A stretch of DNA of 64,000 bases, taken from assembly GCF_000010665.1 (NCBI RefSeq), contig NC_012796.1:992001-1056000 (forward strand), read 5' to 3'. Below the pieces are notes generated by a model. The model did not search any database and was not told the origin of the DNA. It saw only the letters and a program-made list of their open reading frames with translations. The position numbers were made by a program, and so were the translations under genes. This stretch comes from Solidesulfovibrio magneticus RS-1. GTDB lineage: Bacteria > Desulfobacterota > Desulfovibrionia > Desulfovibrionales > Desulfovibrionaceae. Shown one piece after another: positions 1-64,000 of this stretch (the stretch's first letter is position 1; each line of letters opens with the position of its first letter).

Positions 1-64
1 GTCAAGGTCCTTGCTGCAGAGGGGACGTAAGTTGCCGCCCGTAGGCGTTGGCGGCGTTGATCGC

Positions 65-277
65 CTACTCAACCTTTCCAAAGATCGCTTCGACCAACCT
101 TTCAGCTTCGGCATCGCGGTGACAGTGGTCAATGAATCCTTCCGGCAGCATGGCGAGTAATTCTTCAAATTTCTTACGGGGTAAGTTCGCCGTAACCCAA
201 GGTCTCTTCGTCTCGTACTGACGGCGGGAAACCTTGAGGATGGCCCAGGGTTTTTCCTGCTTGAGCAACTTCAACAT
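65..277 (-). CDS. hypothetical protein, 70 aa
   Basis: Small basic/acidic soluble protein with no signal peptide or membrane segment; I do not recognise a family. The N-terminal third is Lys/Arg-rich (KLLKQEKPWAILKVSRRQYE) and the C-terminus reads IDHCHRDAEAERLVEAIFGK. A decayed copy of that C-terminus lies at 46143-46220, and the similarity continues about 45 bp past the stop codon, so the gene belongs to a repeated module. There is no Shine-Dalgarno in front of the ATG; instead a good sigma70-type promoter ends about 6 nt upstream, suggesting a leaderless mRNA. That an ordered frame and promoter survive here while the other copy is decayed supports it being a real gene. Function unknown. 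Confidence 0.6.
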   Translation of the reverse strand: MLKLLKQEKPWAILKVSRRQYETKRPWVTANLPRKKFEELLAMLPEGFIDHCHRDAEAERLVEAIFGKVE

Positions 278-283
278 GGTGAT

Positions 284-312
284 AGTATAGCATTAGAGAT
301 TGTTCTCTTCAA
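284..312 (-). promoter_or_regulatory. sigma70-like promoter of the 70-aa gene
   Basis: Read on the minus strand: -35 TTGAAG (307-312), a 17-nt spacer, and -10 TATACT (284-289). Only six bases (ATCACC) separate the -10 from the ATG at 277, so transcription would begin at or within a base or two of the start codon. Confidence 0.55.
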
Positions 313-330
313 GTTTCCGGTGGTCTTCGA

Positions 331-3300
331 TCATCTGGGGCCAAGAACTCGTTTGATGACTTCTTTTAAGTCTTGTATGTCCACAGGTTTGGCAATGTAG
401 TCATTCATTCCCGCCGCAAGAAACTTCTCACGGTCTCCAGTCATAGCATAGGCCGTCATGGCAATGATGGGAACATCCTTTTTGTCTTGCCCTGCTTTTC
501 CTGACCGAATTGCCAAGGTGGCCTGCACGCCATCCATGATGGGCATCCTGATGTCCATCAAAACAAGGTCTATTTCCTTTCCTGAAAGAACTTCTATGGC
601 CTGTTGTCCATCCGTGGCGACAATGACGGCGTAGCCATGTTTTTTCAATAATGCTTTGACAGTGACAACGTTGATGTCTTCGTCCTCTACAAGCAAAACT
701 TTGTATTGGGCAGGGGAAGGATGCGAAGACAAAGGTATGTTTGGGAGAGAAATGGCTCCGGTTGCCTTTTTTGAAGACCCAAAAGGCAATGACAGGTAAA
801 CGGTCGTTCCCAGCCCTGGAGCGCTTTCGATCGCAATTTCACCTTCTAATAGACCGACAAGTCGTTTGACAATGGAAAGTCCAAGTCCTGCTCCTTGAAA
901 ACGGCGAGTGTAATTTCCCTCACCCTGTGAGAAAGGCTCGAAAATCAGCCCAAGAAGTTCGTCGCTGATTCCAATGCCTTCGTCGCTAACCATGAACAAG
1001 ATTCGTTCTTGTGCAATTTTTGCAAACGGCAGCAGGTAAGCCTGGACGGAAATAGTTCCTTGGTCAGAAAATTTTATCGCGTTTCCGACAAGGTTAAAGA
1101 GTATCTGTCTGAGCCGAACCTCGTCCCCGAGAACAAATGAAGGCAATTGTTCATCAAGGAAGAAGCGCAGTTCCAAATCTTTCTTTCGAGCCGTAGCTGC
1201 GAGCAGTCCGTCAACGGAATCGAACATGTCCGCTAAAGAGAACTCGTCAATTCTGATGTTGAGTTTTCCTGCCTCAATTCGTGAGAGATCAAGGATGTCC
1301 GAAAGAAGATTTGTCAATCGTTTTGAGGCTGTAATTGCCTCGTCGACATACTCTTTTTCCTCTGCGCCGAGAGGGGCTGTCTCGAGAAGCTGAAGCATGC
1401 CCAAGACGCCGTTGAGCGGTGTTCTGATTTCATGGCTCATGTTCGCCAGGAATTCGGACTTGGCGCGATTGGCGTTCTCTGCAGCTTCCTTGGATTTCAT
1501 GAGGTCATCGATATCGATTTCGACGCCATCCCAAATGGTATGAGCGTTCAGCGTACGTCGCGGCGCTGAGGTTAGAAGATGCCAGCGAATTTCGCCCGAT
1601 GGCATTTTCATGCGAACTTCAGCGCTAAACGTCGACTTGCTTTGTATAGCTTGGTTTTCGCGTTCAGCTAGAACCGCCCTGTCTTCCTCAATAATTTGAT
1701 TGTAAAGAATATTTGCGTCAGCCAAAACCTGCTCCGGGGAGACTCCGTGGAGTTTCATTACCCCCGCGCTCAGATATGTAAAGTGGCGTATGGTGCCGTC
1801 TGATCCACTGTCTAGCTGATAGACCATGCCTTGGGGAAGATTGTCACTCAGCGAAGCCAACTGTGCTTCCCTCTCGTGAAGGGCTGATTCGGCTTCTTCG
1901 CGATCAAGCACCTTCCATACAGCATCCATGAGCAGGCTGAGTTGATAAACGTCGGTGTCCGTGTATTCACCTTCTTTATTGGCGACTCCCACGACAGAAA
2001 CGATTTTTCCTTCCCTGAAAACGGGAATAGTCATGTAGGAATATAACTTCGCGTGGCCATCAGGGTAGCCTTTTTTCAATGGATGGTATGCTTGAAAATC
2101 GTTGATAACTATAGGTGATCGTTGGCGCACGGCTTCACCCCACACCCCAGTGCCTTTTAAGTCGTAGTGAGTATGGGGTTTTACGATTGTGCACTCATGC
2201 ATGACGTCCCTGGACCAAGAATTCAGGGTGAGGCGCTCAGTTTTCTCGTCGTAGAGGTAGATATAACCGAGTTTGCTTTCTGTGAGGCGGATGGCTTCAT
2301 GAAGAGCGAAGTCGAGGAACTCTTGAGGTTCAGTGAATGGATGCTGCAGAACCTCGACCAAGCTGATTAAACGTGACTCGTTGGCGCGAAGCTTCTCCTC
2401 CATGTGTTTTCGCTCGGTAATGTCTGTGAACATGGCGAAGGCACCAGTGAAGTTCCCGTCGTCGTCTGTAAGTGCCTTGGCAGAAACGATGGTCCAGAGG
2501 ATGGATCCATCCTTACGTATCAATCTTCGTTCATATATGTCGCTTGCTCCGGCATGCCGGGCTTGCATCTTTTCAGTATGCTGGTCAAACTCTTCTGGAA
2601 AAATGAAATCTTCTACCTTGTGTCCTATGATTTCTTTGACCTCATATCCGAGCATTTCGGCCATGGCGTGGTTAACGAGTGTAATCACATGCTCGGCATT
2701 AATTGACCAAATGCCTTCGTTTGCGGTCTCGACGAGGCGTCTGTAGCGCTCTTCGCTGTCGCGAAGAGCTTGCTCAGCTCGCCGGCGCTCAGTTACGTCC
2801 ACGCCAAGGCAGGTGACGTCTATCACGTAGCCCTTATGGTCCAAGGTTAGGGCGTTTGCCCAAGAAACGACGCGCTTTTCTCCAGCGCGCGTCATGATTT
2901 CGTTTTCATACGTAGAGAAACCATGAATGTGCTGCTGCGACATGACGGCATCAAAGACACTTCGGACTTGCTCGCGAACTTCGGTCGGGATGAAAAGATC
3001 AAACCAATCTTGCCCCAAGATCTCGTCTTCGTGCCATCCCGTCAGGTCAAGAAAATACTGGTTGGCAAAAAGGACCTTGGCCTTGACGTCAAGAGAGATA
3101 CCTATTTGTGGGGTATTGAGCAGGACATGACGCCATTTTTGCTCGGATTTGATCAATGCCTCTTCAAATGCCTTGCGTTCAGTGATGTCGTGAAAGACAC
3201 CTAAGATGAGCGCCCGCCCCTGTAGATGAAAAACGCTGGCACGAACCAAGGCTGTTCGGATATCGCCGTCAGACCGGCTGAAGCGGACTTCCTGGACTTG

Positions 3301-4128
3301 GTCAGGGGATGCTACTTGTCGACAGAATTGCGGCGTCTTTGTGTGAGGAACGACTTCCCCGGCCGGATGAAGGTCGCTTTGATGCATCCCCAGCAGTTCC
3401 TTGCGCGACCGATGAAATAGCTCTTCGGCTGCGGGGTTGCACTCGACGATGATGCCTGTATCCGTCTCGGCGACAAGGATTGGGTCCATGACTGAGGCGT
3501 ACAGAGCGCGATATTTTTCCTCGCTTTCAAGGGTTTTGATCTTTTCCTCTTCTCGGCTGGCCCGGATCGACATGAGCTTGCCCACAAGGGCCGTGCCCAA
3601 AGGGTAGATCAGCAACACTGGCAGGGTAATCTTCGACAAGACATTCCAAGCGATGTCCGACGGGAGGGTCAGCATCAACCCTAGCATCGCCAGGTGGATA
3701 GCCAGGCCGAAGAGCAGGAGTTCCCCAAAAGAAAGGCGTGCAAGGCCGCTGCGTCGGAAATATCTCCACAGAATGCCAATCGCTCCAGATGCCAGGATCA
3801 CATAGACGCCGGTCCAAGCTCCGGGACCTCCTTGGTGAAGGCGGTAGGCTGCGGTGATTCCCACTGCGATGGTCGTGGGGATCAAACCAAAGAAAAGCCC
3901 CGAAATGCCGAGGAGCACTGAACGGGTGTCAAAAACCACCCCTGGCATCAATGTCCAGGGTGTAGACATGACCACGAGGCCGACTGCTCCGAGCAGGAGA
4001 CCCACAAGTCCTTGGCGTGGCTTTGCTTCTCCAATTTTCCAGCGAGTCGCTGTGACGTCGAAGAGCAGGGCCACCGCTAAAAGCAGTGAAATGTTGTGCG
4101 CAAGACCTGTCAATAGTTTGGATTCCAA
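331..4128 (-). CDS. 5TM-PAS-GAF hybrid sensor histidine kinase/response regulator
   Basis: 1265 aa. Order: about six hydrophobic segments resembling the 5TM-5TMR_LYT sensor region (~1-190); three PAS domains (~203-315, 325-450, 455-580); GAF (~590-745); another PAS (~755-885); HisKA with NMSHEIRTPLNG (~900-965); HATPase_c with a GAGLGLSIVKRL G2-box (~1005-1125); C-terminal receiver with phospho-Asp in LVLMDIRMP (~1143-1262). It should autophosphorylate on the His, pass phosphate to its own receiver and probably then to an unlinked HPt protein. The start is TTG at 4128, chosen because GGGAG lies 8 nt upstream. No output partner is adjacent; signal unknown. Confidence 0.93.
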   Translation of the reverse strand: MESKLLTGLAHNISLLLAVALLFDVTATRWKIGEAKPRQGLVGLLLGAVGLVVMSTPWTLMPGVVFDTRSVLLGISGLFFGLIPTTIAVGITAAYRLHQGGPGAWTGVYVILASGAIGILWRYFRRSGLARLSFGELLLFGLAIHLAMLGLMLTLPSDIAWNVLSKITLPVLLIYPLGTALVGKLMSIRASREEEKIKTLESEEKYRALYASVMDPILVAETDTGIIVECNPAAEELFHRSRKELLGMHQSDLHPAGEVVPHTKTPQFCRQVASPDQVQEVRFSRSDGDIRTALVRASVFHLQGRALILGVFHDITERKAFEEALIKSEQKWRHVLLNTPQIGISLDVKAKVLFANQYFLDLTGWHEDEILGQDWFDLFIPTEVREQVRSVFDAVMSQQHIHGFSTYENEIMTRAGEKRVVSWANALTLDHKGYVIDVTCLGVDVTERRRAEQALRDSEERYRRLVETANEGIWSINAEHVITLVNHAMAEMLGYEVKEIIGHKVEDFIFPEEFDQHTEKMQARHAGASDIYERRLIRKDGSILWTIVSAKALTDDDGNFTGAFAMFTDITERKHMEEKLRANESRLISLVEVLQHPFTEPQEFLDFALHEAIRLTESKLGYIYLYDEKTERLTLNSWSRDVMHECTIVKPHTHYDLKGTGVWGEAVRQRSPIVINDFQAYHPLKKGYPDGHAKLYSYMTIPVFREGKIVSVVGVANKEGEYTDTDVYQLSLLMDAVWKVLDREEAESALHEREAQLASLSDNLPQGMVYQLDSGSDGTIRHFTYLSAGVMKLHGVSPEQVLADANILYNQIIEEDRAVLAERENQAIQSKSTFSAEVRMKMPSGEIRWHLLTSAPRRTLNAHTIWDGVEIDIDDLMKSKEAAENANRAKSEFLANMSHEIRTPLNGVLGMLQLLETAPLGAEEKEYVDEAITASKRLTNLLSDILDLSRIEAGKLNIRIDEFSLADMFDSVDGLLAATARKKDLELRFFLDEQLPSFVLGDEVRLRQILFNLVGNAIKFSDQGTISVQAYLLPFAKIAQERILFMVSDEGIGISDELLGLIFEPFSQGEGNYTRRFQGAGLGLSIVKRLVGLLEGEIAIESAPGLGTTVYLSLPFGSSKKATGAISLPNIPLSSHPSPAQYKVLLVEDEDINVVTVKALLKKHGYAVIVATDGQQAIEVLSGKEIDLVLMDIRMPIMDGVQATLAIRSGKAGQDKKDVPIIAMTAYAMTGDREKFLAAGMNDYIAKPVDIQDLKEVIKRVLGPR

Positions 4129-4341
4129 AAGCTACTCCCAAGTATCTGTGGGGCCAGGTTTTGTGATAGAGACGGGTTGAAATTCTTCTTAAAATACTCC
4201 GGAGTGAGTGTTCTGGGCAAGTGTTTTTCACAAGTTCCGAGAGTAGGCGGCTCTATTTGTGGGGATTCCAGGCGTAATGCAAAAAGCCTGTATGGGTATT
4301 TGTTTGTCAAAAGAAACGATGTGAACAAAAAAGGCTAACTG

Positions 4342-4803
4342 ATGACACCTCGAATCTTCCAGATCAAACAAGTCCAGGTGCTGCCGATACCTCTCGTTGA
4401 GGCGTGGACCTTTTTCTGCGACCCGCGAAACCTGGGCGCGATCACCCCGGACTGGCTCTGCTTCGACATCCGCTCGGAAGTGCCGCCGTGCATGTACCCC
4501 GGCCTCATCATCGAGTATCGGATCAAGGCGCTTGCCGGCTGGCCCATGGCCTGGGTGACGGAGATCACGCATGTCGCCGCGCCCAACTACTTCGTGGACG
4601 AGCAGCGTTTCGGCCCGTACCGGTTCTGGCACCACCAGCATCATTTTCGTGACGTGGGCGAGGGCGTCGAGATGACCGATATCGTCCACTACGCCATGCC
4701 CTACGGTGTTCTCGGCCTTGCCGTCCACAAACTCGTCGTCGCGAAAAGGTTGGAGCAGATATTCGCGTTCCGGCGGCGGAAGCTTGTCGAACTTTTCGGG
4801 TAG
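4342..4803 (+). CDS. SRPBCC-family protein
   Basis: 153 aa. The layout fits the START/Bet v1-like SRPBCC fold: an N-terminal strand (IFQIKQVQVLPIPLVEAW), then WxMAWVTEITHV, then DEQRFGPYRFWHHQHHF and a C-terminal helix (LAVHKLVVAKRLEQIFAFRR). Members bind hydrophobic ligands; this sub-group is usually annotated cyclase/dehydrase or ligand-binding, with no defined reaction. The start follows AAGG by about 9 nt. A fragment of a second copy (last ~23 codons) lies at 56283-56351 beside kdpE. Confidence 0.8.
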   Translation: MTPRIFQIKQVQVLPIPLVEAWTFFCDPRNLGAITPDWLCFDIRSEVPPCMYPGLIIEYRIKALAGWPMAWVTEITHVAAPNYFVDEQRFGPYRFWHHQHHFRDVGEGVEMTDIVHYAMPYGVLGLAVHKLVVAKRLEQIFAFRRRKLVELFG

Positions 4804-4817
4804 GTAGCTCGCAGACC

Positions 4818-4844
4818 AAAAAAAGGAGGGCCTTGCGACCCTCC
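4818..4844 (-). terminator. rho-independent terminator
   Basis: On the minus strand the stem GGAGGGTCGCAAGGCCCTCC is followed by seven T. It lies just past the 116-aa gene at 4894-5244, which it probably terminates. Confidence 0.8.
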
Positions 4845-4893
4845 CCATGTCTAATACACTCTCAGTGCGTCAAAGTACTTCTCATTCGGTGAC

Positions 4894-5244
4894 TTAGGCA
4901 TGGTCCCTGATGAACCGCTCGAAGGCGGTCTTTGAGGCGAAGGTCATGGTCTTCTCGGTGCCAGCGTACTTCGTCAGCGCGGTGATGAACTTGGCGACCG
5001 TCTTTTCACGGAGCCCCTCGAAGTCGATGCCCTCGATTACCCGGACGAGGACGTGGGAGACAGTGAGGTCGTCATGCTCTTGGGCGCGAAAGAGCTTGCC
5101 GGTAATCGTGCACTTGCCGCCAACGGCCTTGGTGCCGCCAGCCTGCCGTGCAGTGACATAGTACGGGCCAGCCGGGCTCTCGAACTGCCGGTAGTGCTTG
5201 GTGCCGCCGCCGTCGATGTGCGAAAAAACCCAGATAGTATTCAT
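4894..5244 (-). CDS. hypothetical protein at the integrase end of the element, 116 aa
   Basis: Not recognised. The N-terminus (MNTIWVFSHIDGGGTKHYRQ) and middle (YYVTARQAGGTKAVGGKCTITGK, seen in pieces) suggest a small beta-rich protein; the C-terminus is helical and basic. No signal peptide or membrane segment. A good RBS (GGAGAACGAACG then ATG) and a strong terminator just downstream support a real gene. It lies about 90 bp downstream of the integrase gene on the same strand, so it is probably cargo at the end of the integrated element. Confidence 0.7.
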   Translation of the reverse strand: MNTIWVFSHIDGGGTKHYRQFESPAGPYYVTARQAGGTKAVGGKCTITGKLFRAQEHDDLTVSHVLVRVIEGIDFEGLREKTVAKFITALTKYAGTEKTMTFASKTAFERFIRDHA

Positions 5245-5337
5245 CGTTCGTTCTCCGAAGCGTTAAAGGTTGAGTTGGGAAGTTGCCACGGTCCTGGGAC
5301 TTTGCATGTTCTGATCCTCCCTAATGCTTGGTTCGGG

Positions 5338-6426
5338 TTAAATCGGTGCTACTCCAAGTTCACATGGCGCGACTTCGAGAGAAGGAACATCCTCGGGCTT
5401 GCTCAGGCTTGGCAGCTTGGCGATGGTCCGCCGTTTTTCGCCGCCGAGCAGGTGGTAGTACTGGTCGACGGTCATTTTGACGCTGGCGTGGCCCATGAGC
5501 TTGCTCACGGCCGCGACGTCGCCGCCTTCGCGAAGGAGTGTCGTGGCGAACAGGTGCCGGATGTCGTACATGACCACGGGGTAGGTCAGGCCGGCTTTTT
5601 CCGCCGCCGTCTTCAGGGACCGGCGAAACTTTCGCAGCGGCTTCCCCTGGTACTCGATGATGTAGCCGGTCTGGGCCTTCTCCCGCATAAGCTGGAGTCG
5701 ATCCAGAAATTCCGGCGCGATGGGGATGACGCGGGTGGTCTTCGTCTTGGTGGCGTAGACCTTGATGCTGCTGTCGTCCCAGTCGATGTCGTTCCAGGTC
5801 AGGGCCAGCAATTCAGACTCGCCGGTGCGCACACCAAGATTCCAGGCGACCTCGATGGCCCAGGCCAGATGGGGCCGGGCCAATTCCTTGATCTTCATGA
5901 GGTCCGTGTAGGTGAGCTTGGTGTCCCGGGGCCGTTCCTTCGGCTTCTTCCACCGTTTCAGCGGGTTTTTGGTGGTCAGCTCGTAGTCGACGCCGTACTG
6001 GAAGACCATCTTCAGATAGGACAGGTAGCGCGACCGGGTCGTCTGGCTGCGGTCGGCGTAGACCTTGCCGATGATCTCGACGATTTCCTCGAAGCGGATT
6101 TCATCAACGGGCCGCTGGGCGAACGCCGGGATGAAGTGGGTCTTCACCAGAACGGCCAGCTCCTTGATCCACCGCAGCGACTTCCCTTCAGCCTTCTTGG
6201 CGTTGATGTAGAGCTGCGTCAGCTGGTCGATGTAGACCTTTTCGCCGGGGGCGAAGATGGGCAAGGGGGCCTCGACGAGTTTGCGAGCTTTGATCTCCTC
6301 GTCGAATTTCTGGGCATCACGCTTGCCTTCACGGCCCTTGCCGAAGGTCTTGGTGCGCTGTCGGCCGCCGGCGTCGCGGTAGGACACGTAGTAGGTGTCG
6401 TTGTTGGCGCGTTTGTGGACGGACAT
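5338..6426 (-). CDS. tyrosine-type site-specific recombinase (phage-like integrase)
   Basis: 362 aa, normal length for a phage/ICE integrase. The N-terminal arm-binding region (HKRANNDTYYVSYRDAGGR) is followed by a SAM-like core-binding domain (~60-160) and a catalytic domain (~180-345). Catalytic motifs: GVRTGESELLAL (Arg), YDIRHLFATT (box II, Tyr in place of the usual first His), MGHASVKMTVDQYY (His and nucleophile Tyr). It would catalyse integration and excision of the surrounding element. The start codon sits 6 nt after GGAGG, which lies inside the end of the excisionase-like gene, so the two are translationally coupled. The attachment site it uses could not be assigned. Confidence 0.93.
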   Translation of the reverse strand: MSVHKRANNDTYYVSYRDAGGRQRTKTFGKGREGKRDAQKFDEEIKARKLVEAPLPIFAPGEKVYIDQLTQLYINAKKAEGKSLRWIKELAVLVKTHFIPAFAQRPVDEIRFEEIVEIIGKVYADRSQTTRSRYLSYLKMVFQYGVDYELTTKNPLKRWKKPKERPRDTKLTYTDLMKIKELARPHLAWAIEVAWNLGVRTGESELLALTWNDIDWDDSSIKVYATKTKTTRVIPIAPEFLDRLQLMREKAQTGYIIEYQGKPLRKFRRSLKTAAEKAGLTYPVVMYDIRHLFATTLLREGGDVAAVSKLMGHASVKMTVDQYYHLLGGEKRRTIAKLPSLSKPEDVPSLEVAPCELGVAPI

Positions 6427-6654
6427 TTATACCTCCAGGGTGATGGGGCGGCGTGTTTTCTGCGCGGCCCCAGTAACGTAGAGTTCTGGACTGGCCATGA
6501 ACGCTTCGAGGTCGGCGCGGGCGAATCGGTTCTTGCTGGGTCCGTACCGCTTGATCTTGAAGCGGTTGACCATCTTCTCGAAATAGGAGTGCGAGTAGCC
6601 GCAAAACTCAGCGGCCTCCTTGCAGTTGAAAAACGGACCGATGCTCTCGCTCAT
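6427..6654 (-). CDS. helix-turn-helix excisionase-like protein
   Basis: 75 aa. NCKEAAEFCGYSHSYFEKMV followed by KIKRYGPSKNRF matches the MerR-like HTH_17 fold of excisionases and recombination directionality factors. Good RBS (GGAGAG). Its stop codon abuts the integrase start, the usual xis-int arrangement. The 243 bp upstream (6655-6897) holds no gene. Confidence 0.8.
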   Translation of the reverse strand: MSESIGPFFNCKEAAEFCGYSHSYFEKMVNRFKIKRYGPSKNRFARADLEAFMASPELYVTGAAQKTRRPITLEV

Positions 6655-6897
6655 GGCCGGGGCTCTCCTCGTGGGCGGTTTCTGGCAGTTATATAGGCGC
6701 GTCTAGGGCATTTTGCAAATTTCTCCTTGAAATTTAGGATAATACACTCAATATTGCCCTCCCCAGGGTGATGAGATTCCTTTCCCCAGGTAAATGAGTC
6801 CAAAATGAGAGGCTCCCGCGCGGGGCGGGATTATGAATTTTTTTTCATGTTGAAATTTTCTGGGTAGCCGTCGCCACCGGATCGACTATGGCCGCCG

Positions 6898-7455
6898 TCA
6901 GATCGTGTTGAGCAAAATCTCCTCCACCTCCTCTTCCTGGATACCGAGGTATCGGCGCGTAATCGACGGGCTGGAATGGTTCAGCCGCTTCGCCAAAACT
7001 TCCCAGGAGACACCGAAGGTCTTGCGCTGGTGGTAGCACCAGGTTTTGCGCAAGGTATGGGCACCGTAGTTCCCTTTAAGATTTACAGCTTCAGCCCATG
7101 CTTTGACGTACTTGGTGACAGCATATGTCGAAAGCGGATAGTTCGAACCTTTTCTACTTTTGAATAAGTAGTGGTTGTCTTCTAGCTTTGCTGTTGTTAG
7201 ATGCTCGTCAAGGGCAGTCTTAATCTCCTTGTTCATGATGAAAACGTTTTCCTTGCCGGTCTTCTTTTCACGTAATATTACTCGCTCCCCAACTTGGACG
7301 TCTTTGACGTCCTGCTTTTTAAGCGCAAGCAAGTCCTGCACACGAAGTCCCGTGTTGATGCCCATGATGAACAGCAATTTGTCTCGATGGTTGTCAGAAA
7401 GGATTTTCTTGATGCTCTTAATGGACTTAGGTTCAGTAATGGGTTCGACCTTCAT
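6898..7455 (-). CDS. minimal tyrosine recombinase (catalytic domain only)
   Basis: 185 aa, essentially only the catalytic domain. NTGLRVQDLLALK supplies the first Arg, AHTLRKTWCYH the His-x-x-Arg box, LNHSSPSITRRYLGI the second His and the Tyr nucleophile. The N-terminal SAM-like DNA-binding domain of full-length integrases is absent, as in small FimB/FimE-like and orphan recombinases. The RBS (GGAG, 7 nt from ATG) shows the short form is intended rather than a 5' truncation. It may invert or resolve DNA within the element; target unknown. Markedly more AT-rich than the integrase next to it. Confidence 0.85.
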   Translation of the reverse strand: MKVEPITEPKSIKSIKKILSDNHRDKLLFIMGINTGLRVQDLLALKKQDVKDVQVGERVILREKKTGKENVFIMNKEIKTALDEHLTTAKLEDNHYLFKSRKGSNYPLSTYAVTKYVKAWAEAVNLKGNYGAHTLRKTWCYHQRKTFGVSWEVLAKRLNHSSPSITRRYLGIQEEEVEEILLNTI

Positions 7456-7684
7456 CTTTTACTCCAATGCAATTATTGCAGTTTAGGTGGGTGAAGTCGG
7501 ACTTCTAAAAAGCCAGCTCCCAGGACTAGGACCACCAGGCAGCCTGTAACGGGTTAAATTTTAACGCCGAATCAGGTTTTTGCCGAGGAAAGTACGTTTT
7601 TATGTAGAAACGTACATTGGCTATATGGATAATTTCTCTATAATATAGCGAAGTTTGAGAGAAAGGATGTTCGCATAAATAAAA

Positions 7685-7706
7685 AGCCACACCCGGAGGT
7701 GTGGCT
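7685..7706 (-). terminator. terminator of the AbrB-like gene
   Basis: Perfect 9-bp stem AGCCACACC/GGTGTGGCT with a 4-base loop, followed on the minus strand by TTTTTATTT. The plus-strand side also has a short T run, so it may act weakly in both directions. Confidence 0.8.
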
Positions 7707-7729
7707 TTCATCGATGGAGATTGTAGTAG

Positions 7730-8107
7730 TCAAACTTTGGTCAATATGATCATTTCATTTTCGACCATGACAGTAAACTCGTCTCCTTCAGCCACGGCGA
7801 GTTCTCGAAGATCAAGATTCTTCAGATGGATTTTCAGCTCCATCTTTTTGTTCACCCGGGGGCGACTTGAGTTCTTGAGATACAATCCTTTGACCTCATA
7901 GTAGGTCTTGTCGTCACTCATCAACTTCAGCACGCAGTGCTTCAAAGTTTGTCGATGGGTGATGCCAAGCTTTTCCATGATGCTGATAGCATCCATGTTG
8001 TTTTGGATGCATTCGCGCAGAATGGAAGGATTGTATTTGGGTTCGACCTTCTTCTTTTCAGAAGGTCCTTCTCCGTCGTTTGTTGCCTGACCAGCTTTCT
8101 TTGACAT
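7730..8107 (-). CDS. putative DNA-binding protein with AbrB/SpoVT-like C-terminus
   Basis: 125 aa. A charged N-terminal tail (~1-25), a possible HTH (ILRECIQNNMDAISIMEKLG then ITHRQTLKH), and a C-terminal swapped-hairpin-like stretch (LDLRELAVAEGDEF ... MVENEMIILTKV) of the MazE/AbrB type. AAAGGAG lies 6 nt before the ATG. Likely a repressor of the element or an antitoxin-like regulator; no toxin gene is adjacent. The family assignment rests on the C-terminal motif only. Confidence 0.65.
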   Translation of the reverse strand: MSKKAGQATNDGEGPSEKKKVEPKYNPSILRECIQNNMDAISIMEKLGITHRQTLKHCVLKLMSDDKTYYEVKGLYLKNSSRPRVNKKMELKIHLKNLDLRELAVAEGDEFTVMVENEMIILTKV

Positions 8108-8344
8108 GGAAATCTCCTTTGTTTATTGGTATATTTCTCTATTGGAATCGAAAATATGAGCGGAAATCGACTTTTCGCCGGGTAAAAACTGGCGTTGGCC
8201 CTATACGGCGATTCCCGGGGTTTTCGCCGTGGAGTGGGAGCTGACTGTGGGAATCTGAAAAAGACGCAGGGAATGGGATTTTAAAACGGTATCTTTTTTA
8301 TACCATTGGATTGGCCATGGTATTCAAAATTATGGCGTAAAAAA

Positions 8345-8369
8345 GAAGGCCTAGAGTTCCTAGGCCTTC
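8345..8369 (-). terminator. rho-independent terminator
   Basis: Perfect 10-bp stem GAAGGCCTAG/CTAGGCCTTC with a 5-base loop; TTTTTTA follows on the minus strand. It implies a leftward transcript from the 8.4-8.8 kb region. Confidence 0.8.
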
Positions 8370-8526
8370 GTGGTAGCTATTGCAGATAGAACACTTCCAC
8401 CAGCAAGCAATTAATGCTCACTGGTCAAAGTGTTCTTCTTGGATCGAGAAGAACGTCGCCGTTCTAAGCGTCCATGAATTCCTGACGGGCGGTTTTCCCG
8501 CATCAGGCTTTCCGAGAGATGTTGAT

Positions 8527-8790
8527 TTAATAAAGGTATATTTCTGAAGTATAGTCATAGCTTGACAAGAAGTTGTTGTAATTTTCGCGCAAATTGTTCG
8601 TTGGAATGAATTCAAGCATTTTCATCAAGACAAAATTTTCAGTAAGTTTATGGATCAACATCTCTCTGCATCCCTTACAGATGCGCAGCCATCCATTGGC
8701 AACTTCGGTTTTCTCACTAACCTTACGGTTGAACGATTGCAAATGGACTTCCCTTGGTTTAGTCAAATCTAGAACAAAACCATCCGACAC
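8527..8790 (-). CDS. possible small AT-rich hypothetical protein, 87 aa
   Basis: Would start with GTG at 8790 and has a weak RBS. The translation (SDGFVLDLTKPREVHLQSFN ... ICKGCREMLIHKL) has a protein-like composition and a CxxC, and a good leftward terminator lies 160 bp downstream. No family recognised. The weak start and lack of homology make this tentative. Confidence 0.35.
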   Translation of the reverse strand: MSDGFVLDLTKPREVHLQSFNRKVSEKTEVANGWLRICKGCREMLIHKLTENFVLMKMLEFIPTNNLRENYNNFLSSYDYTSEIYLY

Positions 8791-9427
8791 CTAATCGCAT
8801 ACATATGGTGGTTGTAAATAGAACTTCGATTTGCCATGAATCTCGTTCGCCATATGCGCCACCTTGGTTTCATACTGAAGTAAGCATTACCGGCTGGTTT
8901 AAGGCCTCATCTCCTCCACTGGCTATCTTGCGATATGTCAGCTAGATAATCTCGAGTCCAAAAGCATTCGATGAGAACGATGTTTGAAGTAAATCCCGAG
9001 ACAATTTATTTTTTGACCTCATATAGTATATATGGTTCGAATTGAACGCTAGAACGAAGACCTAGCAAGGCTCCCATGACAATTGTGTCTGCAATGTCTG
9101 AAAATTGTTATCTTGAACCAATGTATGTCTTTAATCCTGAAAAATATGGTTATAATTATTTTGCTTGATATCAAGTTTTGAAGTTCAAAAATATATATTG
9201 GTAATTTCTCTATTAAAATCGAGCAAATAATATTCGTTTGAGTAAATTGGAAAGCTATGTTGTAAATTTTCGGTTGTAAAAGTAGTAACTTGTATTTGGA
9301 CAATCGAAAAGATGTCTGGAAGCTGCTTGGTATTTGCAAGCGGAGCGTATTTAAAGATTGTAGATTGAAATTAACTCATTGCCATAGACAAGTTTTGGTA
9401 AAAAATGGAAGTCGTAAAGGGAACGCG

Positions 9428-9622
9428 GGTGCAAGGTGCAAGGTGGAAGGTGTAGAATAAAAATTTTTATAATGTAAATTATTATTATATTATTTCAATA
9501 GGTTATAATTTTTATAACTATTTAATATAATTTATAATTTTAAAATATATAAATATATTATTGTGTTACATAATACAATATTAAAACTGTACTTTTACAC
9601 CTTCCACCCTCCACCTTCCACC
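9428..9622. repeat. two opposed arrays of four heptamers around an AT-rich core
   Basis: Left arm 9428-9455: GGTGCAA, GGTGCAA, GGTGGAA, GGTGTAG in perfect 7-bp register. Right arm 9595-9622 is the same type inverted; read on the minus strand it is GGTGGAA, GGTGGAG, GGTGGAA, GGTGTAA. The 139 bp between them is almost entirely A/T. The geometry resembles iterons plus a DNA-unwinding element, or the ends of a mobile or structured RNA element. Confidence 0.7.
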
Positions 9623-9734
9623 CCGTAAACCCTTTTCTGCTTTTAAAATATACAAGTTCTAGCTATTTTACTTCATGATGAAGGGAAGTATTCCTATTGA
9701 AACAACTTTACTGGTGATTGTACTTCAAACAAAT

Positions 9735-9767
9735 GGGGCAAAGGGTGTTGCTGCCACCCCTTGCCCC
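9735..9767 (-). terminator. hairpin, probable terminator of the first ATPase gene
   Basis: GGGGCAAAGGGTG pairs with CACCCCTTGCCCC around a 7-base loop. On the minus strand it is followed by ATTTGTTT, a weak U-tract. Confidence 0.5.
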
Positions 9768-9883
9768 GGACTTAAATGAGTAGACTAGTTGTTTTCAGGT
9801 GAGGATAATTTAAGAAGATGCTTCACGTGCACTGATAGCAATCATCTATCCTTTCTGAAAAGTCTGAAGTGAGAACCATTAGT

Positions 9884-11521
9884 CTAAAAAACGCTTTGGT
9901 AACCTCCTTGATAGGGGACTACTTCCTCTGATTCTGAAGTGTTGATGCCAAGTCCATGGAACTCATCCTGATCGTCGTCGTCCATTGTTGTTTCAGACTT
10001 CAAGTCGATGGTTGTGTTCGCTGGATCAGACTCTCCGAACAAATTGTCGTAGTCAATCTCCGGAAGATCGTCTGAAACTTCTACTGGAGACGCTTGTATA
10101 AGTTTAAGTGCTACGATGGTCCCTTTATTTGCAGGCTTTTTCGTGAAGCTGATGCCAGCATCTTCAAGATCGGCTATAATGGTGCCAAGGTGTTTTCCTA
10201 AGGTTACAGAAGACTGAAGCCATTTTGGAGTGTCCAAGTAAGAGTTTGTCAACGATGTCAACTTTTGCCAAAGTTCCGAAGTTGTCCCGGTAAACTTGTT
10301 GTTCTCGCGTAAAACAGATTTGATCATGTCTACGGAATCGTTGTTCTTGGCAATCTTGCTGATTTTCTGTTTTCTGGCGTTGATCATGGCGAGACATGTT
10401 TCTGCGTAGCGATTTGCTCCGTATCCAAGAACTTCTGCTGCTGCGGCGCTTAACTTAAACGCGTCGCACCATCGAGCATGTTTCGGAAGGTTTATTGTTG
10501 GCAAGAGCTTCATTGCTTCAGATATTGTAGTGTAGAACCCGCCTAAAATGTTGGGGAGCTGCTTATCGAACTCGGCGGGTAAGTCCGAGTCGGACTTCAT
10601 CTGGCTGTGAGGTATACGATTGAAATCGAACTCCAGAGTTCTACCCAAGAAGTCTGGCGCTTGAGTGGGAGATTTCAAGGCGGTATAGATCGTCGTACGC
10701 TGGAAGTATAAAGACAAGAGATCGTGGTTGGTGTAATATTTTCTTTCTTGTGATCCAGTTCCTGTGGTTGCCTTGCAAAGGGAGTCTGTTTCTGCTTGTG
10801 TGAACTTCGTAATATTGTCTAAGATTGGAATGGCATTGTTGTTAAGAGTCAACATCAGGTCTCGAGTAGTATGTACGCTGGTTTCCTGTGGACCATTTGG
10901 ATCAAGCATAGTTCTAATGAATCTTGCTGCAGAAGTTTTTCCACTGCCTTCTGGTCCGATTAAACCAAGTAATGGTCTAACGTAGTTTCCGTGGGCCAAT
11001 GAACACAGAGTGCTCAGAAGGACCATCTTGCTGTCGTCGTCGATGTTGATGAACTCTCCCAGCTTCAAATAGTCGCCATATTTTTCAGGTGTCGGGATAG
11101 CGAGTTGTGTTGAGACTTTTTTGAAGTAAATAGGTGCGCTAGCAGTGATGTTCCAGCCCGTATCCGAAATCGCAACGACTTCGTTGTTATCGTTTGCTAA
11201 GTCGATGTAGACTGTCCCCTTATTGTGTCCGAAACGGAGATGGACTTCATTGGTGCCTTGTGCCAAAGGCGTCTCCGATACGACGTATTTAATTGCTGGG
11301 GCAAGTTCATATCCGGGAGGGAACTTGTGGTACTTCTTGAAGTATGTGTTATTGACCCAGGTTGTAAATTCTTGTGATTCGACTTCTACAGGGTAAATGG
11401 CTGGTTTTCCGCTGGGCAAGGCAAAGATAATTCCCGTTTTTGATTTGAACATACTTACGGTATGGATGATCGAGACAAGCATTTGTGCTGAAGTCTGCTT
11501 TGAAGTAATTTTTGTGGCCAT
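9884..11521 (-). CDS. P-loop ATPase of the mobile-element primase/helicase-like type (copy 1)
   Basis: 545 aa. An N-terminal ~130-residue region ends in VHLRFGHNKGTVYIDLANDN, then SDTGWNITASAPIYF; both stretches are shared with the second ATPase at 13285-15054. Walker A is GPEGSGKTSAAR (~190); the Walker B-like strand is IPILDNIT (Asp-Asn rather than Asp-Glu); a conserved ATGTGSQERKYYTNHD and a later DFLGRTLEFDFNRI follow. An acidic, Asp/Glu/Thr-rich tail (~495-545). Relatives sit on phages, plasmids and integrative elements and resemble the helicase half of primase-helicases. Probable role: replication or maintenance of this element. AAAGGA lies before the ATG. Lower GC than the second copy, so the two are not a recent duplication. 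Confidence 0.75.
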   Translation of the reverse strand: MATKITSKQTSAQMLVSIIHTVSMFKSKTGIIFALPSGKPAIYPVEVESQEFTTWVNNTYFKKYHKFPPGYELAPAIKYVVSETPLAQGTNEVHLRFGHNKGTVYIDLANDNNEVVAISDTGWNITASAPIYFKKVSTQLAIPTPEKYGDYLKLGEFINIDDDSKMVLLSTLCSLAHGNYVRPLLGLIGPEGSGKTSAARFIRTMLDPNGPQETSVHTTRDLMLTLNNNAIPILDNITKFTQAETDSLCKATTGTGSQERKYYTNHDLLSLYFQRTTIYTALKSPTQAPDFLGRTLEFDFNRIPHSQMKSDSDLPAEFDKQLPNILGGFYTTISEAMKLLPTINLPKHARWCDAFKLSAAAAEVLGYGANRYAETCLAMINARKQKISKIAKNNDSVDMIKSVLRENNKFTGTTSELWQKLTSLTNSYLDTPKWLQSSVTLGKHLGTIIADLEDAGISFTKKPANKGTIVALKLIQASPVEVSDDLPEIDYDNLFGESDPANTTIDLKSETTMDDDDQDEFHGLGINTSESEEVVPYQGGYQSVF

Positions 11522-11940
11522 GATTTTCCTTTATTTGGTTTAGCTTGAGTGCAAATGTACCTCGCGTGTTTTGTTTTTTTGTTGGGTATGCTTGTGGAAG
11601 TATTTTTTTGTCAAGTGGTTTTTATGTGCGTGGTAGTTCGATAGTTTTAGAGGTGCTTCTTTTAGTGTTCTACTTTGGCATTTGTTTTCTCCTTTGCAGT
11701 GGCTATTGATGGTTTCGTTTGAGAGTGTAAGCCATTTTGCAGTGCTGTAAAGGGGTGTAATTTGATTTTTGTATCATATTTTTCATTTCTGTTTTTTAAT
11801 TATGGGGTTGTGGCGGAGCGGCGCGTGACGGCTGGGCCGCTGGGCGGCTGGTGTGAGAGGGGGGCGAGGACAAAATACGGAAGAATCTTGAGCTAGGTGG
11901 GCGGCGCGGGTTAATCTCTTTTCCTTCTTTCCTTTGACTC

Positions 11941-12039
11941 ATGCAACAAGAGCTTGCTGGAGGGCAGAAGTTCGAGGTTGGCCAGAAGTTTCGGCCATCT
12001 CTTGAAGGCACAAGAATAGTCCTGACTCCTGTAGAGTAG
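11941..12039 (+). CDS. very small AbrB-like peptide, 32 aa
   Basis: ATG at 11941 with an in-frame stop TGA just upstream, ending TAG at 12037-12039. The sequence runs ELAGGQKFEVGQKF then RPSLEGTRIVLTPVE. The GxxFxV...L/E.IxLTxV pattern matches the C-terminal half of AbrB/SpoVT hairpins and of the 125-aa protein at 7730. A rightward terminator 20 bp downstream supports transcription on this strand. No clear RBS. It could be a functional peptide or the tail of a lost gene. The rest of 11522-12278 has no gene I can support. Confidence 0.4.
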   Translation: MQQELAGGQKFEVGQKFRPSLEGTRIVLTPVE

Positions 12040-12058
12040 GCAACGTAATATTGATCAT

Positions 12059-12096
12059 TTCCCCGGTGGAGCAGTGGACTCCTCCGGGGATTTTTT
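12059..12096 (+). terminator. rightward rho-independent terminator
   Basis: TCCCCGGTGGAG pairs (two mismatches) with CTCCTCCGGGGA, then TTTTTT. It is the only plus-strand terminator in this leftward part of the element and follows the 32-aa frame. Confidence 0.7.
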
Positions 12097-12220
12097 GGGC
12101 GACGCATAATCTGGCGATCTGTTTTTAGGAATGGTCGCGCATTAATTGCATCGTGATTTCGTCTAGAATTTGTGCGTGATGATGAAAGTACCGGAAGCCG
12201 AAAGTTGTTGTTCGGTGGGT

Positions 12221-12256
12221 AAAAAAAATCCCAGGGACCCTTTCGGCTCCCTGGGA
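12221..12256 (-). terminator. terminator of the 144-aa gene
   Basis: Perfect 9-bp stem TCCCAGGGA/TCCCTGGGA with a 10-base loop, followed on the minus strand by eight T. Confidence 0.85.
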
Positions 12257-12278
12257 CTCGGCGGCGCGGTGGAGTTGG

Positions 12279-12713
12279 CTAGATAGCCGGGGTCAAGACG
12301 AAACTGCCGTCCTTGATGGTCGTGTCGAGACGCTGTCCGAGAGTAAGGCGCTGGTCAGCCGGAACGGACTCGTTGAACTTCTTGATCCAGTAGTTGCTGA
12401 GGATGGTGCCGCGCGGGTTGATGTAAGGCCGCTTGTCGTCTGTGTCGTTGTCGGCGTCGTTGACCAGTTCGTAGTCCTGTTTCTGCAACGAGGAGGCGAT
12501 GAAAACGGTCATGACCATATACTGGGAGAGGTTCCGCTGGTTGCCCCAGGCCGTCAAGGAGATCTTCTTGTTCGGGAACGATCCCGACTGGGCGGCGTTG
12601 GCCATCAGGCTGGCCTCTTCGGCGATCTGCTCGTCGGTCAGTTTGCGAAGCTTCGACGCTGTTTCGGTGGTGCTCTTGGTCTTGGCCGGGGTGAGGTTCT
12701 GGTCGGTCTTCAT
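12279..12713 (-). CDS. hypothetical element protein, 144 aa
   Basis: Start chosen at 12713 (ATG-AAG-ACC), with AAAGGA 8 nt upstream; the frame stays open upstream but reads like non-coding sequence. Hydrophilic and soluble, with LTDEQIAEEASLMANAAQSG, then SLTAWGNQRNLSQYMVMTVF and PRGTILSNYWIKKFNE. No family recognised. It lies between the two paralogous ATPase genes, on the same strand, with its own terminator, so a partner role in replication or maintenance is possible but unproven. Confidence 0.7.
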   Translation of the reverse strand: MKTDQNLTPAKTKSTTETASKLRKLTDEQIAEEASLMANAAQSGSFPNKKISLTAWGNQRNLSQYMVMTVFIASSLQKQDYELVNDADNDTDDKRPYINPRGTILSNYWIKKFNESVPADQRLTLGQRLDTTIKDGSFVLTPAI

Positions 12714-13284
12714 GGGCTTGATCCTTTGCTGGGAGATTTGGTCGGCGAGAGCGATCGGGTGTCTGGGCCTAATGTAGACCCGTTCGTTCGTAGCCGTGCG
12801 TTTAATGTTGGCCCATGGGTTTGGGGTGGGTTGGGTTTCAGAGTTGCATGGGGACGACGGGTTCTTGATACTCAGGTCGAAAGGTCCCGTCAAGAATATT
12901 GTTTCAAAATCTTTTTTTATCGTCGATTTCTTGTTGATTAGCAAGCTTTTTGATTTACCCCGATTTGGGCGGAGTCGGCCATCCGGTGGAGGTGTGGAGA
13001 TAGTGGAGATGGTTTCAGAACCGTTTGCTGCGCCGGCGATGTCCTGCCCTCGGCTCGACCTTGGGTTTCAGCGTGCGAAGAGGTTTTGCAGAAAATATCT
13101 CCTCCATCTCCTCCTAATCGGTGAAGTACCGCAAAAATAGGCGGTTACCTGGTGGAGGTGATGGAAGCCGATCTCCACCTACCTCAACGATGGCGTGGGT
13201 CAGCCGGCGAAGGGCGAGAGGGCGGACGCCCAGTGCGGGCGCATCTCCAGGTGCGGGGGCGTGTATGTGGGCAGAAAGGGGCAG
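12714..13284. repeat. non-coding region with GTGGAG-type repeats in both orientations
   Basis: No gene seen. Plus-strand GTGGAG recurs three times in 12985-13012 and GGTGGAGGTG occurs at 13151-13160. The complementary CTCCTCCATCTCCTCC type lies at 13099-13115 and TCTCCACCTACCTC at 13171-13186. The unit resembles the GGTGGAA/G heptamers downstream of the first ATPase gene. Confidence 0.5.
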
Positions 13285-15054
13285 TTAGGGTTGCGTCAGA
13301 AAGAGCGCGCTATTGTCGGCTGCGCCGGCGCAGTCACACACGTCAGCCCCGAAGGGCTGGCTCCACTCGTCCTGGTCAAGCGTCAGAGGGAAGTCCGCCA
13401 GCATGGGGTCAAGGGCCGGGGTAAAGTCTACGTCCGGTTCCGCAGAGCTGAGCCGGGTAAACGTCAACACACGTCCGACCTTGGCCAAGGGCGAGAACTC
13501 GCACTGCCAGCCCGCAAGCTCCAAGTACTTGGTGATCTCTTTCAGACGTCGCGAGAAGGCGTTGGGCGCTTGGGGTAAGACTCCCTGGCCGATCCCGCAT
13601 CCGGAAGCATGCTTCTTGAGGTCATCCAAAACGTCCGAGACATAGCCCTCCACCTCGGGCAACTCGGTGCTTTCCAGGTAATCGACCAGCAAGGTGGCGA
13701 AGTCGCCGTCCTCAAGGGCATTCTGCTGGGCACGCAGCGCAGCGCGCTTGTGGGCCTTGATGAAGTCGGCCTGGCTATAGTCGAGGGCCAGCGCGGCAAC
13801 GCATGCCCATGTGGCATAGTCGGCCATCCGGGGCAGTTCGGACGGGGGGGTGACCTTGCCGTACAGGCCGAGCATCTTGGAGAGGAGGTCGCACATGCCG
13901 CCCAGGATGTCGGGCAGGTCTTGCGCGTATTCCCGCTTGACGTCCCGCTCAAGCCGGCGCTGGCCTGGTGTCACGCGGTCAAGGGCGACCACGATAGCCC
14001 GGTCCAGGAGGTCTGAAGCGCTCGTCGGGATTTCCAGGGCTGTGATGAGCATGGCCCGCTTGAGCTGGTAGATGACCATGTCGGCGTCCGTGTACAGACG
14101 CCGCTTGGCGATGGCCCCGCCCGTAGCCGCCAAGCACATGACATTCTCGACGTCCTTGGTGATGGACGTCAGGTTGTCAAAGGCTGGGATGGCGTTTTGC
14201 TCGATATACAGCGCCGCGTCGCCCACGTTTTTCTGGACGTAGGTATGCATGGAGGTCGACGGATCAAGCAGTCCTCGCAAGGCGGAGATCGACCCGGATT
14301 TGCAAGCTCCGGGCGCGCCGTGGAGGATCAGGGGGGCACGAGCAATGCTCGAGATGGCGGCCACCAAGGGCCACGTCAAAACGAGCAGTTCGTCGTCCTT
14401 GGTCTTCAGGTTCAAGGACTTGAGGAGCTTGCGGTAGTCGCCACCATGAAGCGGGACCGGCAGCGGCTGCATGTGGCCGTACCGAATGAACTTCACAGGC
14501 GGGTTTGTGACTACCTGCCAGCCCGCCGAGGTGATGTGCACGGCCTGGCCGGACTTGTCGCCGAGGTCGATATAAATCTCGTCATCGACATGGGCGAAGC
14601 GGACATGGACTTCTTTGGTGATGCCTCGCCGTTCGCTTAAAAACTCGATCATGTCACAGAATGTCTTCAGCTCGCGTTCCTTAGGAAGGCGGCTAGTAAT
14701 GTCAAAATAGGAGCCCTTGATCATTTTCTTCAGGCCCAATTCGCCAATCTTGTAAGTGCGATAAATATTTTCAAAATTTACTGTCGCGTACCCGATGCCG
14801 TTCGGGTCGGTAAAAAGGTCAAGATCATGAAGGATGGTGTCAAAAGGGTTTTCGGGGGAGTCGTCCGCGTCGTCGAAGTTGGAAACCTGGGCGTTGCCTT
14901 GAGGGGTGACCTGCTGGGGTGTAGCGCCGCACTTCTTGCACGGCCCGACTGATTTCTGTTTCTGGACAACCGGTGCGAACTGTTTTCTGGTCGATTCGTT
15001 GCCGGCTGCTTGGGCAGCTTTCTTCCGTTTGAACTCATCAAGAGAAATCGCCAT
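13285..15054 (-). CDS. P-loop ATPase of the mobile-element primase/helicase-like type (copy 2)
   Basis: 589 aa from the ATG at 15054, which has GGAG 6 nt upstream; an ATG four codons earlier lacks an RBS. A basic N-terminus with a CKKC pair (~40) that could be half of a zinc site; VHVRFAHVDDEIYIDLGD then SAGWQVVTNPPVKF; Walker A GAPGACKSGS (~245); Walker B-like IPAFDNLT; AATGGAIAKRRLYTDAD; DLLDRAIVVALDRV. Paralogue of the 9884-11521 protein with the same motif order but high GC. The Cys in place of the last Gly of Walker A is not necessarily inactivating, since relatives I recall carry Ala there. Probably drives replication or maintenance of the element. Confidence 0.75.
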   Translation of the reverse strand: MAISLDEFKRKKAAQAAGNESTRKQFAPVVQKQKSVGPCKKCGATPQQVTPQGNAQVSNFDDADDSPENPFDTILHDLDLFTDPNGIGYATVNFENIYRTYKIGELGLKKMIKGSYFDITSRLPKERELKTFCDMIEFLSERRGITKEVHVRFAHVDDEIYIDLGDKSGQAVHITSAGWQVVTNPPVKFIRYGHMQPLPVPLHGGDYRKLLKSLNLKTKDDELLVLTWPLVAAISSIARAPLILHGAPGACKSGSISALRGLLDPSTSMHTYVQKNVGDAALYIEQNAIPAFDNLTSITKDVENVMCLAATGGAIAKRRLYTDADMVIYQLKRAMLITALEIPTSASDLLDRAIVVALDRVTPGQRRLERDVKREYAQDLPDILGGMCDLLSKMLGLYGKVTPPSELPRMADYATWACVAALALDYSQADFIKAHKRAALRAQQNALEDGDFATLLVDYLESTELPEVEGYVSDVLDDLKKHASGCGIGQGVLPQAPNAFSRRLKEITKYLELAGWQCEFSPLAKVGRVLTFTRLSSAEPDVDFTPALDPMLADFPLTLDQDEWSQPFGADVCDCAGAADNSALFLTQP

Positions 15055-15288
15055 GTTTTTCTCCATAGCCGATTTCTGCCATACGATACACGCCGCCGCA
15101 CCTGGAGATGCGGCGCATCCGGCACAGCCGGAAACACGTCCACTCGATTATCAAAGAACGGGTTGATTGCGGGAGGAGAAGAATAAACCTTCTGCCCGGA
15201 ACCCCGCGCGCATGTCAAGAGGGTCTGGGTCCAAATGGGCCGCCAGGGAAAAAATGTGTCATCGAGTGAGACAAGGCCTGGGCTGGGG

Positions 15289-15666
15289 TTAATCGTCCTC
15301 GGGCAGCATGATCGTCAAGACCGGCTCCCCTTGGTCGCCAGGACCGATGACCGCCACCACGTGGACCGTGTCCCACCGCCCCGGTGCCATGAGGAAAAGG
15401 ACGTCGAATTCGGCGCGGTCGCTGTCCCTGATAGCCTTCGCTGCGAGCAGGGTCCGGAAGAGGAGATCGTGAAGCCTGCCCTCAACAGACTGCCCTTCGC
15501 CTTCCAGTCCAGCCGGCGGCACCACGTACCTATTATATAGATGGTCGGTGACCACCGTGTGCACCTTGAAACCCGCCTCGGCGGCTTGGGCGGTGATGTC
15601 GATCAGGACGCCGTCGGCGATGGCCTCGGCGCGGGTGTAGCTGAAAATGATCGGCCAGTCGTCCAT
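15289..15666 (-). CDS. DUF6573-like hypothetical protein
   Basis: 125 aa from the ATG at 15666, which follows AAAGGAG by about 8 nt; the open frame upstream reads through a G-rich repeat and is not coding. DWPIIFSYTRAEAIADGVLI, with a central RDLL/RTLLAAKAI helix and DTVHVVAVIGPGDQGEPVLT, matches a small protein family common on phages and conjugative elements. Biochemical function unknown. Confidence 0.7.
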   Translation of the reverse strand: MDDWPIIFSYTRAEAIADGVLIDITAQAAEAGFKVHTVVTDHLYNRYVVPPAGLEGEGQSVEGRLHDLLFRTLLAAKAIRDSDRAEFDVLFLMAPGRWDTVHVVAVIGPGDQGEPVLTIMLPEDD

Positions 15667-15755
15667 CTTGGGTGCTCCTTTGTAGGTCAGGGTTGAATCT
15701 TTTGGAGGGTAGCCTTGGTTCTGGCCCCGGTCACGGGGCGGCGGCGGAAAACGGG

Positions 15756-15892
15756 CATTGGGCCAGGGCGGGGTCGCCCTGCGATTTTGGGGAGTGGGTG
15801 GGGATTGGGTCCTGGTCCCTTGGGAACGGCCCAGGGCGGGGAGGAGGTCGCGAACCCTGGCAATGCCCGGAATGGGGGCTGGGGGCAGGGCC
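15756..15892. repeat. G-rich direct repeat, copy 1
   Basis: About 137 bp, strongly G-rich on the plus strand with many GGG and GGGG runs. Similar over its whole length to 16517-16656. The two copies bracket the 129-aa gene. The remainder of 15667-16058 is non-coding and turns AT-rich before that gene. Confidence 0.75.
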
Positions 15893-16058
15893 AGTAGGGT
15901 GTGTAGTGGTAGGGTGGTGAATCCGTTTTTGATAGGTATTTTCAAGCAAGACAAGAAAATATGGCGATTTTATAGAAGGCCATTGACGCTTATCGCAACG
16001 CAGCGTAGCATTCTGTTTGAAAATTTTCTTATTTCACCCGTTTGTATAGGAAAGTTTA

Positions 16059-16448
16059 ATGAATAGTCTTGTTGAAGTGTTGAAGCTGCGCGTAATTTCC
16101 ATGCTTCAGGAGTACATGGAGGTATCTGGAAGAAAAATGTTTCGAAACTATAGTCCTAGATTCTTTGTTGAGAAAAAGTTGAAGGGAAATGACTACTTTG
16201 TCTTGTTTGAAACGTCTTCGCGTTGTAACGGTGAAGTTCTCTTTGTCTCCTCCAAATTTCAGAAGATTCCTGTCGATATTTCAACTTTTTCGAAATCTAT
16301 AAAGTTCAAATGCTTTTGGAGAGCAACTGGTAGGGGTAGGTGGAACGAAGTACACTTGAAGCCACAGTTTCTGGGTGAGCTTTCCAAGGTTGTTGATGTT
16401 CAAAAAGTTGAGTTGGATTTGGAGGAGGCCTCGTTTAAGCGCACGTAG
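16059..16448 (+). CDS. hypothetical protein, 129 aa
   Basis: Starts at the ATG at 16059 with AGGAAA upstream. Soluble and basic (MLQEYMEVSGRKMFRNYSPR; FFVEKKLKGNDYFVLFETSS), with no membrane segment. Not recognised. AT-rich codon use unlike the neighbouring G-rich repeats, which bracket it on both sides like a cassette. Confidence 0.55.
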   Translation: MNSLVEVLKLRVISMLQEYMEVSGRKMFRNYSPRFFVEKKLKGNDYFVLFETSSRCNGEVLFVSSKFQKIPVDISTFSKSIKFKCFWRATGRGRWNEVHLKPQFLGELSKVVDVQKVELDLEEASFKRT

Positions 16449-16516
16449 CACCCATTGGTCGTGGTTTGGGTTTTGGGTATAGTTTCCATATTGGGGTGAC
16501 CCCGTCGAAATACTGG

Positions 16517-16656
16517 CATTGGGCCGGGGCGGGGTCGCCCTTTGTTTTTGGTGAATGGGTAGGGATTTGCCCCGGGGGCTTTGGGAACAGCCCAGGGAGG
16601 GGAGGAGGGCGCGAACCTGGGGGCTGTCCGGGGCAGGGGCTTGGGGCGGGGCAGGG
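16517..16656. repeat. G-rich direct repeat, copy 2
   Basis: Second copy of the repeat at 15756-15892. Shared blocks include CATTGGGCC, GGCGGGGTCGCCCT, TTGGGAAC and GGGGAGGAGG in the same order. Confidence 0.75.
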
Positions 16657-16702
16657 TCGGAGGGCGTCGGCTAGCAGTGTTCGTCAGGAGTTGCCCTGGT
16701 TG

Positions 16703-16852
16703 ATGAAAAGGGCATCAATTTGGATGGTTACGGTTTTCCTTGCGAAATATCGAGAAAATTGGATAGTTAATACTGTTTCGGCCTATTGGGGCTTCCTGAT
16801 TGCTTGTTTCTCGACAAAGGTCGTCGGGAAGTCGAGGATGTTTTCATTTTGA
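16703..16852 (+). CDS. possible small membrane peptide, 49 aa
   Basis: ATG at 16703. The sequence IWMVTVFLAKYREN gives a short hydrophobic segment followed by charge. A clearly similar frame (IWLVTVFLAIYLEYR), with similar DNA upstream (CAGTGTT..CAGGAGTTG), lies at 41091-41166 on the minus strand and is broken by an IS66 insertion. Repetition of the frame in two places argues for function or common ancestry. No good RBS. Outside this ORF and the G-rich repeat, 16449-17059 is AT-rich with nothing else seen. Confidence 0.35.
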   Translation: MKRASIWMVTVFLAKYRENWIVNTVSAYWGFLIACFSTKVVGKSRMFSF

Positions 16853-17059
16853 GAGGTTTTTTATCTCGCTAAGTCGGCAGATGTTATAGAACGTGGATAT
16901 GTAAAGGCGAAGTTCTTGGTGGAGAATGCTGTATAATTGTATCAACTAAATATCGAAATAAGTGGTTTTTTAATGTTTGGAGTGGCTGTATATGTTGATT
17001 GAATCGTGTTTCTTAAGCAGTCTGTGCGAACTTTCGAGAAGCATCAGGTGGAGAATGTT

Positions 17060-18163
17060 ATGCTAGAAATTGCTATTTGGATTGGTTTAAATGTTGTTCC
17101 GTTCGTCTTTGCTGTTATTGTTTCGCTTGTTGTTGCTGGATATGTTCTTGAAAAATTAGACCTTGAAAAATTTGAGTCAAATTTACTCTATTTTTTTGTT
17201 TTCTTTCTCCTTATAGCTTTAAAAGATGTTATTGCTGGTGGAGATGCGTCAAATATTTTTGGAAAATTTTTTAGCGTTTGGTCTGCTATTTTGGTGTTTA
17301 GCCTGTTCTATATGTTTTTGTCGTTTAGAAACAAAATGCAGAAAGCCTTGAACTCGTTGAATGAAAGGCAGAAATCGATTGAAGAAAGCATGCCGTGGAA
17401 AGTTGGAGCTGACGCGGAAGGCCTGAATGTTGTTAGATCTTCAAAATATACAGTTGATTTTATTGTTAAATGGCCGAAGCTTATCTTGAGCCAATTCCCT
17501 GAAGGCCATGAAGCACATGCTTTGGGTGTTGTAGAATATATAGTTAAAGAGTATTGCAGTAACGGTTCTTTGCTGGATACCGACGAACAGGTTTGGGGGA
17601 AAAATTTTTCTTTTGACGTGTTTCATGATCATGTTTCAAATATGTATCAATGTTGGTCGTACTTTCATAAGTCTTTCGTCAAAGACATGCGTGTTGTCGG
17701 GCAAATTTTTGGATGTCAGGGTTATGGTCGGTCGTCTTTGAACGGCTCGTCAGAATTTAACAATATATTTGTCCTGGAAAAAAGTTTTTCTTCAATCGAG
17801 ATGGGTTTTGATCGTGGATTTTTTAATATAGAATGCAGGCCGGTCGTTAATTTTCCTATAGGCGATTTTATTAATTTGGTTTGTGGTGTGTATGAACTTT
17901 ATGGTGATGCAATGCTGGCAATAAAAAAGTTCCCGGATAAGTTTGAAAGTGAACTTCTGAGGAATGGATTCATTTATGACTTGTCTGTTTATGAAGACTA
18001 TGGCTGCGGTAGGGCGTTTGACGATAAAGAATGTGTAGTTGAGCGTGAATGTTTAAACGATATGCAAGAGAAAATGGGTGTTTCTGTGTATCGCCAGAAG
18101 CTGTTGAGTCATATTTTTTCAAATGAATATCTAACAATTCAAATTAGAGCCCAATGCTCCTAG
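17060..18163 (+). CDS. two-pass membrane protein of unknown function
   Basis: 367 aa from the ATG at 17060, which has GGAG 6 nt upstream. Two N-terminal hydrophobic segments (~5-30 and ~42-60), perhaps a third (~75-92), a short coiled stretch (FRNKMQKALNSLNERQKSIE) and a ~250-residue soluble domain with many aromatic and Cys residues. Not recognised. The gene is very AT-rich compared with the signalling operon 250 bp away, which marks it as imported. A membrane anchor plus cytoplasmic domain at the edge of an integrative element would be compatible with a defence or exclusion role, but nothing in the sequence proves that. Confidence 0.75.
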   Translation: MLEIAIWIGLNVVPFVFAVIVSLVVAGYVLEKLDLEKFESNLLYFFVFFLLIALKDVIAGGDASNIFGKFFSVWSAILVFSLFYMFLSFRNKMQKALNSLNERQKSIEESMPWKVGADAEGLNVVRSSKYTVDFIVKWPKLILSQFPEGHEAHALGVVEYIVKEYCSNGSLLDTDEQVWGKNFSFDVFHDHVSNMYQCWSYFHKSFVKDMRVVGQIFGCQGYGRSSLNGSSEFNNIFVLEKSFSSIEMGFDRGFFNIECRPVVNFPIGDFINLVCGVYELYGDAMLAIKKFPDKFESELLRNGFIYDLSVYEDYGCGRAFDDKECVVERECLNDMQEKMGVSVYRQKLLSHIFSNEYLTIQIRAQCS

Positions 18164-18407
18164 CGTTTGCGATTATGTCTGGTGTCACGTTCCGGATATA
18201 ATCGAATACTATTTTGAGGTTATGCCGGCCAAAAAGCGAAGCGACTCTTTGCGATGCCCTGGGCGTACGTGCCTTCCCGTCAGTCGCCCGAGCCGTCCAG
18301 TGCCGTCCCTGAAGCGGGTGGTGGCCACGCATAGCGAACAGCCGCCCAAGCCTCCAGGCGAGAAACCCAGGGGAACGAAAGCTTGGCTCGTCAAAAGTTG
18401 CCTGAAT

Positions 18408-19580
18408 TCAGAAATTCGCTGCCCCGTGGGCGAGTGCATCACGCCAGCGGTCCTTGTAGTACAGGATGGTCTTGAGTTCGGCGAAAAAGGCCTCCACCAC
18501 GGCCGGATCAAACGCCGTGCCTGCGCCCTGGCGTATGATGCGTTGGCAGGCATCCTCGGGAAAGGCGGCCTTATAGGGGCGATGGTTGCCAACGGCGTCG
18601 TAGACGTCCACCACCGAGACGATGCGGGCTTCCAGAGCAATGGACTCCCCGGGCAGCCCCTTGGGATAGCCGGTCCCGTCCCAGCGTTCGTGGTGGGATA
18701 GGGCGATGGTCTGGGCCAGGGGCATGAGTTGCTGTTTCGCGCCGAGGGCGGCCATGGGCTCTGCGGTGGTGCAGACCATGGCCTCGGGCTGGCCCTCGGC
18801 CAGGGGCTGGCTGAGGATCATGCAGCCGTATTCGCAGTGGCGCTGCATAACGACCCATTCCTCCGGGGTGAGCGGACCGGGCTTGAGCAGGATGTGGTCG
18901 GGCACGCCGATCTTGCCTATGTCGTGCAGGGGGGCGGCCTCACGCAGCATCTCCACCCGGGCCGGCTCCAAGCCCAGGCAACGGCCAAGGGCGGCGCACA
19001 TCTCGCCCACCCGGATGACGTGGTGGCCGGTCTCATTGTCACGGTATTCCGCCGCCTTGCCCAGGCTGTAGAGAATCTGGCGGCGCGTGTCGCGCAGTTC
19101 GGCTGTGCGCGCGTCCACCAGGGCTTCCAGGTTGTGCTGGTAGTTGCGGTTTTCCCGCAGGAGCCGTGCGCGCTCTAGGACCCGGGACAGGGCGTGCTCC
19201 ACCACGGCAAAGCGCGACACCGGTTTGGTGATGTAGTCCCAGGCCCCCAGACGGATGGCCTCCATGGCCTTGTCCACGGCTCCGACGCCGGAGACCACGA
19301 TCAGGGGCAGTTCCGGGTCGCGGACTCGGACCCGCTCGATAAAGGCGTAGCCGTCCATGACCGGCATGTTGAGGTCCACCAGGACCACGTCCGGGGCGAA
19401 GTGCTCCAGGACCTCCAAACCCTCGACCCCGTTGGCGGCCAAGGCGGTCAGGCAGTTCATGTCTTCCAGATAATCGGCCAGGGTGCGGCGCAACATGACT
19501 TCGTCGTCAATGACCAGCACCCGCACCGCCTGCCCGGGAGGCAGGCCCAGGGCCTTAGCGAAGGGCATTGTCAAGGGCAC
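18408..19580 (-). CDS. REC-HD-GYP response regulator (probable c-di-GMP phosphodiesterase)
   Basis: 390 aa. Receiver ~18-135 with phospho-Asp in VVLVDLNMPVMDG and Lys in YITKPVS; a helical linker (~140-175); HD-GYP domain with AAPLHDIGKIGVPDHILLKP and HHERWDGTGYPKGLPG. Such proteins usually hydrolyse c-di-GMP. The HD domain carries an insert of about 25 residues (TTAEPMAALGAKQQ) between helices, which is unusual. Its start overlaps the end of the upstream REC gene by 26 nt, so it is co-translated with the sensor kinase operon. Last gene of the operon; 18164-18407 has no clear gene. Confidence 0.9.
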   Translation of the reverse strand: MPLTMPFAKALGLPPGQAVRVLVIDDEVMLRRTLADYLEDMNCLTALAANGVEGLEVLEHFAPDVVLVDLNMPVMDGYAFIERVRVRDPELPLIVVSGVGAVDKAMEAIRLGAWDYITKPVSRFAVVEHALSRVLERARLLRENRNYQHNLEALVDARTAELRDTRRQILYSLGKAAEYRDNETGHHVIRVGEMCAALGRCLGLEPARVEMLREAAPLHDIGKIGVPDHILLKPGPLTPEEWVVMQRHCEYGCMILSQPLAEGQPEAMVCTTAEPMAALGAKQQLMPLAQTIALSHHERWDGTGYPKGLPGESIALEARIVSVVDVYDAVGNHRPYKAAFPEDACQRIIRQGAGTAFDPAVVEAFFAELKTILYYKDRWRDALAHGAANF

Positions 19581-19935
19581 GGACGATCACCTCCATGTCG
19601 GCCACGGGCTTGTAGAGCACGCCCCGGAAGCCGGGGATGTCCTGCATGATCGCCTTGGGGAACTGCTCCTCGGGGGAGCCGGTATGGACGAGAAAGCGCA
19701 GGGCCGGGTACAGGTCCTGAGCCTGGAGCATAAACTCAATGCCGCTTGAACCCGGCAAACGCAGGTCCACCAGACATACGTCAATGGCCTGACGCCGCAG
19801 AAGGTCCAGGCCGGACTCGGCATCCTCCGCCACGAACGCCTCGAAGCGCCCTTCGTCTTCCAGGTAATCCTGGGCGGCCAAGCCCAACAGGGCCTCGTCG
19901 TCGATAATCAGCACGCGGATGCGTTCAGAAGTCAT
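19555..19935 (-). CDS. single-domain response regulator
   Basis: 126 aa, only a receiver. RVLIIDDEALLGLAAQDYLE holds the acidic pocket, VCLVDLRLPGSSG the phospho-Asp, VLYKPVADM the Lys. No output domain, so it probably acts as a phosphate shuttle or allosteric partner between the kinase and the HD-GYP protein. ATG at 19935 overlaps the kinase stop (ATGA), showing translational coupling. Confidence 0.92.
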   Translation of the reverse strand: MTSERIRVLIIDDEALLGLAAQDYLEDEGRFEAFVAEDAESGLDLLRRQAIDVCLVDLRLPGSSGIEFMLQAQDLYPALRFLVHTGSPEEQFPKAIMQDIPGFRGVLYKPVADMEVIVRALDNALR

Positions 19936-22862
19936 GTTTGGGCATCTCCCAGGGGAATCTCGACGGCAAACGCGGTTCCCTGACCGAGACGCGACGCCAC
20001 GGAGATTCTTCCCTTGTGCTTCTGGGCGATGATGAAAAAACCCACAGACAGGCCAAGGCCTGTCCCTTCGCCCTGGGGCTTGGTGGTAAAAAACGGTTCG
20101 AACACGCGTCGGCGGGTGGCCTCGTCCATGCCCGGTCCATTGTCCCGTATCTCGATGCGGGCGGCGTCGGGGTCCTGGCGGGTGATCAGACGCAGGGTGG
20201 GCGGGTCGGGCCGCTGGCCCCGGTCCGCCATGGCCTGAGCCGCGTTCTTGATGATATTGAGCAGCACCTGGACGATCTCCGTCTCCATGCACTCCACCGG
20301 CGGCAGGGTCGGATCGTAATCGCGTTCGATGCGGATGCCTTTGAAGTCATAGCGTTTTTTGAGATCATAATCATTGGCGGCCAGATCTACGGCCATATCG
20401 AGGAGGGCGTTTACGTTGCATGAGGCGCGCAGGGACTGGCTGCTTCGGCTGAAATCGAGCATGGTGCGGATGATCCGAGCGGCCCGGTCGCCGGCCTCCT
20501 GGATACCGCGTAGGTATTCGTCGATGTTGCGGGCGCGCATGTAGGCGGCAATGGAATCCATTTCCAAGCCGAGCCGCCGGGCCACTTCCAGATTGCCCGG
20601 CAGGGCAGGCGATAACCGGCGCTCCATATTCTGCACCGACTGCAAAATGATGCCTAGGGGGTTGTTGAGTTCGTGGGCCATACCTGCGGCCAGCCCGCCC
20701 ACGCTCATCATCTTCTCGGTTTGGATCATCAGCTCCTGCATCTTTTTGTGCTCGGTGATGTCCACGATGACGCCGATCAGCCCGCCTGAAGCGCCGCCGG
20801 ACAGGCGAAATCCGGTGACCGAATACAGGGTCTGGTGCACCGCGCCGTCGGCCAGGGGGATGGACATTTCCTTGTGCACCGGCTCGGCCCCGGCAATAAC
20901 GGCCTCATCCTCGGCCTGATAGGCGGCCCGGTCCTCGGCAGGCAGATAGTCCAGATCCAGCACCGTCTTGCCAACGAGATCCTGACGGCGCACCCCGAAC
21001 CAGTCCTCATAGGCCTTGTTAAAGCCCAAGAATCGGCAGTCCGTGCCCTTGTAAAAGACCGCGTAGGGGATAGTGTCCAGGAGCGCCTGTTGGAAGGCCA
21101 GTTGGTCGGCCAATTGCATCTCCAGCTGCTTGCGCCCAGTGATGTCCCGGAAAATGCCCTCCACGCCAAGCACCCGCCCCTCTCCGTCGCGGTAATAAGC
21201 GCTGGTGGTTGAAACCAGCACCGCCCCTCCGCTTTTGTCCTTAAGAGTGACTTCGTAGTCCAGGACCCGGCCCTCGACCGCGATGCGCTCCAAAAGGGCG
21301 TGGCGTTTGTCAGGTTCCATCCAGAAATCTGCGGCCGGCCGGCCAAGCAGCTCATCGACCGAGTCGTAGCCGAGCTGGCGCGGCGTGGAGGGGCTGAGCA
21401 TTACCAGCCGGCCTTCGCGGTCGGTGCGGTAGTACATGTCCTGGATGTTCTCAATGACGGAACGGTACCGGGCTTCGCTTTCGCGCAGAGCCTCTTCGGC
21501 CTGCCGTCGCTCGGCCACGTCCTCGACAAGGCCGTTAATGCTGGCCGGTTCGCCTGCGGCGTCGTACTGGAGGGAAGCGTTGATGATGGCCGGAAACGCT
21601 TGCCCGTCCCTACGTCCCAGGAGTGCTTCCAAGCGCAGACCCTGGGGCGAGACGGCCAGAGCGCTGCGGATATCCCGTGATCCTTGGGGACGCAGATAGC
21701 TGTAAAGCGGCAGATGTTCGAGGCCGCCGAGCATGGCCTCGGGGCTGGAGAAGCCGTGCATGCGGGCGAGGGCGGCGTTGACCTCCTGCAGGCCGTCGCC
21801 ATAGGTGCAGCGGAAGATTCCGATGGGGGCATGATCGAAGATGGCCCGGTATTTTTCCTCGCTGGCCCGCAGAGCCTGCTGGAACGTCAGGCTGCGTTCC
21901 AGTTCGGCCGCCAGTTCCTGGGCCTTGTTTTGGTAGGCCCGCCGCAAGGCCAGGGAGCGGTAAAGCAGGACGCCAAGCAACGCCACAGTGACCGAGAGCA
22001 GCCCGATGGCGGCGTATAACAGCCAGGTCAGGGTGCGTATCTGGCGCTCCTGGGGATGGACCCATTTGTCCAGCAAGGCGCGTCGACGCTCCTGGGGAAT
22101 GTTGGCCAGGGCCTTCTGGATGGCGGAGAACAGTAACGGTCGGTCGCTGCGCACGGCCATGGACAAGGCCGTCTCGTGCTCAGTGGTGGCGGCCACCCGC
22201 AGATTGCGCAGGCCTTCCTGCTCAATGTAATACGAGGCCACGCCCACGTTCTCCACAAAAGCGTCGAGATCGCCGAATGCGGTCTGGCGCAGGCCTTCCT
22301 GGATGTTGTTCACCGGCACAATGGTAAACGTGTCCGGATAATTGCTCTTGAGAAAGGCGTGGGAGACATAGCCGTTGACCACACCCACGCGCAGGCCGCG
22401 CAGATCGGCCAGTCCGTCAATGTGCTTAAAGTGCTTCTGGGTGAACACCACAGTGGGCAGATGCACGTAGGGGTCGGTAAACAGCAGATACTGAGCGCGC
22501 TCGGCGGTGTAAGCCATGGCCGGGGCCATGTCGGCCCGACGCTCCTTGAGGCTTTCCAGCAACGCCGGCCAATCTCGCTCGGCTTCGGCCCGGATGCCGA
22601 CGCCCAAGCTGTTCTCGATCTCCTTGATGAAATCGGCGGCTAGCCCCGAGAACCGGCCGTCCTCGCCCAGGAACTCAAACGGCGGGTATTTCCAGTCGTA
22701 GACGAGGCGGATCTGCTTGAGCTCGGCTAGGGCGGCTCGCTCCTCGGGAGACATGATATCCGCCGCATGGGCAACTGCGGCCAAGCCGAGCAGCACGGCC
22801 AGCCCCCAGGCCAGACACCGCACCCCCAAGCACCAGGCACGTCCGTGATTCCGAGCCGGCAT
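19932..22862 (-). CDS. sensor histidine kinase with periplasmic substrate-binding domain and PAS domains
   Basis: 976 aa from the ATG at 22862, preferred because GGGAGGGG sits just upstream; an ATG at 22889 has no RBS. Signal peptide (GLAVLLGLAAVAHA), SBP_bac_3-like sensor (~30-265: RLVYDWKYPPFEFLGEDGRF, DMAPAMAYTAERAQ), one membrane helix (~275-298), about three or four PAS domains, HisKA (GGLAAGMAHELNNPLGIILQ) and HATPase (DNGPGMDEATRRRVFEPFF; GTGLGLSVG). The periplasmic domain suggests sensing of a small solute such as an amino acid. First gene of an operon with two response regulators. Confidence 0.93.
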   Translation of the reverse strand: MPARNHGRAWCLGVRCLAWGLAVLLGLAAVAHAADIMSPEERAALAELKQIRLVYDWKYPPFEFLGEDGRFSGLAADFIKEIENSLGVGIRAEAERDWPALLESLKERRADMAPAMAYTAERAQYLLFTDPYVHLPTVVFTQKHFKHIDGLADLRGLRVGVVNGYVSHAFLKSNYPDTFTIVPVNNIQEGLRQTAFGDLDAFVENVGVASYYIEQEGLRNLRVAATTEHETALSMAVRSDRPLLFSAIQKALANIPQERRRALLDKWVHPQERQIRTLTWLLYAAIGLLSVTVALLGVLLYRSLALRRAYQNKAQELAAELERSLTFQQALRASEEKYRAIFDHAPIGIFRCTYGDGLQEVNAALARMHGFSSPEAMLGGLEHLPLYSYLRPQGSRDIRSALAVSPQGLRLEALLGRRDGQAFPAIINASLQYDAAGEPASINGLVEDVAERRQAEEALRESEARYRSVIENIQDMYYRTDREGRLVMLSPSTPRQLGYDSVDELLGRPAADFWMEPDKRHALLERIAVEGRVLDYEVTLKDKSGGAVLVSTTSAYYRDGEGRVLGVEGIFRDITGRKQLEMQLADQLAFQQALLDTIPYAVFYKGTDCRFLGFNKAYEDWFGVRRQDLVGKTVLDLDYLPAEDRAAYQAEDEAVIAGAEPVHKEMSIPLADGAVHQTLYSVTGFRLSGGASGGLIGVIVDITEHKKMQELMIQTEKMMSVGGLAAGMAHELNNPLGIILQSVQNMERRLSPALPGNLEVARRLGLEMDSIAAYMRARNIDEYLRGIQEAGDRAARIIRTMLDFSRSSQSLRASCNVNALLDMAVDLAANDYDLKKRYDFKGIRIERDYDPTLPPVECMETEIVQVLLNIIKNAAQAMADRGQRPDPPTLRLITRQDPDAARIEIRDNGPGMDEATRRRVFEPFFTTKPQGEGTGLGLSVGFFIIAQKHKGRISVASRLGQGTAFAVEIPLGDAQT

Positions 22863-23297
22863 CGCCCCTCCCGGTCTGGATTGCATCATCTAAGATACAC
22901 TATTTTTTTATAATATCGCACAGACGGCGCAGTCTGTCAATTTTCACTAGTGGATTGGCCTAGGGTTTTCTGGGACACCAAATTGGCAGTATGACTCTGC
23001 CGCTCGGGATGTGCCGTATGCTGAGAGAGGGAGAAGCACTCAAGCGATTCTGGGCACTTCACAAGACTCAGGCCGTGCTCCGGCTGCTTCGAGGCGAGAA
23101 CAGGCGGCAAGTTTCTTCCAAGTAAGGGTTTGGTCGCAGAAGGAATTGCTTGAACAGTTATTCTAGACGTACGATAAGCTCGATGAAGATTTGAAGTCCG
23201 AGCTTCCGTTAAAACGGATTTGGACTGTTACTCCGCAAAAAAACAATGATGATACTTTCGGCTGTTGTCCGTTGTAGTTGAGCTTGCGCGGTCTTTT
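22863..23297. other. intergenic region with degraded coding fragments
   Basis: Contains the transposase remnant at 23018-23125. A second protein-like fragment ends TAG near 23276 (reading YDKLDEDLKSELPLKRIWTV). Neither is intact. The AT-rich block at 22895-22920 may hold the kinase operon promoter. Confidence 0.4.
23018..23125 (+). pseudogene. transposase HTH remnant
   Basis: Only 35 codons remain. ALKRFWALHKTQAVLRLLRG followed by ENRR resembles the N-terminal helix-turn-helix of IS3-like transposases (QAVLRLLRGE is typical). No DDE domain follows. Confidence 0.5.
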
Positions 23298-23594
23298 TCA
23301 AGGCTGTTGCCAAGTTGGCGTTTGGACTTCAGTTCCAAGGTTGGCTTCCTTGAGGGCAGCTTCAATTTCTTCGCGGCGAAACCCAACGATAACCTTTTCG
23401 CCGATGACGATGGTCGGGAACGTGATTGCCGGGTTGAGTTTGCGGAGGGTATCGAGAACCTGGGTTCGTTCGTCGCCTGACATGAAGTCTACGCTGACAG
23501 GGTCATAAGCGACCTTGCGTTCGTCGAGAAAGTCTTTGGCTTGGGTGCAGTGTGAGCAAGTTGAGAGGGTGTAAATTTTTACTTTGGCAGACAT
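23298..23594 (-). CDS. glutaredoxin-family protein (copy 1)
   Basis: 98 aa. Thioredoxin-fold protein with redox motif CSHC in YTLSTCSHCTQAKDFLDE, cis-Pro in NPAITFPTIVIG and GFRREEIEAAL near the C-terminus. A probable thiol-disulfide oxidoreductase; the CxxC with Ser-His resembles the NrdH/UXX-type glutaredoxins of Desulfovibrio. The start (ATG 23594) follows AAGGGGA; the longer open frame upstream is not conserved in the second copy. A near-identical paralogue lies at 55229-55525, and about 230 bp upstream of both genes is also conserved. Confidence 0.9.
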   Translation of the reverse strand: MSAKVKIYTLSTCSHCTQAKDFLDERKVAYDPVSVDFMSGDERTQVLDTLRKLNPAITFPTIVIGEKVIVGFRREEIEAALKEANLGTEVQTPTWQQP

Positions 23595-23899
23595 GGATGA
23601 AGTCCCCCTTGGTTTGTAAGTATGAGCGGCGAGAGAGGTACTTGACTTATCCCCTTTGGGGGACTGTTGGTCAAGGAGGTCGGCTGTAATAGGTTTTTGG
23701 ATGTTATCCAAGGCGAGGAGAGAGGAGAGGGCTTTTTGACCTAGAACAGGGGGATATTTTCCTCGGGGCCGACGCTGCAATCTGGATAACATCTGGAGAA
23801 CCGTTTGCCTTCGTCGCCAAGCAGAGTATGTCTGAAAAATGTTATCATTTTAAGAAAATATCTAATGATTTCAAGGTTAGGATCAGGTGCCCGGCCCAT

Positions 23900-23942
23900 G
23901 GGGTTCAGGGGGTCGGAGGTTCAAATCCTCTCATCCCGACCA
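23900..23942 (+). other. tRNA-Pro 3' fragment (attachment-site-like)
   Basis: GGGGGTCGGAGGTTCAAATC and the following CTCTCATCCCGACCA are the variable loop, T-arm and acceptor 3' strand of a tRNA-Pro. The matching 5' half (CGGGATG acceptor strand, D-arm) is missing, so this is not a functional tRNA. A related fragment plus about 75 bp of downstream sequence occurs at 41270-41378. Such 3' ends are left by tRNA-targeting integrases. Confidence 0.75.
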
Positions 23943-23950
23943 GAGATTTC

Positions 23951-23985
23951 AAGGGGTTACGGAGCCAATCCGTAGCCCCTTTTCT
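23951..23985 (+). terminator. tRNA-Pro-type terminator
   Basis: GGGGTTACGGA pairs with TCCGTAGCCCC around GCCAA, followed by TTTTCTC. It is carried along with the tRNA-Pro 3' fragment in both copies. Confidence 0.75.
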
Positions 23986-24101
23986 CGTTGGATAACCGGG
24001 TGGATAACCTATTGGCCTGGGATCCCAGGGGAATGGTTTTCCGGGGCGACCCAATGTCCGAATGTCAGGGGGTCGCCTCCGCGCGATGCCACATGACCCT
24101 A

Positions 24102-24557
24102 TTATTTGTTGAACCGTTTACGCGCCTCCGGGGGGAGAGTTTCCCAATCGCTGGGTAGGCCCGAGTGCCACGCTCTGACGAAGTTGCCTCGCCATTCCTT
24201 GCTTCCGTCCATGTCTGATGTTATATATTCGACGGTTCCGTTCTTATCGCTTCCGCTAAAAACAAGACGCAGTTTACGAGCAACTTTTGTCTTTACGGAT
24301 GTGAGACTCCCAATAAATGTATTTCCAGAAATAACACCACTTCCTGACGAGTAGACATCTTGACCGGGAACTGACAGCTCAACATTGACTCTGTCGTCTG
24401 TCCTGTACAAGCTCATCCTTTCCACAACACTGCCTCCGTCGCGCCTTTCCCAGTTACTCAGAGCTTGAGGCGGAGTCTTGGAAGAAATCGCAAGTGCAGC
24501 TGTTGAAGCAAGCATAAGCATAAAGGTAAGGGCTGCTGATTTTGCTGTGACTTTCAT
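24102..24557 (-). CDS. exported hypothetical protein, 151 aa
   Basis: Signal peptide (AALTFMLMLASTAALA), mature domain ~125 aa, basic and beta-rich (RVNVELSVPGQDVYSSGSGV; KVARKLRLVFSGSDKNGTVE). GAGGAGGCAACTT then ATG gives a strong start. No family recognised. It lies between two copies of a short GC-rich repeat (about 24044-24077 and 24984-25016). Confidence 0.7.
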   Translation of the reverse strand: MKVTAKSAALTFMLMLASTAALAISSKTPPQALSNWERRDGGSVVERMSLYRTDDRVNVELSVPGQDVYSSGSGVISGNTFIGSLTSVKTKVARKLRLVFSGSDKNGTVEYITSDMDGSKEWRGNFVRAWHSGLPSDWETLPPEARKRFNK

Positions 24558-24619
24558 AAGTTGCCTCCTCTGTCTATTGTTTTATGAGATGTGACGAGCT
24601 TCGTTTGAGGCCGTAGTTT

Positions 24620-24793
24620 CTATGCAGTGCCTTGGACAGACCACTTGCCTGCGCAGGTCGCATCGGAAAGCTCGCCCCCCTCGCCAGTGCCATCCGCATG
24701 ATCTGTTCTGACCTTGAGCCAGCTCTCGGCGTCTAGCGGAGCAAATGGGTTGCAGCCGGCGGGACGTACGATGTATCGCAGCACCAAGATCAC
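24620..24793 (-). CDS. possible small ORF or gene remnant, 57 aa
   Basis: GTG at 24793. The translation reads RYIVRPAGCNPFAPLDAESW then LKVRTDHADGTGEGGELSDA, with protein-like composition. No RBS. Position just upstream of the exported-protein gene suggests a gene fragment. Confidence 0.25.
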   Translation of the reverse strand: MILVLRYIVRPAGCNPFAPLDAESWLKVRTDHADGTGEGGELSDATCAGKWSVQGTA

Positions 24794-25023
24794 GTTTACT
24801 GTATCATGGCAACGATTGCCAATTGATTTTTAGTACATTTTGATGTTTTGTCAGATATCGGAATGACTTGTATAATGTGAAATGGCGTGAGCTAGCAAAA
24901 AGTAAAGATTTTTTAGTGAATACAGTCGGTTTACGATGAGAGCCATACTAAACGTCATATGCACAGTCGAAGGTAAGGAAGGGGCGACCCGATTCCCAAA
25001 AGTCAGGGGGGCGGAGAAGGCTC

Positions 25024-25329
25024 GTGGAAATTCAGTGCGTTCGCGATTCCGAGTGTAACGTGGACTTCAAGGTGCTCGCCGACCTCATCGCGAATGACCT
25101 GCCTTTTCAAATCACGCCCGGTATTCGCGTAGCCGAGATCAAGGAAGGCCGTGTCAGGCTCTTCGGCGGCGTCATCTCGACCCTGGCCGCCGTCTGTGCT
25201 GGGTTCGCTGTCTGGACTCACTGCAAGCTTGGTGACCGCCATCGCCGCCATAGCCCGGCTCGGTTACTGGAGCAATGTGGCCTGCTTCGAAGGCCCCTCA
25301 CCCTCGCGACTGTGCGAGCATCAAGGTAA
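25024..25329 (+). CDS. possible small membrane protein, 101 aa
   Basis: GTG start with GGAG about 10 nt upstream. The first ~45 residues (VLADLIANDLPFQITPGIRV) look like real coding, followed by one hydrophobic stretch (GGVISTLAAVCAGFAVW). The last third is Arg/Leu-rich and may be out of frame. An 82-aa frame on the opposite strand is less convincing. Not recognised. Confidence 0.35.
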   Translation: MEIQCVRDSECNVDFKVLADLIANDLPFQITPGIRVAEIKEGRVRLFGGVISTLAAVCAGFAVWTHCKLGDRHRRHSPARLLEQCGLLRRPLTLATVRASR

Positions 25330-25371
25330 ATACGGCGGAGGCTCTACGGTAGCTGCGGGGGACTCGCAGGG

Positions 25372-26010
25372 CTAAGCGGCTTTGGTCGCCACCCGCAGGG
25401 TTCCGGTCGACAGCACTTCCACGACCTCCCCCCGACCCAGAAGTTCCTCGTAATACTTCGTCACTCCGGGAAATATTCCGATGTCGTGAAAGGCGGCCAG
25501 TCCATCCTGCGCAAGCCAGGGTGACCAGGCTTCATAGTCATGTTGCGAAGCTTCGAAGGAGTGGTCGCCGTCGATGAAAAGTAATCGAATCGGGCGATTC
25601 CAGCCTTTGACTGCTTCCCGCGAGCCCGCCCGCATGATGTGAACCCAATCGTCAAGCCCTGCCTTGCGCAGGTTTTCGCGAAATGTTTCGTAGAGACTGC
25701 CGCCCTTAGGCAAGAGGGAGGTCTCGAAGGCACCGTCGCGCCGGTGCTCCGGTGATCCTTCAAAATGATCAACAGCCACCACTTTTTCCCGTCGGGCGCG
25801 CTTGGAGCCGCAGGCGAGATACGACGTTGACCTGCCGGCGAAACTGCCAATCTCCACAATGCTTCCCTGCCCTGGGCCGTGTTCAGCCAGCAACAGCAGC
25901 GCGTAGCCCTCAATGGGGTCCAGAAATCCTTCAACAGCGGCAAACGTATCCGACACGAGCCAGTAATCTGCGGCCACCTGCATGGAACGTAAAATTTTGT
26001 CCAAACTCAT
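25372..26010 (-). CDS. class I SAM-dependent methyltransferase (Methyltransf_24 type)
   Basis: 212 aa. Glycine-rich SAM loop IVEIGSFAGRSTSYLACGSK (~50-69), acidic strand-2 end VVAVDHFEGSPEHR, and the post-IV motif IRLLFIDGDHSFEASQHDYE (~145) typical of the class-24 family often found with glycan or natural-product genes. Substrate cannot be deduced. GGGAG lies ~10 nt before the start. It stands alone, next to a GNAT gene on the same strand. Confidence 0.85.
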   Translation of the reverse strand: MSLDKILRSMQVAADYWLVSDTFAAVEGFLDPIEGYALLLLAEHGPGQGSIVEIGSFAGRSTSYLACGSKRARREKVVAVDHFEGSPEHRRDGAFETSLLPKGGSLYETFRENLRKAGLDDWVHIMRAGSREAVKGWNRPIRLLFIDGDHSFEASQHDYEAWSPWLAQDGLAAFHDIGIFPGVTKYYEELLGRGEVVEVLSTGTLRVATKAA

Positions 26011-26188
26011 CAGAAAAAACTCCCATTGCAGCAGGGCTGTGGCAGCAAAGCGGCACCGGGTTCGTATTGCCCCTGGTCGACCAAGGCCTGTCCCTGTTTA
26101 TGTAACCTGACGCGGCGGCGTCAATCCCGGGGGTGCCCCAAGTGCTCGCTCATCTCACCGAGAATTGCCGGCCATTCCGGAAAACAAA

Positions 26189-27259
26189 CTATCCCTTTGA
26201 AGCCTCGCCCCAGCCCGCCTGGCTCATCGTGACGCGGCGTTGATCGCGTTCGGCCAGGGCGACGACGGCCTGGACTGAGTCCCCGTACAGCCGAAGATCC
26301 TGGAATGACGACGGTGATCTGCGACGCTGCAACATGAGCGCGTCCGTCTCAAACCAGTAGGGCATGAAGCCGCCGAAATAATAGCCCCGCGAATTGATCG
26401 CCTCTATTCCCGCCGGCGCGTCCAATCGACCGAGATCGAAAATCACCTGGACGATGCCGTCGTCTCCGGCCTTGCGTTCCAGGTCGGACACGATCCTTTC
26501 CAAATCGCGACCCGGCTCGTGAACCCAGACCTTGATGCAGGCGGCTTTCTCGAAAACGATGATCTCGACCCGCGAAGACTCGGGCAAGGTCGCCTGGGAA
26601 CCGGCCTCGATCTGTCTGTTCAGGCCGGCCCTGGCGCAAAAGTCGACGTAGGCCGCGCGGTAGGCGGCGGGCAGGTGGACGGTCTGCGGGGTGAAGAGCA
26701 TGGGCTTGACGGTCAACACGAGCGACGTCCGGTCCCCGTGCCGGTAGTCGTCCGAGTAGGCTTTAGCAGGAATGGCGTCCATAGCGATGCCGCAGGGAAT
26801 CATGCCGGTGGTCTCGCACATGCGCTGCGAAAAGATGTGGGTGCACACGGCCTCGCCGAAAATCGCCCCGGCTTGAGCCATGTCTGGCAGCCGTTCCATG
26901 GCCTGCAGCCAGAGATCGCGGGCCATGCCCTTGCTGCGCTGGTTTTTGAGAATCATGAGCTGGGCAAGTTCAAACAGTCGCGGCCAGGGCGAGCAGCGGT
27001 AGATGCCGATCATGCCGAGCACGTGGCCCTGACGGGATTTGGCCACCACGGCGTGCTGGGCTCCCGAGGCGTACCGTTGGGCGATCTCGGAAGGATCGTA
27101 AACGTAATCAAAGGGATGTTGGTCGCCATAGACGCTGTAGGTCAGCCGGGCGACACCGAGCGCATCCTGGGGGGAAATCAGGCAGATGGCATAATCCTGA
27201 TCCGGGGGGACTTCGCTGTCTCCCAGGCGGTGCGCCACTATCAAAGCGTCGCGGTCCAT
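26189..27259 (-). CDS. GNAT-family N-acetyltransferase
   Basis: 356 aa from the ATG at 27259, which follows AAGGGAG. The N-terminal half is a GNAT domain: LTYSVYGDQHPFDYVYDPSE, HVLGMIGIYRCSPWPRLFEL, then QRSKGMARDLWLQAMERL as the acetyl-CoA loop. The C-terminal ~150 residues (from about LNRQIEAGSQ) are a separate domain ending with INSRGYYFGGFMPYWFETDA, a second GNAT-like half. Length and layout fit the two-domain GNAT proteins of Desulfovibrio and Geobacter. Substrate unknown. Confidence 0.8.
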   Translation of the reverse strand: MDRDALIVAHRLGDSEVPPDQDYAICLISPQDALGVARLTYSVYGDQHPFDYVYDPSEIAQRYASGAQHAVVAKSRQGHVLGMIGIYRCSPWPRLFELAQLMILKNQRSKGMARDLWLQAMERLPDMAQAGAIFGEAVCTHIFSQRMCETTGMIPCGIAMDAIPAKAYSDDYRHGDRTSLVLTVKPMLFTPQTVHLPAAYRAAYVDFCARAGLNRQIEAGSQATLPESSRVEIIVFEKAACIKVWVHEPGRDLERIVSDLERKAGDDGIVQVIFDLGRLDAPAGIEAINSRGYYFGGFMPYWFETDALMLQRRRSPSSFQDLRLYGDSVQAVVALAERDQRRVTMSQAGWGEASKG

Positions 27260-27381
27260 GGATTCTCCCTTGGTTCTCCCAGGCGGTTTTGAGGGAAGAC
27301 AGATTGCAGCCCGCACTTAGCTTCTGGACTTTATCCTGTCAAAGCGACTAGATCAGCTAAAAAGAGCAGGATCGGTGAGCC

Positions 27382-28233
27382 ATGGATATCTTGCGCGGCA
27401 TTCGGGTCGTCAATCTTGCCCTCAACCTCCCTGGCCCCCTGGCGGCCAATCGCCTCGCCCACATGGGGGCAGAAGTGATCAAGGTCGAACCGCCGGCCGG
27501 CGATCCCATGGAACTCTACAGCGCCGCATGGTATCGGGAAATGTCGGCAGGGCAGGAACTTGTCCGGCTGGACATGAAAACGCCGGAAGGGCAAGCGCGA
27601 TGCGGCGAACTTTTTGCCGGAGCCGACCTGCTCATAACCGCCAACCGCCCATCGGTGCTCGCCAGGCTGCATATCGACTGGGAAACGCTGCACCCGAGGT
27701 TCCCGAACCTCTGCCAGGTGGCCATCATTGGTTACCCCGAGCCTCGCGGCGACGTGGCCGGTCACGATCTCACCTATCAGGCGGCCCTTGGGCTTTTGTA
27801 TCCGCCAAACCTGCCCCGCACGCTTCTGGCCGACATGGCTGGCGCGCAGCGGGCGGTTTCGACCGCCCTTGGACTTTTATTCGAGCGCGAGCGTTTGGGG
27901 CGAAGCGGCATGGCGAAGGTGGTGCTGTCGGACGCCGCCTTGGAGGCGGCCGCGCCCTTGAGGTACGGGCTTACCCGTCCTGGCGGACTGTTCGGCGGCG
28001 GATAGCCGGAATACAATATCTATCCGGCCAGGGACGGCTTCGTCGCTGTTGCCGCCCTGGAGCCACGTTTCCGCGAGCGGCTGTTCGCCTATTTCGACGG
28101 TGTGAAAACGTCCGAGGGACTTAGCGCGATCTTTGCGTCCAGGAACGCCGACGAATGGGAACGACTCGGCGAAGAACTTGATATTCCCATCGTTAAGGTC
28201 AGTGCCCAAGAGGAATTGACGCCGAGCACCTAA
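27382..28233 (+). pseudogene. family III (CaiB/BaiF) CoA-transferase with internal amber codon
   Basis: The frame runs from the ATG (RBS GGTGAG) through GIRVVNLALNLPGPLAANRL, HMGAEVIKVEPPAGDP and HDLTYQAALGLL to a TAG at 28003-28005, then continues in the same frame (PEYNIYPARDGFVAVAALEP) to TAA at 28231-28233, giving about 283 codons. In the partial copy near 38.5 kb the same codon is TCG (Ser), so a single base change made the stop. The reference family transfers CoA between carboxylic acids; the usual length is ~380-450, so this is a short form. A truncated 207-aa product is possible but lacks the C-terminal domain. Confidence 0.8.
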
Positions 28234-28558
28234 CTTTCACATGTGGCGCCTCTCGCGGGTGTAAACGCCTATTTTGCTTATTTTGGTCAATATTTTAGAG
28301 TATTTCGTGTTTGTTTGGCTGAATCTTCAAAGTAAGTTGAATTAATGTTGTTTGCGGATTCAGGTTGATCATCTCTCCACAGTCTTTTCGTGTAGCAAGG
28401 TTATCCGGGAGCCTCTTTCCCCCTGGGGGCTTTCCCGACGGAGGCGATTGGGGAATGACCTATTCCCCGGAGACAAGCCGAATGCGCCGTGATTTCGCAC
28501 CTCTGCCGCTGTCTGTCCGCGAAGCGGCCATGACCGGCCGGGGAGCCCCGGCCGGAAG
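28234..28558. other. intergenic region
   Basis: AT-rich from 28260 to 28370 and GC-rich after that. It contains a perfect GGCCGGGG/CCCCGGCC palindrome near 28535-28556, just past the PhnA stop, which may terminate that gene although no T-run follows. No gene seen. Confidence 0.4.
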
Positions 28559-28780
28559 TCATGCTTTTTTCAGGAAGCAGGTCTTGAGCACCAATCCCTT
28601 GACCTTGTCGGCGTTGCACTCAATTTCCGCCGGGTCATCGGTGAGGCGGATGTTCTTGATCAGCGTCCCGCGTTTCAGTGTCACGGAAGAGCCCTTGACC
28701 TTCAAGTCCTTGGTGAGCGTGACGTTGTCGCCGTCCTTTAACACCGTGCCGTTGCTGTCCTTTACGATCACGTCGTCCAT
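28559..28780 (-). CDS. phnA: PhnA-type (YjdM) protein, short form
   Basis: 73 aa. DSNGTVLKDGDNVTLTKDLK, then VKGSSVTLKRGTLIKNIRL and IECNADKVKGLVLKTCFLKK, match the C-terminal PhnA domain. The N-terminal zinc ribbon of the ~110-aa E. coli YjdM is absent. Despite the historical name (alkylphosphonate uptake), the role of this family is unclear. Strong RBS GGAGG. Confidence 0.85.
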   Translation of the reverse strand: MDDVIVKDSNGTVLKDGDNVTLTKDLKVKGSSVTLKRGTLIKNIRLTDDPAEIECNADKVKGLVLKTCFLKKA

Positions 28781-28917
28781 GCGGTGATGCCTCCGATTGC
28801 GAGTTGAGGGGGGTGCCGACGTTGGAGCCGGCTTGAGAGGATTTCTTCGTCGCTGAAGACTGATCTTGCCCGAGGAAACGGCGCAGCATCCGGTTTCCCT
28901 AACAAGGAGAGCCGGCT

Positions 28918-30186
28918 CTAATCGAAACGTCGTTCATCCACGAGTCTCGGGCCGCCGGGGCTTTCGGCCGCATCGGGCGGCAGCACGATCACCTGGGGCC
29001 GCAGCTTGAGCCGCTGCTGGAAGCAGGCCGCGAAGGCCGCCGTGTCCAGGGGGCCGTCGCAGCACAGGCGCACTTCGATGACGTCCTTGCCGTCCGGGTT
29101 TCGCACCACGATCCGCCAGTCGACGATGGCCGGGAAAGCCGCGACCACCGCGGCGGCCTGGGCCGGATAGATGAACTGCCCCTTGACCTTGGCCGTGTCG
29201 TCCACCCGGCCGAGGATGCCGGCCAGCCGCGGCGAGGTCCGGCCGCAGGGGCAGGGCGTGTCGTCAAGCTTCGAGAGGTCGCCCGTGGCCAGCCGGATGA
29301 GCGGATAGGCGTCGGCAAAGGGCGTGAAGACCACCTCGCCCATCTCGCCCGGCGGCAGCGGGCGGCCGGTGCCGGGTTCGCATATTTCCAGGATGCCCCG
29401 GGAGCTGGCGTGCATGCCGGTGAGCGCGGCGCACTCGTAGGCGATGCAGCCTACGTCGGCCGTGCCGTAGCCCTGGCGGATGGTCATGCCAAAGGCGTCC
29501 TGGACTTTGTGGCGCAGGCTTTCGGGCAGCCGTTCGGCGGCCACGAAGGCGACGCGCAGGCCGAAGTCCCGTTTGGGGTCCAGGCCGTGCTCCCGGGCCT
29601 TGTCGGCGATGACGTCGAGGTAGCTGGTCATGCCGACGAAGCCGGTGACGGGCAGCCGGGTCATGAGGTCGATCTGGACGTCGGTGTTGCCCGGTCCGGC
29701 CGGGATGACGGCGCAGCCCAGTTCCAGCAGCGGCTCTTCCAGCATGAGGCCGGCCGGGGTCAGATGGTAGCTGAAGGTCATCTGGACCAGATCGCCCTTG
29801 GCGAATCCGGCGGCGTGGAAGGCCTCGGCCCAGCCCCAGTAGTCCGGCCCAGGGCCTTCGGGGTCGTAGAGCGGCCCGGGCGACTGGTAGATGCGCCGCA
29901 GGCCGGCGACGCCGCCAGTGAGCAGCCGGGCCAGTCCGGCCCCGCCGTCCTGCAGAGCCAGCAACTGTTTTTTGCCAAGGGGCGGAATGCGGGCGAAGTC
30001 GTCCCAGGAGGCGATGTCCTCGGGCGTCAGGCCGGCGGCGTCCAGGCGGGTTTGAAATTCCCTGCTGCGTTTGTAGGCGTGGCTGATCAGCCGGCGCAAC
30101 CGGTCGAACTTGCGGGCTGCCGCGGCCTCGCGGTCCATGTTTTCCAGCGGATTGTAAAAGCCAGAATCGGGCTTTGTTGCTTCCAT
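28918..30186 (-). CDS. phenylacetate-CoA ligase-like (PaaK family) adenylate-forming enzyme
   Basis: 422 aa, typical PaaK length. KFDRLRRLISHAYKRSREFQ near the N-terminus, GYGTADVGCIAYECAA and the acidic LIRLATGDLSKLDDTPCPCG-RTSPR region with the Asp that binds AMP ribose, then the C-terminal GRVDDTAKVKGQFIYP hinge. The canonical Ser/Thr-rich P-loop appears as SPGPLYDPEGPGP, which is degenerate. It would activate an aryl- or other carboxylic acid to its CoA ester. Last gene of the leftward liv cluster, 181 bp after livF, with two hairpins between. Confidence 0.85.
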   Translation of the reverse strand: MEATKPDSGFYNPLENMDREAAAARKFDRLRRLISHAYKRSREFQTRLDAAGLTPEDIASWDDFARIPPLGKKQLLALQDGGAGLARLLTGGVAGLRRIYQSPGPLYDPEGPGPDYWGWAEAFHAAGFAKGDLVQMTFSYHLTPAGLMLEEPLLELGCAVIPAGPGNTDVQIDLMTRLPVTGFVGMTSYLDVIADKAREHGLDPKRDFGLRVAFVAAERLPESLRHKVQDAFGMTIRQGYGTADVGCIAYECAALTGMHASSRGILEICEPGTGRPLPPGEMGEVVFTPFADAYPLIRLATGDLSKLDDTPCPCGRTSPRLAGILGRVDDTAKVKGQFIYPAQAAAVVAAFPAIVDWRIVVRNPDGKDVIEVRLCCDGPLDTAAFAACFQQRLKLRPQVIVLPPDAAESPGGPRLVDERRFD

Positions 30187-30275
30187 GATACGCCTCTTTT
30201 CTTGCCGGACTGTCCACGCCCGACCAATGGTCCGCCCATTGCCACAACGCCGCCACCTTTCCCCATTGCGGGGGT

Positions 30276-30330
30276 CCGGGGGCCTCAGGCCCCCGGCGGA
30301 GAGGTCCAGGAGAGGCAGCGCCTCTCCTGG
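30276..30330. repeat. two tandem GC-rich hairpins (REP-like)
   Basis: CCGGGGGCC-TCA-GGCCCCCGG (30276-30296) and CCAGGAGAGGC-AGC-GCCTCTCCTGG (30306-30330), both perfect. They lie between livF and the PaaK-like gene; no T-run. Could stabilise or attenuate mRNA, or be a dispersed genomic repeat. Confidence 0.65.
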
Positions 30331-30367
30331 CCGCCGGAGGCATCCCCCTTCCCCGCTCCCGCTCCGA

Positions 30368-31186
30368 TCACCCCAGCCAGCGTTTGCGGCGGCGGTAGTG
30401 TTTGACGTCGCGGTAGCGGCGTTTCTCGCCGCCGTGGGACAGGCCGAGGTAGAACTCCTGCACGTCGGGATTGCCGAGGAGTTCTGCCGAGGTCCCGTCG
30501 AGGACGATGCGGCCGTTTTCCATGATGAATCCCACGTCGGCGATGCCCAGGGCCGCCCGGGCGTTTTGTTCCACGAGCAGGATCGTCACGCCGTCGTCGC
30601 GGTTGATGCGGCGGATGATGTCGAAGATTTCTTCCACCAAAAGCGGGGCCAGGCCCAGGGACGGTTCGTCGAGGAGGAGCAGCCGGGGTTTGGCGATGAG
30701 CGCCCGGCCGATGGCCAGCATCTGTTGTTCGCCGCCGGACATGTAGCCGGCCAGTTGCTGGCGGCGTTCCTTGAGGCGCGGGAAGTAGTCGTAGACGCGC
30801 TCCACGCCGGTCTTGAACTCCCCGGCCGGGCGGGTGACGCCGCCGCAGCGCAGGTTGTCCTCCACACTCATGTCCTCGAACACCCGCCGGCCTTCCATGA
30901 CCTGGAACACGCCCAGGCGCACGATGCGCTCCGGGGGCAGGTGGTTAATGGGCGCGCCGTCGAAAACGATGCGGCCGTCGGTGACGGCCCCGTCCTCGCC
31001 GGCCAGGAGTCCGGAGATGGCCTTTAACGTGGTGGATTTGCCGGCGCCGTTGGCGCCGAGCAGGGCGGTGATGCCCCCCTGCCCGGCGCGCAGCGACAGC
31101 CCTTTGAGGGTCAGCGCCACGTCGTTGTAGACGACTTCGAGGTTTTCCACGGCGAGCAGGTCCACGGCGTCTATTTTCCCAGCCAT
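30368..31186 (-). CDS. livF: branched-chain-type ABC transporter ATP-binding protein
   Basis: 272 aa. Walker A GANGAGKST, Q-loop region, signature YMSGGEQQMLAIGRALI, Walker B RLLLLDEPSLGL, switch His replaced region LLVEQNARAAL. LivF is one of two ATPases energising uptake through LivHM. The Arg/Lys-rich tail (KHYRRRKRW) is longer than in E. coli LivF. Its start overlaps the end of the binding-protein gene by 16 nt. Confidence 0.92.
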   Translation of the reverse strand: MAGKIDAVDLLAVENLEVVYNDVALTLKGLSLRAGQGGITALLGANGAGKSTTLKAISGLLAGEDGAVTDGRIVFDGAPINHLPPERIVRLGVFQVMEGRRVFEDMSVEDNLRCGGVTRPAGEFKTGVERVYDYFPRLKERRQQLAGYMSGGEQQMLAIGRALIAKPRLLLLDEPSLGLAPLLVEEIFDIIRRINRDDGVTILLVEQNARAALGIADVGFIMENGRIVLDGTSAELLGNPDVQEFYLGLSHGGEKRRYRDVKHYRRRKRWLG

Positions 31187-32340
31187 TCGGGCTTGCGCTC
31201 CAGGGTTTCGGTGGCCGTTTCGACCATCTTGCCGCCTTCGACCTTATAGATGATGACCGCCATGTTGGGGCGGTGGTCGTTGGGGAAGAAGCTGATGGGC
31301 GGGGTCAGGCCCATGGGATCGTAGTCGCGCAGCGTTTCCAGGGCATCCTTGATGGCCGGTCCGGTGAGCGGGCCCTTGGCGGCGGCCTTTTTGAGGCCCT
31401 CGGCCATGACCAGCATGGAGGCGAACCCCCGGATGTAGTGGGTCATCTTGGGCGCGCCGCCGGTCATTTTCTCGATGACGGCCATGCCCGGCACCTTCTG
31501 GCCGTAGACCACGGCGGTCTGGAGGGAATACGCGCCGTTGGCGGCGTCGCCGGCGAGCTTGAACAAGCTCTCGTCCACGCCCCAGATGTTGCAGAAAAAG
31601 GTGGTCTTGAAGCCGAGCTTCTGGGCGTCCTTCATGATGACAGCGGCCGACGGCGTCGTGCCGCCGATCCAGACGTAGTCCGGGGCGAGCTTTTGCAGGC
31701 GCAGCATCTGGGCCATGGCGTCCATGGCGTTTAGGGCCACGGTTTCGTCGCCGACGATCTCAAAGCCCAGTTCCTTGGCGTATTCCTTGGCCGCCGGGAT
31801 GGGAACCAGCCCGTAGGGGTGGTCGGGATAGACGAAGGCCACCTTGGGCGGGCGGGACTCCTTCCAGTTGGCCTTGAAATATTTGAGCGCCCCGCGAATC
31901 TGGGTGGAGTAGTCGGCGGCCACGAAGAAGTTGTACGGGGCCTTGGCCGGGTCGGTGAGGTGGGCGGAATAGGAGGCGGACAGGGTCGGGATCTGGTCCT
32001 TGCCCACGAACTTGGTCAGGGCTTCGGTGTCCTGGGTGCCCCAGCCTTGCAGGGCCACGATCTTGTCCTGGGAGGTGAAGCGCTTGTAGGCGGCCAAGGC
32101 CTGCTGGGCGTTGTAGGCGTAGTCCACCTCGATAAGGTTGATGGGCTTGCCGGCGATGCCGCCGTTTTCATTCAAATACTTGGCCGCGTCCTTCACACCC
32201 TCGGAGTAGGGCACGCCCACGGCCGAGGTCGGGCCGGACAGATCGGAGAGAAGCCCGATGTTGACGGTCTCCTGGGCCAGGGCCGGGCCGGCCAGGGTCA
32301 GGGTCCAGGCCAGGGCCAGCAGTTGCGCCATGCGTTTCAT
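31171..32340 (-). CDS. livK: ABC transporter periplasmic binding protein (LivK/Peripla_BP_6 type)
   Basis: 389 aa from the ATG at 32340 (GGGGG 5 nt upstream; a GTG four codons earlier would place the RBS inside the gene). Signal peptide (LLALAWTLTLAGPALAQ), then VNIGLLSDLSGPTSAVGVPY and INLIEVDYAYNAQQALAAYK, typical of the amino-acid/aryl-acid binding subfamily. C-terminal DYDPMGLTPPISFFPNDHRP resembles the homologues linked to aromatic or branched-chain acid catabolism. Ligand not determinable from sequence. Confidence 0.92.
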   Translation of the reverse strand: MKRMAQLLALAWTLTLAGPALAQETVNIGLLSDLSGPTSAVGVPYSEGVKDAAKYLNENGGIAGKPINLIEVDYAYNAQQALAAYKRFTSQDKIVALQGWGTQDTEALTKFVGKDQIPTLSASYSAHLTDPAKAPYNFFVAADYSTQIRGALKYFKANWKESRPPKVAFVYPDHPYGLVPIPAAKEYAKELGFEIVGDETVALNAMDAMAQMLRLQKLAPDYVWIGGTTPSAAVIMKDAQKLGFKTTFFCNIWGVDESLFKLAGDAANGAYSLQTAVVYGQKVPGMAVIEKMTGGAPKMTHYIRGFASMLVMAEGLKKAAAKGPLTGPAIKDALETLRDYDPMGLTPPISFFPNDHRPNMAVIIYKVEGGKMVETATETLERKPEWLGK

Positions 32341-32445
32341 ACATACCCCCACGTTTGCGTGTTGCGTTCCGGACTCGCCCGCCGGAACATCGTCCGATCC
32401 GCAGCGCCCGTGCGCCTTCTCCGGGTAAGGAAAGGCGTTGTTGCG

Positions 32446-33492
32446 TCAATGGGCAAAGGGATAGAGCTTCCAATAGGCCTTGACGAGCCGCCAACGGTTG
32501 GCCAGCCCTTCGGGTTCGAAGATGAGGAAGAGCACCAGCACCAGCCCGAAGACGCCTTCCTTCATGGCCAGCAGGGCGCCGCTTAGGTCGGTGAAGGCCG
32601 CGCCGGCGTGTTGGGCCAGGAAATTGAGGCACTCCGGCAGGATGGTGATGAAGACCGCGCCGAACACGCCGCCGATGACGCTGCCCAGGCCCCCGATGAT
32701 GATCATGGCCAGATAGCTGACCGACAGCCCGATGCCGAACTGTTCCGGGGTGATGTACATGGTGTAGCTGGCCCACAGCGCCCCGCCGACGCCGGCCAGG
32801 AAGGAACTCAGGCCAAAGGCCCGCAGCTTGTAGGCGAAAAGGTCCACGCCCACGATCTCGGCCGAGAGGTGGTAGTCGCGGATGGCGACAAAAGCCCGGC
32901 CCAGGCGGGTGCGCATGACGTTGGAAACGGCCAGCACGCACAGCACGGCCACGCCCAGGGTCAGATAGAACATCTTGAGGTCGGTGTCGAAAGCGAAGCC
33001 GGCGATGGACGGCGCGTCCAAGGCCATGCCGCCCGAGCCGCCGGTGACGGCGTCCCAGTGCAGGAACACGTATTCGAGGATGAGCTGGGCGGCCAGGGTG
33101 GCGATGGCCAGATAGATGCCCTTGAGGCGCAGGGAGGGCAGGCCGAAGACCATGCCGGTGAGGGCCGTGACCAGCCCGGCCCCGGGCAGGGCCAGCACAA
33201 AGGGCAGGCCCAGGTTGGCCAAATAGGCGGCGGTATAGGCTCCGACGCCGAAAAACGCGCCGTGGCCCAGGGAAATCTGGCCGCAGGAGCCGGTGAGGAG
33301 ATTGAGGGACACCGCGCCGATGACCGAGATGTTGATCAGGCACAGGATGGAGACGAGGTACTTGTTCATGGCCCAGGGGGCCAGGCACAGGGCCGCGAAG
33401 AACAGGGCCAGGGCGATTTTCTGGAACCGGCTGGGAAAGAGCTGGGCCTCGCCGGCATAGGTTCGGAAAAACAGGCCGCATTGTCCGTGCAT
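32446..33492 (-). CDS. livM: branched-chain-type ABC transporter permease
   Basis: 348 aa with about 8-10 hydrophobic segments. GSCGQISLGHGAFFGVGAYT is the LivM hallmark, and AIRDYHLSAEIVGVDLFAYK is the coupling-helix (EAA-like) loop. Starts 3 bp after the livH stop, so it is co-translated. Confidence 0.93.
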   Translation of the reverse strand: MHGQCGLFFRTYAGEAQLFPSRFQKIALALFFAALCLAPWAMNKYLVSILCLINISVIGAVSLNLLTGSCGQISLGHGAFFGVGAYTAAYLANLGLPFVLALPGAGLVTALTGMVFGLPSLRLKGIYLAIATLAAQLILEYVFLHWDAVTGGSGGMALDAPSIAGFAFDTDLKMFYLTLGVAVLCVLAVSNVMRTRLGRAFVAIRDYHLSAEIVGVDLFAYKLRAFGLSSFLAGVGGALWASYTMYITPEQFGIGLSVSYLAMIIIGGLGSVIGGVFGAVFITILPECLNFLAQHAGAAFTDLSGALLAMKEGVFGLVLVLFLIFEPEGLANRWRLVKAYWKLYPFAH

Positions 33493-33495
33493 GGG

Positions 33496-34383
33496 CTACA
33501 CCCGCTCGATTTCCCGGGCGCCGAAGAGCCCGTAGGGTTTGATCATGAGGATAAGGACCAGGAAGATGAAGGCGGCCACGTCCTTAAATCCCCCCAGGCC
33601 CAGGAATTCCTTGGCCGCGCCGTCGCAGACGTTCTCCAGCACCCCGATGACCAGGCCGCCCAGGGCCGCGCCGAGCAGGCTGTCCAGCCCCCCCAGGATC
33701 ACGGCCGGGAAGACTTTGAGGCCCAGGTGCCCGAGCTGGGCGTTTATGCCGTTGATGTTGCCCAGGATGATGCCGCCGATGGAGGAGACCATGGCGGCGA
33801 TGCACCAGGACAGGGCGAAGATGTTTTTGATGCCGATGCCCATGCTGGCGGCGGCCTGCTGGTCAAAGGCCGTGGCCCGCATGGCGATGCCCAGGCGCGA
33901 GTATTTGAAAAAGGCCGAGAAGATGAGGAACAGGATGATGGAGAGGGCAAAGGCGGCCAGATAGACCGGGGCCACGGGCAACCCGGCGATCATCACCGGC
34001 TCCTGGGGCAACACCGGCGGGAACACCTGGATTTGCGTGCCCCAGAAAAGCTGGACCAGGGATTTGAGCACCGAGGACAGGCCGATGGTGACCATGATGA
34101 CGCTTATTATGGGTTCGCCGATCATGGGGCGCAGGATCAGGCGTTCGATGGCGATGCCCAGAATAAACGAGAAGGCGAGCGTCAGGAAAAAGGCGGCCAA
34201 AAAGGGCAGCTTGGCCTGGACGGTCAGGGAAAAGCAGATGTAGGCCCCGACCATGACCAGCTCGCCCTGGGCGAAATTGACCACCTTGGTGGCCTTGTAG
34301 ATAATGACGAAGCCCAGGGCCACCAGACTGTAAATGCTGCCGATGACCAGACCCGAAACGAGCAGTTGCAGGTAGTATTCCAC
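33496..34383 (-). CDS. livH: branched-chain-type ABC transporter permease
   Basis: 295 aa. GLVIGSIYSLVALGFVIIYK and VVNFAQGELVMVGAYICF are LivH signatures; AMRATAFDQQAAASMGIGIK is the cytoplasmic coupling loop. Partner of LivM. About 100 bp separates it from the ligase gene upstream, containing a long hairpin. Confidence 0.93.
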   Translation of the reverse strand: MEYYLQLLVSGLVIGSIYSLVALGFVIIYKATKVVNFAQGELVMVGAYICFSLTVQAKLPFLAAFFLTLAFSFILGIAIERLILRPMIGEPIISVIMVTIGLSSVLKSLVQLFWGTQIQVFPPVLPQEPVMIAGLPVAPVYLAAFALSIILFLIFSAFFKYSRLGIAMRATAFDQQAAASMGIGIKNIFALSWCIAAMVSSIGGIILGNINGINAQLGHLGLKVFPAVILGGLDSLLGAALGGLVIGVLENVCDGAAKEFLGLGGFKDVAAFIFLVLILMIKPYGLFGAREIERV

Positions 34384-34436
34384 GACATTTCCTCATGTTT
34401 CGGCCGCGTCGCGCGGCCGGGTGCGGCCGTCTCGTG

Positions 34437-34482
34437 CCGCGTCCCCTTGACTCGACGAACGTATGACTCAAGGGACGCGGCG
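34437..34482. terminator. long inverted repeat between the ligase gene and livH
   Basis: GCCGCGTCCCCTTGA pairs with TCAAGGGACGCGGC (one bulge) just after the ligase stop. No strong T-run. It may be a leaky terminator that separates ligase from permease expression. Confidence 0.5.
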
Positions 34483-36390
34483 CTAGGCCACGTCTTCCAG
34501 GCGCAGTTCGCCGCACATCTCCCGGACGCTGCCGTCCTGGTATTTGATCTCGGCCCGAAGATGAAGCGTACAGGCGTCGGCGTAGAGGGCCTCGATAAGG
34601 CCGGCGTAACGCTGCCCGACCACGGCCCGGCGCACCTTGCGGGTGCGGGTCAGCTCGCCGTCGTCGGCGTCGAGTTCCTTGAACAGCAGGGCAAAGCGTT
34701 TCACGCGCATTTCCGGGGCCAGGGCGGCGTTTAGGCCGGCGATTTCGTCGCGTACCAATGCGTAGACCTCGGCCTTGGCGGCCAGGTCCTGATACGTGGT
34801 GTAGGTCAGGCCCCGGGATTCGGCCCAGCGGCCGACGATCTCGGCGTCGATGCAGACGATGGCGGCCAGATGGCCGCGGCCGTGGCCCAGGACCACGGCT
34901 TCCTTGACGTAGGGCGAGAACTTGAGCTTGTTCTCCATGAACTGCGGCGAGAACTTGAAGCCACCCTCCAGGGCCATGACGTCCTTGACCCGGTCGATGA
35001 CCACCAGCCGGCCGGCCTCGTCGAAATAGCCGGCGTCGCCCGAGCGCAGGCGGCCGTCGTCGGTCAGGGTCTCGGCCGTGGCTTCGGGGTTTTTGTAGTA
35101 GCCAAGAAAGACCGACGGGCTTTTGGACAGGATCTCGCCGTCTGCGGCAATGGTCAGCTCGGTGTCCGGGATGGGCTGGCCCACCGAAGTGAAATCCACG
35201 GCCCCGTCGCGGTGGATGCAGGAGATGCCGGCGATTTCGGTCTGGCCGTATATCTGCTTGAGATTGACGCCCATGGCGTGGAAAAAGCGGAAAGCGTCGG
35301 GACCAAGGGCCGCGCCTCCGGTGCTGGCCGAACGGACGTTGGAAAAGCCGAGCCGGTCTTTAAGCGCCCGGAAAAGGCAGGCCCAGGCGAGAAAATAGGC
35401 CAGACGCAGGGTCAGGCCCGGCTTGCGGCCGGCAAAGCGGGCATCGGCGTAGCGGATGCCGATGGGCAGGAATTTTTCGTAGAGAAAGCGTTTGAGCGGC
35501 GTAGTCTCCATGATCTTGACCCGCACCCGGGCGGCCAGATTTTCCCAGACGCGCGGGGGGGAGAAGATGACGTGGGGACCGATCTCCCGGATGTTTTCCT
35601 GCACCGTGTCCGGGTCTTCGGGGAAATTGACCGTGAAGCCGAAAAGGAGCGCCGAGGCGGCGGCCATCATCTGTTCGCCCATCCAGGCCAGCGGCAAAAA
35701 GGAGATGAATTCGTCAGTCTCGCGCTTGGCGTCCACCAGCCCCAGGTTGTGGGCCATGGCCAGGAGGTTTTTATGCGAGAGCAGGGCCAGCTTGGGCCGG
35801 CCGGTGGTGCCGGAGGTGGTGGCGATGAGGCAGGGATCGTCCGGAGACAGTTCCCGGGTCCAGGCCTCGAACTGCCCGGCCTGGTCGCGGCCGAGTTCGC
35901 GCACGGCCTCGAAGCTGACCAGCCCGGGTTCGTCCAGTCCGGCCAATCCCTTGGGATCGTGATAGACGATGTGGGCCAGATGGGGCAGCTCGGGGCGGAT
36001 GCCCAGGATCTTGTCCACCTGCTCCTGGTCCTCGGCGACGACCAGCCTTGCTTCGGACAGTTGGAAGATGTGGGCGATCTCCTCGGCCGGGGCGTCCTGG
36101 TACAGGCCCAGGGCAATGCCGCCCAGGGCCTGGATGGCCAGCTCGGCAAAGAGCCATTCCGGCCGGTTGTCGCCGATAAGGATGATGATGTCGCCCCGGC
36201 CCAGGCCGTATTTTTTGAGGCCGCCTGCAAATTCGGCCGCGGCGGCGAGGTAGTCGCTCCAGGAAAAGCGCTGCCACACGCCCCACTGTTTTTCGCGCAG
36301 GGCGGTCTTTGCGCCATGGGCGCGGGCGCGCCGCAGCAGCAGGCCGGGCAGGGTGTCGTCGTAGGGTTTCGGGGCGTCGCCCATTGTCAC
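34483..36390 (-). CDS. AMP-forming long-chain-type acyl-CoA ligase
   Basis: 635 aa. P-loop CLIATTSGTTGRPKLALLSH (~190), A5 motif KQIYGQTEIAGISC, A7 DGRLRSGDAGYFDEAGRLVV and A8 IDRVKDVMALEGGFKFSPQF. Overall it matches the FadD15/ACSL-like group that accompanies liv transporters in Deltaproteobacteria. Catalyses acid + ATP + CoA to acyl-CoA. Together with the PaaK-like enzyme it provides two activation steps, or alternatives, for the imported acid. The chain specificity is unknown. Confidence 0.9.
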   Translation of the reverse strand: MTMGDAPKPYDDTLPGLLLRRARAHGAKTALREKQWGVWQRFSWSDYLAAAAEFAGGLKKYGLGRGDIIILIGDNRPEWLFAELAIQALGGIALGLYQDAPAEEIAHIFQLSEARLVVAEDQEQVDKILGIRPELPHLAHIVYHDPKGLAGLDEPGLVSFEAVRELGRDQAGQFEAWTRELSPDDPCLIATTSGTTGRPKLALLSHKNLLAMAHNLGLVDAKRETDEFISFLPLAWMGEQMMAAASALLFGFTVNFPEDPDTVQENIREIGPHVIFSPPRVWENLAARVRVKIMETTPLKRFLYEKFLPIGIRYADARFAGRKPGLTLRLAYFLAWACLFRALKDRLGFSNVRSASTGGAALGPDAFRFFHAMGVNLKQIYGQTEIAGISCIHRDGAVDFTSVGQPIPDTELTIAADGEILSKSPSVFLGYYKNPEATAETLTDDGRLRSGDAGYFDEAGRLVVIDRVKDVMALEGGFKFSPQFMENKLKFSPYVKEAVVLGHGRGHLAAIVCIDAEIVGRWAESRGLTYTTYQDLAAKAEVYALVRDEIAGLNAALAPEMRVKRFALLFKELDADDGELTRTRKVRRAVVGQRYAGLIEALYADACTLHLRAEIKYQDGSVREMCGELRLEDVA

Positions 36391-36421
36391 ATCCGCGTAT
36401 CGGTTATCGGTTGCCGGACGC

Positions 36422-37204
36422 CTAGCGTCCCAGAAAAACCGCGTCTTCGCCGCCGAGGTAGGCGGCTACCACGGCCGGATCGGCCATGACCGCTTCGGGC
36501 GGGCCTTCGGCCAGCACCCGACCGAAATCCAGGACCACCACCTTGCTGGAGATGTCCATGACCACGCCCATGTCGTGCTCGACGAGCAGCACGGTCATGC
36601 CCCATTCTTCATTGATATCGAGGATATAACGGGCCATGTCCTCGGTTTCCTCAAGATTCATGCCGGCCATGGGTTCATCCAGCAAAATGAGGTCGGATTC
36701 GGCAGCCATGGCTCGGCCGAGTTCCACCCGTTTTTGCACGCCGTAGGGCAGCTTGCCGGCTGGATGGTGGCGGTAGGGCGAAAGCCGCAGAAAATCGATG
36801 ACATCCTCCACCCGGCGGCGGTGGGCGTCCTCGGCCCGGCGGGCCGGCCCGAAGTAGAGGATGGAGGCCAGCAGGCCGTAGTCCATGCGGGCGTGGCGGC
36901 CGACCATGAGATTATCGAGCACCGAAAGGCCCTTAAACAGCGCGATATTTTGAAAGGTGCGCGACAGGCCAAGGCTGGTGCGGGCGTGGGCCGGCACGGC
37001 CAGCAGATCGCGCCCGCCCAGGCTGATCCTCCCGGAGTCCGGGGTGTAGCGGCCGCTTATGCAGTTGAGCATGCTGGTCTTGCCGGCGCCGTTGGGGCCA
37101 ATGAGCGAGACGATGCCGCCTTTGTCCACGGTGAAGCCGACGCCGGTCAGGGCCGCGATGCCCCGGAAGGTCAGGGTGACGTTGTCGATTTCCAGAAAGG
37201 GCAT
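36422..37204 (-). CDS. livG: branched-chain-type ABC transporter ATP-binding protein
   Basis: 260 aa from the ATG at 37204, which overlaps the stop of the CBS-ACT gene (TGATG). Walker A GPNGAGKTSMLNCISGRY, signature LPYGVQKRVELGRAMAAESD, Walker B LILLDEPMAGMNLEE, switch VLLVEHDMGVVMDIS. The signature LPYGVQ is the usual LivG form. Forms a heterodimer with LivF. Confidence 0.93.
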   Translation of the reverse strand: MPFLEIDNVTLTFRGIAALTGVGFTVDKGGIVSLIGPNGAGKTSMLNCISGRYTPDSGRISLGGRDLLAVPAHARTSLGLSRTFQNIALFKGLSVLDNLMVGRHARMDYGLLASILYFGPARRAEDAHRRRVEDVIDFLRLSPYRHHPAGKLPYGVQKRVELGRAMAAESDLILLDEPMAGMNLEETEDMARYILDINEEWGMTVLLVEHDMGVVMDISSKVVVLDFGRVLAEGPPEAVMADPAVVAAYLGGEDAVFLGR

Positions 37205-37863
37205 CAGCTCGTCCACTCCTCTTCAAAGTCGGCGGCGGAAACGAGCTTGTACCCCTTGCGTTCGATGGCCCCGGCCACCAGATACGGATCGTCCACAGCC
37301 AGCCGGATGACCACCATGCGCCGGTCGTTGTGATAAAAGGTGCCTGTGGCGATGATGCTGACGCCAAGATCGTTGATGATGCCGGAGACTTCATGAAGGA
37401 CGCCGGTGCGGTCTTCCACCTCGAAGACAATGCGCGAACCGCCTTGCTTCAGCCCCATTTCCTCGACCAGCACGTCAAGCATGACCGAGCGGGTGATGTA
37501 GCCCACGAGCTTTTGCTGGTCGCCCACCACGGCCAGTCCGGCCAGATTCTTTTGGTGCATGATTTCGGCGGCCTGCTCGATCTCCATTTCCGGATGCACG
37601 GCGATGATGTCCTTGCGCATGATTTTTTGCACGGTGAGCTTGGACAGGAGGTAGAGCGCCTCGTGCTTTTCCAGGGTGGTCATGATGGAGGGCAGGGCCA
37701 GGGCGATGTCTTCCTTGCGCACGTAGCCGAGCAGCTTCCTGTCGTCGTCAACGACAAGAAGCATCCAGAAATCGCTGCCTGTAAGCAGTTTGTCCGCGTC
37801 AAGAACCGGCGTTTGCGGCGTGACTTTTTTGAAGTCCTTGAGCATCTTGAGACCGACGTACAT
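37204..37863 (-). CDS. CBS-domain pair plus ACT domain protein
   Basis: 219 aa from the ATG at 37863 (GGAGG 8 nt upstream). Two CBS motifs (~5-60 and ~75-130; KIMRKDIIAVHPEMEIEQAA, NLAGLAVVGDQQKLVGYITR) bind adenosyl ligands, and a C-terminal ACT domain (~140-212; RIVFEVEDRTGVLHEVSGII) binds amino acids. First gene of the cluster and translationally coupled to livG; probably senses energy state and the transported amino acid or derivative. Confidence 0.88.
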   Translation of the reverse strand: MYVGLKMLKDFKKVTPQTPVLDADKLLTGSDFWMLLVVDDDRKLLGYVRKEDIALALPSIMTTLEKHEALYLLSKLTVQKIMRKDIIAVHPEMEIEQAAEIMHQKNLAGLAVVGDQQKLVGYITRSVMLDVLVEEMGLKQGGSRIVFEVEDRTGVLHEVSGIINDLGVSIIATGTFYHNDRRMVVIRLAVDDPYLVAGAIERKGYKLVSAADFEEEWTS

Positions 37864-38202
37864 AATTCGCCCTCCCATGGAAGGATGCGATGCGTGCGCG
37901 CCTCCGCTGCTGTGCAGGGAAGCTTGGAAAGGAGCCCTGTGCTGATGGTGCTGATGAGAACCGTCGAAAGAAATTTCATTGTTAACGTATTGAACAATAA
38001 AACATGTTATTTCCTTTGTGTGTCTCGGTCAAGGCTGAAACAATGTAGTTGTGTTAGAAACAGTTGGCATGCGTAGCAGTTTGTGCCCATGCTGTGCTTT
38101 CGTCATGGCGCTGTGGTTTCGAAGCGTCCCTGATTCCGCTTTCTGCTCGCTAGTCATTGTCAATATTCTGATTTTTACTAATAAGTTAAGCCAGCCAGTG
38201 CG
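37864..38202. other. upstream region of the liv cluster
   Basis: Probably holds the promoter of the leftward cluster (AT-rich stretch 37965-38030). No gene I can support. Confidence 0.4.
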
Positions 38203-38322
38203 GCATTGGTCTGCGGGCAGCCTGACGCTGGCATGGCGCATCAGCTTGCCCACGGCCGCGACCATGCCTCCTCCGTGTCGGATGTGTATGACGCATCGAA
38301 ATCGGAAGCCGTATAGAGCCGC
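38203..38322 (-). pseudogene. tyrosine recombinase C-terminal remnant
   Basis: About 40 codons: YGFRFRCVIHIRHGGGMVAA then VGKLMRHASVRLPADQC. The pattern matches the His-x-x-Arg to Tyr region of integrases (compare YDIRHLFATTLLREGGDVAA, VSKLMGHASVKMTVDQY in the 5338-6426 protein), but the catalytic Tyr has become Cys and the upstream domain is missing. Confidence 0.6.
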
Positions 38323-38338
38323 CACTGCCGAATCTGCC

Positions 38339-38643
38339 TCGCACACTTCTGGCCGACATGGCTGGCGCGGAGCGGGCGGTTTCAAGCGCGCTTGGACTTT
38401 TGTTTGCTCGTGAGCGGTTTGAGCGAAGCGGTCTGGCGAAGGTGGTGCTGTCGGACGCCGCCTTAGAGGCAACTGCGCCCCTGAAGTACGGGCTTACCCG
38501 TCCTGGCGACTGTTCGGCGGCGGATCGCCGGAATGCAATATCTATCCGGCGAAGGACGGTTTCGTCGCGGTTGCTGCCCTGGAGGCATGTTTCCGTGAGC
38601 GGCTGTTCGCCTAACTCGGCGGGGTGAGTACGGCCGGAGAACT
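38339..38643 (+). pseudogene. CoA-transferase fragment (copy 2, 5'-side piece)
   Basis: Aligns with codons ~150-255 of the gene at 27382 (RTLLADMAGAERAVSSALGL; KVVLSDAALEATAPLKYGLT). A one-base deletion at about 38509 (TGGCGAC for TGGCGGAC) shifts frame. The N-terminal half is absent, replaced by integrase debris. The fragment stops at the IS66 left end; its continuation is at 46255-46362. Confidence 0.85.
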
Positions 38644-38715
38644 GTAACCGGTCAATCAACCCCTTCTTACGCCGCTTGAGTTTTCTGTCATGGTTTATCC
38701 CACAGGAGGGCGACC

Positions 38716-39066
38716 ATGGCAGCGTCATCAGCAGAGCTCAGTTTCGAGAAGGCGGCGTACTGGTCTGAACATATTGAGGCTTGGCATCGTAGCGGCCTGA
38801 GCCAGGGGGCTTACTGCCGGCGGCAGGGTCTTTCCCAAAGTTCCATGGGCTATTGGCGGAAGCGTTTGGAGGCAGCGACTGGCAAGGAGGGCGCGTCCTG
38901 CGTCACCCTCGTTCCCGTGCCTCTGCCGGCGTCGGCCCAGGCGGACATGGCAACCGTGCCGGCACCGATCCTAGTGCACGTGGGCAACGCCTTTCGCATC
39001 GAGATCAGAGGCAACTTCGCCGCGCCGGTGCTGGAAAAGCTTGTCCGCACGCTGACACGGCTATGA
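38716..39066 (+). CDS. tnpA: IS66 accessory protein TnpA
   Basis: 116 aa. AYWSEHIEAWHRSGLSQGAY then CRRQGLSQSSMGYWRKRLEA is the HTH region of IS66 TnpA, needed with TnpB for transposition. GGAGGG lies just before the ATG. Its stop overlaps the tnpB start (ATGA). Confidence 0.95.
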   Translation: MAASSAELSFEKAAYWSEHIEAWHRSGLSQGAYCRRQGLSQSSMGYWRKRLEAATGKEGASCVTLVPVPLPASAQADMATVPAPILVHVGNAFRIEIRGNFAAPVLEKLVRTLTRL

Positions 39067-39416
39067 TGTCGCCGGTAAGCGGCGTCCGGGTTTATTTGGC
39101 TCTGGGAGCCACAGACATGCGCAAGTCCATCGACGGGCTGTCCATCCTGGTTTCACGGCAGCTGCAACTCGATCCGTTTGCCGGTCACCTTTTCGGCTTT
39201 TGCAACCGCAGCCGGACGATCATCAAGCTGCTCTACTGGGATCGCAACGGCTTTTGTCTGTGGCACAAGCGTCTGGAGCGGCATGTGTTTCGCTGGCCAA
39301 CCCGCGAGGCGGAGGTGCTTGCCATTGACTCCCGGCAACTGGCCTGGCTGCTTGATGGTCTCGATCCCCTGGCCGTGACGGGACACTCCCGTCTGGAGTA
39401 TTCGACGCTCTTTTAG
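39063..39416 (+). CDS. tnpB: IS66 accessory protein TnpB (Orf2)
   Basis: 117 aa. VRVYLALGATDMRKSIDGLS, HLFGFCNRSRTIIKLLYWDR and NGFCLWHKRLERHVFRWP are near-invariant in the IS66 Orf2 family. Start overlaps the tnpA stop. Confidence 0.97.
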   Translation: MMSPVSGVRVYLALGATDMRKSIDGLSILVSRQLQLDPFAGHLFGFCNRSRTIIKLLYWDRNGFCLWHKRLERHVFRWPTREAEVLAIDSRQLAWLLDGLDPLAVTGHSRLEYSTLF

Positions 39417-39465
39417 ACAGTATTGCCTTGATTAAATTGAATAATAATGAGAGATTGTTCGGGCC

Positions 39466-41037
39466 GTGGACATCAATTCCCTCCCTGACGACCCTGCCGC
39501 ACTGAAAGCTCTCATTGTCAACATGGCTGCCAGTCAGGCTGACCAGCAAGAGCACATCGTCCAACTTGAGCAGCGCCTTCAGCTCCTGAACCTGATCATT
39601 TACGGCCCGAAGTCCGAGAAAAAGCCCCGTACCGGCCAGGAGCAGCAGCTCTCCCTGTTCGACGAGGCCGAGCAGACTGCGGAGGAGCACAAACCGCAGA
39701 CCTTCGAGGAGGCCTGCGCCCCGGCGAGCACCCGCCGCAAACGCGGCCGTCGCCCCATCCCTGCGGATCTGCCCCGGGTGGAGATCATCCACGACCTGCC
39801 GGAATCGGAGAAGACCTGCCCCTGCGGCGCTGAGCTGGTCCGCATCGGTGAGGAAGTCAGCGAAAAGCTCGACATCGTGCCGGCCAAAATCCAGGTCATC
39901 CGCCACATCCGGCCAAAATACGCCTGCCGTACCTGCGAAGGTGTGGAGGACGATGGGCCGACGGTGAAAACCGCGCCCATGCCACCCCAAATCATCCCCC
40001 AGGGCATCGTGACTCAGGGCCTTTTGGCCCATGTCGCCGTGGCCAAGTATGCCGACGCGCTGCCCCTGTACCGCCAGGAGGATCAGTTCGCTCGCCTGGG
40101 GCTGGACATCTCCCGGGGAACCCTGGCTGGCTGGATGATCCGCGTAGCCAAGTCCTGCGATCCGCTCATCGACATGATCATCGCTGAAATTCGTTCCGGC
40201 CCCATCGTCAACATGGACGAAACCACGGTCCAGGTGCTTGCCGAACCAGGCCGGGCCAACACCACGAAATCATTTATGTGGGTCGCCCGGGGCGGAACAC
40301 CGGGAAAACCGGTCGTCCTGTTTCGCTATCATCCGACCCGGGCCGGCAGCGTGGCTGCGGAAATTCTTGGCGATTTCAAAGGCTATCTGCAGACCGACGG
40401 CTACAGCGGCTATGAGGCCCTGGGCGAACGGGAAGGCCTGCGCCATCTCGGCTGTTTGGCCCATGTCCGGCGCAAGTTCGTCGAGGTCGAGAAGTCCGCT
40501 GGCAAGAAGGCCAAAGGCGGCACGGCCCATGCCGTCCTCGATCTGATCGGCAAACTCTACGGCGTGGAGCACCAAGCCGAAAGGCAACAGCTCAATCCGG
40601 AGCAGATCAAGGTCCTGCGAGCCGAAAAATCCAGGCCGATCCTGGACAAGCTTAAGGCGCTGCTCGATGCACGCGCCGCCACCACCCCGCCCAAGAGTCT
40701 GCTCGGCAAGGCCATTGGCTATGCTATCAAACAGTGGGAGCGGTTGGTCGTCTACCTGGAAGACGGCCGACTGCGTCCGGACAACAACCTGGCCGAAAAC
40801 GCCATCCGCCCCTTTGCCGTGGGCCGCAAAAACTGGCTGTTCTCAGGCCATCCGCGCGGAGCCGACGCCTCGGCCACCATCTACTCCCTCATCGAAACGG
40901 CCAAGGCCAACGGGCTGGAGCCATACCGCTACCTGCGCCACCTCTTCGAGCACTTGCCGGCGGCAACCACTGACGCCCAACGCAAGGCCCTCCTGCCCCA
41001 GTACAGCGATCCTCAAAGCCTCATCATACCTGCCTGA
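39466..41037 (+). CDS. tnpC: IS66 transposase TnpC
   Basis: 523 aa starting with GTG. Leucine-rich coiled N-terminus (DQQEHIVQLEQRLQLLNLII), a CPCGAEL zinc-binding motif, and a DDE domain with VNMDETTVQVL, LQTDGYSGYEAL and NNLAENAIRPFAVGRKNWLF. Full length, so potentially active. Sequence identical in translation to copy B. Confidence 0.97.
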   Translation: MDINSLPDDPAALKALIVNMAASQADQQEHIVQLEQRLQLLNLIIYGPKSEKKPRTGQEQQLSLFDEAEQTAEEHKPQTFEEACAPASTRRKRGRRPIPADLPRVEIIHDLPESEKTCPCGAELVRIGEEVSEKLDIVPAKIQVIRHIRPKYACRTCEGVEDDGPTVKTAPMPPQIIPQGIVTQGLLAHVAVAKYADALPLYRQEDQFARLGLDISRGTLAGWMIRVAKSCDPLIDMIIAEIRSGPIVNMDETTVQVLAEPGRANTTKSFMWVARGGTPGKPVVLFRYHPTRAGSVAAEILGDFKGYLQTDGYSGYEALGEREGLRHLGCLAHVRRKFVEVEKSAGKKAKGGTAHAVLDLIGKLYGVEHQAERQQLNPEQIKVLRAEKSRPILDKLKALLDARAATTPPKSLLGKAIGYAIKQWERLVVYLEDGRLRPDNNLAENAIRPFAVGRKNWLFSGHPRGADASATIYSLIETAKANGLEPYRYLRHLFEHLPAATTDAQRKALLPQYSDPQSLIIPA

Positions 41038-41090
41038 GCTTATCCTGCTTCCTGCTCGCCCTAACAAGACGCGCCTTATTGAGCGCTTAC

Positions 41091-41166
41091 GCTTCTCCAA
41101 AAGGAGGCGATACTCGAGATATATCGCAAGGAAGACCGTAACCAGCCAAATTAATGATATTTTCAT
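41091..41166 (-). pseudogene. small membrane-peptide gene interrupted by IS66 (5' part)
   Basis: ATG at 41166, reading MKISLIWLVTVFLAIYLEYR then LLLEK, where the IS66 right end cuts the frame. The 3' end (LLPMAK, stop) is at 48810-48841 next to the other IS copy. The rejoined frame is 31 codons and is related to 16703-16852. Confidence 0.45.
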
Positions 41167-41291
41167 TAAATTGGCCAACTCCTGGCAAACACTGCGAACG
41201 GCTGCATACCCCGGCTTTTCAGACCGCTGAGAAAGGGGAGGATTACCCTGCAATCCCAGGATGATAGCTTATCCACCCGGTTATCCAACGA

Positions 41292-41325
41292 GAAAAGAGG
41301 CTACGGATTGGCTCCGTAACCCCTT
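41292..41325 (-). terminator. tRNA-Pro-type terminator, second copy
   Basis: On the minus strand GGTTACGGA-GCCAA-TCCGTAGCC, then TCTTTTCTC. Matches the terminator at 23951-23985. Confidence 0.7.
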
Positions 41326-41333
41326 GAAAGAAC

Positions 41334-41378
41334 TGGTCGGGATGAGAGGATTTGAACCTTCGCCCCCTGACCCCCTGG
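41334..41378 (-). other. tRNA-Pro 3' fragment (attachment-site-like), second copy
   Basis: Minus strand: CCAGGGGGTC, then GAAGGTTCAAATCCTCTCAT and CCCGACCA. Same T-arm and acceptor end as 23900-23942, with a small change (AGGGGGC for GGAGG) at the T-stem start. No 5' half. Downstream sequence matches the first copy up to about 41270. Confidence 0.75.
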
Positions 41379-41602
41379 AAACCATCAAAATACTATCTTC
41401 TGTAATCATTGAATAAATTTTTGAATTTCACAACAAATCCGGACGATTTTACGACGTTTCCCGACATGATTGTCGTAAAGGGTGTCGTAAAGCCGGCAAG
41501 CGCTTTGATCCGGTACTTGATGATGAGGCCAGCGGTACATGCACTGCGGCTGCACCTCCGAGTGGACAAGGCCCGGACCTAACGACTGATGATACGGTCA
41601 TG

Positions 41603-42577
41603 TCATGGGGCGGCGCGCATGGGTTCAATCCAATCCACAAGCTGCGCGCCTTTGGACGTAAAGCGCAGGGCAGCCTTGCCAACCAGCAATTCCGTACCGC
41701 CCGTTTTCTCACCATATTCGTTGATATCTGCCTCAGCCACCCCCTGACCGCGCCACTTGATAAATGACATCACCCAGCGAACGCCGAGGCTATTCCCTTT
41801 GTACGGCTCAAAAACAAAGTTCCCGGACCCTTTCGGCGATTCCACAAGGGACAGACCCGCAAAGACTGGCTCGAAAGCCTTCCCGTTCCAGCGAATGCGG
41901 TTAAATGCGCTGACGGAAACATCCGATTGGCCGATTGGCGCCAATATTTCCACCTGCGCGCCGCCGTCGAGGTTGCCGACGAGTTCCGGCCAGGACACGC
42001 CGCTGTGGTGGCAATAAAAAAACAGGGGGGTCGCAGGCCCGCGCACGTCATACACGTCGCCGACAGGCCCCAGCCACAACGTGTCCCCCGATCCAGACAG
42101 CACCCGGATTCTTGCCCCACCGCCAAAGAGGTCGGGAACATCCTCCAAAGCGATAACCCCCTGCCCAGCGTCAGGTCCGAGGTCAGCCTCAAAACGACGC
42201 GGCATCTCCCTGGCACAACGGAATTCTCCCGGATCGTTCTGCGCGGCGATATATTGCTCCACGGGGACCAAGCATTTGACATGCACAACCCCCCGTTTGC
42301 CGTCGTAACGCTCCACCTCGGCCCAGGCATTTTCCAAGCCGAGAATGCGAACCCACTCTCCGGCGTCAAGCGTGCCGAGAATCCTGGCCGTTTTATGGTC
42401 ACGCCCACCCGCCGCACGCAGATTGTTCCCATTATCCACGCTTACCGCCACCTGCCCGGGCTGCAAGAGCTGGCCCCAGGCAATGGTCATAGGCAACAGT
42501 GCTGCTACACAACCCACAGCCAGAAGCAAACGGCGAAACACCGCGCCCGATGCCGCGAAATACGCCATGTGCCCCAT
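41603..42577 (-). CDS. exported SH3b-domain protein
   Basis: 324 aa from the ATG at 42577, with GAGGAGGGG just upstream. Signal peptide/anchor (LLLAVGCVAALLPMTIAWG), then a bacterial SH3-like domain (~38-105: VAVSVDNGNNLRAAGGRDHK, LDAGEWVRILGLENAWAEVE), and a ~200-residue C-terminal domain of unknown type (FEPYKGNSLGVRWVMSFIKW). Probably periplasmic and cell-wall or protein-binding. Lies within the IS66-inverted segment, 70 bp from the membrane-protein gene on the same strand. Confidence 0.75.
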   Translation of the reverse strand: MGHMAYFAASGAVFRRLLLAVGCVAALLPMTIAWGQLLQPGQVAVSVDNGNNLRAAGGRDHKTARILGTLDAGEWVRILGLENAWAEVERYDGKRGVVHVKCLVPVEQYIAAQNDPGEFRCAREMPRRFEADLGPDAGQGVIALEDVPDLFGGGARIRVLSGSGDTLWLGPVGDVYDVRGPATPLFFYCHHSGVSWPELVGNLDGGAQVEILAPIGQSDVSVSAFNRIRWNGKAFEPVFAGLSLVESPKGSGNFVFEPYKGNSLGVRWVMSFIKWRGQGVAEADINEYGEKTGGTELLVGKAALRFTSKGAQLVDWIEPMRAAP

Positions 42578-42647
42578 AGCCCCTCCTCGTTGTTTGGGTG
42601 GTTGCACCGGGCGGCACGTTCTCCTGTCCGGCGTGCCGCGAGTCCGC

Positions 42648-43265
42648 TCAACCGGGGTCCCGCACCGGCCGTACCTTGGACGCGGCCAGGGCAAGCCCCC
42701 TCTCCACCAACTTCTCCACTTCGGCGTAGTTGTCAGGACGACAATACAGCCGGACATGCCGGAACCACTTATCACGTAGACTGATGACCGCAGGTCCTGG
42801 CGAGAAACGCACGCGACGCAATTCAGCGAACTCCAGGCGAGTGTTTTCCTGGGCTCGCGCCAGAAGGCCCGCTCCCGCCACCCCGGGCTTGCCCGCCAGG
42901 AGCCCCAGCAGCATGGCCAGACGGTTTCCCGCTTTAGCCCTGCGGCTGGCCACCAGGGCATTGACCCCGTCCTTGTCGATGACAAAGGCCAATTCCATAC
43001 GGTTGCGAAAAACGATCAGCATAATCACTACAAACAGTACGGTAATACCGGCGCAGACAAGTCCGAAGAGCTGACAAACGCCCCACAACACCCCGAGGTC
43101 CCGGGCGAAAAGGCCGATCAGACAGGCCACCAGCATCATGACGCCATACGTCAACAGCATCCAGCGAGCAAAATCGAAAAGCATGAAGCGGTTGGTAAGC
43201 AGAGGGACGGTGATGTCCCAGGACAACAGCGGCGTTATCACTTCAGATTTGACGATGCGGCTCAT
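42648..43265 (-). CDS. membrane protein of unknown function, 205 aa
   Basis: Start at 43265 with AGGGG upstream. Two central membrane helices (LLTYGVMMLVACLIGLFARD; VCAGITVLFVVIMLIVF), then a PH-like soluble C-terminus (MELAFVIDKDGVNALVASRR; PAVISLRDKWFRHVRLYCRP). The layout of two TM segments plus a PH-like domain resembles YcxB-type proteins. Upstream gene of the SH3b protein, likely one operon. Confidence 0.7.
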   Translation of the reverse strand: MSRIVKSEVITPLLSWDITVPLLTNRFMLFDFARWMLLTYGVMMLVACLIGLFARDLGVLWGVCQLFGLVCAGITVLFVVIMLIVFRNRMELAFVIDKDGVNALVASRRAKAGNRLAMLLGLLAGKPGVAGAGLLARAQENTRLEFAELRRVRFSPGPAVISLRDKWFRHVRLYCRPDNYAEVEKLVERGLALAASKVRPVRDPG

Positions 43266-43722
43266 ACTACCCCTGGCCGGATGGTTATCATGGTGTTGGG
43301 TCGAAAAATACGTATGACCACTTTTTAAAAGAGTGGCAAACTGGACCGATGGCGTCAATGACCGTCAGAGTAATGAATGTTGGCATTCCGACGACCGGCA
43401 TGACATTCCTTAGCCTTGCGGCACAGACGCCCTCTATCCTGTGAATTATTCCAAACAAATTACTTTCATCGCAACAAATCTTGTCTTTTGGTTGAAAACA
43501 CCAAACAAATCATCATCCACAAGCCACTTCAGCTATTTTTACGAAGTACTTCACGAAGGAAACATCTACCATATCGACATGTTGCACAACACCTCACCAT
43601 GCGCGATCAACTTAACAAAACACGTTCTCCGGACGAGGCCATACACCGTAGACAGATAAACCATGATCTTGTAATCAACAACGGCAAGGGATCTTAATCC
43701 AACCTACCCGAGGTATGCGGCC
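43266..43722. other. divergent intergenic region
   Basis: Lies between leftward and rightward gene pairs, so it probably carries two promoters. AT-rich at 43440-43600. Open frames of 72-93 codons occur but have no RBS and no protein-like features. Confidence 0.4.
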
Positions 43723-44523
43723 ATGACGACCAATACGTTGAAAAACATGGTATGGCATACCTCAACCCTTTTGATATATTTCATTCTTTTGTGTCTTGGC
43801 GCACCGGCCGAGGCCGGCACCATTGCGAGCGGTCGCCTGGAATGGACGGCCCTTGGGCTCACCTCATTTGACGCGGGTGGCGAAACATACCCTTTTACCA
43901 TTACAGGGCCAGGCACACTCGTCGTCACGCTCACTATCAGCCCCTATTATGCCAGGGACAACTCCAGCTCTCGAGACAAATTGTTACAGTATGACAACGA
44001 CGGCTGGAAGGCCGTCAAATCCGAATCGTGGTTTGACGACCGCCCCCGTTCGGCCTTTTCGAGTGACCCACAGCCCGATGGTTCCATACGGGTCTATAAA
44101 TCCCGTGTCGAATACCAGATACCTGCACAAACTTTTTCCAGAAAATTCCACCTGATTGAGCCCAAAAAATGTGGCCTTGCCGATTGCAGCCGCCGGGCGG
44201 CGGCAGCGGCTTTTACAGCGGAGTTCATACCCCAGGGCCAAGTCCCAGCCGGCAAATCCGGTACCTCGGCGACTCCTTCCGCGTCCACGGGGCTTGAGCG
44301 GGGGATTGACCGGCCAGGACTGGACCTGCAGTGCGTTTTCCCATCCCCCTCGGCCACAGCCTGCCAAAGCCTGTGCCAAGACACCGATGCATGCATGGCC
44401 TTTACCTGGGTCAAGCCCGGGCATGTCCAACAAGCGCCCTTCAATGGAAATTCCATATGCTGCATGAAAAAAGCCGTGCCCAAGGCCCGTCAGGACGACT
44501 GCTGCGTTTCCGGGGTCAAATAA
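43723..44523 (+). CDS. exported protein with C-terminal PAN/Apple-like domain
   Basis: 266 aa. Signal peptide (LLIYFILLCLGAPAEA), a beta-rich N-terminal domain (~32-175; TGPGTLVVTLTISPYYARDN), a Ser/Thr/Gly linker, and a Cys-rich C-terminus: RPGLDLQCVFPSPSATACQS, LCQDTDACMAFTWVKPG and SICCMKKAVP, spaced like PAN_4 domains. PAN domains bind proteins or glycans outside the membrane. GAGG precedes the ATG. First of three rightward genes. Confidence 0.8.
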   Translation: MTTNTLKNMVWHTSTLLIYFILLCLGAPAEAGTIASGRLEWTALGLTSFDAGGETYPFTITGPGTLVVTLTISPYYARDNSSSRDKLLQYDNDGWKAVKSESWFDDRPRSAFSSDPQPDGSIRVYKSRVEYQIPAQTFSRKFHLIEPKKCGLADCSRRAAAAAFTAEFIPQGQVPAGKSGTSATPSASTGLERGIDRPGLDLQCVFPSPSATACQSLCQDTDACMAFTWVKPGHVQQAPFNGNSICCMKKAVPKARQDDCCVSGVK

Positions 44524-44543
44524 CCGCTTCAAGTGAGCAGCCT

Positions 44544-45455
44544 ATGGCGCGACGCTGTTTGCTGACCAGTCTTTTGCTCGTTTTCGTGACGACCGCGCCG
44601 CTTCGGGCAGAAGTTGCGATCCCCCCGCTGGTCTACACCCTGGGCGACGCGGTGATGTTCAAGACCGGGGGCCAGTCCATAATGCTTGGCCATGGAAGCC
44701 AACCTACCCTCTCGCCGGAAGCACGCCAGGCTGCCTGGGTAGAACATGGCGACGACCCGGCCCAGGCGCGGCTGATGTTGTGCGATATCGCCTCCGGCAA
44801 CGCCAGCATACTGGCCAAGCCCGGCGGGAACCTGCATTCCCCGAGTTTCTCCCCGGACGGAGGGAACGTCATTTTCGTTCGCCGAACTGAAACCGGTCAG
44901 TCTGAATTGTGGTCCGTACGCCCGGGCGAAAAACCGCGAAAGCTGGCCCAGGCCGGCGGTCTAGCCGGCGACGACTTCTTCGAGCCTGTGTTCTCGCTGG
45001 CCGATGGCCGCATTCTCTACCACGACTTGGAATCTCTCTACTCGATGAGCCTAACCGGCCAGAAAAACAACCAAACGCCACTTAAGAACTTCAATCAAGG
45101 GCATACAGGGGCCTTCACCAGCACCGCCCGCTTCATCCCAAGACCTAACTCCACGACACTGGCTTTTTCCATGTCAGTCGAAGGCTCCCCGCTTTTCCGC
45201 AAGAAAGTTCCAGATTTGAGCTCCGCGCTATTTCTCTACGACCCTCAATCCAGAAGCGCCTCGCGACTCACCCCGCATAACATAACTGCCTTTGCCCCAG
45301 CCTGGACAACAGATGGCCAGGCTCTGGTATTCACCGGGTACAGCGACAAGCACGCGGGTACCGCTAGGCCATTTCGAATTTGGATGATTCGACCTGGCCA
45401 GCCTCCCGTGGACATGGGGCCAGGTGAAGATCCTAGGCCGGCCTCTGGTCCTTAA
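44544..45455 (+). CDS. exported TolB/WD40-like beta-propeller protein
   Basis: 303 aa from the ATG at 44544, 20 bp after the PAN gene. Signal peptide (LTSLLLVFVTTAPLRAE), then PD40 blades such as SPSFSPDGGNVIFVRRTETG and APAWTTDGQALVFTGYSDKH. No enzymatic motif. Likely a periplasmic binding propeller working with its neighbours. Confidence 0.8.
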   Translation: MARRCLLTSLLLVFVTTAPLRAEVAIPPLVYTLGDAVMFKTGGQSIMLGHGSQPTLSPEARQAAWVEHGDDPAQARLMLCDIASGNASILAKPGGNLHSPSFSPDGGNVIFVRRTETGQSELWSVRPGEKPRKLAQAGGLAGDDFFEPVFSLADGRILYHDLESLYSMSLTGQKNNQTPLKNFNQGHTGAFTSTARFIPRPNSTTLAFSMSVEGSPLFRKKVPDLSSALFLYDPQSRSASRLTPHNITAFAPAWTTDGQALVFTGYSDKHAGTARPFRIWMIRPGQPPVDMGPGEDPRPASGP

Positions 45456-45479
45456 GCCCTTCCGCGAGGAGAACCGGTC

Positions 45480-46028
45480 ATGCGTATCGTCATAACCGCT
45501 GCCATGGCCTTGCTGCTGGTCTTGGCGACAACAGGAGTGCCCCTGGCTCTGGAACCCGCTGCGGCGACCAAGGCGAAGCTTGACAGGGTGTGTTCGCGGA
45601 CAGCCGAATATGACTGTTACACGAATCACAAATACGGCTATGTGCTGGCTTGGCCCAGACTCATCCTCAAGCCGCTTGGAGAATCGGATGCGGGCGACGG
45701 CCAAGTCTTCACCGCCCTGCGTGGACGAGCCGAGCTTCGGTGCTGGGCTGGCTTCAACGACGTCCTTGAACAAACCATTCCCCAAGCCTTCGCCCAGGCC
45801 CTCAATGAACCCGGCCGCCGAGTGACGTACCAGCACATGGGCAAGGATTTCTTCGTCATTTCGGGCCTGGAAGGTCAGGACATCTTCTACCGAAAAACCC
45901 TACTGGCTCACGACATCCTTGCTTCCTTCGAATTTGTGTACGAACCGTCCTTCAAAGCTCTACTTGATCCAGTAATCAGAGATCTGTCGTCCTCATTCAG
46001 CATCGATCCAGCTTTCGGCTACCAATAA
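45480..46028 (+). CDS. exported hypothetical protein, 182 aa
   Basis: Signal peptide (ITAAMALLLVLATTGVPLAL). Mature part has RVCSRTAEYDCYTNHKYGYV, a Cys pair, and a C-terminal helical region. GAGGAG lies before the ATG, 25 bp after the propeller gene. The layout resembles small lipoprotein-like partners of PsbP type (FEFVYEPSFKALLDPVIRDL near the end), but I cannot assign a family. Confidence 0.7.
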   Translation: MRIVITAAMALLLVLATTGVPLALEPAAATKAKLDRVCSRTAEYDCYTNHKYGYVLAWPRLILKPLGESDAGDGQVFTALRGRAELRCWAGFNDVLEQTIPQAFAQALNEPGRRVTYQHMGKDFFVISGLEGQDIFYRKTLLAHDILASFEFVYEPSFKALLDPVIRDLSSSFSIDPAFGYQ

Positions 46029-46142
46029 GGCCCCTCGACCGCGCGCCGAAGTCGCCAGGATTACCGAACGAGGGAGCGCCCAGACACGGCCGCTTGTGAA
46101 AACGCCATCACGGCAGCAAAGGTAGGCCCAGTTCGGTACCCT

Positions 46143-46220
46143 GAGGTGGTCATTGACCACTGTCACCGCAATGCCGAAGCCGAAAGGTTGGTTGATGCGA
46201 TCTTCGGGAAGGTTGAGTAG
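46143..46220 (+). pseudogene. 3' remnant of the 70-aa gene family
   Basis: Reads VVIDHCHRNAEAERLVDAIF then GKVE and stop, matching the C-terminus of the protein at 65-277 with few changes. The N-terminal two thirds are gone. Similarity to the other locus continues downstream to about 46265. The rest of 46029-46142 has no gene. Confidence 0.75.
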
Positions 46221-46254
46221 ACGATCAACGCCGTCAACGTCTCCGGGCGATACC

Positions 46255-46362
46255 TTACGCCCCCTCTGCGAGACTGACCTTGGCGATGGGAATATCGAGC
46301 TCCTCGCCAAGCCGCTCCCATTCGTCAGCGTTCCTGGACGCGAAGGTCGTGCTGAGTTCTCC
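46255..46362 (-). pseudogene. CoA-transferase fragment (copy 2, 3'-side piece)
   Basis: Reads GELSTTFASRNADEWERLGE then ELDIPIAKVSLAEGA and stop, matching the end of the 27382-28233 frame. It is the continuation of 38339-38643, separated by the IS66 pair and the inversion. Flank AGTTCTCC (46355-46362) is the complement of the GGAGAACT at 38636-38643. Confidence 0.85.
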
Positions 46363-46415
46363 GTAAGCGCTCAATAAGGCGCGTCTTGTTAGGGCGAGCA
46401 GGAAGCAGGATAAGC

Positions 46416-47987
46416 TCAGGCAGGTATGATGAGGCTTTGAGGATCGCTGTACTGGGGCAGGAGGGCCTTGCGTTGGGCGTCAGTGGTTGCCGCCGGCAAG
46501 TGCTCGAAGAGGTGGCGCAGGTAGCGGTATGGCTCCAGCCCGTTGGCCTTGGCCGTTTCGATGAGGGAGTAGATGGTGGCCGAGGCGTCGGCTCCGCGCG
46601 GATGGCCTGAGAACAGCCAGTTTTTGCGGCCCACGGCAAAGGGGCGGATGGCGTTTTCGGCCAGGTTGTTGTCCGGACGCAGTCGGCCGTCTTCCAGGTA
46701 GACGACCAACCGCTCCCACTGTTTGATAGCATAGCCAATGGCCTTGCCGAGCAGACTCTTGGGCGGGGTGGTGGCGGCGCGTGCATCGAGCAGCGCCTTA
46801 AGCTTGTCCAGGATCGGCCTGGATTTTTCGGCTCGCAGGACCTTGATCTGCTCCGGATTGAGCTGTTGCCTTTCGGCTTGGTGCTCCACGCCGTAGAGTT
46901 TGCCGATCAGATCGAGGACGGCATGGGCCGTGCCGCCTTTGGCCTTCTTGCCAGCGGACTTCTCGACCTCGACGAACTTGCGCCGGACATGGGCCAAACA
47001 GCCGAGATGGCGCAGGCCTTCCCGTTCGCCCAGGGCCTCATAGCCGCTGTAGCCGTCGGTCTGCAGATAGCCTTTGAAATCGCCAAGAATTTCCGCAGCC
47101 ACGCTGCCGGCCCGGGTCGGATGATAGCGAAACAGGACGACCGGTTTTCCCGGTGTTCCGCCCCGGGCGACCCACATAAATGATTTCGTGGTGTTGGCCC
47201 GGCCTGGTTCGGCAAGCACCTGGACCGTGGTTTCGTCCATGTTGACGATGGGGCCGGAACGAATTTCAGCGATGATCATGTCGATGAGCGGATCGCAGGA
47301 CTTGGCTACGCGGATCATCCAGCCAGCCAGGGTTCCCCGGGAGATGTCCAGCCCCAGGCGAGCGAACTGATCCTCCTGGCGGTACAGGGGCAGCGCGTCG
47401 GCATACTTGGCCACGGCGACATGGGCCAAAAGGCCCTGAGTCACGATGCCCTGGGGGATGATTTGGGGTGGCATGGGCGCGGTTTTCACCGTCGGCCCAT
47501 CGTCCTCCACACCTTCGCAGGTACGGCAGGCGTATTTTGGCCGGATGTGGCGGATGACCTGGATTTTGGCCGGCACGATGTCGAGCTTTTCGCTGACTTC
47601 CTCACCGATGCGGACCAGCTCAGCGCCGCAGGGGCAGGTCTTCTCCGATTCCGGCAGGTCGTGGATGATCTCCACCCGGGGCAGATCCGCAGGGATGGGG
47701 CGACGGCCGCGTTTGCGGCGGGTGCTCGCCGGGGCGCAGGCCTCCTCGAAGGTCTGCGGTTTGTGCTCCTCCGCAGTCTGCTCGGCCTCGTCGAACAGGG
47801 AGAGCTGCTGCTCCTGGCCGGTACGGGGCTTTTTCTCGGACTTCGGGCCGTAAATGATCAGGTTCAGGAGCTGAAGGCGCTGCTCAAGTTGGACGATGTG
47901 CTCTTGCTGGTCAGCCTGACTGGCAGCCATGTTGACAATGAGAGCTTTCAGTGCGGCAGGGTCGTCAGGGAGGGAATTGATGTCCAC
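46416..47987 (-). CDS. tnpC: IS66 transposase TnpC (copy B)
   Basis: 523 aa, identical in translation to 39466-41037, with all DDE motifs intact (VNMDETTVQVL, LQTDGYSGYEAL, NLAENAIRPF). GTG start. Confidence 0.97.
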   Translation of the reverse strand: MDINSLPDDPAALKALIVNMAASQADQQEHIVQLEQRLQLLNLIIYGPKSEKKPRTGQEQQLSLFDEAEQTAEEHKPQTFEEACAPASTRRKRGRRPIPADLPRVEIIHDLPESEKTCPCGAELVRIGEEVSEKLDIVPAKIQVIRHIRPKYACRTCEGVEDDGPTVKTAPMPPQIIPQGIVTQGLLAHVAVAKYADALPLYRQEDQFARLGLDISRGTLAGWMIRVAKSCDPLIDMIIAEIRSGPIVNMDETTVQVLAEPGRANTTKSFMWVARGGTPGKPVVLFRYHPTRAGSVAAEILGDFKGYLQTDGYSGYEALGEREGLRHLGCLAHVRRKFVEVEKSAGKKAKGGTAHAVLDLIGKLYGVEHQAERQQLNPEQIKVLRAEKSRPILDKLKALLDARAATTPPKSLLGKAIGYAIKQWERLVVYLEDGRLRPDNNLAENAIRPFAVGRKNWLFSGHPRGADASATIYSLIETAKANGLEPYRYLRHLFEHLPAATTDAQRKALLPQYSDPQSLIIPA

Positions 47988-48036
47988 GGCCCGAACAATC
48001 TCTCATTATTATTCAATTTAATCAAGGCAATACTGT

Positions 48037-48390
48037 CTAAAAGAGCGTCGAATACTCCAGACGGGAGTGTCCCGTCACGGCCAGGGGATCGAGACCATCA
48101 AGCAGCCAGGCCAGTTGCCGGGAGTCAATGGCAAGCACCTCCGCCTCGCGGGTTGGCCAGCGAAACACATGCCGCTCCAGACGCTTGTGCCACAGACAAA
48201 AGCCGTTGCGATCCCAGTAGAGCAGCTTGATGATCGTCCGGCTGCGGTTGCAAAAGCCGAAAAGGTGACCGGCAAACGGATCGAGTTGCAGCTGCCGTGA
48301 AACCAGGATGGACAGCCCGTCGATGGACTTGCGCATGTCTGTGGCTCCCAGAGCCAAATAAACCCGGACGCCGCTTACCGGCGACATCAT
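48037..48390 (-). CDS. tnpB: IS66 accessory protein TnpB (copy B)
   Basis: 117 aa, identical in translation to 39063-39416 (LALGATDMRKSIDGLS; FCNRSRTIIKLLYWDRNG). ATG overlaps the tnpA stop. Confidence 0.97.
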   Translation of the reverse strand: MMSPVSGVRVYLALGATDMRKSIDGLSILVSRQLQLDPFAGHLFGFCNRSRTIIKLLYWDRNGFCLWHKRLERHVFRWPTREAEVLAIDSRQLAWLLDGLDPLAVTGHSRLEYSTLF

Positions 48391-48737
48391 AGCCGTGTCA
48401 GCGTGCGGACAAGCTTTTCCAGCACCGGCGCGGCGAAGTTGCCTCTGATCTCGATGCGAAAGGCGTTGCCCACGTGCACTAGGATCGGTGCCGGCACGGT
48501 TGCCATGTCCGCCTGGGCCGACGCCGGCAGAGGCACGGGAACGAGGGTGACGCAGGACGCGCCCTCCTTGCCAGTCGCTGCCTCCAAACGCTTCCGCCAA
48601 TAGCCCATGGAACTTTGGGAAAGACCCTGCCGCCGGCAGTAAGCCCCCTGGCTCAGGCCGCTACGATGCCAAGCCTCAATATGTTCAGACCAGTACGCCG
48701 CCTTCTCGAAACTGAGCTCTGCTGATGACGCTGCCAT
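48387..48737 (-). CDS. tnpA: IS66 accessory protein TnpA (copy B)
   Basis: 116 aa, identical in translation to 38716-39066, with the same HTH region and GGAGGG RBS. Confidence 0.95.
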   Translation of the reverse strand: MAASSAELSFEKAAYWSEHIEAWHRSGLSQGAYCRRQGLSQSSMGYWRKRLEAATGKEGASCVTLVPVPLPASAQADMATVPAPILVHVGNAFRIEIRGNFAAPVLEKLVRTLTRL

Positions 48738-48809
48738 GGTCGCCCTCCTGTGGGATAAACCATGACAGAAAACTCAAGCGGCGTAAGAAGGGGTTGATTG
48801 ACCGGTTAC

Positions 48810-48841
48810 TTTTGGAGAAGCTTCTACCCATGGCAAAGTGA
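48810..48841 (+). pseudogene. 3' end of the IS66-interrupted small membrane-peptide gene
   Basis: Reads (L)LEKLLPMAK and TGA. Joined to the complement of 41103-41166 it restores one continuous frame. Shares 12 bp with the flank of copy A. Confidence 0.45.
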
Positions 48842-48855
48842 ACGGGCCATGGTCT

Positions 48856-54954
<6,099 letters not shown>

Positions 54955-55228
54955 CGCTGGAGGCGTTTCGTCTATCCCGAGGCGCCATTAAGAATGAACG
55001 TGTCTGGCCTTCGATCTCGAATTGTCCATGCTAAAGAAGCGTATTGTTCTCGACATCTTTGTGGTCCATGGCGTTTATTTGCATGAAGAACGTGGCGTTG
55101 AAGACGTAGAGGACGGTCTCGACGGCTGGAAGGGGAGCTTGCGAGGTCATGAAGCAACAAGTCGTTGTATCAACGGCGAGGGTCTTACCTTTTCGCCTTA
55201 AGTGTTGCGCTACGGCAATGTTTTATTT

Positions 55229-55525
55229 CTATGGTCGTTGCCAAGTCGGAGCTTTGACTTCCGTCTCGATGTCGGCTTCCTTGAGAGCCGCTTCAATTTC
55301 TTCGCGGCGGAATCCCACGATAACCTTTTCGCCTATGACGATGGTCGGGAACGTGATTGCCGGGTTGAGCTTGCGGAGGGTGTCGAGAACCTGGGTTCGC
55401 TCGTCGCCGGACATGAAGTCCACGCTGACGGGGCTATAAGGGACATTGCGTTCGTCGAGAAACTCTTTGGCTTGTGTGCAGTGCGAGCAAGTTGACAGAG
55501 TGTAGATTTTTACTTTGGCAGGCAT
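55229..55525 (-). CDS. glutaredoxin-family protein (copy 2)
   Basis: 98 aa, nearly identical to 23298-23594 (same YTLSTCSHCTQAKEFLDE, NPAITFPTIVIG, GFRREEIEAAL), differing mainly around residues 28-32 and the last ten. Upstream sequence to about 55770 is also duplicated. The 274 bp on its other side (54955-55228) has no gene I can support. Confidence 0.9.
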   Translation of the reverse strand: MPAKVKIYTLSTCSHCTQAKEFLDERNVPYSPVSVDFMSGDERTQVLDTLRKLNPAITFPTIVIGEKVIVGFRREEIEAALKEADIETEVKAPTWQRP

Positions 55526-56282
55526 GGATGCAGTCTCCGGTGTTTAGTGTGTCTATGGGGTGGGCGATATGTTTATATTATCCACATCTAGGTGTTGGTG
55601 GTCAAGGAGATCGGCTGTAATAGGTTTCTTGATGTTGTCCAAGGCGAGGAGATGGGAGAGGGCTTTTTGACCTCAAACACAGCGGCATTTTTCCCGAGGC
55701 CGACGCTGCAATCTAGATAACATCTGGAGAACCGTTCCTCTGAGTCGCCAAGCAGAGTATGTCAAAAAAATGTTTATGGGGAAGATCGACAAAGTCCTGC
55801 CGTAAATCTTGAGTCTGGAAGGTATAGCTTTAGAGCGGTTGTCTATACCGGAACCGGAAAATCTTATTCGAATTTAATTTGATTTGGCGATTGTTGACCT
55901 TGCAAAGTCTCCATGTTGTTGTTCAAGATGTAGTTCTTTTAAGGATATCGAGCATCGAGCTGTTGATAGTTTTGGTGGGGTATATTTGAACTGCAAAAAG
56001 ATGTCGTTTGTTTCTATCGGTGAGATAGTTAAGTATAGTGAGAATGCGCAAGTAGTTTTGCTGTATGATAGAGTATTGATCTTGAGTAATGACAATCTTC
56101 TTTGCGTTAAATATTAGTAAATAAAAGATTAGAAACAGTGTTTTGTTGTCGTATTTGAGTTTGTTGATGGATTGAAAAGTCAAGTTTCTTGTTCACTTCT
56201 TATTTCGTAGAGGCAATAAGTGGCTATTCCCCTAGGTGCCCACTTTTGATTCAGGATTCCTCTACAGTGCAGCAAAATCTTC
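55526..56282. other. intergenic region, duplicated part then AT-rich part
   Basis: 55526-55770 is the duplicated upstream segment shared with 23600-23830. 55780-56270 is AT-rich. One frame of 77 codons (55884-56117, TTG start, CCCSRCSSFKDIEHR) has protein-like composition but no RBS and no relatives I know; I leave it unassigned. Confidence 0.4.
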
Positions 56283-56351
56283 ATCCTCGGCCTTGCCGTC
56301 CACAAACTGGTCGTCGCGAAAAAGCTGGAGCAGATATTCGAGTTCCGGCGG
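56283..56351 (+). pseudogene. SRPBCC gene 3' fragment
   Basis: Reads ILGLAVHKLVVAKKLEQIFE then FRR, matching residues ~125-146 of the 4342-4803 protein almost exactly, and stops abruptly at TTCCGGCGGC. It abuts the end of kdpE. Confidence 0.75.
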
Positions 56352-57047
56352 CTATCCATCTGCAAAACGATAGCCGATGCCGGTTTCTGTCCGGAGATAG
56401 CGCGGGCGGGCAGGATCCTGCTCGATTTTCTGCCGCAGCTTGTGGATGTGGATGCGTACGTAATGCTCCTGTCCCTGGCTTTGTTTGCCCCAGACCGCTT
56501 TGAGGAGTTGGCCGTGGGTGACCACCTTGCCGGCATGACGGGCCAAGTAGGCCAGCAGCTTGAACTCCGTCGGGGTCAGGTGAAGATCTTGTGCCGCAAG
56601 GCCCGCCGTATGGGCCTCCATATCGATCCATAACTCCCCGAACACGTAGCGAGTGGGTGGCGACTCTCCGTCTCCGCCACCGCGCCGAAGGCAAACCCGG
56701 ATACGCGCGGCCAATTCCGCCAGGCTGAAGGGCTTGGTGAGGTAGTCGGACGCGCCAAGGTCCAAGGCCGTCACTTTGTCCCGTTCCCGCGCTCGAACGG
56801 ACAGGACAATGACCTTGGCCCGGACCCACATGGGCAGCGCGCGCAGCAGCTCCTCCCCATCCATGTCGGGCAGCCCCAGGTCGAGGAGGATGACGTCCGG
56901 TTCATGGGACGCGATCAGGGAAAGGGCCTCGCGGCCCAAGCCAGCCTCGACGACGGCGTAGCCCTCGGCCTCCAGAAACGGCGTCAGAAAGCGGCGGATG
57001 GGCGGCTCGTCGTCAACAATGAGGATGGTTTTCTTATTCGTTCGCAT
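56352..57047 (-). CDS. kdpE: KdpE response regulator
   Basis: 231 aa. OmpR/PhoB type: receiver with ILIVDDEPPIRRFL, phospho-Asp in VILLDLGLPDMDG, Lys in DYLTKPFSLAEL; winged-helix DNA-binding domain with LTPTEFKLLAYLARHAGKVV and EHYVRIHIHKLRQKIE, then GIGYRFAD. Activates kdpABC under K+ limitation. Its start overlaps kdpD by 14 nt and has no separate RBS, so it is translationally coupled. Its stop codon directly meets an SRPBCC gene fragment. Confidence 0.97.
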   Translation of the reverse strand: MRTNKKTILIVDDEPPIRRFLTPFLEAEGYAVVEAGLGREALSLIASHEPDVILLDLGLPDMDGEELLRALPMWVRAKVIVLSVRARERDKVTALDLGASDYLTKPFSLAELAARIRVCLRRGGGDGESPPTRYVFGELWIDMEAHTAGLAAQDLHLTPTEFKLLAYLARHAGKVVTHGQLLKAVWGKQSQGQEHYVRIHIHKLRQKIEQDPARPRYLRTETGIGYRFADG

Positions 57048-59703
57048 ACAAGGGAAGGATGACGGTGAAAGCGGCGCCGGCGGGCCTGTTCCGGTCGGCC
57101 GTGATGGAGCCCCCGTGCGCCTTGACCACGGCGCGGCAAATCGCCAACCCTAGTCCATACCCGGAGGTGCTGGACCGGTCGCCGCGCTGAAACCGTTCGA
57201 AAAGTTTTTCCGGATCGCCCGGAGGCAGGCCCGGACCGGCGTCACGAACCTCGATTACGGCCTTATGGCCGCGAATAGCGGCGGAAACAAGGATTTCCGT
57301 CCCTAGCGGGGTGTGTTTGGCCGCGTTTTCCAGCAGATTGATGAGCACCTGCTCCATAAGCACTTCGTCCATGGGGATGGGAGGCAAGTCGTCGGGGATG
57401 TCCAGGTGCACCGCATGGCCGGCCAGCGTCGCGTCGAGGCGGGCCAGGGCGCTGCCCACCACGTCTTCGATGGGAATAAGCTTGATGTCCGGCACGACGG
57501 ACCCGGATTCCAGGGCGGCGATGCGCAGCAAGTTGTCCACCAATCGTTCCAGGCGTGAGGCTTCCTGGGCGATGTTCTCCTCCAGGGAGCGGCGCACCTC
57601 GGGCGTGGTGGCCTCGCCCAAGGCGAGCAGGCTCTCCGCTGACCCGGCGATGGCGGAGAGGGGCGTCTTGAAATCGTGGGTCACGGTGGAGAGGAGGGCG
57701 GCACGCAATTTTTCCCTTTCCGCTTCGACCAGGGTCTTCTTGGCTCGCTCTTCCAGGCGGTCTACGTCCAGGGCCAGGGCTGTCTGATGCACCACCGCCT
57801 CCAGAAGCCTGCGACGATCCGGAAGCTCCAACGAGTCGGCCGCATCCGGGGAGTCGGGGCGAAGGCCCATGACGCCGAGAATTGCCTCGGTTCCGGGCAG
57901 GGGCAGATACAGGGCGTCGGATTCGGCCAGGGTCTGTGTGGTGAGGCCTGCCGGCTTGCCGTTGTCGAAGACCCATTGGGCTACGCCCACGTCCTTGTCG
58001 GTGAGGGTCTCGTTTGCCTCGGAGACAAAGGCGTCTTCGAGTTTCCCCTCGGTGTTCGGCAGGAGTGCGAAGGTGGTGCAACCGAAAATACGCGTGATGT
58101 GCTCATGGGCCACGAGCAGGAGATTGGCGGCACCGCGCGTGGTGGCCAGATTGCGGGAGAAGTCGCTGAGCTCCGACGCCTGCCGTTCGAGTTGCACGGC
58201 GCTGTCGGCTTGGGCCTTGACGCGCGAGGCCATGCTGCTGAGCACGAGGGCCACCAGGAACATGACCGCGAAGGTGACCAGGTAGGCCACGTCCGTTACC
58301 GAAAAACTGAACCGGGGCGGCACGAAGCAGAAATCGAAGGCCAACACGGACAGTACCGAGGCCGCCGCCGAGGCCCGCCGGGACAGCCAGATCGAGGCGG
58401 CCAAGACCCCGACCAGATAGACCATGATGAGGTTGGCCAGTTCGAAATAGGGGTACATGGCGAAGCAGGCTGCGGTGCTGGCAGCCACAATGCCAAGCGC
58501 TGCCGGCAGGTCTTTCCAGCGGCCCTTGGCCAGGGCCGGGGGGGGACGTCTGGCGGCCGGGAGTCGGGGGTCCTGTCCCTTGATGACGTGGACGTCGATT
58601 TCGCCGCTTTCCCGCACCAGCTGATCGACTGGGCTGCCGCGCAGGACATCGAGGAGGTTGCGGGTCAGCGGCTTGCCAATGACGATCCGGGTCACGTTGT
58701 GCTGCCGGGCAAAGCCGACCACGAGTTTGGCTACGTCGGCCCCGGTCAGAACATGGGTCTGCGCGCCGAGTTCCTGGGCTAGTCGCAAGTTGGCCATGGC
58801 TTGGTCGGTCGAGGTCCCTTCGGGACTTTTCTGGATGAACAGGGCGTGCCAGTCGGCGTGGAGCCCGTCGGCCAGACGCTTGGCCGTCCGTACCAGGGTG
58901 GCCGAGTACGGGGAAGGCCCCACGCAGACCAGGATGCGTTCGGCCGTGGGCCAGGTCGTCTCGATGGCGTGTCCCCGGCGGTAGACGAGGACTTCGGTGC
59001 CTACCCGGTTGGCTGTCTGGCGCAGGGCCAGTTCGCGAAGGGCGTTCAGGTTGCCTACCCGGAAAAAGTTTTCCCCGGCCCACTCGGCTTGCTTGGGCAG
59101 GTAGACCTTGCCTTCGGTCAGGCGTTGGCGCAGATCCTCGGGCGGCAGGTCGACGAGAATGACGGACTGGGCCTTGGCCAAAACGGCGTCGGGCACGGTT
59201 TCGCGCACGCGCACGCCGGTAATTTGCGCCACGATGTCGTTTAAGCTCTCCAGGTGCTGCACATTGAGGGTCGTCCAGACGTCGAGCCCATGTTCGAGCA
59301 ACTCCTCGACATCTTGCCATCGCTTCGGGTGGCGGCAGCCCGGGGCGTTGGTATGGGCCAGTTCGTCCACCAGGATAAGCGACGGGCGCTTGGCCAGGGC
59401 CGTGTTGAGGTCGAATTCCTCCAGGGCGTGGCCCCGATAGTCGATGCGTTGGCGAGGTAGGATGGACATGCCGTAGAGCAGGGCCTCGGTGTCCTGGCGT
59501 CCGTGGGTCTCCACGATGCCAACCAGGGGTTCGACGCCTTCGGTCATCTTGAGGCGCGCCGCTTCCAGCATGGCGTAGGTCTTGCCTACCCCCGGGGCCA
59601 TGCCGAGGAAGATACGCAGTTGGCCGCGCCGCTTGTTCTCCTCCTCGCGCTGCACCATGGCCAGCAAGGCATCCGGGTCAGGGCGGTTGTCCTCGTCGTG
59701 CAT
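57034..59703 (-). CDS. kdpD: KdpD K+-sensing histidine kinase
   Basis: 889 aa. N-terminal KdpD domain with Walker A GMAPGVGKTYAML and PSLILVDELAHTNAPG, a USP domain (~250-370), four closely spaced membrane helices (DUF4118, ~395-500), GAF (~530-660), HisKA with STVTHDFKTPLSAIAGSAES, HATPase with SGYGLGLAICRAVVKAHG. Senses low K+ or turgor and phosphorylates KdpE. AAGGAAGG RBS. Confidence 0.97.
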   Translation of the reverse strand: MHDEDNRPDPDALLAMVQREEENKRRGQLRIFLGMAPGVGKTYAMLEAARLKMTEGVEPLVGIVETHGRQDTEALLYGMSILPRQRIDYRGHALEEFDLNTALAKRPSLILVDELAHTNAPGCRHPKRWQDVEELLEHGLDVWTTLNVQHLESLNDIVAQITGVRVRETVPDAVLAKAQSVILVDLPPEDLRQRLTEGKVYLPKQAEWAGENFFRVGNLNALRELALRQTANRVGTEVLVYRRGHAIETTWPTAERILVCVGPSPYSATLVRTAKRLADGLHADWHALFIQKSPEGTSTDQAMANLRLAQELGAQTHVLTGADVAKLVVGFARQHNVTRIVIGKPLTRNLLDVLRGSPVDQLVRESGEIDVHVIKGQDPRLPAARRPPPALAKGRWKDLPAALGIVAASTAACFAMYPYFELANLIMVYLVGVLAASIWLSRRASAAASVLSVLAFDFCFVPPRFSFSVTDVAYLVTFAVMFLVALVLSSMASRVKAQADSAVQLERQASELSDFSRNLATTRGAANLLLVAHEHITRIFGCTTFALLPNTEGKLEDAFVSEANETLTDKDVGVAQWVFDNGKPAGLTTQTLAESDALYLPLPGTEAILGVMGLRPDSPDAADSLELPDRRRLLEAVVHQTALALDVDRLEERAKKTLVEAEREKLRAALLSTVTHDFKTPLSAIAGSAESLLALGEATTPEVRRSLEENIAQEASRLERLVDNLLRIAALESGSVVPDIKLIPIEDVVGSALARLDATLAGHAVHLDIPDDLPPIPMDEVLMEQVLINLLENAAKHTPLGTEILVSAAIRGHKAVIEVRDAGPGLPPGDPEKLFERFQRGDRSSTSGYGLGLAICRAVVKAHGGSITADRNRPAGAAFTVILPLYANE

Positions 59704-59713
59704 GCTTCCTTCC

Positions 59714-60301
59714 TTACTTCGTGCTGGTCAGGGCATCCAGCTCCAAATTGAGGCGCAGCACGTTGACGCGCGGTTCTCCCCAAAACCCCCAGAGACGTCC
59801 CTCCGTGTGCCGGGCGACCAGATCGGCGACGGTTTGCCCGGGCAGGCCTCTCGCCTTGGCCACCCGGGTAACCTGGTAAGAGGCGGCCTCCGGGCTGATG
59901 TCGGGATCAAGCCCACTGGCCGAGGTCGTGACCAGGTCCATGGGCACGGACGGGCCGGCATTGTCCATGCTAAGCGCTTGCGCGCGTTCCTGGACCGCCT
60001 GGCGCAAATCGGGGTTGGAAGGGGCGAGGTTGGAGCCCGACGAGGCGGCGGCATTGTAGGGATAGGGCGCTGTGGCCGAGGGGCGGCCGTGGAAATAGCG
60101 GTCGGACGTGAAAGGCTGGCCGAGCAGGGAAGACCCCACGATGCCCCCTTGCCGTTCGATCAGGGATCCCATGGCCTTGTTCGGAAAGACTCCCGCGCCG
60201 AGTGCGGTAACGGCCAAGGGGTAGACGAGGCCGGTCAGGACGCTCAGCCACAGCAACATCAGACAGGATGGCTTCAGCTGTTTTCCGAGTTCGACGAGCA
60301 T
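59714..60301 (-). CDS. kdpC: K+-transporting ATPase subunit KdpC
   Basis: 195 aa from the ATG at 60301 (AAAGGAG upstream). One N-terminal membrane helix (CLMLLWLSVLTGLVYPLAVT), then QPFTSDRYFHGRPSATAPYP and SGSNLAPSNPDLRQAV, and the C-terminal GLDPDISPEAASYQVTRVAK, all standard for KdpC. Stabilises ATP binding to KdpB. Confidence 0.97.
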   Translation of the reverse strand: MLVELGKQLKPSCLMLLWLSVLTGLVYPLAVTALGAGVFPNKAMGSLIERQGGIVGSSLLGQPFTSDRYFHGRPSATAPYPYNAAASSGSNLAPSNPDLRQAVQERAQALSMDNAGPSVPMDLVTTSASGLDPDISPEAASYQVTRVAKARGLPGQTVADLVARHTEGRLWGFWGEPRVNVLRLNLELDALTSTK

Positions 60302-60312
60302 AGTCGTCTCCT

Positions 60313-62382
60313 TTAGGCCCAACCGAGGGCCGCGATCAGCATGTCGATGCATTTGATGCCGACAAACGGCACGATCAGTCCGCCCAGGCCATAGACGAGG
60401 AGGTTTCGTCGCAGGGCGACCACGGCCGGAACCGGCACGTATTTGACGCCCCGAAGCGCCAGGGGAATGAGGAAGACGATGATCAGGGCGTTGAAGACCA
60501 CGGCCGCGAGCACGGCGGATTTCGGCGTGGCCAGCCCCATGACGTTGAGCAGGGCCAGCTGCGGGTAGATGCCGATGAACACGGCCGGGATGATGGCGAA
60601 GTACTTGGCGATGTCGTTGGCGATGGAAAAGGTGGTCAGCGAGCCGCGCGTCATAAGCAGTTGCTTGCCGATGGCCACGACTTCCAGGAGCTTGGTGGGG
60701 TTGGAGTCGAGGTCCACCATGTTGCCGGCCTCCTTGGCGGCCTGGGTGCCGGAATTCATGGCCACGCCCACGTCGGCCTGGGCCAGGGCGGGGGCATCGT
60801 TGGTGCCGTCGCCGGTCATGGCCACCATCTTGCCCTCGGCCTGGTATTGGCGGATGCGGGCGAGCTTGGCCTCGGGCGTGGCCTCGGCCAGGAAGTCGTC
60901 CACCCCGGCCTCGGCGGCAATGGCGGCGGCCGTCAGCGGATTGTCGCCCGTGACCATGATGGTCTTGATGCCCATGGCCCGAAGCTCGGCAAAGCGTTCG
61001 CGGATGCCGCCCTTGACGATGTCTTTGAGCCAAACGACGCCAAGCGGCTTGCCATTTTCAGCCACCACCAGCGGCGTACCGCCGGATTTGGCCACTTCGC
61101 GGATGGTGCGCTCAACCTCTTCGGGTATCCGGTTGCCTGCAGCTTCGGCCAGGGCCTTGACCGCGTCGGCCGCACCCTTGCGGATGCTGCGGCCCGACAG
61201 ATCGACGCCGGACAGACGCGTTTGGGCTGTAAACGGCACGAAGGTCGCGCCCAGGGCTTCCAGGTCATGGCCGCGAATGTCGAAGCGCTCCTTGGCCAGG
61301 ACCACGATGGACCGACCCTCGGGCGTCTCGTCGGCCAGGGAGGCTAGTTGGGCCACTTCCGCCAACTGGCGTTCGTCTATCCCCTTGGCCGGCAGGAACG
61401 CGGTGGCCTGGCGGTTGCCGAGGGTAATGGTGCCGGTCTTGTCAAGCAGCAGCACGTCCACGTCGCCGGCGGCCTCCACGGCCCTGCCCGAGGTGGCGAT
61501 GACCCCGGCCTGAATCAGCCGATCCATGCCGGCGATGCCGATGGCCGAGAGCAGCCCGCCGATGGTGGTGGGGGCCAGGCAGACAAACAGCGCGGCCAGG
61601 GCGGTGATGGTTACGGCCTGCCCCTGGCCGGCGGCAGACACGGCATAGGCCGACATGGGGCGTAGCGTCACGCAGACCATGAGGAAGATCAGTGTCAGGG
61701 AGGCAAGCAGGATATTGAGGGCGATCTCGTTGGGCGTCTTGCGGCGTTTTGCGCCCTCGACCAGGGAAATCATGCGGTCGAGGAAGGTCTCGCCGGCGTC
61801 GGCCGCCACCTTGACCACCAGCCAGTCCGAAAGCAGGCGCGTGCCGCCGGTAACGGCGCTGCGGTCGCCGCCAGCCTCGCGGATGACCGGGGCGGACTCG
61901 CCCGTGATGGCGGACTCGTCCACCGAGGCGATACCTTCCACGATCTCGCCGTCGGAAGCAATGGTGTCGCCGGCTTCGACGAGGAACAGGTCACCCCGGC
62001 GCAGAGAACTGGCCGGGACTTCGGCCACAGCGGCGTCGCGCCGTGGGGATGCGAGCTTTTTGGCGCTCACGTCCCGGCGCAATCCCCGCAAGGCGGCGGC
62101 CTGGGCTTTTCCCCGGCCTTCGGCCATGGCCTCGGCGAAGTTGGCGAAGAGTACGGTCGCCCACAGCCAGGCTGCGACGGCGGCCACGAAGCCGACCGGG
62201 GCTTCGCCATGGCCAAGTATCGCTTGGACGGCCAGGACCGTGGTCAGGATGCTGCCGACGTAGACCGTGAACATGACGGGATTGCGCGCCTGCCGGGCCG
62301 GTGCGAGCTTGCGCAAACAGTCGAGGCCGGCTTGGCGAACAATGGAGGGATCAAAAAGCGGACGTTTGGTATGCTTGGTCAT
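60313..62382 (-). CDS. kdpB: K+-transporting P-type ATPase subunit KdpB
   Basis: 689 aa from the ATG at 62382 (GAGG upstream), usual length. Phosphorylation site [19 protein letters not shown] in [18 protein letters not shown], hinge [20 protein letters not shown], and [15 protein letters not shown] in the last membrane domain. Hydrolyses ATP to power K+ uptake through KdpA. Confidence 0.98.
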
Positions 62383-62392
62383 GGCGAAACCT

Positions 62393-64000
62393 CTACTGGA
62401 ATAGGGCAAGTTGTTCGGCAATCGGCCCCAGCGCCAGAGCGGGTACAAAGGTCAGCGCCCCAACCACCAAAACCACGATGATGAGCAGGGCGACGAAAAT
62501 GCCCCCGTGGGTCGGCAGGGTGCCGGGGCCTTGGGCCAGGCGCTTTTTCCCGGCAAGCGATCCCGCCAGGGCCAGGACCGGGACGATGAGCCAGTAGCGG
62601 GACACGAACATGGCCACGGCTCCGGCAATGGTCCAGAAGGGCGATGTGGCGGTTAGGCCGGCAAAGGCGCTGCCGTTGTTGTTGCCCATGGAGGAAAAGG
62701 CGTAGAGCATCTGGGAGAAGCCGTGCGGTCCCGGGTTGGACACGGCGTCGGCCGGTCCGATCACGGCGGCCAGCGCCGTCCCCGCCAGGCAAAGAAACGG
62801 CGGAATCAGGATGACGAGTGCGGCCATCTTCGTTTCGAATGGTTCGATTTTCTTGCCGCAGTATTCCGGTGTGCGTCCGACCATGAGCCCGGCCACGAAA
62901 ACCGTGACCACGGCGAAGACCAGCATGCCGTAAAGCCCCGACCCCACGCCGCCGTACACCACCTCGCCAAGCTGCATGAGGAGCATGGGCCACATGCCGC
63001 CAAGGGGCGAGAAACTGTCGTGCATGGCATTTACTGATCCATTAGAGGCGGCGGTAGTGGCTGCGGCCCACAAGGCCGATCCGGCCGTGCCGAAGCGGAC
63101 TTCCTTGCCTTCCAAGCTGGGAACGGCCGGTACGCCGATGCCGGACAGGGTCGGATTGGGGACCGATTCGGCGGCGAGTGTCAGTGCGGCAAACCCAGCG
63201 AAGAGGATGGTCATGGCTGCCAGGATGGCCAAACCCTGCCTCCTGTCGCCAATCATGACACCAAAGGTGTGACACAGGGCCGCCGGGATGAGCAGGATGG
63301 CCAACATCTCCAGGAGATTGGTCAGGGGCGTCGGGTTTTCGAGGGGATGGGCAGAGTTGACGTTGAAATAGCCGCCGCCGTTGGTGCCGAGTTGCTTGAT
63401 CGCCACCTGCGAGGCCACGGGGCCAAGGACGATGGTTTGTTTGGCCGGGGGCTGGTCGGTTGACGGCGTGTCGGGCGAAATGGACTCGGCCACATGGGGG
63501 GCGGGATCGAGCCAGTCGGCTTCGACCTGTCCCGTGAACGTCTGGGGCACGCCCTGCCAGACAAGGAGAAGAGCCAGTACGAAGGAGAGCGGCAGCAGGA
63601 TGTACAGGACGGATCGCGTGAGGTCCTGCCAGAAGTTGCCCAGGTGGGTGGTCTCCCGACGGGCAAGGCCACGGATGAGGGCCACAGCCACGGCCATGCC
63701 GGTTGCGGCGGAGAGGAAGTTCTGGACAGCGAGCCCCAGCATCTGGGTGAGGATGCTCATGGTGGATTCGCCGGCGTAGGCCTGCCAGTTGGTATTGGTG
63801 GCGAAGCTTACGGCCGTGTTGACGGCCACGAACGGGTCCACACCGGGAAGGTGCAGAGGATTGAGCGGGAGCCCCCCTTGGAGCCGCTCCAGGACGTAGA
63901 CGAAGACCATGCCGAAGGCGTTGAGGCCGAGCATTACCAGGGCATAGATTTTCCAGTCCATTTCCCGGGAAGCGTCGACGCCGCTGATCCGGTAGAGCAG
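62393..64000 (-). CDS. kdpA: K+-transporting ATPase subunit KdpA (5' end beyond the window)
   Basis: At least 535 codons. The frame continues past an internal ATG at 63961 to the window edge, with [17 protein letters not shown], the usual KdpA stretch upstream of that Met, so the true start lies further right. Selectivity-filter loops [26 protein letters not shown] and [13 protein letters not shown] are present. About ten membrane helices. First of the kdpABCDE run; any kdpF would be outside. Confidence 0.97.

Follow-up and report, generated by a model that had tools for sequence, protein, structure and literature searches.

A 5.3-kb segment between two identical, inverted IS66 copies appears inverted relative to the ancestral order in Solidesulfovibrio magneticus RS-1

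The analysed window, a stretch of 64,000 nucleotides of the RS-1 chromosome, contains two copies of an IS66-family element, copy A on the plus strand (38644..41090) and copy B on the minus strand (46363..48809). As an earlier note made from the sequence had claimed, with these same coordinates, the two copies are inverted relative to each other; they are also identical, with 0 differences over 2447 bp. Copy A comprises three ORFs, tnpA (38716-39066), tnpB (39063-39416) and the transposase gene tnpC (39466-41037). It possesses the tnpB and IS66-type DDE transposase of the family, as revealed by Pfam matches to TnpB_IS66 (PF05717, 2.6e-39) and DDE_Tnp_IS66 (PF03050, 4.1e-101); the transposase also matches PF13005, PF13007 and PF13817. 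The first ORF has no Pfam match at E 0.01, and we take it to be tnpA from the gene order. In total, the RS-1 chromosome carries six identical copies of the element, including A and B, and no full-length match outside this genome was found among the matches listed. The six copies form three close pairs, of which A/B is inverted and the other two are direct. Simulations with six random insertions, for which the thresholds were chosen after the data had been seen, gave a pair as close as A/B in only 4.4% of runs and three pairs as tight as those observed in 0.008%. Since the pairs are far closer than random, local transposition is favored over independent insertion.

The two copies enclose a segment of 5272 bp (41091..46362), which encodes several probably exported or membrane proteins. 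The protein at 41603..42568 (minus strand) is probably exported, with homologues in genomes G005, G010 and G012 and a weak match to SH3_3 of 26.2 bits, below the cut-off of 27 (Pfam, scanned from 42565 with a provisional start codon). It is followed by a probable membrane protein at 42648..43265 (minus strand), with spans judged by eye, a homologue in G012 and no Pfam family (scanned from 43268, start codon likewise provisional). On the plus strand lie a probably exported protein with a PAN domain (43723..44523; PAN_4, 8.7e-10) and a probably exported WD40-like β-propeller protein (44544..45455; PD40, 1.5e-9), the latter with homologues in G008, G006 and G012 and fragments in G005. The last protein (45480..46028, plus strand) is also probably exported and has no Pfam family, but has homologues in G008 and G012 and a weak 73-residue match in G006. 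The segment also contains one copy of a repeated 134-bp stretch (41242-41375), which by eye resembles a tRNA 3′ fragment. ARAGORN found no tRNA in the window, this stretch included, and an Rfam search of 23000-49000, accepting E values up to 0.5, had no hit in 41242-41375. The other copy of the stretch matched BjrC68 at 23940-23988 with 20.1 bits against a cut-off of 39 (E 0.43); neither program supports a tRNA or a known RNA here.

The short duplications that flank copies A and B are exchanged between them. The 8-bp GGAGAACT has its outer half to the left of copy A (38636..38643, plus strand) and its inner half adjoining copy B (46355..46362, minus strand), while the 12-bp GCTTCTCCAAAA has its inner half adjoining copy A (41091..41102, plus strand) and its outer half beyond copy B (48810..48821, minus strand). 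Read in the orientation of the element, copy A is thus GGAGAACT-IS-GCTTCTCCAAAA and copy B is GCTTCTCCAAAA-IS-GGAGAACT. When the bases immediately adjoining the IS were compared between every left and every right flank of the six copies, a match of at least 8 bases was obtained in four of 36 cells and of at most 2 bases in the remaining 32. The four cells are L001 with itself (8), L003-left with L004-right (8), A-left with B-right (8) and B-left with A-right (12). Only 0.0005 matches of 8 bases are expected by chance over the whole matrix, which rules out a chance match of short flanks and bears out the earlier claim that the flanks are swapped between A and B rather than matched within either copy. 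Inverted copies with reciprocally exchanged target duplications, the pattern by which an IS-bounded inversion is recognized, are therefore present at A/B. The second site cannot be read as a simple 8-bp duplication, as neither GCTTCTCC nor CTCCAAAA agrees with both sides and only the 12-mer does. Elsewhere in the genome, 8-bp duplications of IS66 were found at L001, at L029 and at the outer flanks of L003/L004, in addition to L030 by eye; L002, L007 and L008 have no matched duplication, the partial copies L031 and L032 being set aside. The duplication length is accordingly mixed, with 8 bp at GGAGAACT and other recognizable sites and 12 bp at GCTTCTCCAAAA. A 12-bp duplication is unusual for IS66, whether it arose by insertion and recombination or by replicative inversion.

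Copy A interrupts a decayed CoA-transferase III (CaiB-like) remnant, the first part of which (38327..38643, plus strand) is cut by the IS at 38643; the second part is located at the far end of the segment (46150..46362, minus strand). The first part shares 86-90% identity with paralogs upstream of the window, at 27.8-28.2 kb of the window and in G008, and 81% with a paralog in G005, and the second part shares 85-86% with paralogs in the same genome and in G008. The paralogous ORF at 27382-28005 matches Pfam CoA_transf_3 (2e-37) over profile positions 1-204 of 366 only. Once rejoined, the remnant of 523 bp aligns with two uninterrupted paralogs at 88.0% (G008) and 87.2% (own genome, at 992 kb), gap-free at the join in both cases. 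The copy is truncated and one base short compared with two paralogs, and a stop codon immediately precedes the insertion site. Unflipping the segment hence restores a locally continuous CoA-transferase sequence, as proposed in the earlier note, but of a decayed copy, such that no working gene is regained.

The right-hand junction is less informative. A 31-codon frame (starting with MKISLIWLVT), whose first part occupies 41091..41166 (minus strand), would continue at 48822-48841 (plus strand) if the segment were unflipped. The sequence allows the small peptide frame that the note had described as restored; as evidence this is weak, for a search of 14 genomes retrieved its own two halves and four further sites of weak, partial similarity (E 0.17 to 2.2), and no convincing relative. 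Neither this junction nor an empty site for it was found in any relative. The right flank (48810-55200) corresponds to homologous sensor genes in the genus, best among the matches listed (up to 21 scored candidates per genome) in G001 (72-77%), and the 30 kb around the G001 match contains no other match of at least 90 bits to the window or to its surroundings, compared from 20 kb ahead of the window to 10 kb beyond it.

The ancestral order is indicated by the relative G005, in which the locus (L039) is free of IS66 and IS66 relatives are present elsewhere in the genome. The left flank (36422-38130) is present there at 92.8%, and is followed by three pieces of the segment, 45454-45321 (73% over 134 columns), 45029-44878 (89% over 152) and 42594-41602 (83% over 993), with order and strand both ancestral. 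Matches below 55 bits were left out of one comparison of the window with the genomes, and those below 90 bits out of two others; when the window is unflipped, all listed matches become colinear with G005. Of the remaining 13 genomes in the genus (at most five candidates scored in each), G005 is the only one in which segment matches were seen beside the left flank, and no close strain was found that has one IS66 copy at the locus and lacks the other. The earlier note had named an IS-free relative with the present orientation as grounds for refuting an inversion; G005, free of IS66 at this site, has the other orientation instead, in favor of the inversion. Two of the three signs that the earlier note had read as agreeing, the flank swap and the CoA-transferase join, hold up, the 31-codon frame is weak, and the order in G005 adds support of its own. 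Altogether, the flank matrix, the split paralog and G005 argue that 41091-46362 lies backwards relative to the ancestral order, with its breakpoints at the IS66 copies.

The A/B arrangement is best explained, at slightly better than even confidence, by two inverted insertions followed by homologous recombination. Two IS66 elements would have inserted in opposite orientation, one into the CoA-transferase remnant with the 8-bp GGAGAACT and the other ~5.3 kb away with the 12-bp GCTTCTCCAAAA; RecA-type recombination between the identical 2447-bp copies would then have inverted the segment between them, leaving each copy with one half of each duplication. The data show that the copies are identical and inverted, that their flanks are exchanged, that the remnant is split and that a relative retains the ancestral order; from this we infer that the chromosome itself, beyond the assembly, has the present order and that homologous recombination was the cause. 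Recombination between A and B is plausible because identical direct copies of IS66 flank the magnetosome island, which is naturally lost in RS-1. Against the proposal, a low frequency of homologous recombination is suspected in RS-1, and three partial deletions of the island are not bordered by repeats (PMC4287615). The inversion relative to the ancestral order, with IS66 breakpoints, is supported, whereas its attribution to recombination between the copies stays provisional: the flank swap alone is not proof, because replicative transposition or a misoriented assembly gives the same scars.

In the replicative case, a single IS66 would attack a target on the opposite strand ~5.3 kb away by copy-and-paste intramolecular transposition, whereby the IS is copied, the target is duplicated in inverted orientation and the intervening DNA is inverted. 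Such a reaction yields two inverted copies, each with one original and one target flank (PMC7986276). That the A/B pair was born in this single step, from a tnpABC-type IS66 with a target duplication of 12 rather than 8 bp, is possible but doubtful. The close pairing of the six copies (on post hoc thresholds) speaks for it, as does an IS66-family element described as copy-and-paste in a study that regards the family mechanism as insufficiently characterized (PMC12898284); however, that study sets its ISBst12-group element apart from other IS66 members, and cointegrate formation by this tnpA/B/C-type IS66 would have to be assumed. Moreover, the other two pairs are direct, L003/L004 resembles a composite transposon with an outer 8-bp duplication only, and homologous flipping could follow even if replicative transposition had made the pair. 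If true, a one-step origin would imply, combined with the tight pairing of all six copies, that IS66 moves locally in a copy-and-paste manner and generates inversions by itself. Less probable still, and in our view unlikely, is an assembly error, in which two ordinary insertions with matched duplications would bound a segment placed backwards between inverted repeats. It would yield exactly the observed flanks, the split gene and the order reversed against G005, and a resequencing of RS-1 used 50-base single-end reads, unable to cross the IS (PMC4287615); by contrast, closure of the assembly into 3 contigs means that its repeats were resolved in some way. The orientation as printed thus needs checking ahead of any gene-order interpretation. 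Finally, a pair of perfect inverted repeats of 2447 bp, separated by 5.3 kb, makes a good recombination substrate, which the locus retains for a reversal of the inversion. A reversible flip-flop, with both orientations coexisting in culture and the deposited sequence being one of them, is nonetheless very improbable: the spontaneous loss of the IS66-bounded magnetosome island would favor it, the suspected low recombination frequency in RS-1 would not (PMC4287615).

An effect of the inversion on expression of the segment genes is unlikely, because the segment abuts the same end of IS66 on either side, so that its genes have the same adjoining sequence in both orientations. A regulatory switch of the invertible-promoter type was likewise judged unlikely from the sequence, on account of this identity of the two inner boundaries. 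The locus is best regarded as an ordinary inversion at an IS pair, probably with little effect and with no pointer to a new mechanism. It is of interest as a clean, relative-confirmed, IS-bounded inversion in a model organism for magnetotaxis, in which the same IS66 also borders the magnetosome island, and supports a role of the identical IS66 copies in rearranging the chromosome of RS-1.

The magnetosome island lies between two of the six identical IS66 copies (4605372-4607818 and 4689726-4692172), which are in direct orientation. When RS-1 was screened for non-magnetic cells, ~90% of mutants were island deletions, which were also obtained without mutagenesis; the same study counts two other identical IS66 pairs in RS-1 (PMC4287615). 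Both cases concern the same strain, 100% identical IS66 copies and rearrangement of the DNA that they bound. They differ in that the island case is an 82-kb deletion between direct repeats seen in culture, whereas an inversion between inverted repeats is deduced here from sequence. The word "inversion" is absent from the main text of that study, and no published account of the 5.3-kb inversion was found in the accessible open literature. The end product and flank pattern are also identical to those of intramolecular replicative inversions by IS6/IS26, another IS family, for which a review gives the replicative route (PMC7986276). The exchanged flanks recall Agrobacterium pAt15955, where an IS66-bounded 270-kb deletion with exchanged 8-bp flanks needed both copies and was ascribed by the authors to homologous recombination, recA not being testable there (PMC6778807). 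In both, exchanged flanking duplications are taken as a sign of recombination between IS66 copies; the Agrobacterium case is a deletion between direct repeats in which an IS66 copy was shown by experiment to be necessary, compared to an inversion in RS-1.

The genome of S. magneticus RS-1, present in three contigs with a chromosome of 5,248,049 bases (the window spans 992001-1056000 of it), possesses six identical full-length IS66 copies, in addition to several diverged or partial ones. Two of them, copy A (38644-41090, plus strand) and copy B (46363-48809, minus strand), differ at 0/2447 positions. They enclose the segment 41091-46362, which the earlier note had proposed to be inverted; its coordinates for the copies and their flanks proved exact. 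In the IS orientation, copy A is preceded by the 8-bp target duplication GGAGAACT and followed by the 12-bp target duplication GCTTCTCCAAAA, and copy B is preceded by GCTTCTCCAAAA and followed by GGAGAACT. When each left flank among the six identical copies was compared with each right flank, four of the 36 cells showed a match of at least 8 bases, two of these being the reciprocal exchange between A and B; in the other 32 the match was 2 bases at most. For the whole matrix, chance alone predicts about 0.0005 matches of 8 bases.

The left insertion site splits a CoA-transferase family III gene, the two halves of which are matched by 38327-38643 and by the reverse complement of 46362-46150. Aligned with the paralogs that directly precede the window and that of the congeneric genome G008, the two pieces have 8 bases in common, as many as the duplication is long (9 bases in a second alignment, which extends one base into the IS), and GGAGAACT differs from the paralogs at one of its eight positions. 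With the IS and one duplication copy taken out in a script, the rejoined remnant aligns with the G008 paralog (523 bp, 88.0%) and the own-genome paralog (523 bp, 87.2%), each with one gap, well away from the join. Alignments with the 28-kb paralog (400 bp, 85.5%; ORF 27382-28005, Pfam CoA_transf_3) and with that of another congener, G005 (421 bp, 81.0%), cross the join as well. The remnant is truncated, lacks one base compared to the two paralogs displayed beside it and meets a stop ahead of the IS site; therefore the frame that unflipping was said to restore is continuous only locally. Three copies of this region lie within 40 kb (chromosome about 991.6-992.1 kb, window 27.8-28.2 and 38.3-38.6 kb), in the vicinity of a gene for a branched-chain amino acid transporter and of one that by eye resembles an acyl-CoA ligase; of these copies, the third at least has decayed.

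Among 13 further genomes of the genus, G005 and G008 share the left flank of the chromosome as far as about 38.1-38.3 kb; the rest either lack a match or match over no more than 69 bases. Both G005 and G008 also match the CoA-transferase part at other places. Different DNA adjoins this flank in G008. In G005 it is followed by pieces matching 45454-45321, 45029-44878 and 42594-41602 (from a search scoring at most five candidates per genome), their strand and order both being the reverse of those in the window. Turning the segment over in a script brought every listed G005 match into colinear order on one strand. The segment is incompletely represented in G005, where the smallest piece has 73% identity, and its next 20 kb gave no window match of at least 90 bits, so that the comparison covers the left side. 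No IS66 was found in the 20 kb fetched at this locus (the best hit to the IS spanned 14 bases, E 0.5); IS66 relatives are present elsewhere in G005. The earlier note had named an IS-free relative with the present orientation as its own refutation test; as G005 has the unflipped order and no IS66 at the locus, this test came out in favor of the inversion.

Among the matches listed for the genus genomes, no relative with the right junction was found, and the right side therefore rests on the 12-bp duplication. The small peptide frame claimed to be restored there, which would run for 31 codons across the unflipped junction, has no convincing relative and carries little weight. A weaker sign comes from a 134-bp repeat (41242-41375) with two further copies nearby on the opposite strand (23900-24034 and chromosomal 987256-987389): unflipping would bring all three into one orientation. 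This repeat recurs wholly or partly in many relatives, and its end by eye resembles a tRNA 3' fragment with CCA; ARAGORN reported no tRNA in it, and Rfam gave one match only, far under the cut-off, in the 23.9 kb copy. One possible reading is that the repeat marks where integrative elements were once attached.

The segment carries five genes, encoding by eye four probably exported proteins (one with a weak SH3-like match, one PAN, one PD40 and one without Pfam family) and one probable membrane protein. Both inner boundaries are formed by the same IS66 end, so that the adjoining 2.4 kb is identical in either orientation; we infer little or no effect of the inversion on expression of these genes. 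The insertions hit no more than the remnant of a gene and perhaps a very short frame.

The exchanged flanks, the split gene and the G005 order uphold the inversion, whereas recombination between the IS66 copies is one of three processes expected to leave the same picture, along with replicative transposition and assembly mis-orientation. On balance we lean towards homologous recombination: the two copies would have inserted independently, and recombination between them would have inverted the segment. The magnetosome island losses and the Agrobacterium deletion described below speak for it. Against it, PMC4287615 suspects low homologous recombination in RS-1 and describes three partial magnetosome island deletions not bordered by repeats. 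Alternatively, a single replicative intramolecular transposition, as described for IS6-family elements in PMC7986276, would have made both the inverted pair and the inversion. The six identical copies are arranged as three pairs, spaced much more closely than random placement would give, which suits local transposition better than independent insertion; in simulations of random placement with thresholds taken from the data, a closest pair this close arose in 4.4% and three pairs this tight in 0.008%. We nevertheless consider this route rather unlikely, and mis-orientation of the segment in assembly between the identical inverted repeats improbable.

Besides A and B, two identical direct copies lie about 33 kb apart (chromosome 3070522-3072968 and 3037636-3040082) and have the 8-bp duplication GTTTGTCG (IS orientation) in common at their outer flanks only, as expected of a composite transposon inserted as a unit. 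On the 58.7-kb contig, an IS66 (5849-9726) is broken after about position 1760 by a ~1.45 kb insertion, with the intact 8-bp duplication AGAGCAAC at both outer flanks.

The remaining identical copies, 4605372-4607818 and 4689726-4692172, border the RS-1 magnetosome island (4607747-4689778 in PMC4287615). The former has no matching duplication and may have arisen by an earlier rearrangement; the latter has a normal 8-bp one. That paper also reports two other IS66 pairs as 100% identical and a 94% copy inside the island, with which the copy at 4675273 agrees. About 90% of mutants in its screen for non-magnetic cells were island deletions, which appear without mutagenesis too; thus, DNA bounded by these copies does rearrange. 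The account of these deletions neither maps their breakpoints to IS66 nor reports RecA dependence; the paper mentions the identical pairs, and the word "inversion" is absent from its main text. The titles and abstract openings listed from the open literature yielded no report of the RS-1 inversion. In Agrobacterium, a deletion in which 8-bp IS66 flanks had been exchanged was attributed to homologous recombination, with recA untested (PMC6778807). Inversion between an IS pair is a known kind of event, of which the RS-1 case is a new instance, slightly odd in its 12-bp duplication and in the pairing of identical copies.
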